Made by a program: the position numbers and the translations under genes
The notes under the pieces: generated by a model
What the model was told of the DNA's origin: nothing
Databases searched by the model: none
The model's input: only the letters and a program-made list of their open reading frames with translations
Virus record (IMG/VR): IMGVR_UViG_3300020084_000030
Location: 1 to 43,801 of that record
Length of the DNA: 43,801 nucleotides
From: a virus
Reading direction: 5' to 3' (one strand)
Shown: in pieces, positions 1 through 43,801 of the stretch
Position numbering within the stretch: the first letter of the stretch is position 1
How the letters are laid out: every line of letters begins with the position of its first letter

Positions 1-841
1 GGAGTTTGGATGCTGAAATAAGAGTATCTACAGATCCCAAAAAGTTACATTCAAATTCTTGCTCAAACTGTCTTTGAGAAGTATTTGCAATTGTTTCTTC
101 TTTCCACTTAGCATCACGACCAGGCACCTGAGACCAATGCACTTCAAGCGGCACATATCCATTCTTACCACGCTCAGCATCATGCCAAAGTTTATAAAAC
201 ATATTCATACCCTGTGGGGTAGAAATGATAATGACCTTTGTTGTTTTACCAGAAGAAATAGTAGGATACACAGAGGAGAAAAACTGCTCTGAAATATGGT
301 TTGGAATAAACGCAAATTCGTCCAGAAAGATGATGTTAAAAGAGTTTCCTCTGACAGCAGAAGATGATGTAGAAGCAGCAATAATCTTGCTACCATTCTC
401 CAATTCCATCGACCCTTTATTCCATGCCACAATACCCATCTGCATCCACTTGGGAAGATTCTCATATGCCAACTGCAAACGAGAAAGCAATTCTCTTGAT
501 GTTTCTGCTTTGTTTGCTAGAATGGCAATCTTCACATTGTCGTTAAACAAAGCATAATGTAACAGATAAGAAATAACAGTTGTTGATTTTCCTGTTTGTC
601 TAGGAAGTTTAGCAATATTAAATCTATGGTTGTGAAAATTATGTATTAATTGTTCTTGGAAGTCCCACATCTTAAATGGCACAAGACCTTCATCCAAAGA
701 AACGATCTTGATATGATTCTTTGTAAAATAAACTGGGTCGTCCTTGCACTTAATAAATTCCTGAACTTGTTTCTTAGTGAAATTTATTGGTGTGTTGGCT
801 TTTTTTAAGTTAGGATTGCCAAGATATACTGCATCACTCAT
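1..841 (-). CDS. 17: Terminase large subunit gp17, N-terminal ATPase part (3' end cut by window edge)
   Basis: This is the DNA-packaging motor ATPase of T4-like phages, which docks on the portal and pumps DNA into the prohead. The 280 codons present contain the whole ATPase core. A Walker A-type loop RQTGKST lies at residues 81-87 after LP. Walker B plus the catalytic Glu are in IIFLDE (170-175), and the coupling motif is in STPQGMN (about 207-213). The conserved QFEQEFECNFLG and TLISASKL segments mark the entry to the nuclease domain, which lies outside the window. The Walker A loop comes about 80 residues earlier than in T4 gp17, so the N-terminal arm is short. The ATG at 841 overlaps the TGA of the upstream 79-aa gene (834-836). 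The gene order gp13-14-15-16-17 supports the call. Confidence 0.95.
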   Translation of the reverse strand, partial: MSDAVYLGNPNLKKANTPINFTKKQVQEFIKCKDDPVYFTKNHIKIVSLDEGLVPFKMWDFQEQLIHNFHNHRFNIAKLPRQTGKSTTVISYLLHYALFNDNVKIAILANKAETSRELLSRLQLAYENLPKWMQMGIVAWNKGSMELENGSKIIAASTSSSAVRGNSFNIIFLDEFAFIPNHISEQFFSSVYPTISSGKTTKVIIISTPQGMNMFYKLWHDAERGKNGYVPLEVHWSQVPGRDAKWKEETIANTSQRQFEQEFECNFLGSVDTLISASKL

Positions 842-1073
842 TTGTTTTTTCTAAATTTTTCGTAAATACTCCTAATGTATTTAACCTTTTTTTCCACCCG
901 TCACCTTTTGTTGTTCCTTTTGCTGGGTTGATGCATCTGTCATCATTCATTCTTTCGTTATCACAAACTAAACTAGCAAGCTCTGTCTCGTTGCCTTTCT
1001 TGGTAGTGCCAGACCAAAAATGCTGACCACCAATCCAGCAAGCCCCGCATTTAGGGCAAGTTTTTGTTTGCAT
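834..1073 (-). CDS. Small zinc-ribbon-like protein, function unknown
   Basis: This 79-aa protein starts with TCPKCGAC, giving a CxxC pair at residues 6 and 9 and a further Cys at 12. His18, Cys37 and Cys47 follow, so one zinc-ribbon-type metal site is plausible. The C-terminal third is basic (KGTTKGDGWKKR). I do not recognise a characterised family; small CxxC proteins next to terminase genes are common in marine T4-like phages. The ATG at 1073 has an AGGA-type ribosome site, and its stop overlaps the start of gp17, so the two are probably translationally coupled. It is the first gene behind the sigma70-like promoter at 1100-1128. A packaging or DNA-binding role would be inference from position only. 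Confidence 0.75.
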   Translation of the reverse strand: MQTKTCPKCGACWIGGQHFWSGTTKKGNETELASLVCDNERMNDDRCINPAKGTTKGDGWKKRLNTLGVFTKNLEKTNE

Positions 1074-1099
1074 ATTCCTTACAGTAAGATTGAAGTATT

Positions 1100-1128
1100 A
1101 CTATATATTACAAAAAAATGTTTGTCAA
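1100..1128 (-). promoter_or_regulatory. Sigma70-type promoter upstream of the 79-aa gene and gp17
   Basis: On the minus strand a perfect -35 box TTGACA (1128-1123) is followed after exactly 17 nt by TATAGT (1105-1100), one mismatch from the -10 consensus. Predicted initiation is near 1093, about 20 nt before the ATG at 1073. The spacer holds a run of seven T. It lies in the 65-base gap after the 101-aa gene. No late-promoter octamer is seen in this gap. Confidence 0.65.
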
Positions 1129-1138
1129 GTAACAAATG

Positions 1139-1444
1139 TCAGCAATTCCAAGCTCTCAATGATTTGTTAATACGAGAATCTGGATCTCTTGCGGTTTTTT
1201 TTGAAGTCAATTTCTTTTTCATACCTTTCATTCTGGCACAGAATGACGCCCTACGGGGATTTCCAACCTTCTTTGAAGGTGCTTTAAGGTCGCTTCCAGG
1301 ATTCTCACGCTCGTAAGATTTTCTTCCCTTCTCATTTAAACCACCTTCTGAATTCTTACCAGACTTTTTGGTCCAGGCAGCACCCTCTTCTAAAGAAGTT
1401 TCGTATGCGTTGAGATGCTCTCGTAACTCGGCAAATGTTTTCAT
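1139..1444 (-). CDS. Small basic protein, DUF6321-like
   Basis: This 101-aa, strongly basic protein has a hallmark central stretch: WTKKSGKN, GGLNEKGRKSYERENPGSDL, then SFCARMKGMKKKLTSKKTA, DPDSRINKSLRAWNC. I recall this pattern as DUF6321, a family of small proteins in marine phages and some environmental bacteria with no assigned function. The assignment is from memory of the motif. Residues 1-20 (MKTFAELREHLNAYE) look like a short helix. The ATG overlaps the stop of the 90-aa gene as ATGA, implying coupling. High Lys/Arg content would suit nucleic-acid contact, but that is inference. Confidence 0.8.
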   Translation of the reverse strand: MKTFAELREHLNAYETSLEEGAAWTKKSGKNSEGGLNEKGRKSYERENPGSDLKAPSKKVGNPRRASFCARMKGMKKKLTSKKTARDPDSRINKSLRAWNC

Positions 1445-1713
1445 GATTGATATGAAACTGCCACTGCTCTTATGTCATTGTTTGCAGCATAGATTTTTTG
1501 AGTAGGCAATTTTCTGATAACTAATGATTGACCAGGAGCTATACTAAAACTTGCTACTGTTGCTGGCGATGCTGCACCATCGGTAATCGTTACTAAGTGA
1601 GTTGTGTTAGCACCCTCATGCACGAGACGAACTTCTTGTGCTTCACCAACGGTAGTAGCTGTATTAGCAGTAGTAGGTAATGCTACCTCAGTGCCAAGAA
1701 TTTTTAATCTCAT
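1441..1713 (-). CDS. Small beta-rich protein between gp16 and gp17, unknown
   Basis: This 90-aa protein has alternating hydrophobic residues and many Thr, Val and Ala. Examples are VRLVHEGANTTHLVTITDG and SFSIAPGQSLVIRKLPTQ. The pattern suggests a single small beta-sandwich, as in minor virion or decoration proteins. It has no signal peptide, membrane segment or recognisable catalytic motif. A late-promoter octamer (1742-1735) lies about 22 nt before its ATG, so it is probably expressed late with the virion genes. Its stop overlaps the start of the DUF6321-like gene. A structural role is inferred from promoter class and fold only. Confidence 0.75.
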   Translation of the reverse strand: MRLKILGTEVALPTTANTATTVGEAQEVRLVHEGANTTHLVTITDGAASPATVASFSIAPGQSLVIRKLPTQKIYAANNDIRAVAVSYQS

Positions 1714-1734
1714 TGTTTTTTACCATTTATTTTA

Positions 1735-1742
1735 TATTTATT
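1735..1742 (-). promoter_or_regulatory. Late promoter octamer AATAAATA
   Basis: The minus strand reads GAATAAATATAAAAT, 22 nt before the ATG at 1713, and overlaps the gp16 stop codon (1738-1740). It differs from the T4 late consensus TATAAATA only at the first base. Confidence 0.55.
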
Positions 1743-2142
1743 CTTCCTCTATTTTTCCACGCTTTAGCATCTTCTGTAGGTCTGCAGTGCTTCCTAGGAA
1801 GATAGCGTTATTAGTAACTGAGGTTGGTCCTTTGTTAGATTCTTCTTTACCAAGATTCTTCATTTTTTGCTGTAGATCAATTAATTTATCAGTCATGTCT
1901 GAGACCTGCTTCATAGCGTTTACAGCGACTTCATATGCTCTAGGGTGACCTGACTCCTGAGCAACCTCTAGAGCGCCTTCTACCGCCTCCTGACCCTTAG
2001 ATATTAGACTGTATAATTGACCTCTGGTATATTCATAATCTTTGCCTGCATCTGGATTTTTTTCCACAGCAGTAATTTCTGTATTTTGAGATACCGTATC
2101 GATATCAAAAATTTCTTCCATATTATCTTCAAACTTACTCAT
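1738..2142 (-). CDS. 16: Terminase small subunit gp16
   Basis: This 134-aa protein resembles T4-like gp16, which regulates the gp17 motor and recognises DNA for packaging. It has an acidic N-terminus, then DYEYTRGQLYSLISKGQEAV (about residues 35-54), typical of the family. A long central helical region follows to about residue 98, giving the coiled-coil-like core (VSDMTDKLIDLQQKMKNLGK) on which the ring assembles. A loose C-terminal tail contains NNAIFLGSTADLQKML. T4 gp16 is 164 aa, so this is a compact version. The ATG overlaps the gp15 stop by four bases (ATGA), and the order 15-16 matches T4. Three small genes separate it from gp17. Confidence 0.9.
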   Translation of the reverse strand: MSKFEDNMEEIFDIDTVSQNTEITAVEKNPDAGKDYEYTRGQLYSLISKGQEAVEGALEVAQESGHPRAYEVAVNAMKQVSDMTDKLIDLQQKMKNLGKEESNKGPTSVTNNAIFLGSTADLQKMLKRGKIEEE

Positions 2143-2936
2143 AGTAATGTAATTCCTTCATTAAATCCAAAGTCATCTCCAGGCATTAACAACTCATCGT
2201 CTAAGTTGTTAATAATACCATCATTATTCTGGTCTGTGAGAGCATCTGGCTCTACTGTATATCTAACTGTTCTTCTATGTTGTTTTAAATCGCCAACAGA
2301 TTCAAAGACAATTGCCTTACGAATAATTTCTGCATTGGTAACAGGACCATAGAAGTATGTTTTGAGAGTGAAGTCAAGAGTATATGTAATACTCCTTCTT
2401 CTCATCATGTCATCTTGATAGTCATCTTCGTATGAAATATTATTAAGAATGATGGGCAAATCTTTTTTCTCTTCCATTTCTGGAATAAGATTCACAGTTA
2501 CCGTAAATGCTGGTTGAAAGTATGGTATAATTTGCTCAAGAATTTGTAGGGCATCGTCTTGAGTTTTTGATAGAATACCTAATTCAAATCCTAGATTATA
2601 AGGCACTGGCATATACTGCACCTTTGTGCTAGTGCCAGAATCTTCTTTAAGATACTTTTGAATTGGAGATGTCTTTCTTGCTGAGTCATATGTAATGTCA
2701 GTCATCTCAAACGAGAGACGTGGCATTGTGATACTGACCTTACGCTCAGTGTTAGGATCTTGGTCTAAGCGAGCAAGAAACTTACTCTTAGGACCATAGG
2801 CAAGAGGCACCTTAAAGCGTTGAATCTCTGCACCAGTATCTGGGTCTGTTTTAATAATTTCGATGTTATTAAAGATGGTGCCAAATGCCTTAACATTCTT
2901 TTTAATAATCTCGTGATAAAAATGTCTTCCTAACAT
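2139..2936 (-). CDS. 15: Tail sheath stabiliser / tail terminator gp15
   Basis: This 265-aa protein is close in length to T4 gp15 (272 aa), the hexameric ring that caps the tube and sheath and binds the neck. Visible family features are the N-terminal MLGRHFYHEIIKK, the segment DPDTGAEIQRFKVPLAYGPK (about residues 32-51), then LPRLSFEM-like residues and PYNLGFELGILSKTQDDALQ. These last fit the beta-barrel core of the terminator fold. NNISYEDDY and YTLDFTLKTYFYGPV occur in the second half. The ATG overlaps the gp14 TAA by one base (TAATG), so translation is coupled. Expression presumably comes from the late promoter before gp13. Confidence 0.93.
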   Translation of the reverse strand: MLGRHFYHEIIKKNVKAFGTIFNNIEIIKTDPDTGAEIQRFKVPLAYGPKSKFLARLDQDPNTERKVSITMPRLSFEMTDITYDSARKTSPIQKYLKEDSGTSTKVQYMPVPYNLGFELGILSKTQDDALQILEQIIPYFQPAFTVTVNLIPEMEEKKDLPIILNNISYEDDYQDDMMRRRSITYTLDFTLKTYFYGPVTNAEIIRKAIVFESVGDLKQHRRTVRYTVEPDALTDQNNDGIINNLDDELLMPGDDFGFNEGITLL

Positions 2937-3841
2937 TAGAATGAATCCTCCATATCTCCATATTCACCAAATGGATTTCCTTCACTAAAGTCAAGAATCG
3001 CATCGGCTTTATCTTCATACCATTTGTTTTCCGCATTATCATAATTATCAATTTCAAAATCAATAGTGGAGAAATTATCCACTATCCATGACGCACCACT
3101 ATCTTCACCAACTAAAGGTAAGTTTTTCTTTAATACTCCTTTTATATATGTGAGACGTAATTTTCTATTTGCTTGGTCCCAACTAGCAACTGTTGCTCTT
3201 GCTACAACTGGAGCACCACCTACAGGAGTAAATGTTTGTGTAACTTCTTCTCCTTCTATGAATACTCCTGTGCCACCAGTTAATTTGAGAATTACTGGAA
3301 TAGAATTTACTTCCTGTGGCAATTCATCAATTTCTGAAATACCAGTATCAAATTTACTATCAGCATGTTCAAACAACTCACAAGTTAATGCATACACATA
3401 GTTTTTACCTAACTGATAGAAAGGCACTTCTCTTTCCACATACTTAATTTCGTATGTATTTTTAGTCATAGGAACATAAATTAAATCACCTTCGTTAGGT
3501 CTATTTCTAACAAAAGTAGATTCGTTGAGTGTATTAAAATTAGTCCAACGTCTTTTAGATACAGCTAATGTTACTTCATCTGTAATCTTAAGACCAAACT
3601 TAGACATTGCAATAGCACCAGACCCACCAAAACCTTCCACATTAATTAGCATCATTTCAATCATGTATGCTTCTTTAAAGATGTTTAAAACGACATCATT
3701 CAAACTACGGTCAATTAGCATTTCCTTTGGCACGTAATAAACATCCATACCAAACAATCGTATCTGCTCATCAACTAGATCTTGCACCAGATTTTGCTCT
3801 GATGATATACCGCCAAACTGTGGAAAATGTACGCTCTTCAT
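2936..3841 (-). CDS. 14: Neck protein gp14
   Basis: This 301-aa protein corresponds to T4 gp14 (256 aa), which with gp13 forms the neck that joins the filled head to the tail. Shared features are a DVYYVPKEML motif near residues 33-42, KFGLKITDEVTLAVSK around 105, NEGDLIYVPMTKNTYEIKYV near 135 and FYQLGKNYVYALTCELFEH. The gene ends in an acidic C-terminus. The extra length relative to T4 is mainly a beta-rich insertion (GGTGVFIEGEEVTQTFTP onward, about residues 188-240), which is not in T4 gp14 as I recall it. The gene follows gp13 after a one-base gap. Confidence 0.93.
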   Translation of the reverse strand: MKSVHFPQFGGISSEQNLVQDLVDEQIRLFGMDVYYVPKEMLIDRSLNDVVLNIFKEAYMIEMMLINVEGFGGSGAIAMSKFGLKITDEVTLAVSKRRWTNFNTLNESTFVRNRPNEGDLIYVPMTKNTYEIKYVEREVPFYQLGKNYVYALTCELFEHADSKFDTGISEIDELPQEVNSIPVILKLTGGTGVFIEGEEVTQTFTPVGGAPVVARATVASWDQANRKLRLTYIKGVLKKNLPLVGEDSGASWIVDNFSTIDFEIDNYDNAENKWYEDKADAILDFSEGNPFGEYGDMEDSF

Positions 3842-3842
3842 A

Positions 3843-4655
3843 TTATCCGATTAGGAAGTTAGGTGGTAATTCATACTCTGATTGCATTCTTGCTTCAATG
3901 TCTTCTATCTCTGTTTTGCCTTCCTCATACATTTTCTCTCCATTGAGAGATACTCCACCAGGAAGTTGGACGCCATTAAACTTGATTAGATTCTGTCCCC
4001 ACTGTTTTTTAATTTGAGCAGTAACATAACGTTTGAGAAAGCTATCATTGTATATCTTAACGTGGTCATTTGGATTGAGTGCTCTATAGCATTCAATAAC
4101 AATCCATCTATCCTTTGCAATATATTTTGGATCGTAGTCAATATACAAACGATTCTGTCGTTTTGTGTATCTCAACTGAATCATAGATCCAGTATTTAAA
4201 ACCATATCAAGTGTCTCAAGATATGATTTGGTCATGTAGTAGTTTAAAATATCTAATGACCCAAATGCATATAAATCATTAAGAAACATCTGATATTCAA
4301 TACCAAATAAGTCACCACGAATAGTAGAAGAAACAAATGAAAATAATCTTTCTACACCGATTACGTGATCGGGTACTTCTAGATAATTGTTACGCTCTTC
4401 CCAAGAGTCATTGTTAGGAGCAGTTGTAGTTGTATTACTTGTTTGGAATCTATTTACATCTGCTTGAGTAAATTTGTGCTTGAGAAACATTTTCTCAACA
4501 CCATCAAAATGTCTATCATTAAAATACTGCAAAGACATATCAATGATGTCTTCAATTTGGTCATCATCGACATTGATTTCTAAAATTGGAGCTCCCAGTC
4601 TACGGAGGCAAAAATCTTTCAACTCCTCTCGTGTTGCTGGTTGAGATTTGGACAT
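3843..4655 (-). CDS. 13: Neck protein gp13 (head completion)
   Basis: This 270-aa protein matches T4 gp13 (309 aa). The N-terminus TREELKDFCLRRLGAPILEI parallels T4 KELKDVILRRLGAPI. The C-terminus has LPGGVSLNGEKMYEEG and ends in PPNFLIG, parallel to T4 LPGGVTIDGQ and DPPFGILVG. Between these lie HFDGVEKMF and WIVIECYRALNP. The protein adds to the portal vertex after packaging and is needed for tail joining. The central part is shorter than in T4 and carries a Thr/Asn-rich loop (NTTTTAPNNDS). A late promoter lies 24 nt upstream and overlaps the stop of the preceding gene, so gp13-14-15-16 form one late unit. Confidence 0.95.
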   Translation of the reverse strand: MSKSQPATREELKDFCLRRLGAPILEINVDDDQIEDIIDMSLQYFNDRHFDGVEKMFLKHKFTQADVNRFQTSNTTTTAPNNDSWEERNNYLEVPDHVIGVERLFSFVSSTIRGDLFGIEYQMFLNDLYAFGSLDILNYYMTKSYLETLDMVLNTGSMIQLRYTKRQNRLYIDYDPKYIAKDRWIVIECYRALNPNDHVKIYNDSFLKRYVTAQIKKQWGQNLIKFNGVQLPGGVSLNGEKMYEEGKTEIEDIEARMQSEYELPPNFLIG

Positions 4656-4679
4656 GAATATACAGAGACCCTTCTTATG

Positions 4680-4687
4680 TATTTATT
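4680..4687 (-). promoter_or_regulatory. Late promoter octamer AATAAATA before gp13
   Basis: The minus strand reads TAATAAATACAT, 24 nt before the gp13 ATG at 4655. It overlaps the TAA stop of the U32/methyltransferase gene, a common layout in this window. Confidence 0.6.
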
Positions 4688-6401
4688 ATTTTTCTAATAC
4701 GAATATCTGTAATCCATTCCAAAAACTATTCACATCTTCAACGACTGTTGTTAAAATTTTTCTATCAAACAATACTTTCAATTTATTTTGTTGTATAAAA
4801 TTGTAACTTGAATACACAACTCCATCAAAGTTGGCATCATCTAATACCAAAATAAATTTGTCATCCAACAATGGCAACATATGATTCAATGATTCTAATT
4901 GACCTTCTGGCGAATGGTCTGAGTCATAGAAAATTACATTTGGTTTATGACCATTGAAATCTTCTGCTGATAAATCAGTAACTGACTTCTCGATAAAAGT
5001 ATCAGAATCTTTTGCTAAGTGTTTCCAATTATATTTAAATTCTTCCTTTGGTGATTGATATTCTTTCCAGGGCACGTAATCCATCATTGGTTTAACATTC
5101 TCTGAAAAGTTATCAACGGCAAAGGATACGATATTATTATCTTCTGTGGCAGCAAAAAATGTGCTACCCATAAAACTGCCAGTTTCTAGGTAAGTTACAT
5201 CTTCATTATCACACAAACTATTTAAGAAATGTTTTACTAAATCAGATGATAGTCCTTGAATTTTTTTAAATTTATATTTTGAATCTTTTAGATATGCTTT
5301 GTCGATAGCATTTAAACAAATAGAAACTAATCTATCTGTGTATTCTGTATGTGATTTTTTGAAATAAGTATTGACTACTGCTTCACAATAATTGCAATCC
5401 CAACAATCAAACTTACAAGTTTTAATTTTTTCTCTCCACAAATCAATTGGTTTTTCTTTTAATTCAATATTGTCGGAATACTTTTTAAATTGTGGAAACA
5501 TGTATTCAACATCTTTAGACCATCGATGAATTAAATCCATCGATTCTTCTAGTCTAGTAGCTGATTCTCTGCCATGTAATTTAAATACATCTATTCCTAA
5601 ATTTAAAAATTCTTCCCAGTCTGCTTTCCACGGTGGAAGATTGGCAGCTTTAAGTGAAGTTGCAGAATCTTCTAAATCCCACTTAGAACAAGAAACTCTG
5701 CTGATGGGATTATTAAAATATTGCGACTCTGGAAATTGTCTAGTGCTATTATAATGATAGTGCTCTGGCATGATAGGACATCCACCCCAACAACCTTCAT
5801 TAACTAGTAATGAAATCTTTACTGGTTTACCTATAGAAGCACAATAATCTTTAGCTTCTTTAATGCGAATTAAAGAATCTCTATCTCTCATCAAATCTCT
5901 ATCGAGATTGATGTATTGAAATCCTGCTTTTGCTAAGGATACAACCTCATTAGGTCTAGTAACTTCCCTCAAGATAGTATTTTTTACATATAAATCTGGA
6001 AATTCTTTTTGAATTTGTCCAGTCATTAACCAAGATGTATGTGGAATAGTAGCAATCTTTACCCCAACTTCATACAAGTATGTAAAATTTTCAATAAAAA
6101 TATCTAAATTTTCTTGTGTTGGTCTAACGTGAATGTTATTAAAAGTTGCTGAAAGAGGTATTCCAGTTTCATTACTGATGTATAATGCTTGCTTGATTAC
6201 AGCAACATCTGCTTCCTCACCACCAATAAAAGTTTCTCCCATTGCATCTTGAGCAAATGGGGGAATCCTACTAGTAAAGTATAAATCAAAAATATAATCT
6301 GAATGCTGCTTTAAAAATGGTATAAAAATACTATCAATAAATTCAGGAGATAGTTTGGGATTTATCGGTAGACTGAAGACTTTTTGTTTCACTTGTGACA
6401 T
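4686..6401 (-). CDS. U32-family-like TIM-barrel protein with C-terminal class I methyltransferase domain
   Basis: This is a 571-aa two-part protein. Residues about 5-330 resemble U32-family proteins, the Fe-S TIM-barrel group that includes UbiU/UbiV and RNA hydroxylases RlhA and TrhP. The resemblance rests on AGFQYINLDRDLMRDRDSL, then KISLLVNEGCWGGCPIMPEH with two Cys, a further RVSCSKW Cys and FKLHGRES. A cluster CKFDCWDCNYC (about residues 338-348) could complete a metal site. Residues about 390-571 look like a class I SAM-dependent methyltransferase: YLETGSFMGSTFFAA (motif I), VIFYDSDHSPEGQLESL and FILVLDDANFDG. The start is the ATG at 6401 with GAGGAG seven bases upstream; an in-frame TTG 15 bases earlier overlaps that ribosome site and is unlikely. 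The substrate is unknown. Modification of RNA, protein or a glycan are all open. Confidence 0.75.
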   Translation of the reverse strand: MSQVKQKVFSLPINPKLSPEFIDSIFIPFLKQHSDYIFDLYFTSRIPPFAQDAMGETFIGGEEADVAVIKQALYISNETGIPLSATFNNIHVRPTQENLDIFIENFTYLYEVGVKIATIPHTSWLMTGQIQKEFPDLYVKNTILREVTRPNEVVSLAKAGFQYINLDRDLMRDRDSLIRIKEAKDYCASIGKPVKISLLVNEGCWGGCPIMPEHYHYNSTRQFPESQYFNNPISRVSCSKWDLEDSATSLKAANLPPWKADWEEFLNLGIDVFKLHGRESATRLEESMDLIHRWSKDVEYMFPQFKKYSDNIELKEKPIDLWREKIKTCKFDCWDCNYCEAVVNTYFKKSHTEYTDRLVSICLNAIDKAYLKDSKYKFKKIQGLSSDLVKHFLNSLCDNEDVTYLETGSFMGSTFFAATEDNNIVSFAVDNFSENVKPMMDYVPWKEYQSPKEEFKYNWKHLAKDSDTFIEKSVTDLSAEDFNGHKPNVIFYDSDHSPEGQLESLNHMLPLLDDKFILVLDDANFDGVVYSSYNFIQQNKLKVLFDRKILTTVVEDVNSFWNGLQIFVLEK

Positions 6402-7128
6402 CACTATTCTCCTCAAGGAATTTATTATTTGGAATTTCGTCTCTTAAAAACCTTACTGTTTTTTCCGAATTTAATTTAAGTTGATCTACGCCAGCATTAA
6501 CTGCACCTGCATAACTCAATGCAAGTTGCAAAGTCTTAACTTGGTCTTCTTCTGGCATTTGTAGAATAGCATCTAAATTACCAGCTCCTAATCTTCCACT
6601 GGTAATAATATCTATAGAAGTTTGTTTTGCCATTCTGGCAATCCAATACTTGTGCTCTTCTTCATCATCTTGCTCGAAGAATTTATCTGCTTCTTCAACG
6701 CTTCCGCAATTTTGTTTCAACCAATCTAAGAAATAGCGCATTTCTATGTGGCATTGTTTTATTTTTTTATGCCACACTCTTAAATCTAAAAGAATATCAT
6801 CTAATTCTATTTCAAGCAATTTCCTTTCGTAGTCATCCTCTGACTTTTCAATATTATTTTTTATTTTTTCTATTTCTAATTCACACTTTCTCACGGAAAT
6901 TTTAATTTTCTCAAGAGAATGTTTTCTTGAATTGAGTTCAATTAAGGTTTGTCTTACTTGTCTATAAAAAGTAGGATGAGACCCAGAAACAAAATGATTA
7001 CACTGAAACTCTGTCTGGGGAAATGGTGTATCTACTGATTTTTCTATGAGATACTCTTCAAATTCATCATACGCGAAGTGATTCGATTCTGAGTCTATTT
7101 TCATTAAATATTCTTTGTCCATTGGCAT
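6343..7128 (-). CDS. Coiled-coil protein, unknown function
   Basis: This 261-aa protein has no family I recognise. The N-terminus (about residues 9-50) is acidic and aromatic (FAYDEFEEYLIEKS, TPFPQTEFQCNHFV). Residues about 60-135 are strongly heptad-like and charged (SLEKIKISVRKCELEIEKIK), predicting a coiled coil. The C-terminal half is helical (LGAGNLDAILQMPEEDQVK, LSYAGAVNAGVDQL) and ends in a polar tail. Possible starts are the ATG at 7128, 7122 or 7104; none has a good ribosome site, and 7104 (MKIDSES) would reduce the overlap with the upstream gene from 62 to 38 bases. It overlaps the downstream U32/methyltransferase gene by 59 bases, so the products may act together. A fibre-assembly chaperone role is possible but only inferred. 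Confidence 0.7.
   Translation of the reverse strand: MPMDKEYLMKIDSESNHFAYDEFEEYLIEKSVDTPFPQTEFQCNHFVSGSHPTFYRQVRQTLIELNSRKHSLEKIKISVRKCELEIEKIKNNIEKSEDDYERKLLEIELDDILLDLRVWHKKIKQCHIEMRYFLDWLKQNCGSVEEADKFFEQDDEEEHKYWIARMAKQTSIDIITSGRLGAGNLDAILQMPEEDQVKTLQLALSYAGAVNAGVDQLKLNSEKTVRFLRDEIPNNKFLEENSDVTSETKSLQSTDKSQTIS
6409..6414 (-). promoter_or_regulatory. Ribosome binding site fixing the start at 6401
   Basis: GAGGAG on the minus strand lies seven bases before the ATG at 6401. It lies inside the upstream gene and decides against the longer TTG-started frame. Confidence 0.7.
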
Positions 7129-7630
7129 TAATTCTATTCAATTCAACTGCTTGTTTGTAAGGCATTTCTATACCTAAGAAATCCTCATATAATATATTTA
7201 GGTCGTAAATACTATTGCAATTATCAAATGTTTGAATTAAAGATGTATTGAATCCAGGTGTGTTATTTTCAATTTCATCTTCAATCAATAATTTTGCAAA
7301 AATTTTCATGCAATTTACTACGCTAGCAACAGCCTCTTCAGATAAACTTACATAAACCTTCGTATCATAATTGCCAGTTTCAGGATTGAAAACATAGTCT
7401 TTCTTTTCTGCTCTAATTTCTGCCCACCACTTAGATCCTTTTACCGCAGTATTTCTATCTAAAGGAAAATGCTCTACACCGACAATATACTTATCGTAAT
7501 TTTCTTGAGTGCAACCTAAAATACTATACTTAATTTTAGTATCTTGAAACTCAAAAATTTTATTATCTAAAGCTTCCTGCGATACATCATGTAAATCAGC
7601 GAAGAAATAAATTAAATTATCGTAATTCAT
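7067..7630 (-). CDS. Conserved-type phage protein, unknown function
   Basis: This 187-aa, mildly acidic soluble protein has no membrane segment, signal peptide or catalytic signature. Features include an N-terminal aromatic segment (NYDNLIYFFADLHDVS), a beta-like stretch (KWWAEIRAEKKDYVFNPETG, about residues 68-87) and a helical second half (VASVVNCMKIFAKLLIEDE). The ATG at 7630 has AGAGG upstream and follows the kelch-like gene by 11 bases. Its 3' end overlaps the next gene by up to 62 bases, which suggests tight co-expression. It begins the three-gene non-morphogenetic block before gp13. I cannot name its function. Confidence 0.7.
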   Translation of the reverse strand: MNYDNLIYFFADLHDVSQEALDNKIFEFQDTKIKYSILGCTQENYDKYIVGVEHFPLDRNTAVKGSKWWAEIRAEKKDYVFNPETGNYDTKVYVSLSEEAVASVVNCMKIFAKLLIEDEIENNTPGFNTSLIQTFDNCNSIYDLNILYEDFLGIEMPYKQAVELNRINANGQRIFNENRLRIESLRV

Positions 7631-7641
7631 TTTACAACCTC

Positions 7642-8616
7642 TTAGTAGTTTGGTGCTGTTGTGCCATAAGTGGCATTAGTTATACTGTAAGCAGAAGCTA
7701 GTGATGCAGAAGACATTCCAGCATTTCCTCCAGGAGTAGACGATAAATCATTAGCAACATCATTAACATAACTTACTTTATACGTGTTATTATTTTGAGC
7801 ACCGTTGTAATGACCTAGACAATAACCTTTATTTGCACCAGACTGATAATTTTCTTCCCCCGCATTTTGCACACCGAAACTACTAATCTGAGCTCCAGTA
7901 TCATCATTATACTTAACCAGAGTAGCATTCAAGTTGCCACCATTTTTCATGTAGGAATATCCTTTGTAACTACTTAAAGCTTTACCCCAACCATCACTTC
8001 CAGGAGATGTTGTCCATGATGCATATGTTTCAGTGGACCATGTGAAGGATTGTGCAGTGCTACCTGTTTTATGCCACCCTCTGAATCTACCCTCAGATGT
8101 TGCTGTAAAATCATTTGAAGTTGCTGAGTTTTGTGGTCTCTGTGCAGATGTTGCCATCGTTTCAGTTTTCAAATCAAATCTATCAGTAGCAGCATTACCG
8201 CCACCAACGATATAAACCTTAGCTCCAGCATGTTCATAATCAACCATAGTTCCCAAATCGTTTCTCGAAACTGTCATATTCCAAGAAGCAGTAGCACCAC
8301 CTCTTGATGCCTCATTGGTCATATTCATAGACCAAGTTGTAGCAGAAGAACCCATGAAAGCATTTGCGATAGCATAAACATAAAAATATAAATCACTGTT
8401 TGCTCCGTCAGAATATGAAGCTGCTTCGCTCATTTTATCACCAAGGTTTGTTGTGATATCAGTTGAGTGATTAGTGCGATTCACATTTCTCCATGGGGAG
8501 GAATCTTTATATCCCCCCGCAACAAATCCGTGAGTAATGATTCTTGCTTGTGGCCAGGGGAGATCGCCCCCCGCTCTGGATGCTCCTAAATCTCTTAATG
8601 TAGTTAATCTTGGCAT
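7642..8616 (-). CDS. Kelch-like beta-propeller virion or fibre protein
   Basis: This 324-aa protein rich in Gly, Ser, Thr, Asn, Tyr and Trp begins MPRLTTLRDLGASRAGG, then ARIITHGFVAGGYKDSSPWR, a start I associate with a family common in marine T4-like phages. About four units of some 45-50 residues repeat a pattern of aromatic strand, GG turn and F/W strand with 'ST/TD' turn. Examples are KVYIVGGGNAATDRFDLKTE, SFTWSTETYASW, ATLVKYNDDTG and TYKVSYVNDVAND. This is kelch-like and suggests a propeller suited to surface binding. A strong ribosome site GGAGGT (8630-8625) precedes the ATG. Location at the end of the fibre cluster supports a virion role; the exact position in the particle is unknown. 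Confidence 0.7.
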   Translation of the reverse strand: MPRLTTLRDLGASRAGGDLPWPQARIITHGFVAGGYKDSSPWRNVNRTNHSTDITTNLGDKMSEAASYSDGANSDLYFYVYAIANAFMGSSATTWSMNMTNEASRGGATASWNMTVSRNDLGTMVDYEHAGAKVYIVGGGNAATDRFDLKTETMATSAQRPQNSATSNDFTATSEGRFRGWHKTGSTAQSFTWSTETYASWTTSPGSDGWGKALSSYKGYSYMKNGGNLNATLVKYNDDTGAQISSFGVQNAGEENYQSGANKGYCLGHYNGAQNNNTYKVSYVNDVANDLSSTPGGNAGMSSASLASAYSITNATYGTTAPNY

Positions 8617-8650
8617 AGTTTGTTACCTCCGTTTTTTATTTTTAAAATTT

Positions 8651-8686
8651 ATCAACCGAAGGATTGTTATCAACCGAAGGATTGTT
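8651..8686 (-). repeat. Exact 18-bp tandem duplication at the end of the 1641-aa fibre gene
   Basis: Positions 8651-8668 and 8669-8686 are identical 18-mers (ATCAACCGAAGGATTGTT on the plus strand). The right-hand copy contains the last codons and TGA stop of the fibre gene. The left-hand copy lies just past the stop and repeats QSFG-stop in the same frame. Confidence 0.9.
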
Positions 8687-11600
8687 TTGATCCAATTACG
8701 TCAACAAAACTACTACCACTTCTAATAATTGTATAAGTCCAAACTTCTAGTTTGTTTGCGGTTCCAGTTGGTTGATTTCCTCCTTGCCACTTAACTGTAA
8801 ATGAAGATCCATTAACACCGAATGTTGTTGACATCTTATATGCAGTACCTCCCTGAGAAACTAAAATTGCGACGACAATCACTTTATTATCATCAACAGT
8901 TGTTGTAGTTGGAATATTCTGAATGTTTGGTGTGATATCACCACTCATCGAACCAGATGGATGATAGTAGATAGCTCTGGTTGCAAAATTATAGTTTTGG
9001 TTTCCAGACTGACCAGGACCTCTAATTTCAAGTGCTTCAGTGAAGCTTGCTTGCTTAGAAATACCAGTTACATCTAAACCAGCAAGAGTTCCAATGGAAG
9101 TTAGACCAGAAGCAGAAGTTACCGTTGAAGCAAGAGTAGTTGCACTTAAAACAGAAGCTCCATTGATTTGGTATGATGCGCCAGTTGGAATATTAACTCC
9201 ACTGGTACCGCCAACATTTAGTCCAGCATTTGGAAGATTCCATCTGGTATTAGCATGATCATACTTAAAGCTTAGGTTGCTAATGCCAAGTTGTAGTCCA
9301 GCATCATTGGCAGTGTCACTATTCGTGGCACCGCTACCAATAATGATTGTTTTATCTGCAATTGATAAATCTGTTGAATTAACAGTAGTTGTTGTGCCAG
9401 CAACGGTGATATTACCAGCAAACGAAGCATTACCATCTTTATCAACACTAAACTTAGATGCACCACCAACTTGAGCATTGATTAAAGTTGTGCCAGCACC
9501 AGATTGTGTATTAGTTGCATTAATAGTTAATGCTTCGGTGCTTGATGCAGTATCCCAAGTAGGTCTTACTTTTAGTGTGCCTACAATATCAAGATCAGTT
9601 GCTACTTTTTGCTTTCTTTCTACCGTAATTGTGCCAGTGGCAGGTGAAACAGCAGTGCCAGTCATAGTGTAAGCAAATGTTTTGGCAGTAGCATTAACAG
9701 CGGTTACTGTAAATGTGCCATTATAATTTGCTTGGTTTGCACCAGAAACTACGATTTGGTCACCAAGATATACGTTATTGGCAACGAAGGAAGTTACAGT
9801 AGCAGTAGTGCCAGAAGATGTAAGTAAAGAAACACCGATGGTTGGAGAGGATCTTACAATACCAGCACCAACTTGTCCATCAACATAAGTCTTAACCGCA
9901 AGTTGAGTTGGAACTGCAGCATCTCTAGAGAAGTCTCCGCCTAATGTAGCATCAGCTGAGAATTCATTAATTGACACACCCAATTCAGCACCTAATGTGC
10001 CGAGACGTAGTGAGGATAGACCACTCAAGTTAAACGCACTAGCGTCTAGTGTAGCGGTACCTGTTGCCTGCTCAACAACGAAGAATTCACCAACTCTGAA
10101 GTTACCATCTTGGTCAGATGAAACGTAGTAACATCTTCCAGGGAAGTTTTCTACAATTTCATTTGCTTGTACTGGATTGGTGGTTGGTGTACCAGGCCAG
10201 TTTGTATTTGCTTTGTTTCCAGTACCAACTTGTAGGAAGTCATGACCTGTCATACGTACTTGTGAGTAACGTAGACGAATTTCTACTGACTGACCGTTGT
10301 TTGCATTGATATTCTTTGGTCCCGCAAAGATAATAGTTGCTCTACCAACTTGAGGTTGATTAACTGAGGTAATACGGAAGAATTCATCATCAACTTTGAC
10401 AATATCATTAGTGTCAAAGTTAGCGATAGAAAATAGAGGAACATCAGTTACAGCGGTATCAACGTCTCCACGTAAAGTGGTAGCATTTGCTGTTCTTGTT
10501 ATATAGTAAATTATAGATCCGTCAGTATGTGCAGCAGCGGTTGTTCCTTCCTGACCTCTAACTACTGTAACACTAGCAGCGTTAACAGCAGTAATTCTCA
10601 TCAATTCGTTATTGACTAAAATAAAGTTGTTTGCGCCAGCAGCAAATCCTGATAGAATTGATTGAGTATCGTCAGAGAATGGAATTTCAGTAGCAGCGTT
10701 ATCAACACCAACTGTGCCTAAAACATCAAGCTTACCAGTTATTGAAGAAACATTATAAAGAGTTACTGCAGCACCACCAGCATGTAGTGCAAGAGTGCTT
10801 CCTCCAGTTGTTCCTTGCTTATAAACTTTTGCATCTTGAAGACGAGCATCACCAGAAGCGATTGTTAAGTTGGTGCCTGGGTTTGAATAACTAAATGTAG
10901 TGCCAGTAAGCACAGTAACTGTAGTTCTTTGAAGCACCCCTCCAATAATACCCTTCGTAACACCATCAGTTGAATCAAAACCAGTTGCAAAAGGTCTTAC
11001 CGTAGCAGTAGCAGATGGAATTGCAATAACAACTTTATCACCAGTGCTAAGACCATGCGGTCCTGATGTAGTTAAAGTAGTTACGTTATTATTTCTACTT
11101 ACGTCAGAAACGTTAACTGATGCTGGAGCGGTGCCAGGAACATCATATCTTCTGAGACTTGAAATGAAGATATTTGTTGCAACGCCTGCATCAACAACAT
11201 CTTTAATAACATAATACCCAGGATCATTATATTGTGAAGCGCCAGAAACGTTGAGGAATTTAGTAGCTCCAGTTATTTTTGGAAGTACAGGATTACCACC
11301 GACAACAGGAAGGTTTGTGAGTGGGAAAATCTTACCCTTAACACCTTCTAGAGCTGGAGTTGCGCCTCCTGCAGAGGTTGTGGCAGTTGCACCAGATGCA
11401 ACTACTCCAGCAGCACCCACACCAGCAATTGATTTGCTATTAGCAAATGTACCAGTGATAGGCTCAATTACTAGATAATTTGATTGGACATAAAGAATTA
11501 AACCAAGAGCATAATCTGCTGCTCCAACTGTGCTTTGAGCAACTTGCTCATTCTGCTTAAAGACAGGACTATTTTCTTCATAACTGAAGTTAAGTCTTTG

Positions 11601-13595
11601 ACCTCTAACTGTACCTGTGATTGGGGTTTCTGTAGTATCAAAACCAGAGGATACCGCACCATATGTGCCCCATGAGTTGTTACCTACAAGTGAGCGAATT
11701 CTACCACCACCAGAGCAGGTATAACCAATGTGACAATAGTATGTGAAGGAAGAAACGATTTCTGCGTTACCTAGATCCTTACACCAGAAACCAACACCTA
11801 AATCGTGTATTTGAGTGAATGAATCAAATAGCATCGATCCGTTAGAAACAGTATTACCATAAATGCCCTTATCGATGATAGCACCTACACCACCAGTGCA
11901 ATTCGGTGCAGCTCCTAAAGTGCGACCAGAGAATGCTGAGCACTGAGTAATATATGGTGATTTACCTGTAATTGGAATTGAAGGATTGAGTCTTAAAAAT
12001 ACACCTCTAATAGTTGCCTGAGTGATGTCAGGAGAATCAAGACCTGTGGCAGGTTCGAAACCTTCCATTCCACTGAAAATCATATCTTTCAGAGTTGTTG
12101 ATTCTGAAAGGAAAAACATTGTAGAGAATCTGTTTTCTACAGGTGTTGCGTCAGTTGAAAGACCAACAGTGTTTGGAGAAATAACAGTGGCGCGAAGGTT
12201 ATCGCCAATAATAGATGTGAAAGCAGGGACTGTTAGTGGAAGTTGCTCAGGGTAGGTGCCAGACTTAACAAAAATAGTATTGATTGAAGTCGCTGTGCCA
12301 ACAGGAATCTGAGAAAGAGCATAACGTAATGTTTTCCAAGGTCTGCTGATATTTTTACCATGAGTAGTAGCATCAGTACCATCAGTTGCTACATAAAAAA
12401 CATTTGCACAAAGGTTGTTTCTTTCCCACGCAGGAAGACCATTATCGACTGTGAGAACTTGACCACTTGTGCCAATTGGAAGAGGCACATTAGCGCCAGC
12501 ATTATTTCTATAAAGAGTATCACCAGGATTTTGTAGGGTTAGTGTTGATTCTCCCTGTGCAAGTGCTTGCCAGTTAGCGCCACCGTCAGCAACGGGGTCA
12601 ATGTTAATATTGTGTGCTGTTAAATTAACCCAACTTGCGGAAGATTTAGAAACAACATCATTCACTTGATAAGTTGCTGTTGAAGACCAGGGACCTCTCC
12701 AATTTAGACCACTGGAAACTTTTTTCCATTTTGTAGCATCAGTTGGATAGATACCTGCAGCACTAGTTGAAATTTTTACATATGTATTTCCACCGAATAG
12801 CACAACATCTCCAGGTACATACACAGTTGTATTACTGTATTCGCCTTTCATATCAAAACCAGTGGTCACAATTCCCCAATCAGCTGGTATTGCTGGAGTT
12901 GGTGGAATTGGTGGACTCGCTGAAGAATCTCCTGGATTACCAGGAATGTCTATTAGATAAAGGTTAGGTTGCTTGCCTTGACTGATAGTTTTGGCAACGT
13001 AAGTATAACCACCATAATTGACAATATCTCCTGGTTGATACTCTGTGCCCTGTAACCAAGTATCTTCAAAATTAACAGACTCTAGATAAACACTAAACTT
13101 AGTAAGGTCGAATGAAATACCTGAAGTATGGGCGGTAGTTACGAGATATAATGTGTTACCATATCTTACGATATCGTTTAATTTATACCAAGTGCCAGCG
13201 GTCCAATCTGATTTATATGTCGTGCCAGCAGTATAAAGAGACCATTTGGTAAGATCATTAGTATAGAATAAATTCTCGTTTGCTGCGGATGTATGATTCT
13301 GCACACAGAGATATTGATTAGCACCATAGCTAACAAGGTCATTCTTAGCGAAGAATGTATTTGGAGTCCATGTGCCTATGATTCTAACACCAGGGACATG
13401 TAGTTGCCATCTTGGCACCGCAATGTCTAAATCTGTTGATGCCCAAGAAGTTTCTGATGCTGCCGAAGTATGATTAACGACACAAACGTATGTATTCCCT
13501 TTAAAGGAAACGATGTCGTCAATTACATAGGCAGTAGATGGAGCCCATGCACCTCTCCAGTTGAATTTTAATCTACCTAATCTGAAATCAGCCAT
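8670..13595 (-). CDS. Large tail-fibre/adhesin with six binding-type repeats and a beta-helix region
   Basis: This 1641-aa modular protein has these parts in order. Residues about 11-348 hold six tandem units with the pattern W-x5-Y-x3-D-x-V-x5-Y, for example WAPSTAYVIDDIVSFKGNTY, resembling CBM5/12-type carbohydrate-binding repeats. A right-handed beta-helix begins near residue 395 (VFYVATDGTD, SIIGDNLRATVISP). 'Initiation' modules with NNELMRIT...VRGQEGTTAAAHTDG occur near residue 1000. CYYVSSDQDGNFRVGEFF lies near 1153 and is shared with the 1646-aa protein. A 'STDLSIADKTIIIG' module near 1400 is shared with the 491-aa fibre. A distinct C-terminal domain occupies about 1520-1641. No catalytic lyase residues can be assigned. 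The ATG has an AAGGA ribosome site. It probably forms a trimeric side or tail fibre that contacts host glycans. Confidence 0.85.
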   Translation of the reverse strand: MADFRLGRLKFNWRGAWAPSTAYVIDDIVSFKGNTYVCVVNHTSAASETSWASTDLDIAVPRWQLHVPGVRIIGTWTPNTFFAKNDLVSYGANQYLCVQNHTSAANENLFYTNDLTKWSLYTAGTTYKSDWTAGTWYKLNDIVRYGNTLYLVTTAHTSGISFDLTKFSVYLESVNFEDTWLQGTEYQPGDIVNYGGYTYVAKTISQGKQPNLYLIDIPGNPGDSSASPPIPPTPAIPADWGIVTTGFDMKGEYSNTTVYVPGDVVLFGGNTYVKISTSAAGIYPTDATKWKKVSSGLNWRGPWSSTATYQVNDVVSKSSASWVNLTAHNINIDPVADGGANWQALAQGESTLTLQNPGDTLYRNNAGANVPLPIGTSGQVLTVDNGLPAWERNNLCANVFYVATDGTDATTHGKNISRPWKTLRYALSQIPVGTATSINTIFVKSGTYPEQLPLTVPAFTSIIGDNLRATVISPNTVGLSTDATPVENRFSTMFFLSESTTLKDMIFSGMEGFEPATGLDSPDITQATIRGVFLRLNPSIPITGKSPYITQCSAFSGRTLGAAPNCTGGVGAIIDKGIYGNTVSNGSMLFDSFTQIHDLGVGFWCKDLGNAEIVSSFTYYCHIGYTCSGGGRIRSLVGNNSWGTYGAVSSGFDTTETPITGTVRGQRLNFSYEENSPVFKQNEQVAQSTVGAADYALGLILYVQSNYLVIEPITGTFANSKSIAGVGAAGVVASGATATTSAGGATPALEGVKGKIFPLTNLPVVGGNPVLPKITGATKFLNVSGASQYNDPGYYVIKDVVDAGVATNIFISSLRRYDVPGTAPASVNVSDVSRNNNVTTLTTSGPHGLSTGDKVVIAIPSATATVRPFATGFDSTDGVTKGIIGGVLQRTTVTVLTGTTFSYSNPGTNLTIASGDARLQDAKVYKQGTTGGSTLALHAGGAAVTLYNVSSITGKLDVLGTVGVDNAATEIPFSDDTQSILSGFAAGANNFILVNNELMRITAVNAASVTVVRGQEGTTAAAHTDGSIIYYITRTANATTLRGDVDTAVTDVPLFSIANFDTNDIVKVDDEFFRITSVNQPQVGRATIIFAGPKNINANNGQSVEIRLRYSQVRMTGHDFLQVGTGNKANTNWPGTPTTNPVQANEIVENFPGRCYYVSSDQDGNFRVGEFFVVEQATGTATLDASAFNLSGLSSLRLGTLGAELGVSINEFSADATLGGDFSRDAAVPTQLAVKTYVDGQVGAGIVRSSPTIGVSLLTSSGTTATVTSFVANNVYLGDQIVVSGANQANYNGTFTVTAVNATAKTFAYTMTGTAVSPATGTITVERKQKVATDLDIVGTLKVRPTWDTASSTEALTINATNTQSGAGTTLINAQVGGASKFSVDKDGNASFAGNITVAGTTTTVNSTDLSIADKTIIIGSGATNSDTANDAGLQLGISNLSFKYDHANTRWNLPNAGLNVGGTSGVNIPTGASYQINGASVLSATTLASTVTSASGLTSIGTLAGLDVTGISKQASFTEALEIRGPGQSGNQNYNFATRAIYYHPSGSMSGDITPNIQNIPTTTTVDDNKVIVVAILVSQGGTAYKMSTTFGVNGSSFTVKWQGGNQPTGTANKLEVWTYTIIRSGSSFVDVIGSKQSFG

Positions 13596-13652
13596 TTTTT
13601 ATTTTCCTTATAGTGGTCCTTGGTGGATAAACGTTTGTGCCTAACCTGGCAA

Positions 13653-14324
13653 TTATTTTGGTCCTACATTGTAGTCATAACTACCAAATCTAGCAACGAA
13701 ATAACCTTGATCATCAATGAAATAGGTTATCTTTCTTGCTTCAAACTTATACTGTTGATATTTATCATTGTTTTCATCGTTACTGAAAGATTTAACAATA
13801 CTAGTAACTCTAAAAGTTAAATCTGTAACATCATTAACTTTTGAAGAAGGAACTGTTACAGTTTCATTTGGAGAAAATTGAGCTCCTCCACTGTGAATAG
13901 CAACATTTGAAATATAACCTTGAGCATTTCTAGTAATTAAAAGATTTAGTCCTGATCCAGGTTTTCTATTTGATTCTCCTTCTCCATCACCATTTCCAAT
14001 TAATCCAGTTATTGTGTATGTCACATTAGCATCAGTTGAATTTTCAATGCCTCCAGAAATTAATTGTATTGTTTTAACACTACCAACTTCAACAACGTTA
14101 TTCCAAGCATCCATGAAATCAATTTGCTCTGTGCCATCAACATTAAAAACATCAATATTATCGTTATCTGCAGTGTTTGTTTTGGTATAAACAAGCATAC
14201 CATCAGCGTCTCTTCTTAGAGCATGAAAAGTAAAACGGTTTGAGGTGTTAAAGTATGAATACATGCTTCCCCCTCCAGATCCAACACTACTGCCCTGCCC
14301 AGATTCACTTAAGTAAAGTGCCAT
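13653..14324 (-). CDS. Probable virion structural protein of the fibre cluster
   Basis: This 223-aa protein has a Gly/Ser-rich start (GQGSSVGSGGGSMYSYFNTS), then beta-strand-rich sequence without a recognised family. Segments such as NRFTFHALRRDADGMLVYTK, VKTIQLISGGIENSTDANVTY and KITYFIDDQGYFVARFGSYD are amphipathic beta in character. A short 'GGAQFSPNETVTVPS' element resembles the GSGY-type turns of the giant baseplate proteins. Two late-promoter octamers lie upstream (14370-14363 and 14352-14345), the nearer 20 nt before the ATG, so expression is clearly late. The flexible glycine N-terminus may be a linker. A connector or small fibre role is inferred from context. Confidence 0.75.
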   Translation of the reverse strand: MALYLSESGQGSSVGSGGGSMYSYFNTSNRFTFHALRRDADGMLVYTKTNTADNDNIDVFNVDGTEQIDFMDAWNNVVEVGSVKTIQLISGGIENSTDANVTYTITGLIGNGDGEGESNRKPGSGLNLLITRNAQGYISNVAIHSGGAQFSPNETVTVPSSKVNDVTDLTFRVTSIVKSFSNDENNDKYQQYKFEARKITYFIDDQGYFVARFGSYDYNVGPK

Positions 14325-14344
14325 CTAAAAACCCCAACTTGAGT

Positions 14345-14352
14345 TATTTATG
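14345..14352 (-). promoter_or_regulatory. Late promoter octamer CATAAATA (proximal of a pair)
   Basis: The minus strand reads CATAAATAACTC, 20 nt before the ATG at 14324. It is one base from the T4 late consensus and 18 bp downstream of a perfect copy. Confidence 0.6.
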
Positions 14353-14362
14353 ATATCACAAG

Positions 14363-14370
14363 TATTTATA
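14363..14370 (-). promoter_or_regulatory. Late promoter octamer TATAAATA (perfect consensus)
   Basis: The minus strand reads TTATTATAAATACTTG. It is a perfect T4-type late consensus in the 57-base gap between the 245-aa and 223-aa genes. Confidence 0.7.
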
Positions 14371-14381
14371 ATAATTAACTA

Positions 14382-15119
14382 TTATGAATACACCTTCCAA
14401 AAATCTCCAGTCCAAACAATTGTAACCGTGACGCCAGCAACATCAAGAATATATGGACTATCTGTGTCTCCAGTTTGATCTTGGAATGTTTTTCCTGATC
14501 CTGCATCTAATATAACTGGATATGAATTCCAAGAATTTTTCATATCAGCAAAAACAATAGTATTACCTATGTTTGGATTTACTGGAAGAATTACTGTAAT
14601 ATCTGATTGTGTAGAAGAATTAGTTAAGGTATCTACTAAATATCTTCCACTGACTTGTGCAACAAAATTTTGTGTTTCTACACCAAAACTTGCGCCAGCA
14701 GCAATATTATTACTGCCTCTAACAATAAGGTCACCTTTAATTTCTACTACACCAGTAACATCATTATCATTATTTGGGTCAATAACAATATCACCAGTTG
14801 CTTTAACTCTGTTAACTAACAAACTATTCATGGTGAAATCGCCAGTGCTCTCAAGAATACTTGGAGTTACTGAGTTTGGAAACATATTGATAGTATTAAC
14901 CTTTCCCCAAGAAAGGACTCCATTACCATCGGTAATTAACATTTCGTTAGCAGCACCATCATCAACTGGCATTGTCAATGTATAGCTTCCAGTTAAACTG
15001 GATGGTGCTTTAAGAGACACAAATCTAAGTGTGCCTACATTAGTGCTTAATTTTACTGCGTTGTTATTTTCAACAACCAGTCCGTTTTTTACGGTAAATT
15101 CTTTGTTGTACGTAGCCAT
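14382..15119 (-). CDS. Short tail-fibre-like protein
   Basis: This 245-aa protein starts MATYNKEFTVKNGLVVENNN, then LKAPSSLTGSYTLTMPVDDG and GNGVLSWGKV (about residues 37-75). That is the same 'LKAP...YTLP...G.LSW' block found in the 499-aa fibre. A middle segment has repeated short strands (GDIVIDPNNDND, VEIKGDLIVRGSNN) typical of fibre shafts. Residues about 150-245 form a globular tip-like domain with RYLVDTL, DITVILPVNPNIGNTIVFAD and a WTGDFWKVY end, a pattern I know from other phage fibre C-termini. A GGGGAG ribosome site precedes the ATG. A receptor-contacting or attachment role in the fibre cluster is inferred. Confidence 0.8.
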   Translation of the reverse strand: MATYNKEFTVKNGLVVENNNAVKLSTNVGTLRFVSLKAPSSLTGSYTLTMPVDDGAANEMLITDGNGVLSWGKVNTINMFPNSVTPSILESTGDFTMNSLLVNRVKATGDIVIDPNNDNDVTGVVEIKGDLIVRGSNNIAAGASFGVETQNFVAQVSGRYLVDTLTNSSTQSDITVILPVNPNIGNTIVFADMKNSWNSYPVILDAGSGKTFQDQTGDTDSPYILDVAGVTVTIVWTGDFWKVYS

Positions 15120-15152
15120 AACGGTTCACTCTCCCCGTTGTAGTGTTAGAAA

Positions 15153-15160
15153 TATTTATG
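15153..15160 (-). promoter_or_regulatory. Late promoter octamer CATAAATA
   Basis: The minus strand reads AATCATAAATATTTC and overlaps the TAA of the 491-aa fibre gene. It lies about 34 nt before the ATG at 15119. Confidence 0.55.
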
Positions 15161-16631
15161 ATTTAATGGCAGTAGCAACTACCTTTACAGTAGTTAAAGT
15201 TGTTGCTGATGCTGGTGTGACCAAAAGACGAATATTGCCAGAATTAATATCAGCAGAATACGAAGCAATATATGTATCAGATGCTATAGCATTTTGCTCA
15301 GTTATAGTTACATCAATGCCGTTGTGTATCAATAATAGTTTTGATACATGTGTATTATTTCCCGATTTTGCTTGAATCAAATATTCCACTGAAGAGAATG
15401 TGGAAGCAGGGAGGGGGAGAATTGGATATTGCGATGTTGACCCCGTTGTATTTGAAGCAGATGTATAAACAGCAACATTATTAACAGATAACATAGTAGC
15501 AGACGCAATTCCTAAAGTTGGGTCTGTTAATATAGGAGAGGTTAAAGTTTTGTTGGTTAAAGTTTCTACATTATTTAAAGTAGAAAGAGTGCCACTCGTA
15601 GGTAACGTTACATCCGTATTAGCAGTGGTTGTTACACTCAAAGTATGAGCACCAGTGTGTGTAAAATTACCGCCAAGAGTAATTGTTTTAGTGCCATTAT
15701 TTACACCAGTGCCACCGTAGGTTGGCGAAATAATTGTGCCATTCCAAACACCATTAGCAAGTGTTCCTACTGAAGTTAGATTGGAAGAAACAATTCCACT
15801 ACCTAATGCAGTCGATCCAATTACAGTAGTGCCATTAATCTTATAAGTTTTTCCTTCGGCAAGATTCCAACTTTCAGAAGAAGACCACGAAGTATATCCG
15901 TGACTATAAGTTAAAGTAACTCCAGTAGTGCCAACATTAAATCCAGACCCATCAGCGGCAGCTGCACTACTTGTGCCGTTAGCAATAATTACAACTTTAT
16001 CGGTGATTGCTAAATCAGTAGTACTAATTGTAGTGGTAGCACCTTGTACTAGCAAATCCCCAGTAATAGTTAAATTACCAGATATAGTTGCTAATGTGCC
16101 ATTATCTCCGATGATTGAATCAGTAAACTGATTGTCGGTGTCATTCCACTTTGTTAGTTTATTTTGAGAAAGATTATCGCCATTTTTAATAGCAACTGTT
16201 ACATCAATACTACCATCAAAACTTGTGCCAGATAGTCCTGTGCCAATGGTTAATGTTTTATCAATTGCTGCTTCGATAGTAATATTTTGACTACCATCAA
16301 ATGCAATACCGTTGATTGTTCTTGCTGTTGCTAATTTTGTTGCAGTATCAGCATTACCAACTAACGCACCAGTAAATGACTGTGAAAAAATATTAGCAAA
16401 TTTGAAAGAAGATGACCCAAGATTATAAGTGGTGTTAGCAGAAGGTAATACAGTAGCGCCAAAAGAAGCGTTGGACATATTTGCCCTTGCTATTTCATAA
16501 CCACCAGCGGTTACTCCATCATGCAACCTCAAAGCATAGTTGCTAAGATTTACTGATAACTCACCTTGTGCTCCAGTAAAGTTATTATTTTGTGTTGCAG
16601 TGCCTCTTCTAAACTGTACTTGGGTTGCCAT
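15156..16631 (-). CDS. Tail-fibre protein with Mtd-like N-terminal anchor and shared C-terminal domain
   Basis: This 491-aa protein opens with MATQVQFRRGTATQNNNFTG, then QGELSVNLSNYALRLHDG. This is the basic 'FRRGT...GELxVDxxxxxLRLHDG' anchor seen at the N-terminus of phage fibres and of the major tropism determinant. The shaft has many Thr/Asn/Gly strands (GNLTITGDLLVQGATTTIST). A module TTDLAITDKVVIIANG (about 199-214) is shared with the 1641-aa protein. Residues about 414-491 (EYLIQAKSGNNTHVSKLLLI, then IDVTITEQNAI and SADINSGNIRLLVTPAS) match the C-terminus of the 1646-aa protein. An AGGAAA ribosome site precedes the ATG. It probably forms one of several alternative fibres. Confidence 0.85.
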   Translation of the reverse strand: MATQVQFRRGTATQNNNFTGAQGELSVNLSNYALRLHDGVTAGGYEIARANMSNASFGATVLPSANTTYNLGSSSFKFANIFSQSFTGALVGNADTATKLATARTINGIAFDGSQNITIEAAIDKTLTIGTGLSGTSFDGSIDVTVAIKNGDNLSQNKLTKWNDTDNQFTDSIIGDNGTLATISGNLTITGDLLVQGATTTISTTDLAITDKVVIIANGTSSAAAADGSGFNVGTTGVTLTYSHGYTSWSSSESWNLAEGKTYKINGTTVIGSTALGSGIVSSNLTSVGTLANGVWNGTIISPTYGGTGVNNGTKTITLGGNFTHTGAHTLSVTTTANTDVTLPTSGTLSTLNNVETLTNKTLTSPILTDPTLGIASATMLSVNNVAVYTSASNTTGSTSQYPILPLPASTFSSVEYLIQAKSGNNTHVSKLLLIHNGIDVTITEQNAIASDTYIASYSADINSGNIRLLVTPASATTLTTVKVVATAIKS

Positions 16632-16648
16632 TACTTTTTCCTATAATA

Positions 16649-17176
16649 TTATGGAGTATTTAAATCAACTTGATATAGTCTGCCTTCTGGACTCATCATG
16701 TCCCAAAAAGCAATAGTTGACACGCCAAAAGCATCTGTTGTATTTGCTAGTGGGTCGTTTGGATCTGAATTAGCGTTATAATCACCAGTAGGAAACAAGG
16801 AAAGTCCAGGAAGTTCAATCCACTGCACTCCAGATCCTGTTGTTGCCAGAACATTACCAGCCGCCCCTGTACTACCATTAGCAGTCAGAGTGCCTAATAA
16901 TTTTAAATTTGTCGCATTTACATAGTAACCATCCCAAGTTAAATTGGGAGATGACCCATAAGAACCATTATTATTAAATTGAAACTCTCCGTTATTTCCA
17001 GCAAGACTAGTAGCAGATCCAATATCAATAATTGATTCTACACCGTTTTGATTTTTTTTGAGGAATAATTTACCTTCAAAGGTATTGATGGCTAATTCAC
17101 CTAAGTCAAGTTGCCCCACCTCGGGAAATTTCCCAGGTACGGCTGTACGTTTAATTCTAATCTTAGGTGCTGCCAT
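16649..17176 (-). CDS. Short fibre/adaptor protein with basic N-terminal anchor
   Basis: This 175-aa protein has the N-terminus MAAPKIRIKRTAVPGKFP, then LDLGELAINTFEGKLFLKKN, which parallels the starts of the 499-aa and 491-aa fibres. NNGEFQFNNNGSYGSSPNLT follows (residues about 60-80), a common fibre-shaft motif. Then come short strands and an end rich in Asp/Pro (YNANSDPNDPLANTTDAFGV). It looks like a fibre with anchor and short shaft but no large tip, so it may be a connector or a natural short version. A GAGAGGAAG ribosome site and a CTAAATA late-type promoter lie upstream. Confidence 0.8.
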   Translation of the reverse strand: MAAPKIRIKRTAVPGKFPEVGQLDLGELAINTFEGKLFLKKNQNGVESIIDIGSATSLAGNNGEFQFNNNGSYGSSPNLTWDGYYVNATNLKLLGTLTANGSTGAAGNVLATTGSGVQWIELPGLSLFPTGDYNANSDPNDPLANTTDAFGVSTIAFWDMMSPEGRLYQVDLNTP

Positions 17177-17198
17177 ATGGCTTCCTCTCAGTCAGTGC

Positions 17199-17205
17199 TA
17201 TTTAG
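17199..17205 (-). promoter_or_regulatory. Probable late promoter CTAAATA inside a small palindrome
   Basis: The minus strand reads CCGCTAAATAGCACT, about 23 nt before the ATG at 17176. The element is embedded in the palindrome GCTAAATAGC. It deviates from TATAAATA at the start, so this call is weaker than the others. Confidence 0.4.
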
Positions 17206-17217
17206 CGGAGGGTGACT

Positions 17218-17439
17218 TTATGTAAAGTCTTCTTGGACAGTATTTACTGCCTTCTTTTTGGTTGTCCCAGTGGATTTATCAGATTCTAACTCGGTAATTT
17301 TTTCCCTAAGGGAGCTTACTGTCTGCGTTAGAATATTACCTCTGGTCTCTAAAATAATGTTTTGTTGGATTAAATCCGACAAACGCTTTTGATAAACTTG
17401 AATCAAAGAATTGTAATCAATTTCGACATCATTAGACAT
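17218..17439 (-). CDS. Small coiled-coil protein in the fibre cluster
   Basis: This 73-aa protein is helical almost throughout. Residues about 8-55 show heptad spacing of Leu/Ile/Val (YNSLIQVYQKRLSDLIQQNI, SLREKITELE), predicting a coiled coil. A Lys/Thr-rich linker and a polar end (KKKAVNTVQEDFT) follow. No family is recognised. It lies between two fibre genes with a TGGAG ribosome site. Small coiled-coil proteins in such places can be fibre chaperones or trimerisation partners, but this is only inferred. It resembles in style, not clearly in sequence, the 68-aa coiled-coil protein at 19727-19933. Confidence 0.75.
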   Translation of the reverse strand: MSNDVEIDYNSLIQVYQKRLSDLIQQNIILETRGNILTQTVSSLREKITELESDKSTGTTKKKAVNTVQEDFT

Positions 17440-17456
17440 AATTTACTCCATATAAA

Positions 17457-18956
17457 TCAGAATGTACCGCCATCCACGAGTGTGTTAATTAACTCAAAAG
17501 TGCCAGCGTTATTATTTAAAACTTGATTGGTTGCAGTGCCGAAGCTACCTAACCAAAGACCTTTCATCTGGACATTTGCTAATGTACCAGATAGTTGAGG
17601 ACCAGCGGCTTCAGTTGTATCATCTACAAATAAGAATCCAGTGTTTCCATCCCAGAAGATAGAAGATGTTTTTGCAGATGAGTCGTAGTAGTGGAATCTA
17701 AAACCACGGTCAGTCGAAGTTGCTGCTGATGGTGCAGCACCATTGACAGTGCCTAATTCTAAAACAGGGTCATCATATGTTGTGACGGTTGAATTAGAAG
17801 TAGTTGTGCTACCATTAACTGTTAAGTTACCAGAAACAGTTACGTTTGCTCCAGAAAGAGTAATAGCAGTTGATCCATCAGAAGCTTTAATATCATTGCC
17901 ATTTACTCTTAAATCACCTGCAACAGTAACATCATTACCACTATAAGTAATAGGAGAATTTACTAATTGGTCGTTAGTATTATCCCAACCCATAATAGTG
18001 TTATCAGTAAGAGCACCACCATTCTTTAGTTGAATATCATCAGCATTAACTGTAATACCGATACCAGCACCAACTGCTAAATCAACAGTTTGACCTTCGC
18101 TTGCTGAAGATGTCTTAGCAAGACCATCACCAGCAGTTACATCAGCAACATAGTTACCAGTGGTATCAGTGCCAAGAGCAACTGAGTTAGCTTCGATAGT
18201 TGCAGTTAGAGTTGCGTTAGCAAGGTCAGTGATAGTTACACTACCGCTTAAATCACCTGCAAGAGTGATTGTGAAATCTGCAACGTCGAAATCTAACTTT
18301 CCAGCACCGCCAGCATTATCTGTGTAGGTAACGGAAATGCCAGATTCGCTGTTGCTGCTAACCATAGCACCAACAATATCTTCAATTCTTTCTGCTGCAA
18401 TTGTTACTGCTCCATTCACAACAGAAAAATCTGAAGTCGGAAAATTAGCAACACCAGCGTTAGTATCTGTTGCCAATTCTGCAGCAATAGTAACTACGTT
18501 ATTGGTAATAGTTGTGTCAATACCTTCACCACCAGTAAAGGTGAGTGTTTCTCCTGTATTGATGGTATCTGTGCCAGTATCTCCAGCAATAGATAAATTA
18601 CTTACAACTTCTGCCCATGACATAACACCATTTACATCTGTCTTTAAGAAGTAATTTGCAGTAGGTGTTGCTGGAAGTGTGTAGGTAGTATTTGATGCTG
18701 AAGTATCTGGTGCTTTCAGTGAGACACTACCGCCACCACCAGCACCAGTTTTTGCGTGTAGTTTTACTGATTGCCCAGTAGTTGAATTTTCTTTAATCCA
18801 GTAGCGAGCAGACCCAAAAAATTTATTATTATTGGTTGTGCTATCAAGTCCCACATAAAAATTATATTCATCATTGACAAATGCTGGTTCACCTGCAGCT
18901 AATGCTGGGAGGTTTGCTTGCGTACCTCTTTTAAACTTAATCGTTGGTGCCGCCAT
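17457..18956 (-). CDS. Tail-fibre protein with basic N-terminal anchor
   Basis: This 499-aa protein begins MAAPTIKFKRGTQANLPALA and GEPAFVNDEYNFYVGLD, the anchor type of the neighbouring fibres. SVSLKAPDTSASNTTYTLPA follows (about residues 78-97), then GVMSWAEV, shared with the 245-aa protein. The shaft to about residue 350 is a run of Thr/Asn/Asp strands (TGTDTINTGETLTFTGGEG, DLSGSVTITDLANATLTATI). A VSGNLTVNGSTTTSNSTVTT and DDPVLELG block (about 375-402) is the counterpart of the modules in the 491- and 1641-aa proteins. The last 90 residues contain RGFRFHYYDSSAKTSSIFWD. It was probably duplicated from a common fibre ancestor. A TAGGAC ribosome site and CATAAATA late promoter lie upstream. 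Confidence 0.85.
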   Translation of the reverse strand: MAAPTIKFKRGTQANLPALAAGEPAFVNDEYNFYVGLDSTTNNNKFFGSARYWIKENSTTGQSVKLHAKTGAGGGGSVSLKAPDTSASNTTYTLPATPTANYFLKTDVNGVMSWAEVVSNLSIAGDTGTDTINTGETLTFTGGEGIDTTITNNVVTIAAELATDTNAGVANFPTSDFSVVNGAVTIAAERIEDIVGAMVSSNSESGISVTYTDNAGGAGKLDFDVADFTITLAGDLSGSVTITDLANATLTATIEANSVALGTDTTGNYVADVTAGDGLAKTSSASEGQTVDLAVGAGIGITVNADDIQLKNGGALTDNTIMGWDNTNDQLVNSPITYSGNDVTVAGDLRVNGNDIKASDGSTAITLSGANVTVSGNLTVNGSTTTSNSTVTTYDDPVLELGTVNGAAPSAATSTDRGFRFHYYDSSAKTSSIFWDGNTGFLFVDDTTEAAGPQLSGTLANVQMKGLWLGSFGTATNQVLNNNAGTFELINTLVDGGTF

Positions 18957-18986
18957 TTAATGTCCTATCTATACGATTTCTTTTAC

Positions 18987-18994
18987 TATTTATG
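18987..18994 (-). promoter_or_regulatory. Late promoter octamer CATAAATA
   Basis: The minus strand reads TTCATAAATAGTAAAAG, 31 nt before the ATG at 18956, in the 49-base gap after the 112-aa gene. Confidence 0.6.
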
Positions 18995-19005
18995 AATTAG
19001 AATAA

Positions 19006-19344
19006 TTAAAATCCACCGCCATCAACATCAATAAGATTGTCAAGCTCGACATCCAATTCATCAATAAAGGATTGTGGCAATCCAGGTGATGTAAGATCTG
19101 TTGCCGCAGTTGCGAGCACAACATCTGGATTGACAAATTTATATTTTTTTAAAGCAGCATCATAAACCATTACATAATGATTTGTAGTATTTCCTACTTT
19201 ATCCAAAGCAGAGGAATCTACATTTCCTAAATCTTCTAGTGACTGTGCCAAGAGCTGTGTGGTGGATAAACGGAGATTTGTTGCTGAAGTTAATTGAGCG
19301 GTAATATTATTACCATATGTCATTTTTATGCGATACTCTGACAT
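19006..19344 (-). CDS. Small virion-type protein of the fibre cluster, unknown
   Basis: This 112-aa protein starts MSEYRIKMTYGNNITAQLTS. A helical region (LRLSTTQLLAQSLEDLGNVD) and a beta hairpin (NHYVMVYDAALKKYKFVNPD) follow, the latter of the 'fibre display' type seen in phage and bacterial repeat proteins. The C-terminus is acidic and ends DVDGGGF, reminiscent of the VDGGTF end of the 499-aa fibre. The start is the ATG at 19344 with AGGAG seven bases upstream; an in-frame TTG just before it is not needed. It overlaps the stop of the 110-aa gene (TGATG), so the two are coupled. Its structural role is inferred. Confidence 0.75.
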   Translation of the reverse strand: MSEYRIKMTYGNNITAQLTSATNLRLSTTQLLAQSLEDLGNVDSSALDKVGNTTNHYVMVYDAALKKYKFVNPDVVLATAATDLTSPGLPQSFIDELDVELDNLIDVDGGGF

Positions 19345-19676
19345 CAAGTAACTCCTGGTGATACGGTTACGATTCCTTCTGCTACTCTGGTTTTTACCCC
19401 ACCGCTGGATGTAATAACCAAATCATAAACATAACGTCCAGGTTTTAAAAGTTTGGTAGCAAAATTGCCCATTGATAATTTTAACTTACCATCTGATCTA
19501 TTGATAAATGAAGTGCCAAAATTATTATATGACGAAGAAGTATGAGTTTTTCTAATTTTTGCTTCGGCTGTATAACCAGTCAAATCCAATGGTAGATTAT
19601 TTGCTGATGTCACAGTAAACTGTGCCTCAAAATCTGCTCCTTGCTCCACAACTAAATTTACAGGTATGGCTGCCAT
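19344..19676 (-). CDS. Small beta-sandwich phage protein (BppU N-terminal / Ig-like type)
   Basis: This 110-aa protein has the pattern VVEQGADFEAQFTVTSANNL, PLDLTGYTAEAKIRKTH and then LLKPGRYVYDLVITSSGGVK and VAEGIVTVSPGVT. This strand order (ligand-free beta-sandwich with 'PxDLTGYTxxxxIR' and 'GxYxYDLxxT' strands) is typical of small phage baseplate or fibre-associated domains such as the BppU N-terminal type. The similarity is by pattern only. It lies directly behind the terminator/late-promoter element at 19687-19719 and couples to the next gene. It probably acts as an adaptor between the baseplate and fibres. Confidence 0.75.
   Translation of the reverse strand: MAAIPVNLVVEQGADFEAQFTVTSANNLPLDLTGYTAEAKIRKTHTSSSYNNFGTSFINRSDGKLKLSMGNFATKLLKPGRYVYDLVITSSGGVKTRVAEGIVTVSPGVT
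19352..19356 (-). promoter_or_regulatory. Ribosome binding site fixing the start at 19344
   Basis: AGGAG on the minus strand lies seven bases before the ATG at 19344. This supports ATG over the preceding in-frame TTG at 19347. Confidence 0.65.
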
Positions 19677-19686
19677 CGCTACCTAC

Positions 19687-19719
19687 AAAAAACCCTTCGT
19701 ATGATATTTATACGAAGGG
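19687..19719 (-). terminator. Strong intrinsic terminator with a late promoter in its loop
   Basis: The minus-strand sequence has a perfect 10-bp stem, CCCTTCGTAT (19719-19710) with ATACGAAGGG (19702-19693). The 7-base loop is AAATATC, and a run of six T (19692-19687) follows. It lies between the coiled-coil gene (stop at 19727) and the 110-aa gene (ATG at 19676). It is the clearest terminator in the window and would end transcripts of the giant fibre genes upstream. Confidence 0.88.
19705..19712 (-). promoter_or_regulatory. Late promoter TATAAATA (perfect) inside the terminator hairpin
   Basis: A perfect late consensus begins in the last three bases of the 5' stem arm and runs through the loop. 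It lies about 28 nt before the ATG at 19676. Transcripts starting from it would begin within or after the 3' arm and so escape the hairpin. Confidence 0.7.
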
Positions 19720-19726
19720 GGGAGAA

Positions 19727-19933
19727 TTATTCTTCAGTTGTAGTTTCTTCTTCAGGTAACTCACCCAAATCTTCAGATTCGGATTTTTCAAGCAATTCGA
19801 GAGTTTCTAAACCACCTTGTAATTTGAGTTTATACTCTTGTGCTTTTGCCAACTCTGCTTGAATCTGAGCAATTTTTTCGTCAATTTCTTTGAGTTGATT
19901 TTGAAAATTTTCTTTCAGACCAGTAGTATCCAT
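19727..19933 (-). CDS. Small coiled-coil protein
   Basis: This 68-aa protein, MDTTGLKENFQNQLKEIDEK onward, shows a heptad pattern to about residue 45 (IAQIQAELAKAQEYKLKLQG), then an acidic tail rich in Glu. It is probably a coiled-coil trimer or dimer. The ATG at 19933 is preferred over an in-frame TTG at 19954. The late-promoter octamer at 19965-19958 would place the transcript start at or after that TTG. It lies between the 1646-aa fibre gene and the terminator. A chaperone or assembly role for the giant fibre is inferred from size and place. Confidence 0.7.
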   Translation of the reverse strand: MDTTGLKENFQNQLKEIDEKIAQIQAELAKAQEYKLKLQGGLETLELLEKSESEDLGELPEEETTTEE

Positions 19934-19957
19934 ACGCTTAAAATAACAACACAATGC

Positions 19958-19965
19958 TATTTATT
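19958..19965 (-). promoter_or_regulatory. Late promoter octamer AATAAATA within a hairpin, with extended -10 look
   Basis: The minus strand reads GTGCTATAATAAATAGC. The octamer sits in the inverted repeat GCTAT-AATAA-ATAGC (19970-19956). The same stretch also contains TGCTATAAT, an extended -10 type sigma70 element. It lies about 25 nt before the ATG at 19933. Confidence 0.5.
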
Positions 19966-19977
19966 ATAGCACGGATG

Positions 19978-22900
19978 TCAAGAGATTACGTAATTTTTTT
20001 GAATAATCAAACGATTTAAATAATCATTTCCATCAAATGCAGGAGTATAACGTAATCTAACATTACCCCCAGAAATGTCTGCAGTAAATGCTCCGAGTAA
20101 TCTATTATTAAAAATAGTTGAATACTCTGTTACATAAACATCTGTGCCATCATTTAAAAGCATTAACTCCGTTGAATGAATATAATTGTTGACTGTATTT
20201 TTAATTTGAATTAAATATTTTGCTGTATAAACAGATGATACTCCAAATGAATCAACAGTAATGGTTGCCGAAGAAGTGGAATCTATAACTTCTAAATTAT
20301 CTAAAATTCTAACAATTTTTAATACACCATAGTTTTGTGTATCATTACCAGATTGATAATACAGGAAAGGCGGAGCATTTTGTGGTACTGTAAATCTAAC
20401 AGTAGTATTACTACCATTACCGTTACCAATAACACCAGTTGTATATAAATTTGCTCCAATAGGACCAGGAGATGTAACAATATTAAATGGGTGACCCGTT
20501 ACATCTCCTAATCGAAATACATATTCTTTACCAGGAATTAATTGTAAATCGGGTAAAACACCCAAATCTTGTGAAATATTTACATCTAAAATTTTATATC
20601 TATTGGTTTCTTTGGTAATTTCAAATGTTGATACACCAGCAACTCCAACACCAATTTCTATCTCGCTTGGATTTGCAGGAAGTAATCCAACATTTCCTAA
20701 TAAAGTCCTAGGTCCTATATTTTGTAGTTTTCCTAAAGTAATTCCTTTTTCTTTAATATCAATAACATTTTGAGGATTGATATCAAATAAACTAAATTTA
20801 TACCTAGCAACACCTAAACTACTAGATCCAGATGTTTGTCCTGAAGAATATGTAGCAGCATTTACATCTAATTCTAAGAAACCACTCTCATGAATAGATC
20901 CAACTGTTACTTGACCACCAGAAATATAACTACCAGGATTTGTAGACTTTGCTACAGTAAAAGTATCGCTATCGACTAATGTAATTTGATATGTGCCATT
21001 AAATGTATCTGGAATTATCCCTTCTACTTCTACAAAATCCCCATCATTTAATAGGTGAGCAACAGAAGTATTGAATGTAACTAAATTTGTAGATGCACTC
21101 CATGTTGCTGATGAAATATTTTTTGAGACACCAGTTTTTTTTAGAATATCTCTAGTGCCGCCAACAGAAATTGCTGAGTTTATTGGAGGTAAAATACCTT
21201 TAACTACAGGAGTAAATTTACTGATACCACTTAAATAAGTATCTTCGTTTGGTACTCCAGTGCCTAATCTTGACGGGGATAAAATGCCAGAAACAATGGC
21301 AGAAGCATCTAGTTGATTTAACGATAGTAATTCCCAATTATCTGGGTCTGTTGCTGGTAAAGCAGTGAGAATCCAAGTTTGCACTACTGTATTTGGATCT
21401 CCATCTAACTCATTCTTTTGTACTGCTATATCTCCAGGTTTTAATGCATTACCAATAAATGTTAACGTTTGACCAGCGGTAAGTGTTGGTAGTGATTGAT
21501 CTACGGTAATCGTTTTATTAACAACATCAATTCCACCAATTACAATTCTAGTATTAGCTGGAATTCCTGTACCAGTTATTAAAAGACCATCACGTAAATT
21601 TGTTACACTGTTTAAAACAATAGTATTTGTAGTATTACTAACAACAGTTTTATATGCTACAGGAATATATTCCTGTAGTCTTTCTGTATCAGTTTCAATT
21701 GTATAAACTACAAATTGTTGTGTTTGTGGTAATTGAGAAACATCAATTTTTCCGTTAGAATCTAATTGTACAATTAAACCAGGAATACTTGCGGTGCCTT
21801 TGTTTAATCCAATAAAGTTTCCTAATACAGAAGATTTGTTGATATAATCTCTGACTGCTTTTTGAGTCGGTAATACAGTATGAGCCGCACCAACTACTCC
21901 GCCTAAAGTATCATCTGGAGAAAATTTAAATATTGGTACTCCAGGAGATCCTTTAAGTTGTAAAGAATCTAATACTCCAAGAGCAACAGATCCATTAAAT
22001 GTTACTTTACCGCTTCTTAAATCTACATTGAAAAATTGACCGACACTAAAATTACCGCTTTGATCTGTAGCACTAACATAACATTTTCCAGAATCTATTT
22101 CAACATTTTGTGTTGCTGTGACAGTGACACCACCATTTTGTGGAAATGCAGTATAATTAATTCCAGACCCTACATACTCAAAAGTGTGCCCAGAACTATT
22201 AACTGTTGATGGCGAGAATAATTGAATTTGTGCGTTATTTGCTATTGCTGCTACTTGAGCATTTGTTAATGGAAAATTGGTCGTAAATTGAGTATTATTT
22301 CCTTCGTTGTAACTTAATACTTCCCCTACTACTTGCTCATTTCCATTTGGATCTAAACCTAAACCAGGAATTTTAATAATATAATTTGGAATTGGTGGTG
22401 CTTGGAAACCAGTTACGGTTACTTTAGTAAATACGGATCCAGTTGCAATAGTAATTTCTCCAGTAGAAGATCCTGGTGTATTAGCATAATTAGCATTCCA
22501 TGCAGTATCTAAAATAATAGAAATTCTATTAGTTTGAAAATCTACGCTATCAATGATTCTTCCAGTGCCATTGATTGATGGAGTAGAAACATGATTAGCA
22601 ATTGTTATTGCTTGACCTCTTTCAAATTTTCCAATATCTACAATTGAAACTTCTATAGTAACTTTTGTTTTAGTATTTCCAGCTGTTGAAGAAAATACAG
22701 TTCCTATAATACTACTTGGTGTTTGATTTATATCAGTTTTTGTAATATTCTGTACTGAAGAAACTTGCCCTGCAGAAAAAATGGGCAATACATTATCAGA
22801 AAAACCAACTGCTTTTAATCCTTCTATACCAAAGTTTGTAGCAGAGTTAGTAATAGAAGCATACCCGCCAGATTCACAAAGTACACCTACTGCTTCAAAA

Positions 22901-24918
22901 ACTTGGAAAACAGACACCAACTGTGAATATGCATCATTCTTCATATGGAATCCAATGGACCCAAATACAATTTGAGTAAACGCATCAGCAACCATTGATT
23001 CTAATGGACTGTTGCTATCTAATTGAGCACCATCCGCCAAAAGACCGCCAGCCCTTGTTTTAGAAGCATCATAAGTTTTGGTAAGAGGATTGTAGGATAC
23101 TTTACCTAATTTAGAAATACATGAGCAGTTTTGAGTATATGGAGATAAGAAAATTCTTTCTTTTGGTGGAATAATTTTATATGTGGTAAGTAGTTTACCT
23201 TGCCCAGCAGGTATAGGAGCACTCAATACTAATTCATCATTTGAATTAATACTATTAATTGTATAACTATTGCTACCAATTTTGATTTTCCAACCTACAT
23301 ATGCTTCTTCTAAAAATCTGGTGGACAAGTTACCAGTAACAATAGGACTACCAACTGTTAAGTTGATTCTTCCTTTTCCTTTTATCCCGCTTTGCTCTGG
23401 ATATGCTACTGCATATCTCCAAGCAAATGCATCTTGAGAGACAAATGCACCAGTAACATGTCTCTTAGCGGTCGTTGCCACTCCTGTGATTGGATCTGGT
23501 TGTCCTCTAACAACAATCAATTCTCCAGTGGTAGTGTTAAAATCATACACTTTCATCCACTCTTGATCTACTAAAATAAAACCAGGACCAGGACGATATG
23601 GTGGCACATCACCACCTTGAATAATCGATGTTACAATACCAATAAGAGTATCGATTGTATTTTGTACTTTAGTACATTCTGGGAATCCTGTTAAATCTGG
23701 AAGAGGATCTGGATATCCTGCATTTAGAAAACCAGGAGGGACCGTTAAAATCTTTTGTTTTGCATGATAAGCAACTCTCTCAAAAGAGTAGACTAATTCT
23801 ATTTCTTCGCCAGCAACAGCAGCGATTAAAAATCCATCGGCATCTAAATATGATTCTCCACTTTTTACAGATTTTACATTTCCTCCACTTCTTAAATCAG
23901 CAACTATACCATCAATAACAATACCAAGATCCCTGCGGCAAATAAGTTCGTCATAATCTGGATCATTAATCAGAGCGGGAAATTGAGTGAGTAAATCAGT
24001 AATTGCTAAATTTATAATATCTGTTTTTTGAAATTCAATTAAATTAGATCCATCAAAATATACTCCTTCAACTCTAGAAAGAGTGTGCCCAGGTAATACT
24101 CTAAAAGTAGTATCAGTTGCTGATAAAATTCTATTGTCTGATTGCTCTGTTTCTAAAAATCCTTTACCGCCTTGGAAGTTATCCTCAAATACCATGTAGT
24201 TGATATAACAACCAGAAGTAACCCAAAAAATATCTCTACCTTCATTTTTTGGAATTACAATAGTTTCTCTTAAGTTATCACCTACAATTGAAGTTCCTTT
24301 TGGTAAGTAAATAGGATTTTCTTCGTAGTATGTGCCAGTAGAAACTCTAATAGTAGTATTACCATCTAAAGCAGCAGCTGCCCGTGCTGCCGCCCTAATT
24401 GATTTAAATGCTTTTGAAGGACTTTTCCCAGACTTAGAATCGTTGCCGTCTGTTTTTACATATAAAACATTGGTATAGTCTGCGTCTCCTAAAGAAGTTG
24501 GAGACCCCCATCCACTAACTGTTTTAGGTCCGTATAATTCTTTTGTAACACTATTATAATAATAGTCATTAAGTTTTCCTTGGGTGCTTAATGGCGCAAC
24601 AACACCAGATAAAATTTGCTCGGAAATAGAAATAGTTGATGCTGGCCAAGATCCATTTGTTTTGGGACCATATAAATCTTTCTTAACAGTATCTAGATAA
24701 AAGTCTCCATTAGCACCATCCGCAGATGTAGGTGGCAGTGTGCCACTTAATAATGATCCACCATCATCTCCAGCGAGGGAAATTTGATTAATAGCAGTAA
24801 CTAAATTAGGTAGTCCACTAACAAGTTGGCTAATGTCTCCTACATCAGTAGCAAGAGAATTAATCTCCTGTCTCTGTTGATCAAAGGTATAACTTTTGGG
24901 AACGTTTCTAATTGCCAT
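19978..24918 (-). CDS. Large beta-helix fibre/baseplate protein with cupredoxin-like and shared C-terminal domains
   Basis: This 1646-aa modular protein has an anchor-like N-terminus (NVPKSYTFDQQRQEINSLAT). Two repeats of the type DFYLDTVKKDLYGPKTNGSW fall at about residues 70-130. A right-handed beta-helix begins near 151 (LYVKTDGNDSKSGKSPSKAF, then SIVGDNLRETIVIP). CYVSATDQSGNFSVGQFF lies near 944, followed by LPTQKAVRDYIN, both shared with the 1641-aa protein. Then come an 'HLLNDGDFVEVEG' binding-loop module, a cupredoxin-like domain at about 1436-1536 (KEYVFRLGDVTGHPFNIVTS), and a C-terminal domain (about 1566-1646) shared with the 491-aa fibre. The ATG overlaps the stop of the 70-aa gene (TAATG). 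Position suggests a gp9/gp10-region fibre network component; no T4 homologue is recognised. Confidence 0.85.
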   Translation of the reverse strand: MAIRNVPKSYTFDQQRQEINSLATDVGDISQLVSGLPNLVTAINQISLAGDDGGSLLSGTLPPTSADGANGDFYLDTVKKDLYGPKTNGSWPASTISISEQILSGVVAPLSTQGKLNDYYYNSVTKELYGPKTVSGWGSPTSLGDADYTNVLYVKTDGNDSKSGKSPSKAFKSIRAAARAAAALDGNTTIRVSTGTYYEENPIYLPKGTSIVGDNLRETIVIPKNEGRDIFWVTSGCYINYMVFEDNFQGGKGFLETEQSDNRILSATDTTFRVLPGHTLSRVEGVYFDGSNLIEFQKTDIINLAITDLLTQFPALINDPDYDELICRRDLGIVIDGIVADLRSGGNVKSVKSGESYLDADGFLIAAVAGEEIELVYSFERVAYHAKQKILTVPPGFLNAGYPDPLPDLTGFPECTKVQNTIDTLIGIVTSIIQGGDVPPYRPGPGFILVDQEWMKVYDFNTTTGELIVVRGQPDPITGVATTAKRHVTGAFVSQDAFAWRYAVAYPEQSGIKGKGRINLTVGSPIVTGNLSTRFLEEAYVGWKIKIGSNSYTINSINSNDELVLSAPIPAGQGKLLTTYKIIPPKERIFLSPYTQNCSCISKLGKVSYNPLTKTYDASKTRAGGLLADGAQLDSNSPLESMVADAFTQIVFGSIGFHMKNDAYSQLVSVFQVFEAVGVLCESGGYASITNSATNFGIEGLKAVGFSDNVLPIFSAGQVSSVQNITKTDINQTPSSIIGTVFSSTAGNTKTKVTIEVSIVDIGKFERGQAITIANHVSTPSINGTGRIIDSVDFQTNRISIILDTAWNANYANTPGSSTGEITIATGSVFTKVTVTGFQAPPIPNYIIKIPGLGLDPNGNEQVVGEVLSYNEGNNTQFTTNFPLTNAQVAAIANNAQIQLFSPSTVNSSGHTFEYVGSGINYTAFPQNGGVTVTATQNVEIDSGKCYVSATDQSGNFSVGQFFNVDLRSGKVTFNGSVALGVLDSLQLKGSPGVPIFKFSPDDTLGGVVGAAHTVLPTQKAVRDYINKSSVLGNFIGLNKGTASIPGLIVQLDSNGKIDVSQLPQTQQFVVYTIETDTERLQEYIPVAYKTVVSNTTNTIVLNSVTNLRDGLLITGTGIPANTRIVIGGIDVVNKTITVDQSLPTLTAGQTLTFIGNALKPGDIAVQKNELDGDPNTVVQTWILTALPATDPDNWELLSLNQLDASAIVSGILSPSRLGTGVPNEDTYLSGISKFTPVVKGILPPINSAISVGGTRDILKKTGVSKNISSATWSASTNLVTFNTSVAHLLNDGDFVEVEGIIPDTFNGTYQITLVDSDTFTVAKSTNPGSYISGGQVTVGSIHESGFLELDVNAATYSSGQTSGSSSLGVARYKFSLFDINPQNVIDIKEKGITLGKLQNIGPRTLLGNVGLLPANPSEIEIGVGVAGVSTFEITKETNRYKILDVNISQDLGVLPDLQLIPGKEYVFRLGDVTGHPFNIVTSPGPIGANLYTTGVIGNGNGSNTTVRFTVPQNAPPFLYYQSGNDTQNYGVLKIVRILDNLEVIDSTSSATITVDSFGVSSVYTAKYLIQIKNTVNNYIHSTELMLLNDGTDVYVTEYSTIFNNRLLGAFTADISGGNVRLRYTPAFDGNDYLNRLIIQKNYVIS

Positions 24919-25130
24919 TACTTACCAGCTATTTCTCTTAAAAGATTTTTAATTTCCGATAATTCACCTTTAAGAATCTCTACATCTTCTGTCAATCCTT
25001 TAATAATTTCACTAGGAGATTTAGATTTTCTGGTGCTATCAAATAAACTTTTATCTGTATTTATTATAGCACCAGTCATGTTATCACGATATAAATTTTC
25101 ATGACCACATACTTTAGAATAATTATTCAT
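24918..25130 (-). CDS. Small virion-associated protein with Cys/His pair, unknown
   Basis: This 70-aa protein starts MNNYSKVCGHENLYRDNMTG, then AIINTDKSLFDSTRKSKSPS, and ends in a helical coiled-coil-like tail (EILKGELSEIKNLLREIAGK). The VCGHENLYRD...GAIINTD motif is familiar from small proteins of marine T4-like phages, but its function is unknown to me. The ATG at 25130 overlaps the TAA of the 2844-aa gene, and its own stop overlaps the next ATG (TAATG both times). It is therefore translationally coupled on both sides. A longer frame starting at 25178 lies inside the upstream gene and is not needed. Confidence 0.75.
   Translation of the reverse strand: MNNYSKVCGHENLYRDNMTGAIINTDKSLFDSTRKSKSPSEIIKGLTEDVEILKGELSEIKNLLREIAGK
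25058..25065 (-). promoter_or_regulatory. Possible internal late promoter AATAAATA
   Basis: The minus strand reads GTGCTATAATAAATACAG inside the 70-aa gene, about 140 nt before the 1646-aa fibre ATG. Fifteen bases are identical to the promoter region at 19958-19972. The codons here also encode a plausible protein segment, so chance is possible. Confidence 0.3.
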
Positions 25131-28100
25131 TAAAATGCCGCCACAATTCTGGCGTCTTGTATTTTTGGTACATAACAAGGATTAGATGCTTTCATTACAA
25201 TTTTAATTGCAAACGATGAGAATTCATTTAAATTTACTGCAGTATACTTATGCTCTTTATATGAAGATTGATTTTCAAATAAACCAGCAATTGCAATTTC
25301 ATTAGATGGTGCTACATCAAAATCTGGATATCCAGTACCATTAAAGGGTATATACTCAACATCATCAAAAGTACTTTGTGAATTAACTGGTTTTATTTTA
25401 TAGTAAACTTCAATATCATCTTGTTTTGCTAAATTAGCCGTTAATCTTACATCAATTGTTGTTGCTGGGTTTGCTAAAGTAATTTCTTTTGTTACATATT
25501 TTGCAACAGAAGAACTATTTTTAGAATTTATATCAGAAATGTATAGTATTCCAGGTGAATAAGTAGCAGAGGAAACCTCAATAAATCCTGGCACAGATTC
25601 ATTTGTATCAGTTAAAGATTGAGGAGCAATATTTTGATGCCATAGTTTGTCATATACGCGAATAATATCTGGTTGTTGGTTAGCACCATTGTTTGCAGAA
25701 GATCTTCCATATGTATTTCCTTCTGCATATGCAGTATAGTTGCCATTAATCGGTGCTTTTTCTTCTAAAACGACCAATTCTTTTTTAATTTTATCCCAAG
25801 AAATAATTTTTGCATAAATTTTAGTTGAAAATCTATTTACTAAATCTTCACGGTAAACTTCTACATTAGTGCCAGGAGTAAATACAGGCAATACTTCTGT
25901 TATACCATTTGGAGAAACAGAGGCACCATCTAGATTTTGGACACCAAAAGTTAATGCTTCGCCAGCTTGATATAAACCAGTGTTTTTAATTTTAACATAT
26001 ATGGTATTGCTTGTTACTTTTATAATATCTCCTTTAGTTTTTGTGTTAACACCTACCACACTTTGATTAATCGTTGGTAATATAGCTTGACCTCCCTGTC
26101 CAGCTGGTAAATTAGAAACTTCAAATTTATAAACTGGATAGAATTTTAATATTTTATATCTTCTTCCATATCTAGTTTGGTCACCATATCCTTTATCAAC
26201 AAATGATGAAATTGTTTTTACTGACGAAGATCGTAAATCAATTATTGGTGATAAATGATCTAATGTAGTGCTAAAGGTTAGTTTATAAACTAAAGATTTT
26301 TTCTTTTCCCCCCATGTTGCATTATTTTTTATCTCATTAAAATAAGACGCAATAACTTTTTGATTTGTAAAATAATGCTCTTCGTTTAAAAATGTAGTTT
26401 CATAATCTGATTGTTGATACGAAGTATAATTTTCGCCCACACTATCTAAAGGAATTATATTTGTAGTTTTTACTTCCGCATTAAATTTTGTATTAGTAAA
26501 TGAGAGATATCCGATTTGTGGGTATAATTTTTCATATTTTCTATTATATGAAGCAAGGATTTTATTTCCTCCTCCAAAAGTAGAAGATCCCGCACCCAAA
26601 TTTGTAGTAATATTATAATATTCTAATCCAGAATTTGAAACTGGGAAAAGATTTGTATTAAAATATTCACCGTCTATTCCACCAACTGTATTTACTTGTT
26701 TAAATGTTACATATGATTTCCCAGAATCTTCAAATCCATTATTAATATGTAAAATTCTAGTAATTTTATTATTATTTTTGAATAATAAAGATGTAGCAGA
26801 ATCATTGGATGAAGCGTCGGTCTCTATAGAATTCATATCTAACATTTCATAACCCAAATCTTCATTAGTCAATCTAGCAGTAGCAGTTGATCCTTTTGTG
26901 AAAACTGCTCTATATAAAGTAAATTTAATATCTTGACTTAAATCTTCTGTCCAAGTATCAACATTTTGTGATTTAAAAACTGATCCTAATAAAGGTTGTT
27001 GAGTAATTACCTGTGAAGTAGCTACATCAGTTTCTCCTAATTTAGATGACCATATCCTATAATTAGTAGAATCTGTTTCAATAGATAAAGCATAATCAGT
27101 ATTATTTTGTAAATAGATTGGATTGTCAAAAACAAATTTTGTTGGGGAAATAGATGATGTAGTTACTCCATCATTAGGATCTACAGAAACCCCCATTCTA
27201 ACTGCAGGAGTATCTACTTCTAAAATAGGAATAATTACAGCTTCTCTACTAATAGATCCATTTGGTTTCAAAATAATAGAAGGTGGGTCGGTATATCCTG
27301 ATCCTGGCAAAATAATATTTGCTTCAAATACTTCACCATTAGAAATTGAAACATTACCTAAAGCACTACTTCCTCCAGGAAGTTGAGGACTTTGGATGAT
27401 TAATGTAGCAGAATCATATCCCTCACCGTAATCTGTTATGAGTAATTTTGAAATTTTTCCAGAATCTTTAGATATAGAAACAAGTAACTGACTATTATTT
27501 TGTTTGTTAATATCAATTAAAGTTTGTATTACTAATGATTCTCCAGATTTAAATGCAGATCCAGTAGCACTGATATAATTTGATAAAACGAGAGTATATA
27601 CTTGATCGTTACTCAAAGAAACAGTTTTTTGCAGCGTGGGGACTAATTTATTTCCGTTTTTATCAACTACCTCTTTTACTACTCCTTTAACACCAGATTC
27701 ACTACCAGAAATAGTTTCACCAATTGTCAAATTTAAAGTAGAATTAGCAGTTATTTTTAAATAAGTATCTGGTAGCTTAACTACTTCTGTTCCTGGTATA
27801 ATATAGTTGCCAGGTTTCTTACTATTTGTATCTGTTAAATATACTCTTACTGGTAAAGTATCGCTTTTTTTAGAAAAGAATAAATCTAATTCAGTTACAA
27901 ACACACCGCCCTCAAAATTTTCTATTCTAAATGTTTGTGATAAAGGACTTGGTTTTGCTTGAGTTGATGCATTATCAATAAATTGAATTCCTTCTGGTGC
28001 TTTAAAGAAAGATGGAATTGTAGAAATAATAGATGCTGGTTGATTTGGAAAAATACCAGTAGGATAATACTTACATTCAGCAAAACTATCTACAGTATTA

Positions 28101-31100
28101 TCAATTTTATCTTCTGTGCTAGTTGTAAATCTTATAGTTTTAATTCCTGCGGCAAAATTTAATTTTAATGCCCCGTCTTCATTATCATATGATACTGTGT
28201 TAATGTCTCCTGTCCATGAAGCATTTTGCACTGGGGCATAACCAGCTGGAAAAATTAAAATGCCGCTGGCATCTCCATTTTCATTTGATGTAATAGCATG
28301 ACCATTATCTCCATTAGATCCAAATGCACCAACTGAATTGCCAGGAATCTGAGTAAATCTAGTATCTTGTGCCACCCATCTAGTTACATTACGAGTATCA
28401 ATAAAAGCATAATATTTTGTATTTGGTTTTAATCTTCTAACAATAAATTTAATAGCTTTAGATCTAGCATAAAGTTGAATAGACGAGGACACTATTTTAG
28501 ATCCGTTACTTACACTTTGCACTCCTTTACCAATCTCATTATTTTGTGGACTTATATTTGAGCTAGTTGAAACAGTGGCTGGTAAAATAGTAGTATTGCT
28601 ATTTGATGTTACTTCGCTTAAAGAACTAACATTAAAGAAAGTTCTATTTGTACCTATCCAGTTTGTCAAATAAAAATTATTTAAACTAGAATATCCCTCT
28701 CTTGAATCTGCCTTTGATAAGAAAACCGAAAATACCTTTGTGTCATTATTCAATACAGAAGGACTTTGCTTAATATCATACCAATGATCAATATTTGGAG
28801 AAATTGACAAATCTCCAACGTATTGGACCACTACAAAAGGATTTGGATTTATTTCTCCGCTAGCTGTGGCAAATTTATTTTGAATTACTGTTTGTGGAGT
28901 GTATGGTAAAGTGATGACATCTCCAGTCCTTACATAACCATCAGTTGCTCGTTGTTGAGCAGATGTATTTAACTCCACTAAAGAATAAGAATTTTCTATT
29001 GATCTTGGTCTTAAAATAGATTGTTGAGTATCAATAGCACATTTGTAATCTAAAGATGGTAAATTGCCAACTGCGTGATTTTCAAAACTATCTACAATAA
29101 TACCAGATTTAAATCTATCTAATCCAATATCATCTTTTACTTGCATATTAAAAGTTTGCTGCTCTAGAATACTCATTGTAGTATAATATTCTAATCTTTC
29201 TATGCGTTTTTCTAACTTACCAATATCACGCATAGTATATCTTCTATTATCTACAGCAGTTACTCTTACATCAGCAACACTATTTGTATATGCTGGTAAA
29301 AATAGATAATATAATGCTATTGAATCATCTGGAGTTTCTGGTTTTGATGGATTCAATGAAGAATTTCCTTTTTTAGCAATAAATTCTCCTTTTTTATTTA
29401 AGAAAATTCCATCAATTCTATCTAAGTATTGTTGACTATTAAAAATTATTGATGCTTCTAAACTAGCATCATGTGCTACTGCAGCAGATGGAATACCGCC
29501 AGATCCATTAAATCCTATTGATTCGCCAGACAATAATAGTGTTTTATTTTGGAATCCAGATAAAATAGTATTTACATCAACTTTTGGTCTAAAATCAACT
29601 ACATCTGTCAAAGAAACTTTTCCTAAAACGGGAGAATTGAAACTAGGTATATCAGATATGGGAGTGCCAGTTAAAGTATACGAATCTACAATAGAAAAAT
29701 CTCCTTGTGAATGCTCAAAATAATTAAAAACAATCACTAATTGTCCGATTGGAGCAGAATATCCTGGTTTTAAAACTAATCTAGAAACATCATAAAATGT
29801 GTCTCTTTGACCATCATCAAAAGTAAAATGATCTGTAATATCAAATCCATCTATTATATTATTTTGATCATCTAAAACAGGTGGACTTGAAGTAGATCCT
29901 TCAAAAACTTTAATGTCTGTGCCATAAATTCCAAATGCATCTGCATACGAGATTACATCTGCAGTTTTTTCATCATAGTCATATCCTCTAAATGGTATTA
30001 TTTTATCTCCACTTGACACTACCGCAATACGTTTGTTTCGGATAGCAACTTTAGTTTTAGGGGAAGCTTTATCTATTTCGATAGTAGCAGATAATTTTAA
30101 CACTACATTTGATGCTGCCGCAGCATCAGTACGAAATGTTAAATTATCTAACGTAATTGCCACCCCACCAGTTAATGTTTGTGCAACTTGATCTTTGGTG
30201 AGATACATTACATCACCATTTTCTAATCCAGTATTTGAATTTCCTTTGTCTAAAATAGTGAGTAAGAAATTACTTTCTTCAAAATCTATGAATCTTTGTG
30301 TACCAAATTTTAATTGTGCCGAAAACGTAATTTTTCCGCCAGAAGTAGAAGAAGTAGTAATAAAATCTCTTCTTATATAATACTTAAATTTTGTATTATC
30401 ACTATCCTGAATTAATGATTTTGGTGATTTAAACCCAATTGGAAATAATAACGATGGATTTGGAGGACTAGTTAATTTTGTCCTTTTTCTAACAATAACT
30501 GAATTATTAACATCTGCTTTTAAAGCAGTATCTAAGTATATTGCTGCTTTAGATAATCCTGAGGGAGATGATACAGATTCTACTAGACTTCGTACTACTG
30601 TATTATTAACGTCAATATATTGAATAATATCTCCAGGCACCAAATCTTTTGCTGGATCTCCAGAAAAAGCTAAACAAATTAAATATTTCTGTCCTTTCTT
30701 ACCAGAAAAAGTTAATGTAGTTATATCCTTACTAACAGAATATTCAGTATCAAAAGTTTCTACATCAGCAGTAAATTTATTTACGCCACCACCGCCAAAT
30801 TCAGAGTAAAGTGACTTTACATTTTCGTTTGTATAAGTTGTAATTACATTTTTAAATAAAACCGCTTTTACAACTGCAGTTTGTGTTGGATTAACGCCAG
30901 AATCACTGTTTATTATTACAGACGGCGGTGATACATATTCATCACTAAACAAATTTCTATCTATGATAGATACGCTGATAGCTTTTCCTCCTACCAGTTG
31001 GGGTTTAATTATAGAAACATCAACTGCTTTTCCATTAATAGAAATTGGTTTTGAAGCAACAACTGAAGTTGATTGGGCATAACCACTTCCTCTTTTTGTC

Positions 31101-33664
31101 ACAACAAAATGAGAAATTGTATTTTCTCTTGCAATGGAAATAGAATTTCCAGATTCATCTGTTATTGTTTCTCCTGAAGCAAAAGTACCAGACAATACCT
31201 TGACATGTAAAGTATTTGATGAGCTAAAACTAGAATCTGCTGTGCCTTCAATAACAGCATACGCTCCACTTTTGGATCCTGTAATATATTGACCAGCGGA
31301 AAATCCAGATGTTATTTTACTCTCGGTTGTTATTTTTGTAAAAAATAAAGGATTGAAATATTCTAAATTAAATATGGCATTATAAACAGAATTTCCAGAA
31401 ATATCTTTTCCTTTTGAAATTATTTTATCTGTTTCTTGATTAAACCCAGCTGCTCTTTTTAATAAAGTAATATTTTTTGATTTTGCAAAACCAATAATAG
31501 GTATAATGGTTTCGCTATAATCTACGATTTCTCCAAATGGCAAAATAACATTAGTTGCTGTAATTGGCACTGTTAATATAATATTTCCAGTCGCTGCCGA
31601 ATTAGGATTAGCTGCTAACGTATATTCAAAATATTTATCGGTAGGTCCAGCTAAAACTGTTGCTCCAGAAATATTATAAACATCTGGTATTGCCCCTGCT
31701 ATTGTTATCGTATTCCCAGCACTTAGACCATGACTTGTTAAAGTGGTTACTTTTGCAATGTAAGTATTGACACCACCAACAACTCTAACTTCATATGCTA
31801 AAGATACCACTTGAATTTGAGTGCCACTCGCTTGCCAGTAATAATTTTGTGCATTGAAAGCACCGTTATCGGTAGTGCTGGACGGTGTTCTATAAAATAA
31901 TTGTCTTCTTTTTACATCTGTAGTTGCAGATGTGGCACTTAATGCAGAAGGAATAAAATCACCGTTATCAAATTCTAAAAATTTTTCTTGTAAATCCCTT
32001 TTATTACCTAAAACTGTTAATTCTAAATACACTTCACCGCCAATATCATCTGGTCTTTCGACAGTGGAGAATGCAATTACTTCTACATAATCAACTGTAG
32101 TAGCTGCTAATGATTGTGCTAAATTAGCTACATAGTATAATTTTTGACCTAAAATATAATCAAAACTTGCTGCAGGCGTTTTTGCTTTGACGTAAATAGT
32201 TTTTATTGCATAATCATGTATAACATTAGTTTTTGCTAATGATCTCAGAGGAAGTGATCTACGTGAAGATGTTTTTCTAAATCCAGAATTTCCATTGTAA
32301 CCTAAATATCCATCATTAAATATTGAAGAAAAATATAATGTTGGATATGATGTTAATTGCTCTCCTTCATTATTTAAAGGAATAGTGCCATATACATTAG
32401 TAATATTAAATGATGGCAATCCATATGTCTTAATTCTATTATTTTCTTTAGTTAAAACATCACGCGCTTTATCTACAGTTACAAACTTAGTTTGTTTGTT
32501 GGCAATTTCGTATCCTCTAACATATGCTTTACCAGCACCCAAACCAGCAACAATTTTTGTCTCTGCTTCTTTTTCAGAAAAATTATCATCCCCAACAGTG
32601 CCATCAACTCTTAGTGGATAGATACCTTGATTATCTCCTTTTTGTAGATATTCTCTAATCTCAATTGGAAAATTGTCTACAATGTAATCACCAGATTCAT
32701 CATATGTTCTTCTTGCTAAAGTTTCTTCTATAACTGAAGATTCTTGATTTACAACTTTTCTTTGGATTACACCTAATTTTAAAGTAAGTAATTCAATAAA
32801 ATTATCATCTGTTGTAGTGTTTAAATCATATGCTACTAAATTCAAATCAATTTTTAAACGATGTGCTCCAGGAGCAGTATAGTTAGAAAATCCCCTAGCA
32901 TTATCATATAAAGTGATATCTTTTTCTGGAGTTACAATTTCTTCAGAAATTAAAAAACCAATTTTTTTAGATGGTTGGAAATTATACTTATCTATTACTA
33001 ACAAAGATTCTTCATTTTGCACAAAAAATCCATTAACAAAATATATTCCAGTTTCTACTTTTACTGCAGAAGCAAATCCCATAGCAGTACTTGGTTCTTC
33101 TTTTACTGCCAAAGTATCTGGATTTGTTACTTTTATTTTACTAGGTAAAGAGCTGCTATCAGTGCCCACAGTCAATCTTGGACTATTTGTAATATTTACT
33201 TCTAATTCTTCACCTTGCCTAAAAGTTTTTTCGCTATTATCACCACCACTAATATAATTTACATAAATGGTATCAGATTCTGTTTCTGTTGCATAATCTG
33301 CTTCAACTACAAGTGCTTGCACACCAGAATTTAAACCAGTTAATGTCAAATTAATTAAATCTTTGATATCATACTTTTTAAATTTAATTTCACCACCAAC
33401 ATTTTCTGCTACTTCCGAAACAGAAGATAATTTTACATAATTTAATCTATTATTAAAAGAAACTTCCCCTGGGATTACTTGTTGCCCTTGTTTAAATTGA
33501 TATTTTCCAAACTGCTCAATTTGATTCTGTAATATCGATTGTAAGGTAGTTAATTCTCTAGTTTGAATAGAATATCCAGGTCTAAAAAGTACTTTATAAA
33601 AGTTTTTAGACGCTTCAAAATCGTCGTTATATTCTTTCGTGTTTAGATTAATCTTTTCGGGCAT
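25130..33664 (-). CDS. Giant baseplate/tail virion protein with DUF4815-like N-terminus
   Basis: This 2844-aa protein has residues 10-55 (NDDFEASKNFYKVLFRPGYS, then TRELTTLQSILQNQIEQFG) that match the DUF4815 start, where 'RPGxxLQARELNxLQS' is the hallmark. Further family elements appear much later (VVDFRPKVD near 1355, KLEKRIERLEYYTTMSILEQ near 1478). Extra modules therefore seem inserted into the core. Between and after these are beta domains, including an 'HGLSAGNTITIAG' loop module near residue 650, and GSGY-type repeats (ILPGSGYTDPPSIILKPNG near 2120). The C-terminus FSSFAIKIVMKASNPCYVPK is a recurring ending in marine myovirus proteins. It follows gp8 at the place of T4 gp9/gp10, so it probably belongs to the baseplate periphery or fibre network. 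Most of the length has no known function. Confidence 0.85.
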   Translation of the reverse strand: MPEKINLNTKEYNDDFEASKNFYKVLFRPGYSIQTRELTTLQSILQNQIEQFGKYQFKQGQQVIPGEVSFNNRLNYVKLSSVSEVAENVGGEIKFKKYDIKDLINLTLTGLNSGVQALVVEADYATETESDTIYVNYISGGDNSEKTFRQGEELEVNITNSPRLTVGTDSSSLPSKIKVTNPDTLAVKEEPSTAMGFASAVKVETGIYFVNGFFVQNEESLLVIDKYNFQPSKKIGFLISEEIVTPEKDITLYDNARGFSNYTAPGAHRLKIDLNLVAYDLNTTTDDNFIELLTLKLGVIQRKVVNQESSVIEETLARRTYDESGDYIVDNFPIEIREYLQKGDNQGIYPLRVDGTVGDDNFSEKEAETKIVAGLGAGKAYVRGYEIANKQTKFVTVDKARDVLTKENNRIKTYGLPSFNITNVYGTIPLNNEGEQLTSYPTLYFSSIFNDGYLGYNGNSGFRKTSSRRSLPLRSLAKTNVIHDYAIKTIYVKAKTPAASFDYILGQKLYYVANLAQSLAATTVDYVEVIAFSTVERPDDIGGEVYLELTVLGNKRDLQEKFLEFDNGDFIPSALSATSATTDVKRRQLFYRTPSSTTDNGAFNAQNYYWQASGTQIQVVSLAYEVRVVGGVNTYIAKVTTLTSHGLSAGNTITIAGAIPDVYNISGATVLAGPTDKYFEYTLAANPNSAATGNIILTVPITATNVILPFGEIVDYSETIIPIIGFAKSKNITLLKRAAGFNQETDKIISKGKDISGNSVYNAIFNLEYFNPLFFTKITTESKITSGFSAGQYITGSKSGAYAVIEGTADSSFSSSNTLHVKVLSGTFASGETITDESGNSISIARENTISHFVVTKRGSGYAQSTSVVASKPISINGKAVDVSIIKPQLVGGKAISVSIIDRNLFSDEYVSPPSVIINSDSGVNPTQTAVVKAVLFKNVITTYTNENVKSLYSEFGGGGVNKFTADVETFDTEYSVSKDITTLTFSGKKGQKYLICLAFSGDPAKDLVPGDIIQYIDVNNTVVRSLVESVSSPSGLSKAAIYLDTALKADVNNSVIVRKRTKLTSPPNPSLLFPIGFKSPKSLIQDSDNTKFKYYIRRDFITTSSTSGGKITFSAQLKFGTQRFIDFEESNFLLTILDKGNSNTGLENGDVMYLTKDQVAQTLTGGVAITLDNLTFRTDAAAASNVVLKLSATIEIDKASPKTKVAIRNKRIAVVSSGDKIIPFRGYDYDEKTADVISYADAFGIYGTDIKVFEGSTSSPPVLDDQNNIIDGFDITDHFTFDDGQRDTFYDVSRLVLKPGYSAPIGQLVIVFNYFEHSQGDFSIVDSYTLTGTPISDIPSFNSPVLGKVSLTDVVDFRPKVDVNTILSGFQNKTLLLSGESIGFNGSGGIPSAAVAHDASLEASIIFNSQQYLDRIDGIFLNKKGEFIAKKGNSSLNPSKPETPDDSIALYYLFLPAYTNSVADVRVTAVDNRRYTMRDIGKLEKRIERLEYYTTMSILEQQTFNMQVKDDIGLDRFKSGIIVDSFENHAVGNLPSLDYKCAIDTQQSILRPRSIENSYSLVELNTSAQQRATDGYVRTGDVITLPYTPQTVIQNKFATASGEINPNPFVVVQYVGDLSISPNIDHWYDIKQSPSVLNNDTKVFSVFLSKADSREGYSSLNNFYLTNWIGTNRTFFNVSSLSEVTSNSNTTILPATVSTSSNISPQNNEIGKGVQSVSNGSKIVSSSIQLYARSKAIKFIVRRLKPNTKYYAFIDTRNVTRWVAQDTRFTQIPGNSVGAFGSNGDNGHAITSNENGDASGILIFPAGYAPVQNASWTGDINTVSYDNEDGALKLNFAAGIKTIRFTTSTEDKIDNTVDSFAECKYYPTGIFPNQPASIISTIPSFFKAPEGIQFIDNASTQAKPSPLSQTFRIENFEGGVFVTELDLFFSKKSDTLPVRVYLTDTNSKKPGNYIIPGTEVVKLPDTYLKITANSTLNLTIGETISGSESGVKGVVKEVVDKNGNKLVPTLQKTVSLSNDQVYTLVLSNYISATGSAFKSGESLVIQTLIDINKQNNSQLLVSISKDSGKISKLLITDYGEGYDSATLIIQSPQLPGGSSALGNVSISNGEVFEANIILPGSGYTDPPSIILKPNGSISREAVIIPILEVDTPAVRMGVSVDPNDGVTTSSISPTKFVFDNPIYLQNNTDYALSIETDSTNYRIWSSKLGETDVATSQVITQQPLLGSVFKSQNVDTWTEDLSQDIKFTLYRAVFTKGSTATARLTNEDLGYEMLDMNSIETDASSNDSATSLLFKNNNKITRILHINNGFEDSGKSYVTFKQVNTVGGIDGEYFNTNLFPVSNSGLEYYNITTNLGAGSSTFGGGNKILASYNRKYEKLYPQIGYLSFTNTKFNAEVKTTNIIPLDSVGENYTSYQQSDYETTFLNEEHYFTNQKVIASYFNEIKNNATWGEKKKSLVYKLTFSTTLDHLSPIIDLRSSSVKTISSFVDKGYGDQTRYGRRYKILKFYPVYKFEVSNLPAGQGGQAILPTINQSVVGVNTKTKGDIIKVTSNTIYVKIKNTGLYQAGEALTFGVQNLDGASVSPNGITEVLPVFTPGTNVEVYREDLVNRFSTKIYAKIISWDKIKKELVVLEEKAPINGNYTAYAEGNTYGRSSANNGANQQPDIIRVYDKLWHQNIAPQSLTDTNESVPGFIEVSSATYSPGILYISDINSKNSSSVAKYVTKEITLANPATTIDVRLTANLAKQDDIEVYYKIKPVNSQSTFDDVEYIPFNGTGYPDFDVAPSNEIAIAGLFENQSSYKEHKYTAVNLNEFSSFAIKIVMKASNPCYVPKIQDARIVAAF

Positions 33665-33707
33665 CTCTATTCAATGTGAAGTTTTATATTATGAAATTAA
33701 TAATATA

Positions 33708-35588
33708 TCAGAATTCGATCACTAATTTAATATCTTCAATCTGATCTGGTGCTCTTGTAATTAGTCTTCGATTTTCAACGTAAATAATATCTCCAGTATA
33801 TTTTGCAACTTCTGGTAATGCTAATCCATTAGTAAAAGATAATCCTAGAAGTGGCAGCACTGCTCCTCCAGTAGTATAAGTTGTTTCTACGGTGCCAGTA
33901 ATTAAAGAAGTTTGTCCAGTAATTAATTTTGCGGCATTAGAAACAAACAATCTTACAACACCATTATCTGTATGTAAATCTGGAGTTTGGAAATACTTTA
34001 ATACGCCTGAAGATGGAGTTTGCCCCGCTGGCACTTCATCAAAAACCCAAGAAACCACAGTTCCTATTGCAAATTTTCCTGCAGCAATTTCTTGTTTAAT
34101 AATTTCATCTGGTTGGAAATTTCCAGAAACGTTATTTAACTTAACAGCGTACAAAGAGCTTAATGTATCTGCTGTTGCAAAATCTGTTGATGGAGCGGGA
34201 AGACGAGGATCGGTAATAATACCAATTCTTCTAAAATCATTATCTACAGGGAAATCACCTTGTCCCTCGGCATACGTTAAACGAATATTTGCCATGATTC
34301 TCTTGGCAAATAATTCAGCAACAGGATCTGCACCGTGACCTCCTTTTACTGGGATAACAACTTCGATTGCTCCAGTAGCACTTCCAGGAACTGTAAATGG
34401 ATTTGTCAAATCTGGATTTTCAAATAAATACCCATTCTTTAATAAGATATTACCGTAAGTATATCCAGACCCAGAAATATTTACTCTTGCTCCAGTATTG
34501 TCAACAAGATATGCGGTATCAATTGTGCCAGATGCAGTAGTTTCGATTCTTACTCTGCCACCAGTGCCGTTTCCTTGAATTTCAGTATAGATTACTTCAC
34601 TAGCTGGTAAATTAGATCCAATATTTTTTACAATAATTGCACTAATTGATCCAGACTGAGTTGCTGCTAGAGTTTGAACTACAGAATCTTGCACAACTGG
34701 CATAAAATCTGTAGATAAAAATCTAATAACATCATTGGTTGGGATAGTATACATATACTTCCAGATATATCCATTTAATGCTACCGTTGGGAATTCAGTG
34801 AAAAATCCTGTTGCACTATCATATGCTCCTTCCCCAGTTGGTCCAGGATTTCTTTTTGGTTGTAAAGCAACATTGGTGCCACCAGGATTTGCTGCACTCT
34901 CTCCATTATAAACACATTTGAAAACTTCATAGTTTTCATTTACAATATAAAATCTAGCATTTGAGATAGATTGAGCAGGACCAGCTGGACCAGAACCATC
35001 TGGATCAACTGTAGCTGGTTTAGCATAAGAATAATCGGGTTTCCACATGTCAAATTTGGGATTGACAGTTGGATTCCAATTATATCTTCTAATTACTGGT
35101 CTAACTTGCTCGGATGTAATTCTTTTCAAAGCAACCATGTCATCATGAATGCTTTGATCTTCCTCTTGATTATCAGCTGGTCTTAGAGGAATTTCATCGG
35201 TAGCATAACGATATACTGCAGCATTTGCAGTTGCATTTGATGTATTACCTTTAATTTGACTTCCAATTCCAGGCACCGCAACAATATTAGGAAATACGTT
35301 TGAAAGAAGTAAACTATTTGGATAAACAGCTTCTACAGTTGCTCTAAATGGAGAATTTGATAACGTAATACCAGTGCCAGTCACAAAGACCTGCTCTCCA
35401 ACCTGAAAACTTCCAACAGCAGCATATATTTCTAGATATGCGTACCATCGTTGTGGTCTACCGACAAAGAAATATGATTTTGTCCTGTCTGAAGAAGTGG
35501 ATTCAGACCCAGTTGCCCCCTCGGACAAAGATTCTAAAAATTGTTTTGCATTAAAAATTCTGAATTTTTCAGAAATGATGGCTGCCAT
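33708..35588 (-). CDS. 8: Baseplate wedge protein gp8
   Basis: This 626-aa protein is recognisable as T4 gp8 (334 aa) with large insertions. Shared points are an aromatic N-terminal strand YFFVGRPQRWYAYLEIY, RRYNWNPTVNPKFDMW, YEVFKCVYNGESAANP, the GYIWKYMYTIP motif (T4 GYVWEYLFEIP) and FRRIGIITDPRLP. The end GDIIYVENRRLITRAPDQIE, then DIKLVIEF, parallels T4 GEMIYMENRPPI...EEINILFTF. T4 gp8 is a dimer in each baseplate wedge and binds gp7 and gp10. Insertions lie after residue about 45 and between 310 and 560. A double late promoter (35637-35624) and GGGAAG ribosome site drive it. The two giant proteins on either side are candidate partners. Confidence 0.92.
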   Translation of the reverse strand: MAAIISEKFRIFNAKQFLESLSEGATGSESTSSDRTKSYFFVGRPQRWYAYLEIYAAVGSFQVGEQVFVTGTGITLSNSPFRATVEAVYPNSLLLSNVFPNIVAVPGIGSQIKGNTSNATANAAVYRYATDEIPLRPADNQEEDQSIHDDMVALKRITSEQVRPVIRRYNWNPTVNPKFDMWKPDYSYAKPATVDPDGSGPAGPAQSISNARFYIVNENYEVFKCVYNGESAANPGGTNVALQPKRNPGPTGEGAYDSATGFFTEFPTVALNGYIWKYMYTIPTNDVIRFLSTDFMPVVQDSVVQTLAATQSGSISAIIVKNIGSNLPASEVIYTEIQGNGTGGRVRIETTASGTIDTAYLVDNTGARVNISGSGYTYGNILLKNGYLFENPDLTNPFTVPGSATGAIEVVIPVKGGHGADPVAELFAKRIMANIRLTYAEGQGDFPVDNDFRRIGIITDPRLPAPSTDFATADTLSSLYAVKLNNVSGNFQPDEIIKQEIAAGKFAIGTVVSWVFDEVPAGQTPSSGVLKYFQTPDLHTDNGVVRLFVSNAAKLITGQTSLITGTVETTYTTGGAVLPLLGLSFTNGLALPEVAKYTGDIIYVENRRLITRAPDQIEDIKLVIEF

Positions 35589-35623
35589 AGTCTTCCCTTT
35601 GGTTGCTTATTTTAATTCCAAGT

Positions 35624-35637
35624 TATTTATATTTATA
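35624..35637 (-). promoter_or_regulatory. Two overlapping perfect late promoters
   Basis: The minus strand reads TATAAATATAAATA, two perfect TATAAATA octamers offset by six bases. They lie 36-49 nt before the gp8 ATG and just behind the stop of the giant upstream gene. Confidence 0.7.
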
Positions 35638-35641
35638 CTGT

Positions 35642-38600
35642 TTATAATAAACTTCTTAAGTAATCACCAGCATTGTGCGATTTAGCAACTGTATTTTCTG
35701 CTCCCCTAACACACCCAATAAAACGATCACTTAATTTATTAGTATATGTTACTATTTCATCACCAATCAGTAGTTTCCCAGTATTAGGATACCTAGACGT
35801 GTTTGGAATATAAACTATAGTATCAGTTGTGTTTAATCCGCTATCCAATATTGCGCCAAATTCATTGACAGATGGCCATGTTAATTCCCAAACAGATCCA
35901 CTTATTCCTGTAGATGATGCATAACCATCCGAAAAATCTCCAAGAGTTATATTTGGGTAATAAATCTCCATCATTTCTAAAGTATTTTGCTCGCTTACAT
36001 TTGCTAATCCATAATCAGTAATAAATTTAATATTTTCATAAACTTCAAATCTATTTCCTAATTTACCAAAGTGATACTTATCATTATTTAACCCAGTGTA
36101 ATAAGTGTCAACAGCTCCAAAATCTGCAATTACTGTGGTAGTTTTTGTTAAAGATTGAATTGTAGAAATTACTGGGGGGAAGAAGAATTTAGATAATCTC
36201 TCATACGAGATATTAGTAATTGAAATAAATTCTGGTGGATCTAAAGTTATAATAGAAGTAATATCTCTGTTTACTTTTTTTATCTCTGCATCTTTTGGTG
36301 GTGGTGTTATTATTATAGTTGGATTTGTTGAATCGTAGAAACACCTTACATCAGAAATTGTTTGAATTTCTGGTGAATCAGAAGGAGTTTTAATAATTGA
36401 GATTAATCTTGATACAGTAGTATCTAAAAATATTTGTGGACTTAGTAATAAATCAGTCCTGCTGCTTATTACTTTTTGTGGAGATTTGTATATACTATAT
36501 CCTCTAGTAACATATACTTTTGGCGGAGTAATATAACCACTACCAGGATTTGTAATGACAATATCAATAATTTCTCCTCGGTCCATTACGACAAAACCAG
36601 AAGCGCCTCCCCCAGTTACAGGACCAATGATATTACCAAAAGAATCTCTTTGTGGTTGTGGCACAAAAACCAATTGAGGAGTTTTATCATATCCATATGC
36701 ATTTGGTTGAATTGATATGCCCCTATATTCAATAATGGCATCATTTTTATTAGTCACTAATATAGTTGTGTTATCACGCAATCTTACCAAATTTGGATTT
36801 GTCAATTCTACAATAGTATTTCTTCCATAAATGGTTTTTGGTAAGATAATTCCATCATATATTCTAACAGCAAATTCTTCATACTTTCTATTATTCCATG
36901 TTAATGACGTTACTTTTCCACCATTAACAGATGCTAATACACTTAATCCAACGCCATCTATTATACCGTTATATTGTGTTACATCAACTAAACCATAGTG
37001 ATTCTCTTCAATAAGATCTTCTGGTCTATGACCTAGTTTTTTTAAGGTTTCTGGAATTTCTAAAATTTGACGATAATCTCTCTCGCCATCAATTTTTACT
37101 AAATCTCCAATATCTAAATTATTTTCATACTTAGGTAGTAATTCTGTGCCTACCATCCATCCAGCTTTAGTTTTGAATACTAATTCATTTTTTTCATCAT
37201 CCTCAGTAAAAGAAGAAATTGATGCAATTTGATTAGATGGTATTACATATTCAGACAATCCTCCAGTTGGCACAAATTTTAAATCTTTCAAAGATGAAAA
37301 TTTATTATTTTGTTGTCTAATTATAAATCTAGTAGTTAATTGTCCAGGTGTTTTACTATATTGTAATACTTCTCCCACCGCTTCCCATTGCCCCAAACTA
37401 TTTCCTTGATAAACCGTCGATCTATCAGATAATTCTTTGAAAGATACTGCACCATTTACTACAATATTAATAACATTGAAAAATTTATTATTTTCAAAAT
37501 TATAAAAAGTCAATTTAGGAATTGTTTGTCTTCCATACAAATAAAGAACATTTATTTTTTGTCCAGGTTTGGGTGCTTCCGAAAAAATAATATCTGATCC
37601 CGTAATGGTGTAATCTCTGTTTCTTACTTGTAATATTCCCTCTCTAAACAGTAAAATACTTCTATCACTATCTACACTAATTGTGCGTTTTCCTAAAACA
37701 CTACGAAGTATAAATGGACCTCTTCTTTCTCCAGTAAATAATCTTTCATCTATTTCTAATCTTTCGTAGTTTCCTACACTGTAAGCAAAGAATTTTTGTC
37801 TATTTTCTTCATTTATTTTAGTTGGTGGTGCAACAAAAACTATTTCATTTGGAGTTTTTGTTCTATCGATATAATACGACGATGTTGCTGGAATTAAAGG
37901 AGTCATTTTATTTTCCTGCAACACTCCATCCAAAGAAACTAAAAGATTTTCTTTGGCATCTAAAATTGCATTTGTGTCATCTTCATAATATAAAGGAAAT
38001 CTTGTCTTAATGCCATTGAAATCATTTTCAATATTTTTAATTTTTTTGAAATATTGAGAATTAAAAGAATTATTTTTAAATCTAACTAAACGACCAACAA
38101 ATTTTTGTGCTTCTACTATTTGATTATTTGAAATTCTTTGCCCTAATGGTGCTTGAGCAAAAGTAATGGTAGATCCAGAAACAGTAAAAGCTCTTCCAGG
38201 TTCTTGCAATACACCGTCTAATGTAATAACCAAATTATTAACATTACTCACATTTAATGGTCCTACTCCAGAAACAATCATATTAAATGTTTTTCTTCCA
38301 ACTCTATTTCCAGATTGATTAAAGTCGCCATCAAATACTTGTTGTAAAGAAAAAGAGTATGATATTGTTTCTGAAGTATCAATTGAAGATGCAAATACAG
38401 ATCCTTTACCTCTTCTAATATTATTATCTTTAACATCAATTATTGTTTGAGTAATCTGTTGTCTTGTGCTTTCAATAGTAACTCTATTAGTTTTTTCATT
38501 CCATAATTCTATAATACTAACATTATCCAATATTCTTTGATTCTCTGGCATCTGTGTCGATGCTGTAACATCAATAGATACTTCACCAAACATTTTAAAT

Positions 38601-41600
38601 CCAGCTGGATGCACAGTTTGCTCAACCAACTTTTTCCAGATATTAATGGGTGATTTTGATTTTACAACATAGGAATAATCTTGATAGAAATAAGAATCTG
38701 ATAATTTTTGATTTCCTACAGATAATTTTCCCTTATCTGTATCATAGTATCCAGCATTATCATAATATGATCTAATATCAGAGGAAAATATACTATAGAA
38801 TACTTTATTAACTAGAGCAACATTTTTTTTAGATTGTCCAATAATTTGTAATCCAGATTTAAATTCTCCTATTACATTAATAAGTTTGATTATATTAATT
38901 TTATTTTTATATCCATCTACAGAAATTCTTCCTTCTGCAATCAAAGAATTATTTTCATATTGTTTGACTATTTCACCATTTAAAAAACAATTTTCAGTAA
39001 AATTAGATAGTTGTAAAATTTGATGAGATGTGTAAACAGATGATAAAGAAAAATCATCATAATAATTAGATCCATTATAATCAATTCTAATATTATTTGG
39101 TATTCCTATATTATTACTTCCAAAATAAGCGATTACATCTGTTTCAACCACAATCATTAATGGTTTTGTTTTATAAACAATATTATAATCTTTTGGCAAT
39201 ATTGCTATTATTTCTCCACTGTTTCCTTTTACAATTTCAAATTCTGGAAAAATGTCACTGTTTAAAATTACAACAGATGGTTTTGAATATCCACTGCCAG
39301 AAAGACTTACAGACACGGACAATATTTTTCCTGTCAATTGATCATAATTAACATTTGGAATACATTCAAATGCAGGAGAAACTCTAATACCACGAATTAT
39401 TGGTAATTTTTTATATAATTTTCCCGTATTTGTAATTTTTAAAGAATCGATTTTTCCAATTGCAAAAATTGAAGAAGTAGTGTAATTAAAACTACCAGAT
39501 CCATCATATTGAGGAATTTTATCTAATTTATAAGCAAATGATTTTGGCGAAACATAAGATACTACCTTTTCTCCTTGTAAAGGATCGTCTATTACTGATA
39601 AGTAAGAATTTTCTGAGTCTATAACACCAGATTTATCATAGTAAAAATAATTTGTAAAATCTAATGATTTTTTTTGTGTATAATTATTTAATGGCGAAGA
39701 ATCACCAAAACCAAATTTAACTGAAATAAAAGAATTAGATTCTGACCCAGACCCAGGCAAAGAATTTCCTTTAATAACTTCTGTAGTAACTAAATTTCTG
39801 TTATTACTTGGTGAAAATTCTAAAAATGACCCAGCTAAAGATGGATGATTTGTGATAAATTTATACTTATAATATTTTTGTATTTCTATAACAGGATTTT
39901 TTATCCAAGGACCGTTAATAGATTTTGAAAATTCAAACTTGTAATTTGCATCCTTAATAATAGAATCAACACGCACTAATTTTACTGGAGTACTATTATC
40001 AAAAAATGTTGATGCGAATGATAATTTTGTAATAGATTCTAATGTTTGATTATTGTCAAAGATAACAGTTAATTCTTGTCTTTCCGAATTATACTCATTA
40101 ATTACAGCATCTCCAGTTGAAGGTCCAATTCTATTACCAATAGTAAAATTATATTTTGCATTATTAACAAATACTGTTTGATTTGAGAAATGATTTACAG
40201 CTGCCGTATTTTGAATACCCCTAGTTACATTGATTGTATTGTTTAATATAGAATTAACAGACATTAATTCATCATTAACCTTTAAAATATCACCGTTTGA
40301 TATCCCAGATACATCATTTACTATTAATTTTGTTTGTGTTTTTCCAAGACCAACATGAGTAACTTCTAGATATAATACAGATTGACTTAATGATCCAGAA
40401 AGTCTTTGAAGACTAGAATTTAAAACAGTAAGGACATCTCCAATTTGATACCCACTACCCTTTCCAATAATTACTACACCATTTTCCGTGACAGATCCAT
40501 TGACAACCGTTATAGTTGCTCTTGCATTACCAGGAGCGCCTGGAGACCCAACAAAAGCATTTGAAGAGACTATAATACCATTTTGATTTCTACATTTTGT
40601 TTGATCTGCAAAAATTAATTCTATGTTAGAATAAGTTGCCGACCCAGCATTTGCATAATCAGATCCTCCGTTTAAACGTTTTGTTACGCCAACACCAGAA
40701 TCATTTATAGTTGTGGTAAATGATGGAGTAAATAATTTTACTGTTTGATATATTCTTTTTCTGACATAATAATTTGTAGTAGTTGTAGAATCATTTGGAT
40801 TGATATCAACAAATATTTTATCATTTTCTGTTATCTTATGTTCGGTATTGGTTTTAATTAATCCAATATTTTCATTTAATGAAAATATTTCTATATTTTT
40901 ACTCAACTCATCTATTTGAAATACTCTACTGCCTACCGTATCATCAATATTGTTTGTTTTTAAGTAAAAACTTGCCGATGTTGTAAATGTACCATCTAAT
41001 ACCTTAATTTTTACTGTATTTCCTCCTATCACCTCTTCTAAAATTTGTCCTCTGCCATTTTCACTAGTTGCGACTACTCCAAATGTGGCAGCATTTTGTA
41101 AAGAAATTGGATTTCCATTAGGAGTCTCGGAAATCTTAAATTGGTTGGTTGTAGAATTTTTAACATAGTAAATTTTATTTGCAATGATACCATTAGATGA
41201 TTGTGGAAAAACTATTCCACTGCCATCTGTAAATGGATTAAAAGCTACTTTTAAAAAATTATTTTGTATGCTTAATACCGTTACTTCTTTACCAGTAGTG
41301 AGACTTATTATTGCATTTTTTGTATAGAATGATTCTGTGTCCAGAATTAAATTTAAAACTCTAATATTAGAGTTTAATTTGTTTACGGTATCAAAATTTC
41401 CAGAAACATTTCTAAAAACAAATTTATTTGCCGAAAAAATATTACCAACAACTTCACCATTTGCTCCAGTACCTTCTTGTGTAATTATTGACCCATCAAA
41501 AAAATAAACTGGTGTTTTTGATTCTATTAATACTGCTTTTGTTTGCTGAGATTCTATAGATACAATATTTTCTCCCTTTAAAGAAGCAACATCTGCACTT

Positions 41601-43801
41601 GCTTCTTTGCCATTTGTGTCAAAATTATCTATAATTACCGAAGACCCAACAGAAAACTTATTATGTGAATTTTCAACCACAGAAGATGTAATATTACCCT
41701 CTTTTGTTGTTTCTACGATTGCTTGTGCTCCAATGCCATTATTAGGCATAGAAGATAATCTTAATCTTCTTGAATTTGAAGGAAGATTAGTGTGTTGTAT
41801 TTTATTAGTATAATTTGATTCAACGGGAATAGAATAATATCTATTTCCTAAAATATAAGGAAATTCTGGTTGATTAGAAGAATTAATAGTAATGAAATAA
41901 GCATAAACTCCTTCTGGATAATCTGGTGTTACACAATATCTTCCATTATTATCATCTAAATCTCCAAACCTATGTTGATATCTGTAATCTTCAATAAAAT
42001 ATCCTAATGGGTAACTGGAAATATTTGGTCCTCCAGTTCTTTCAGTTTTTAATCTGTAACTCGTTTCCATTCTCTTTATCGAAGAAGATGGATTCAAAGG
42101 ATCTGTATAAGCATATGGACCATAAATTGGGTTGCCATCATATGCATATCCCAAAATAGGCGAGTGCTGAGAAGAATTAGTATCTCCTAGTTGATTTCGT
42201 AATGCAACTGGATTAGCGATGTGAGCATAACCATAACCAAAAGATCTTTCAATATTTTCAAAATAAAAACCATTATTGGAGTCTAAATTAGATGTATATC
42301 TTTGATACCTGTTTATTTTCCATCGCTTTACTTTAGTAACAGCAGTTGCACCTTCTCCATCTGGAATTATTTGTATTCTAATATTTCCTTGTGTATAAAA
42401 CTTGCCTTCCTCTACTTTGATAGTATCAATTAACTTACCATCTGTAGAAATAACCGCTTTATATTCTGCTAGTTTTCCAGCGTTTGTTATGTCACTAATA
42501 ACAATTTTTGGCGGGGATGAATAATACTCTCCAGGATTGTCAATAATTAATTTTGTAACTTTATCTTTTGTGACTACAGCACTTATTACAGCACCTCTAC
42601 CAGAGCTAATCAAAACCTCTGGATCTGTTTCAAATTTTTCTCCAGGAGAAGCTATTTCAATTCGGTCAATTACTTCACCAGACAAAACTGCTTTTGCTTT
42701 TGCTCCTTTATCGCCGCTTATAATGACATAAGGTGGTGCTTTGTAACCCTTTCCTTTGTTTGTTACATTGATAGAAACTACACCACCAAAAATTACATCA
42801 TTTTCAACTAAATTATTTTGGGAATTAAAAACAGAATCGTAATCTTTATATCCATATGCCAAAACACCATTCAAAAATACTCCAACATCTCTAATTCCAG
42901 TTTCATATAATTCAGTAGTCCTTGATGGATACTTTTTAATTAATTTTAAATGTTTTTGATCTTTAAATGCAATTCCAGTAAAATTACCGATAGTATATGA
43001 AGGATACCCAGATGATGCAATATAATAATATTGATCATCTTCATAAATTGCCGCTACATTATTCAATACTTCATTTAATCCTGCAACATTACTATAAGAA
43101 ACATTATTATTTAAAATCCAACGATTTGCAGATAAAAGTTTACTATAAATTACAGGATTTCTAGTTTCAAATCCAGGTTTACTAATTTGTACAGTATCTC
43201 CTTCAGATGAAAAGGGCGTTCCTGAAGAAACATTGATATTATATAAAATTCCCAATGCCAAAAACTTAATTTTTTGTGTTACTCCATTGATGACAACATC
43301 TACAGATAATGCTGCATAATTATAAACGGGAGTATTTACTGGATAATCTCCATTTCCAGATCTTGAGTCTATTTCAAATTGATTTACAGTTTTATCTTTA
43401 AATGTAAAAGTTTCATTTCCGATTAAAACTTTTCCTTTAGTGTTTTTCCAACCAGTTGCTGAAAAAACATTAATTTTACTATTATTAGTTGCGGTAGGAA
43501 GCAGTCTTTTGGTTAGAAAAGTTTTTTGTGCTACTTTAAATTCTCCAACTATACTATTTGGAGAAATTACGATTTCGTAAATACTTTCATTATCATAATT
43601 TCCTAAAAATAAAATATTATCTACGATGCCAAAACTATTCCTTACGGAAGAATTGTAAATATCCTCTTCCTGGATTATTTTTTGACCAATTACTGATAAA
43701 ATATCATTCTGATTAATTTGACTAATTATTTTTACTTTTAACGCATATTTTCCAATCCAATTAGAAGTAGAAGTTTTTAAAGTATTGTCTTTTGGGTAAT
43801 A
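35642..43801 (-). CDS. Giant virion protein at the gp7 position, with YHYH-type domain; start outside window
   Basis: The reading frame is open from 43801 to the stop at 35642 (at least 2719 aa). A start at 43261 is only an in-frame TTG, and the 180 codons before it carry no stop, so the gene begins outside the window. Residues below count from the edge. GSGY-type repeats (VTNKGKGYKAPPYVIISG, IIDNPGEYYSSPPKIVIS) fall at about 340-490. A YHYH-type domain (about 543-660) shows LGYAYDGNPIYGPYAYTDPL, GDLDDNNGRYCVTPDYPEG and YAYFIT. Further repeats occur later (ITNPGSGYITPPKVYV), and there are two RG modules, one at the C-terminus (LLIGDEIVTYTN...CVRGAENTVAKSHNAGD). It lies directly before gp8, the T4 gp7 position, but no gp7 similarity is evident. 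It is probably a baseplate or tail protein. Confidence 0.85.
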   Translation of the reverse strand, partial: YYPKDNTLKTSTSNWIGKYALKVKIISQINQNDILSVIGQKIIQEEDIYNSSVRNSFGIVDNILFLGNYDNESIYEIVISPNSIVGEFKVAQKTFLTKRLLPTATNNSKINVFSATGWKNTKGKVLIGNETFTFKDKTVNQFEIDSRSGNGDYPVNTPVYNYAALSVDVVINGVTQKIKFLALGILYNINVSSGTPFSSEGDTVQISKPGFETRNPVIYSKLLSANRWILNNNVSYSNVAGLNEVLNNVAAIYEDDQYYYIASSGYPSYTIGNFTGIAFKDQKHLKLIKKYPSRTTELYETGIRDVGVFLNGVLAYGYKDYDSVFNSQNNLVENDVIFGGVVSINVTNKGKGYKAPPYVIISGDKGAKAKAVLSGEVIDRIEIASPGEKFETDPEVLISSGRGAVISAVVTKDKVTKLIIDNPGEYYSSPPKIVISDITNAGKLAEYKAVISTDGKLIDTIKVEEGKFYTQGNIRIQIIPDGEGATAVTKVKRWKINRYQRYTSNLDSNNGFYFENIERSFGYGYAHIANPVALRNQLGDTNSSQHSPILGYAYDGNPIYGPYAYTDPLNPSSSIKRMETSYRLKTERTGGPNISSYPLGYFIEDYRYQHRFGDLDDNNGRYCVTPDYPEGVYAYFITINSSNQPEFPYILGNRYYSIPVESNYTNKIQHTNLPSNSRRLRLSSMPNNGIGAQAIVETTKEGNITSSVVENSHNKFSVGSSVIIDNFDTNGKEASADVASLKGENIVSIESQQTKAVLIESKTPVYFFDGSIITQEGTGANGEVVGNIFSANKFVFRNVSGNFDTVNKLNSNIRVLNLILDTESFYTKNAIISLTTGKEVTVLSIQNNFLKVAFNPFTDGSGIVFPQSSNGIIANKIYYVKNSTTNQFKISETPNGNPISLQNAATFGVVATSENGRGQILEEVIGGNTVKIKVLDGTFTTSASFYLKTNNIDDTVGSRVFQIDELSKNIEIFSLNENIGLIKTNTEHKITENDKIFVDINPNDSTTTTNYYVRKRIYQTVKLFTPSFTTTINDSGVGVTKRLNGGSDYANAGSATYSNIELIFADQTKCRNQNGIIVSSNAFVGSPGAPGNARATITVVNGSVTENGVVIIGKGSGYQIGDVLTVLNSSLQRLSGSLSQSVLYLEVTHVGLGKTQTKLIVNDVSGISNGDILKVNDELMSVNSILNNTINVTRGIQNTAAVNHFSNQTVFVNNAKYNFTIGNRIGPSTGDAVINEYNSERQELTVIFDNNQTLESITKLSFASTFFDNSTPVKLVRVDSIIKDANYKFEFSKSINGPWIKNPVIEIQKYYKYKFITNHPSLAGSFLEFSPSNNRNLVTTEVIKGNSLPGSGSESNSFISVKFGFGDSSPLNNYTQKKSLDFTNYFYYDKSGVIDSENSYLSVIDDPLQGEKVVSYVSPKSFAYKLDKIPQYDGSGSFNYTTSSIFAIGKIDSLKITNTGKLYKKLPIIRGIRVSPAFECIPNVNYDQLTGKILSVSVSLSGSGYSKPSVVILNSDIFPEFEIVKGNSGEIIAILPKDYNIVYKTKPLMIVVETDVIAYFGSNNIGIPNNIRIDYNGSNYYDDFSLSSVYTSHQILQLSNFTENCFLNGEIVKQYENNSLIAEGRISVDGYKNKINIIKLINVIGEFKSGLQIIGQSKKNVALVNKVFYSIFSSDIRSYYDNAGYYDTDKGKLSVGNQKLSDSYFYQDYSYVVKSKSPINIWKKLVEQTVHPAGFKMFGEVSIDVTASTQMPENQRILDNVSIIELWNEKTNRVTIESTRQQITQTIIDVKDNNIRRGKGSVFASSIDTSETISYSFSLQQVFDGDFNQSGNRVGRKTFNMIVSGVGPLNVSNVNNLVITLDGVLQEPGRAFTVSGSTITFAQAPLGQRISNNQIVEAQKFVGRLVRFKNNSFNSQYFKKIKNIENDFNGIKTRFPLYYEDDTNAILDAKENLLVSLDGVLQENKMTPLIPATSSYYIDRTKTPNEIVFVAPPTKINEENRQKFFAYSVGNYERLEIDERLFTGERRGPFILRSVLGKRTISVDSDRSILLFREGILQVRNRDYTITGSDIIFSEAPKPGQKINVLYLYGRQTIPKLTFYNFENNKFFNVINIVVNGAVSFKELSDRSTVYQGNSLGQWEAVGEVLQYSKTPGQLTTRFIIRQQNNKFSSLKDLKFVPTGGLSEYVIPSNQIASISSFTEDDEKNELVFKTKAGWMVGTELLPKYENNLDIGDLVKIDGERDYRQILEIPETLKKLGHRPEDLIEENHYGLVDVTQYNGIIDGVGLSVLASVNGGKVTSLTWNNRKYEEFAVRIYDGIILPKTIYGRNTIVELTNPNLVRLRDNTTILVTNKNDAIIEYRGISIQPNAYGYDKTPQLVFVPQPQRDSFGNIIGPVTGGGASGFVVMDRGEIIDIVITNPGSGYITPPKVYVTRGYSIYKSPQKVISSRTDLLLSPQIFLDTTVSRLISIIKTPSDSPEIQTISDVRCFYDSTNPTIIITPPPKDAEIKKVNRDITSIITLDPPEFISITNISYERLSKFFFPPVISTIQSLTKTTTVIADFGAVDTYYTGLNNDKYHFGKLGNRFEVYENIKFITDYGLANVSEQNTLEMMEIYYPNITLGDFSDGYASSTGISGSVWELTWPSVNEFGAILDSGLNTTDTIVYIPNTSRYPNTGKLLIGDEIVTYTNKLSDRFIGCVRGAENTVAKSHNAGDYLRSLL

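Follow-up and report, generated by a model that had tools for sequence, protein, structure and literature searches.

The window, by which we mean the whole 43.8 kb stretch of DNA that was analysed, is the record of a T4-like virus. In the direction of transcription its genes ran from baseplate gp8 through the fibre genes, GC351, GC352, GC353 and GC354 to the neck genes gp13 and gp14, the tail sheath stabiliser and the small terminase (Table 1). The GC354 open reading frame, for which the preliminary description had left the strand unstated, is real and lies on the minus strand. Its placement was also confirmed, with the fibre genes and GC351–GC353 on one side and neck gp13 on the other, and the two unassigned overlapping genes that had been noted behind it are GC353 (phrog_1409) and GC352 (phrog_1604).

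Table 1. Features of the GC354 locus and its neighbours (positions in the window).
Feature	Position	Strand	Remarks
Neck protein gp13 (head-tail adaptor)	3843..4655	(-)	phrog_211; downstream neighbour of GC354
GC354 CDS	4686..6401	(-)	571 aa; ATG at 6401; stop 4688-4686; T4-GC 354 / PHROG 1458
Predicted class I SAM-dependent methyltransferase domain	4689..5264	(-)	residues 380-571; PF13578, TrmR profile match, Foldseek
Methyltransferase motif I YLETGSFMGST	5160..5192	(-)	Y404, E406, G408, G412 invariant
Predicted U32-like (beta/alpha)8 domain	5367..6401	(-)	residues 1-345; AF2, Foldseek, hhalign
C-terminal Cys cluster C329-x3-C333-x2-C336-x2-C339	5385..5417	(-)	invariant; motif also in bacterial group A5
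C238, third invariant Cys of the strand 7-8 insert	5688..5690	(-)	28-member alignment
First Cys pair C204-x3-C208	5778..5792	(-)	invariant, 28 family members; directly after barrel strand 7
GC353 (phrog_1409), module partner gene	6343..7128	(-)	overlaps GC354
GC352 (phrog_1604), module partner gene	7067..7630	(-)	PHROG match, locus comparison
GC351 (phrog_1417), fibre-like, 'sericin 1 precursor-like'	7642..8616	(-)	linked to GC354; candidate substrate

Residues 54–571 of GC354 matched PHROG 1458 with an E value of 9e-221 in the PHROG profile comparison. A search for the same fusion in other phages found 123 deposited phage records with a hit, all of them cyanophages and all covering at least 80% of GC354. 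Among the cyanophage records listed its product name is hypothetical, and the P-SSM4 and P-HM2 annotations call the family T4-GC 354; the T4-GC clusters come from Sullivan et al. 2010 (PMC3037559). No assigned function was found for GC354 or PHROG 1458 in the deposited records and papers that were consulted, and no proteomics of the protein was found in the literature. Purifying selection was strong on both domains, with a median dN/dS of about 0.05 for the U32 part and about 0.08 for the methyltransferase.

A shallow alignment left the cysteines poorly modelled in the first fold of full-length GC354, and the N-terminal domain was refolded with a diverse alignment. The resulting AF2 model of residues 1–345 (pTM 0.85) showed eight strands alternating with helices, and the Cys-rich insert sat between strands 7 and 8. 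A Foldseek search covering 350,542 PDB chains gave 5d88, the U32 protein Mk0906, as the top match (E 2.5e-6, probability 1.00, target TM 0.57). The TIM barrel that had been proposed for this region is thus borne out by the model.

The GC354 family profile (A4) aligned with a bacterial U32-like group, A5, over 320 columns (hhalign probability 99.5, E 4e-23), of which 21% were identical. Group A5 in turn aligned with UbiU/UbiV and canonical U32 proteins (A6; probability 98.1, E 9e-14), and its member L243 scored above the Pfam U32 (PF01136) cut-off. The direct comparison of A4 with A6 was weak, so the U32 tie of the GC354 family rests on the intermediate group A5. In the Pfam scan, PF01136 gave no match over the cut-off for GC354 or four relatives. 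The residues essential in TrhP are E162, C170 and C177, that is, a Glu eight positions before the first Cys and a C-x6-C pair (PMC6599085). This signature is absent in GC354, which has I196 at the Glu position and C204-x3-C208 in place of C-x6-C. Because the direct comparison reached only 18.5% probability and the TrhP Glu and C-x6-C are absent, we place the N-terminal domain in a distant branch of the U32 superfamily, outside the canonical family, as judged from profiles and the predicted fold.

Three other leads for GC354 were discarded. The Pfam and NCBIfam matches of the N-terminal domain (TEX47, Yippee, HisB) were dismissed as noise, and a phmmer search of the single GC354 sequence against the PDB, which returned solely aminotransferase matches at E 1.3, was set aside. 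A tblastn match in Flavobacterium phages was rejected together with the match to PHROG 13374, the aligned stretch being without most of the cysteines and part of a different kind of protein.

The Cys-rich and motif I strings of the preliminary description are present at residues 203–209 (GCWGGCP), 329–339 (CKFDCWDCNYC) and 404–414 (YLETGSFMGST). None of the three is a matter of chance. Seven cysteines (204, 208, 238, 329, 333, 336, and 339) were invariant in 28 diverse family members. Three of the seven lie in the barrel insert and four at the C-terminus of the barrel domain. Cys187 was rejected as a general cluster ligand, since it is kept in the cyanophage branch alone and the bacterial relatives carry Phe there. 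Of the 63 invariant residues, 29 were found where TIM barrels have their active sites, at the C-terminal strand ends, against 13 expected (p 4e-7). The seven invariant cysteines probably hold one or two Fe–S clusters.

For the C-terminal domain, PF13578 scored 26.4 bits on GC354 (E 1.4e-5), barely above the cut-off of 26.3, and 32.9 bits on the methyltransferase of a split-gene relative. In a PDB sequence-profile search with a profile of 22 phage methyltransferase domains, TrmR/YrrM of B. subtilis (5zw3) came first with an E value of 3.3e-5, in a partial match covering profile positions 70–167, and MW1564 (3ntv) came second with an E value of 0.08. The Foldseek neighbours of the domain were O-methyltransferases, including MeT1 and Rv0187. 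Asp493, Asp521, and Asp522 of GC354 aligned with TrmR positions that we take to be metal ligands, as in COMT-like enzymes generally, with the Asn of the D...D-N pattern replaced by Asp. The SAM-methyltransferase domain claimed earlier was upheld by the conserved motif I together with these Pfam, Foldseek, and TrmR matches, and by sequence comparison residues 380–571 are a class I methyltransferase related to the TrmR/COMT O-methyltransferases.

Separate neighbouring genes, often overlapping, encode a U32 protein of ~346 aa and a methyltransferase of ~220–230 aa at about 60 loci from another phage group. These split-gene methyltransferases were 30–40% identical to the methyltransferase domain of GC354. 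As the two domains stand as separate adjacent genes in other phages, we regard their pairing as functional. In the tree of U32 domains, a branch supported at 100/100 had all the fused proteins, bar two truncated rows, to one side, which is consistent with a single fusion event. L120 and L121, which looked like stand-alone U32 genes within the fused clade, were rejected because they are cut off at the stretch end, and ten ORFs that seemed to be U32-only in the set seeded from L155 reach contig ends or come very close to them. A radical SAM protein (PF04055) was encoded directly upstream of the U32 gene in split-gene phages (L204:3994-4992, L218:3995-4999).

Some relatives carried the U32 domain without a methyltransferase or GC351, namely the phage relative L161/L157 and the bacterial relatives L158–L160. 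The first of these lies in a 224-kb phage (L161:4992-6104), close to the gene for an SPFH-domain protein, and L157:91-1200 lies on a contig binned as Cloacimonadota; a dCTP-deaminase-like gene (by eye) was also noted in this setting. When 155 genomes from a single class were surveyed, the family turned up solely in two already known Syntrophaceae genomes. The stand-alone Syntrophaceae relative (L159:2358-12201, L160:917-7235) was accompanied by another small U32-like protein (hhalign 96.7% to A5). GNATs, an apparent TauE-type permease, CysD, and CysNC were seen in the same neighbourhood (by eye except for one GNAT), together with an ATP-grasp protein and a possible sulfotransferase in L159 (by eye), and a sulfated-product pathway is possible there. 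L160 also held a second copy of the U32 relative, truncated at the contig end. In the Desulfobacterota contigs L258 and L260, U32-like genes with the CxxxCxxCxxC motif stood directly beside a class I methyltransferase gene (by eye). Two cyanophage-like contigs, L155 and L156, were binned within bacterial or archaeal MAGs (Dehalococcoidia, Euryarchaeota) and are probably misbinned virus DNA.

Comparison of the loci gave a module with the following layout: GC351 in one to several copies, GC352/GC353, a radical SAM gene in the split types, the U32 gene, and the methyltransferase. Starting from three different GC351 proteins, the U32 gene was found downstream of GC351 in every one of the 101 loci with enough sequence to be informative. 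Of the 190 U32 loci that were informative, 183 had GC351 upstream. Among the seven that did not, five were fused loci in which other genes lay between U32 and GC353, or GC353 was at or beyond the sequence edge; the remaining two U32 genes stand alone, one of them bacterial and the other on a phage contig of 224 kb. GC351, GC353, and GC354 each had 123 deposited records with the same organism breakdown, against 470 records for the gp14 neck gene, and GC351–GC354 is therefore an accessory cassette. P-SSM4, P-HM2, Syn33, and S-RIM2 are among the phages that have both GC351 and GC354.

GC351 occurred in one to six tandem copies. Across 61 diverse sequences, G35, Y36, G59, Y68, K212, G253, E254, G260, Y270, Q274, G300, and S303 were invariant, and Y222 was kept in 60. 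The conserved tyrosines (Y36, Y68, Y270, and Y222) are candidates for modification, though a purely structural role could likewise account for their conservation. Two fibre proteins of the window (15159-16631 and 17460-18956) start with an Mtd_N domain (PF18454), which is the N-terminal domain of major tropism determinants. No T4-type late-promoter motif was found just upstream of the module; such motifs were rarer than chance in the window, and this search was therefore uninformative either way. In several contigs a gene for a DUF401-like membrane protein (PF04165 for L275) directly followed the U32-methyltransferase gene (L275:14744-15613, L287:12830-13780).

The fibre-side position of the module was filled by other enzymes in other cyanophages. 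2OG-Fe(II) oxygenases lie between denV and the fibre genes in S-SM1, Syn9, and S-RIM44, along with two flavin halogenases in Syn9 and S-RIM44, and the module profiles gave no match in these regions. The halogenases (PF04820, E 1e-97 to 1e-109), which belong to the enzyme class of VirX1, and the oxygenases (PF13759) fill the same fibre-denV slot in the U32-less Syn9 (L411) and S-RIM44 (L412). A 2OG oxygenase, halogenase, or DUF6445 gene also stood beside the module in 143 of 336 U32 loci. In two contigs flavin-dependent halogenases and 2OG-Fe(II) oxygenases of these same families lay between GC353 and the U32-methyltransferase (L065:1781-5998, L027:154-5998). From the contents of the slot (the U32 module, 2OG oxygenases, and halogenases), the most economical reading is that it holds enzymes modifying fibre-associated virion parts.

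It is quite possible, if somewhat short of probable, that GC354 modifies a virion component associated with the fibre in two steps, hydroxylation and O-methylation. The U32-like barrel would install a hydroxyl group and the TrmR/COMT-like domain would then methylate that hydroxyl with SAM, presumably in this order. The most likely target would be a late component of the virion that belongs to the tail-fibre cassette, with GC351 as the first candidate and GC352 and GC353 as putative assembly or presentation partners. As TrhP, UbiU/UbiV, TrmR, and the halogenases act in aromatic chemistry, an aromatic target group is suggested. Of the three kinds of substrate named in the preliminary description, the gene neighbourhood speaks for a component of the virion or fibre rather than for RNA or a glycan. 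The linkage to GC351 is no proof of a substrate, and GC351 and GC354 could serve adsorption or assembly independently. Two-step modification had been raised in the preliminary description. The split U32/methyltransferase pairs, the trhP1/trhP2–trmR precedent, and the TrmR match argue for it, whereas the missing Pfam U32 match and canonical U32 signature argue against it.

The barrel might instead perform other Fe–S chemistry (redox, radical, electron-transfer, or structural), with the methyltransferase acting on its product or alone. The CxxxCxxCxxC motif and the missing canonical signature do set the GC354 family apart, and in split-type phages the module includes a radical SAM gene. However, the U32 proteins of known role in the literature that we found act in hydroxylation (PMC6599085, PMC6747719), and a hydroxyl is the product that would best suit a TrmR-like O-methyltransferase as partner, which makes this alternative unlikely.

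The conserved module contained no glycosyltransferase or sugar-nucleotide gene. This result speaks against a small molecule or glycan (e.g., a sugar or phenolic group) on the fibre or host surface, and no protein residue, as the target, and we consider such a target rather improbable. It would nevertheless fit the hydroxylation of a small aromatic by UbiU/UbiV (PMC6747719), the presence of the MeT1 and Rv0187 O-methyltransferases among the structural neighbours, and the Syntrophaceae stand-alone relative, which sits with GNAT, ATP-grasp, and sulfate-activation-like genes.

Modification of RNA, with hydroxylation and then O-methylation giving a 5-methoxyuridine-like base in the tRNA of host or phage, or altering a base of the ribosome, much as TrhP1/TrhP2 and TrmR act in B. 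subtilis, would agree with TrmR as the closest solved methyltransferase by sequence and with TrhP and RlhA as U32 proteins of RNA hydroxylation (PMC6599085), but it is decidedly improbable for a protein encoded among late virion genes, tied to a fibre-like gene, made up of two catalytic domains with no additional domain found, and matched to TrmR only in part. A tRNA target inside the window was unsupported, as no tRNA genes were found there.

With hydroxylation and O-methylation of a fibre component as the preferred reading of GC354, a wider proposal can be made, which is conceivable and rather doubtful. Cyanophages and some other large phages would carry an exchangeable cassette of aromatic-type enzymes (U32-O-methyltransferase, flavin halogenase, 2OG oxygenases, and radical SAM) that mature fibre-tip adhesins. 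Such a cassette would provide for two-step hydroxylation/O-methylation of a virion protein, and it would offer a natural substrate class for VirX1-type halogenases. In the table of PMC8407142 no natural substrate is entered for VirX1. As related halogenases occupy the same slot, the fibre side is where the natural substrate of this iodinating viral halogenase may be sought.

The U32 family is known for O2-independent or prephenate-dependent hydroxylation. GC354, a common marine virus protein named hypothetical, gains a testable enzyme identity from this analysis. If the reading is true, a U32-type hydroxylase and an O-methyltransferase serve phages in making a post-translationally modified adhesin, which would bear on host range in the most abundant phototrophs.

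Among known systems, the VirX1-type halogenases and 2OG-Fe(II) oxygenases resemble GC354 in occupying the fibre-denV/neck slot or adjoining the U32 module, but the enzymes and their chemistry are unrelated to those of GC354. UbiU/UbiV, the O2-independent ubiquinone hydroxylases, are U32 proteins and distant profile kin of GC354. Their four cysteines hold a [4Fe-4S] cluster, with the spacing CX6CX16CX38C in UbiU and CXnCX12CX3C in UbiV (PMC6747719). Unlike GC354, they form a heterodimer acting on a quinone precursor; GC354 spaces its cysteines differently, has an invariant core set of three where UbiU/UbiV have four, and carries a further cluster of four Cys.

The A5 group of the Desulfobacterota has the same layout as GC354 (NxxCxxxC, a later Cys, an FK..GR strand, and CxxxCxxCxxC), and some of its genes (L258, L260) adjoin a class I methyltransferase gene, as in the phage pairing. 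In contrast to GC354, the group is chromosomal, distant in sequence, and without methyltransferase fusion.

In B. subtilis, yrrM (trmR), yrrN (trhP2), and yrrO (trhP1) share one operon, whose products form ho5U and subsequently mo5U in tRNA; in Phytophthora, TrhO is found fused to TrmR (PMC6599085). As in the phage, a U32-type hydroxylation protein is paired in the B. subtilis operon with a COMT-like O-methyltransferase. The phage enzyme differs in that both domains are joined in one chain or encoded by neighbouring phage genes, its U32 part is a distant branch with an extra C-terminal four-Cys motif, and the gene lies in a fibre cassette with no translation-gene context. In the literature that we searched, which was mostly open-access, no phage-encoded U32-O-methyltransferase fusion tied to a fibre-like gene was found described. 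The combination of a U32 hydroxylase with an O-methyltransferase is already known for tRNA, and what appears to be new here is a phage fusion from a distant U32 branch that is linked to a fibre-like gene.

Follow-up and report, generated by a model that had tools for sequence, protein, structure and literature searches.

The element described here has its closest relatives in two known kinds of arrangement, composite promoter-terminator units (PeSLs) and late promoters placed in regulatory hairpins (T4 e, soc, 49, and I-TevI). In PeSLs (Arbiol 2010; Comeau 2014), a stem-loop reportedly stands beside an early sigma70 promoter. For the second kind, PMC3014915 describes leaders of T4 e, soc, 49, and I-TevI whose inhibitory RNA hairpin includes a late promoter in its 5′ strand; for gene e, upstream-initiated transcripts fold this structure, and late transcripts without its 5′ part escape its effect. 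A further point of comparison comes from bacteria, where, according to the excerpted text of PMC11347151, RNA polymerase stays on the DNA after hairpin termination and restarts at the nearest promoter in vitro, and where a short terminator-to-promoter distance can favor restart by the same polymerase, a process called recycling termination.

The present locus lies in a 43.8-kb linear IMG/VR virus record, the whole of which was analyzed and is referred to as the window. Its recognizable genes are all on the minus strand and have the content of a T4-type virion (terminase small subunit, tail sheath stabilizer, gp14- and gp13-like neck proteins, fibers, and baseplate wedge), and its gp13 protein is closest, among isolates, to that of Synechococcus phage S-BM3 (61% identity). 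The source is a marine relative of phage T4, and the element's lineage is one of uncultivated marine T4-like phages. The element (19719-19687, minus strand) separates a small phrog_580 gene (19727-19933, minus strand, ATG start at 19933), whose stop codon is 7 nt upstream of the hairpin stem, from an L-shaped tail fiber assembly-like gene (phrog_1084, phrog_3304; 19344-19676, minus strand), whose ATG at 19676 is 16 nt past the stem end and 28 nt past the octamer.

Read on the minus strand, the element is CCCTTCGTAT-AAATATC-ATACGAAGGG, then TTTTTTG. The hairpin at 19719-19693 has 10 perfectly matched base pairs and a loop of 7 nt, its 5′ arm CCCTTCGTAT at 19710-19719, its loop AAATATC at 19703-19709, and its 3′ arm ATACGAAGGG at 19693-19702, and is directly followed by a T6 tract at 19687-19692. 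The GC-bearing stem, the short loop, and the T tract immediately 3′ of them are those of an intrinsic terminator. RNA covering 19730-19675 folds at -14.6 kcal/mol (z -2.63), with 2 of 200 shuffles equally good, and the element ranks at the top of the 15 terminator-like sites found in 12000-31000, a region in which shuffles lead one to expect 8.6. A T4-type late promoter octamer, TATAAATA, occupies 19712-19705 on the same strand; its first three bases close the 5′ arm on the loop side, and the remainder lies in the loop. Sequence, folding, and the terminator scan thus confirm two observations of a preliminary description of this DNA, namely, a perfect 10-bp stem with T6 forming a minus-strand terminator and an octamer spanning the 5′ stem edge and the loop of that hairpin.

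Judged from sequence and its comparison among relatives, the element is probably a composite in which an intrinsic terminator is built around a T4-type late promoter, with predicted stop and escape roles. Polymerase that has read through the structural genes upstream would transcribe the full hairpin and U6 and then stop. In the same DNA, gp55-directed polymerase would bind the octamer and begin its RNA within the 3′ arm, about 6 nt further on. The T4 late octamer occupies positions -13 to -6, with the start about one helical turn downstream (accessible part of PMC2988020), which puts the predicted start here at ~19699, within the 3′ arm. Because such late RNA would lack the 5′ arm, it could not refold the terminator and would read on into the tail-fiber-assembly gene. 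In folding calculations, RNA from the predicted late start does not form the terminator and upstream-initiated RNA does, in agreement with the earlier proposal that RNA from this promoter would be unable to fold it. Termination, initiation, and the start point are what we infer from this layout. Ribosomes that finish translating phrog_580 might interfere with hairpin folding and so weaken the terminator, as the stop codon and the stem are only 7 nt apart.

The promoter half of this reading draws on where late octamers occur. Their number is not enriched in the window, as TATAAATA was seen 4 times versus 8.0 expected. Their placement is not random: the strand bias of ATAAATA is 13:1 in favor of the gene strand, and 11 of the 15 minus-strand [AC]TAAATA sites lie in spacers, 20-41 nt upstream of a gene start. 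Five further [AC]TAAATA sites are on the plus strand, where no genes were recognized. We also compared two sets of homologous loci, the first made of 80 loci of the tail-fiber-assembly gene plus the window (81) and the second of 80 loci. [AC]TAAATA was present 10-75 nt upstream of the tail-fiber-assembly homologue in 81/81 loci of the first set and 79/80 of the second, suggesting that the promoter is old. A phrog_234 (gp55-type) late sigma gene was found in 4 of 15 related records (G004, G017, G018, and G020), the other records being mostly short, and one of the four, the 94.5-kb relative G004, combines it with two composites. No match to a gp55-type late sigma was found in the 43.8-kb window, which is a genome fragment.

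The hairpin has a much narrower distribution. Composites of hairpin and octamer were found in 3/81 loci of the first set and 8/80 of the second, in the nearest relatives only; in the second set they occur in exactly the eight most similar genes (69-100% identity) and are absent from the remaining 72 (≤56% identity). Stem and octamer nevertheless occur together more often than chance allows. Of 497 distinct ATAAATA contexts at protein-selected loci, 16, many of them orthologous copies, place the motif in a terminator-like hairpin, versus 19 of 18,470 for other 7-mers of five A and two T. A separate scan gave 6 per 390 for ATAAATA versus at most 1 per 596 for control motifs, and with the octamer kept in place and its flanks shuffled, 0.00, 0.02, and 0.05 composites were expected on average versus 2, 4, and 6 seen in 45, 35, and 31 distinct contexts.

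The arms themselves differ among relatives (CCCTTCGTAT, ACCCCTCGTAT, CCCTTCTTAT, and CCCCTTCTTAT). When 13 distinct elements of one geometry were aligned, with rows chosen for having a composite, 7 of 12 pairs were changed on both sides. This value was reached by 0 of 500 shuffles, slid controls gave 0-2, and the octamer did not vary in any column. The best-supported double change joins columns 9 and 23 (U-A in nine rows, G-C in four); several others depend on a single row each. The percentage of paired positions is partly built in, since composites were recognized by their pairing and four rows (L304, L311, L312, and L129) came from pattern scans that fixed part of the stem. The alignment omits types of other geometry (L383, L384, L392, and L394), identical copies, and L180, L301, L305, L308, L366, and similar elements. 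Comparison of the intergenic region among relatives, which the preliminary description had proposed, thus found arms covarying around an invariant octamer. The case that would have spoken against its idea that the late promoter is nested within a terminator, an octamer lost from a stem that is kept, was seen in none of the orthologous spacers, and the reverse, an octamer kept with the 5′ arm lost, is common. This nesting is further favored, on comparative grounds, by the co-occurrence of octamer and covarying stem and by the late sigma genes of longer related contigs.

The arrangement is also found in front of a second gene. Composites lie upstream of the gp13-like neck gene in 10 of 81 loci and use several stems, including AATTCCCTGCTTC-loop, TACCCTTCCTA-loop, and long-loop forms, with unrelated stems in L392/L398, L383/L386, and L384/L385; at 38 of the 81 loci, no octamer was within reach of gp13. 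The stem CCTTCTTAT/ATAAGAAGG with any loop of 3-8 nt was found in 30 viral contigs, of which 20 hold TATAAATA and 10 have other loops. In all 20 of the octamer-holding contigs, the stem is 12-20 nt 5′ of the ATG of a tail-fiber-assembly or gp13 gene, and these elements mostly have T-rich tails. Other gp13 loci carry the octamer at the stem edge (L372, L373, and L443) or have a separate strong terminator followed within a few nucleotides by a late octamer (L368 and L374-L376). The 193-kb record G018 has 11 strong plus-strand terminators, among them a gp13 composite (143,578) and a CTAAATA form (178,186); in G020, a strict terminator scan returned no composite and a looser one found a gp13 composite (L542).

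Within the window, the gp13-like gene (phrog_211, head-tail adaptor Ad2; 3843-4655, minus strand) is preceded by what appears to be a decayed composite. Its spacer (4700-4655, minus strand) retains the octamer core ATAAATA (4680-4686, minus strand) and, by comparison with L366, L371, and L305, a residual 3′ arm ATAAGAAGGG (4669-4678, minus strand); the 5′ arm is gone and the T run is broken. Similar decay was seen in G001 and L367. The octamer is thus kept where the 5′ arm and a clean T run are lost, suggesting that the promoter survives without the terminator. Promoter and stem would then differ in age, the promoter being the older, constant part around which the stem was built, gained, and lost in the lineage.

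The same loci bear on the alternative that survives best, although we hold it to be rather unlikely: the octamer would be a working late promoter and the hairpin a passing by-product, unselected as a terminator. The 3′ arm would owe its conservation to being where the late leader begins, and a 5′ arm would arise occasionally by quasi-palindrome (template-switch) mutation. Such an origin would fit a near-universal octamer with a sporadic hairpin, and it would fit the gp13 loci in which the 3′ arm GAAGGG is kept without a 5′ arm (the window, L367, L369, and L370), which indicate that something other than termination may keep part of the stem in place. However, both members of 7 of 12 pairs have changed, several unrelated stems occupy the same place, and the T run mostly accompanies a complete stem, being broken in two loci that have lost the 5′ arm, the window and L367; together, these patterns argue for selection on the terminator. 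Template-switch repair could copy changes from one arm to the other, yet it leaves the T run unexplained. The T-run argument is itself weakened by L369 and L370, which are without the 5′ arm yet have GTCTCTTTG like L371.

The presence of near-identical elements before two different genes raises another possibility, that the element serves mainly for recombination and, as a PeSL-like cassette with a late promoter, has passed from gene to gene through homologous exchange. In locus L091 of record G010, a phrog_580-like gene is directly 5′ of a CTAAATA composite and gp13. Set against the window, where the phrog_580 gene precedes the fiber-assembly gene, this arrangement hints at movement of the gene plus the element. 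Nevertheless, two target genes dominate, and phrog_580 precedes the fiber-assembly copy alike in the window, L082, L083, L090, and L092. We therefore consider a mainly recombinational role unlikely, and it could in any case add to a role in transcription.

Translational control of the kind exerted at T4 e, soc, and 49 would have early read-through RNA hide the ribosome site and late RNA leave it free. The logic would be the same, the late promoter being placed within the hairpin's 5′ strand (excerpts of PMC3014915), but the ATG is 16 nt beyond the stem, a weak SD-like GUAGG lies outside the hairpin, the stem is paired with neither the SD nor the start codon in the folds, and the T6 tract would have no explanation; this makes translational control very improbable. 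Still less can be said for a terminator or mRNA 3′-end hairpin with a coincidental or disused octamer, which would suit the good hairpin with its T6 and the ease with which AT-rich loops contain an octamer by chance, but which is at odds with [AC]TAAATA being present in 79/80 and 81/81 loci, hairpin or not, with an octamer that is invariant while the arms change, and with the mere 16 nt between stem and ATG, a spacer in which the downstream gene would have no other promoter if the terminator works.

If the composite reading is right, its place in the gene cluster is more modest than first thought. The preliminary description had seen in it a means of separately dosing the two halves of the fiber cluster. 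Five further late octamers (18993, 17205, 15159, 14369, and 14351) lie in the block downstream of the element, and this block ends in another fiber gene of 1641 aa, indicating that the element is one of several start points and not a single boundary between giant and small fiber genes; the case for separate dosing is therefore weak, and any effect on gene dose would be a prediction. The suggestion that the arrangement recurs held in part, with copies before gp13 in relatives and the decayed one at 4686-4669. It did not extend to the two sites originally put forward, since the palindrome at 19956-19970 is broken in L083, L084, and L085 and that at 17196-17205 is short and without a T tract.

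Searches beyond this lineage returned few comparable elements. A strict scan of eight isolate T4-like genomes including T4, with 160 kb of the 241 kb of S-SRM01 covered, found the octamer in 0 of 377 terminators, and a looser scan of isolates gave 3 composites per 620 octamer sites versus 80 per 63,966 control sites, suggesting that the composite is rare outside this lineage. The excess over background is about fourfold and small, and we claim little from it. The three candidates are in Methylophilales phage Melnitz-3 (~76,318-76,356, after tRNA-Leu and before a Gp5 OB-domain gene), in Synechococcus phage DSL-LC02 (120,668-120,693, a CTAAATA form in a 38-nt spacer), and, a weak one, in S-SRM01. 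Among isolate phages, there was no DNA near-identical to 18700-20700, no match to the 46-base element, and no match to the phrog_580 gene; the L446 form of the element gave six weak matches. The only Rfam hit, to manA-II (23.9 bits versus a gathering score of 100), was taken as chance, and the pattern CGTATAAATA...ATACG matched at least 80 loci in viral contigs, most of them short chance palindromes. Two phage contigs of 29% GC (L097 in G012 and L143 in G015) hold TATAAATA in a 14-bp perfect palindrome, AATAGTCGTATAAA-TAA-TTTATACGACTATT. In L121, an octamer lies in the arm of an 18-pair hairpin immediately 5′ of a gene starting MAIAGIDYSLTSPAVC.

The anatomy of the element, its placement, the co-occurrence and covariation of its parts, its recurrence before a second gene, and the late sigma gene of longer relatives support the composite reading. 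Two opposite transcription signals are written on the same 33 bases and evolution holds both, the promoter constant and the arms covarying. The layout amounts to a compact design rule that can be searched for, with the octamer in the loop, the predicted start in the 3′ arm, and a T run just after, and the candidates in Melnitz-3 and DSL-LC02 offer cultured test material. By analogy with bacterial polymerase, we can also imagine, as a doubtful extension, that a terminated polymerase stays on the DNA over the octamer and restarts at once with gp55, gp33, and the sliding clamp. The element is a clean test case for such on-the-spot restart, which, if true, would be a phage use of recycling termination, coupling downstream output to traffic on the upstream operon while the upstream message is discarded.

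Compared with the loci that have a separate terminator and then a late promoter (L368 and L374-L376), the composite brings the same two signals to the same place before gp13; there they are two successive elements, whereas here they share the same 33 nt. Unlike PeSLs, it nests a late promoter in the hairpin and sits between virion genes, and no sigma70-like minus-strand promoter overlapping 19687-19719 was found among the best 60 of 84 sites. Like PeSLs (in part from PMC4503421), it combines terminator and promoter in a compact intergenic unit found more than once in a phage genome. Unlike in bacterial recycling termination, terminator and promoter overlap here, and no gp55-polymerase counterpart was met in the portions of the literature covered. 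A literature search that included the available parts of PMC4503421, PMC9004378, PMC3037559, PMC3014915, PMC2988020, PMC11347151, PMC10134795, PMC5931544, and PMC5348500, with Arbiol 2010 and Comeau 2014 outside its scope, turned up no account of a terminator enclosing a late promoter; within that search, the nesting of a late promoter in a terminator loop with covarying arms is what is new here. The T4 e, soc, 49, and I-TevI leaders, as far as the cited excerpts describe them, have in common with it an octamer placed in the DNA that encodes the 5′ side of a hairpin (a position demonstrated for gene e). They differ in that the present hairpin is terminator-like, with T6 after it, the ribosome site outside it, and the octamer mostly in the loop. 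By analogy, the predicted escape logic is that of T4 gene e, moved here from translation to termination.
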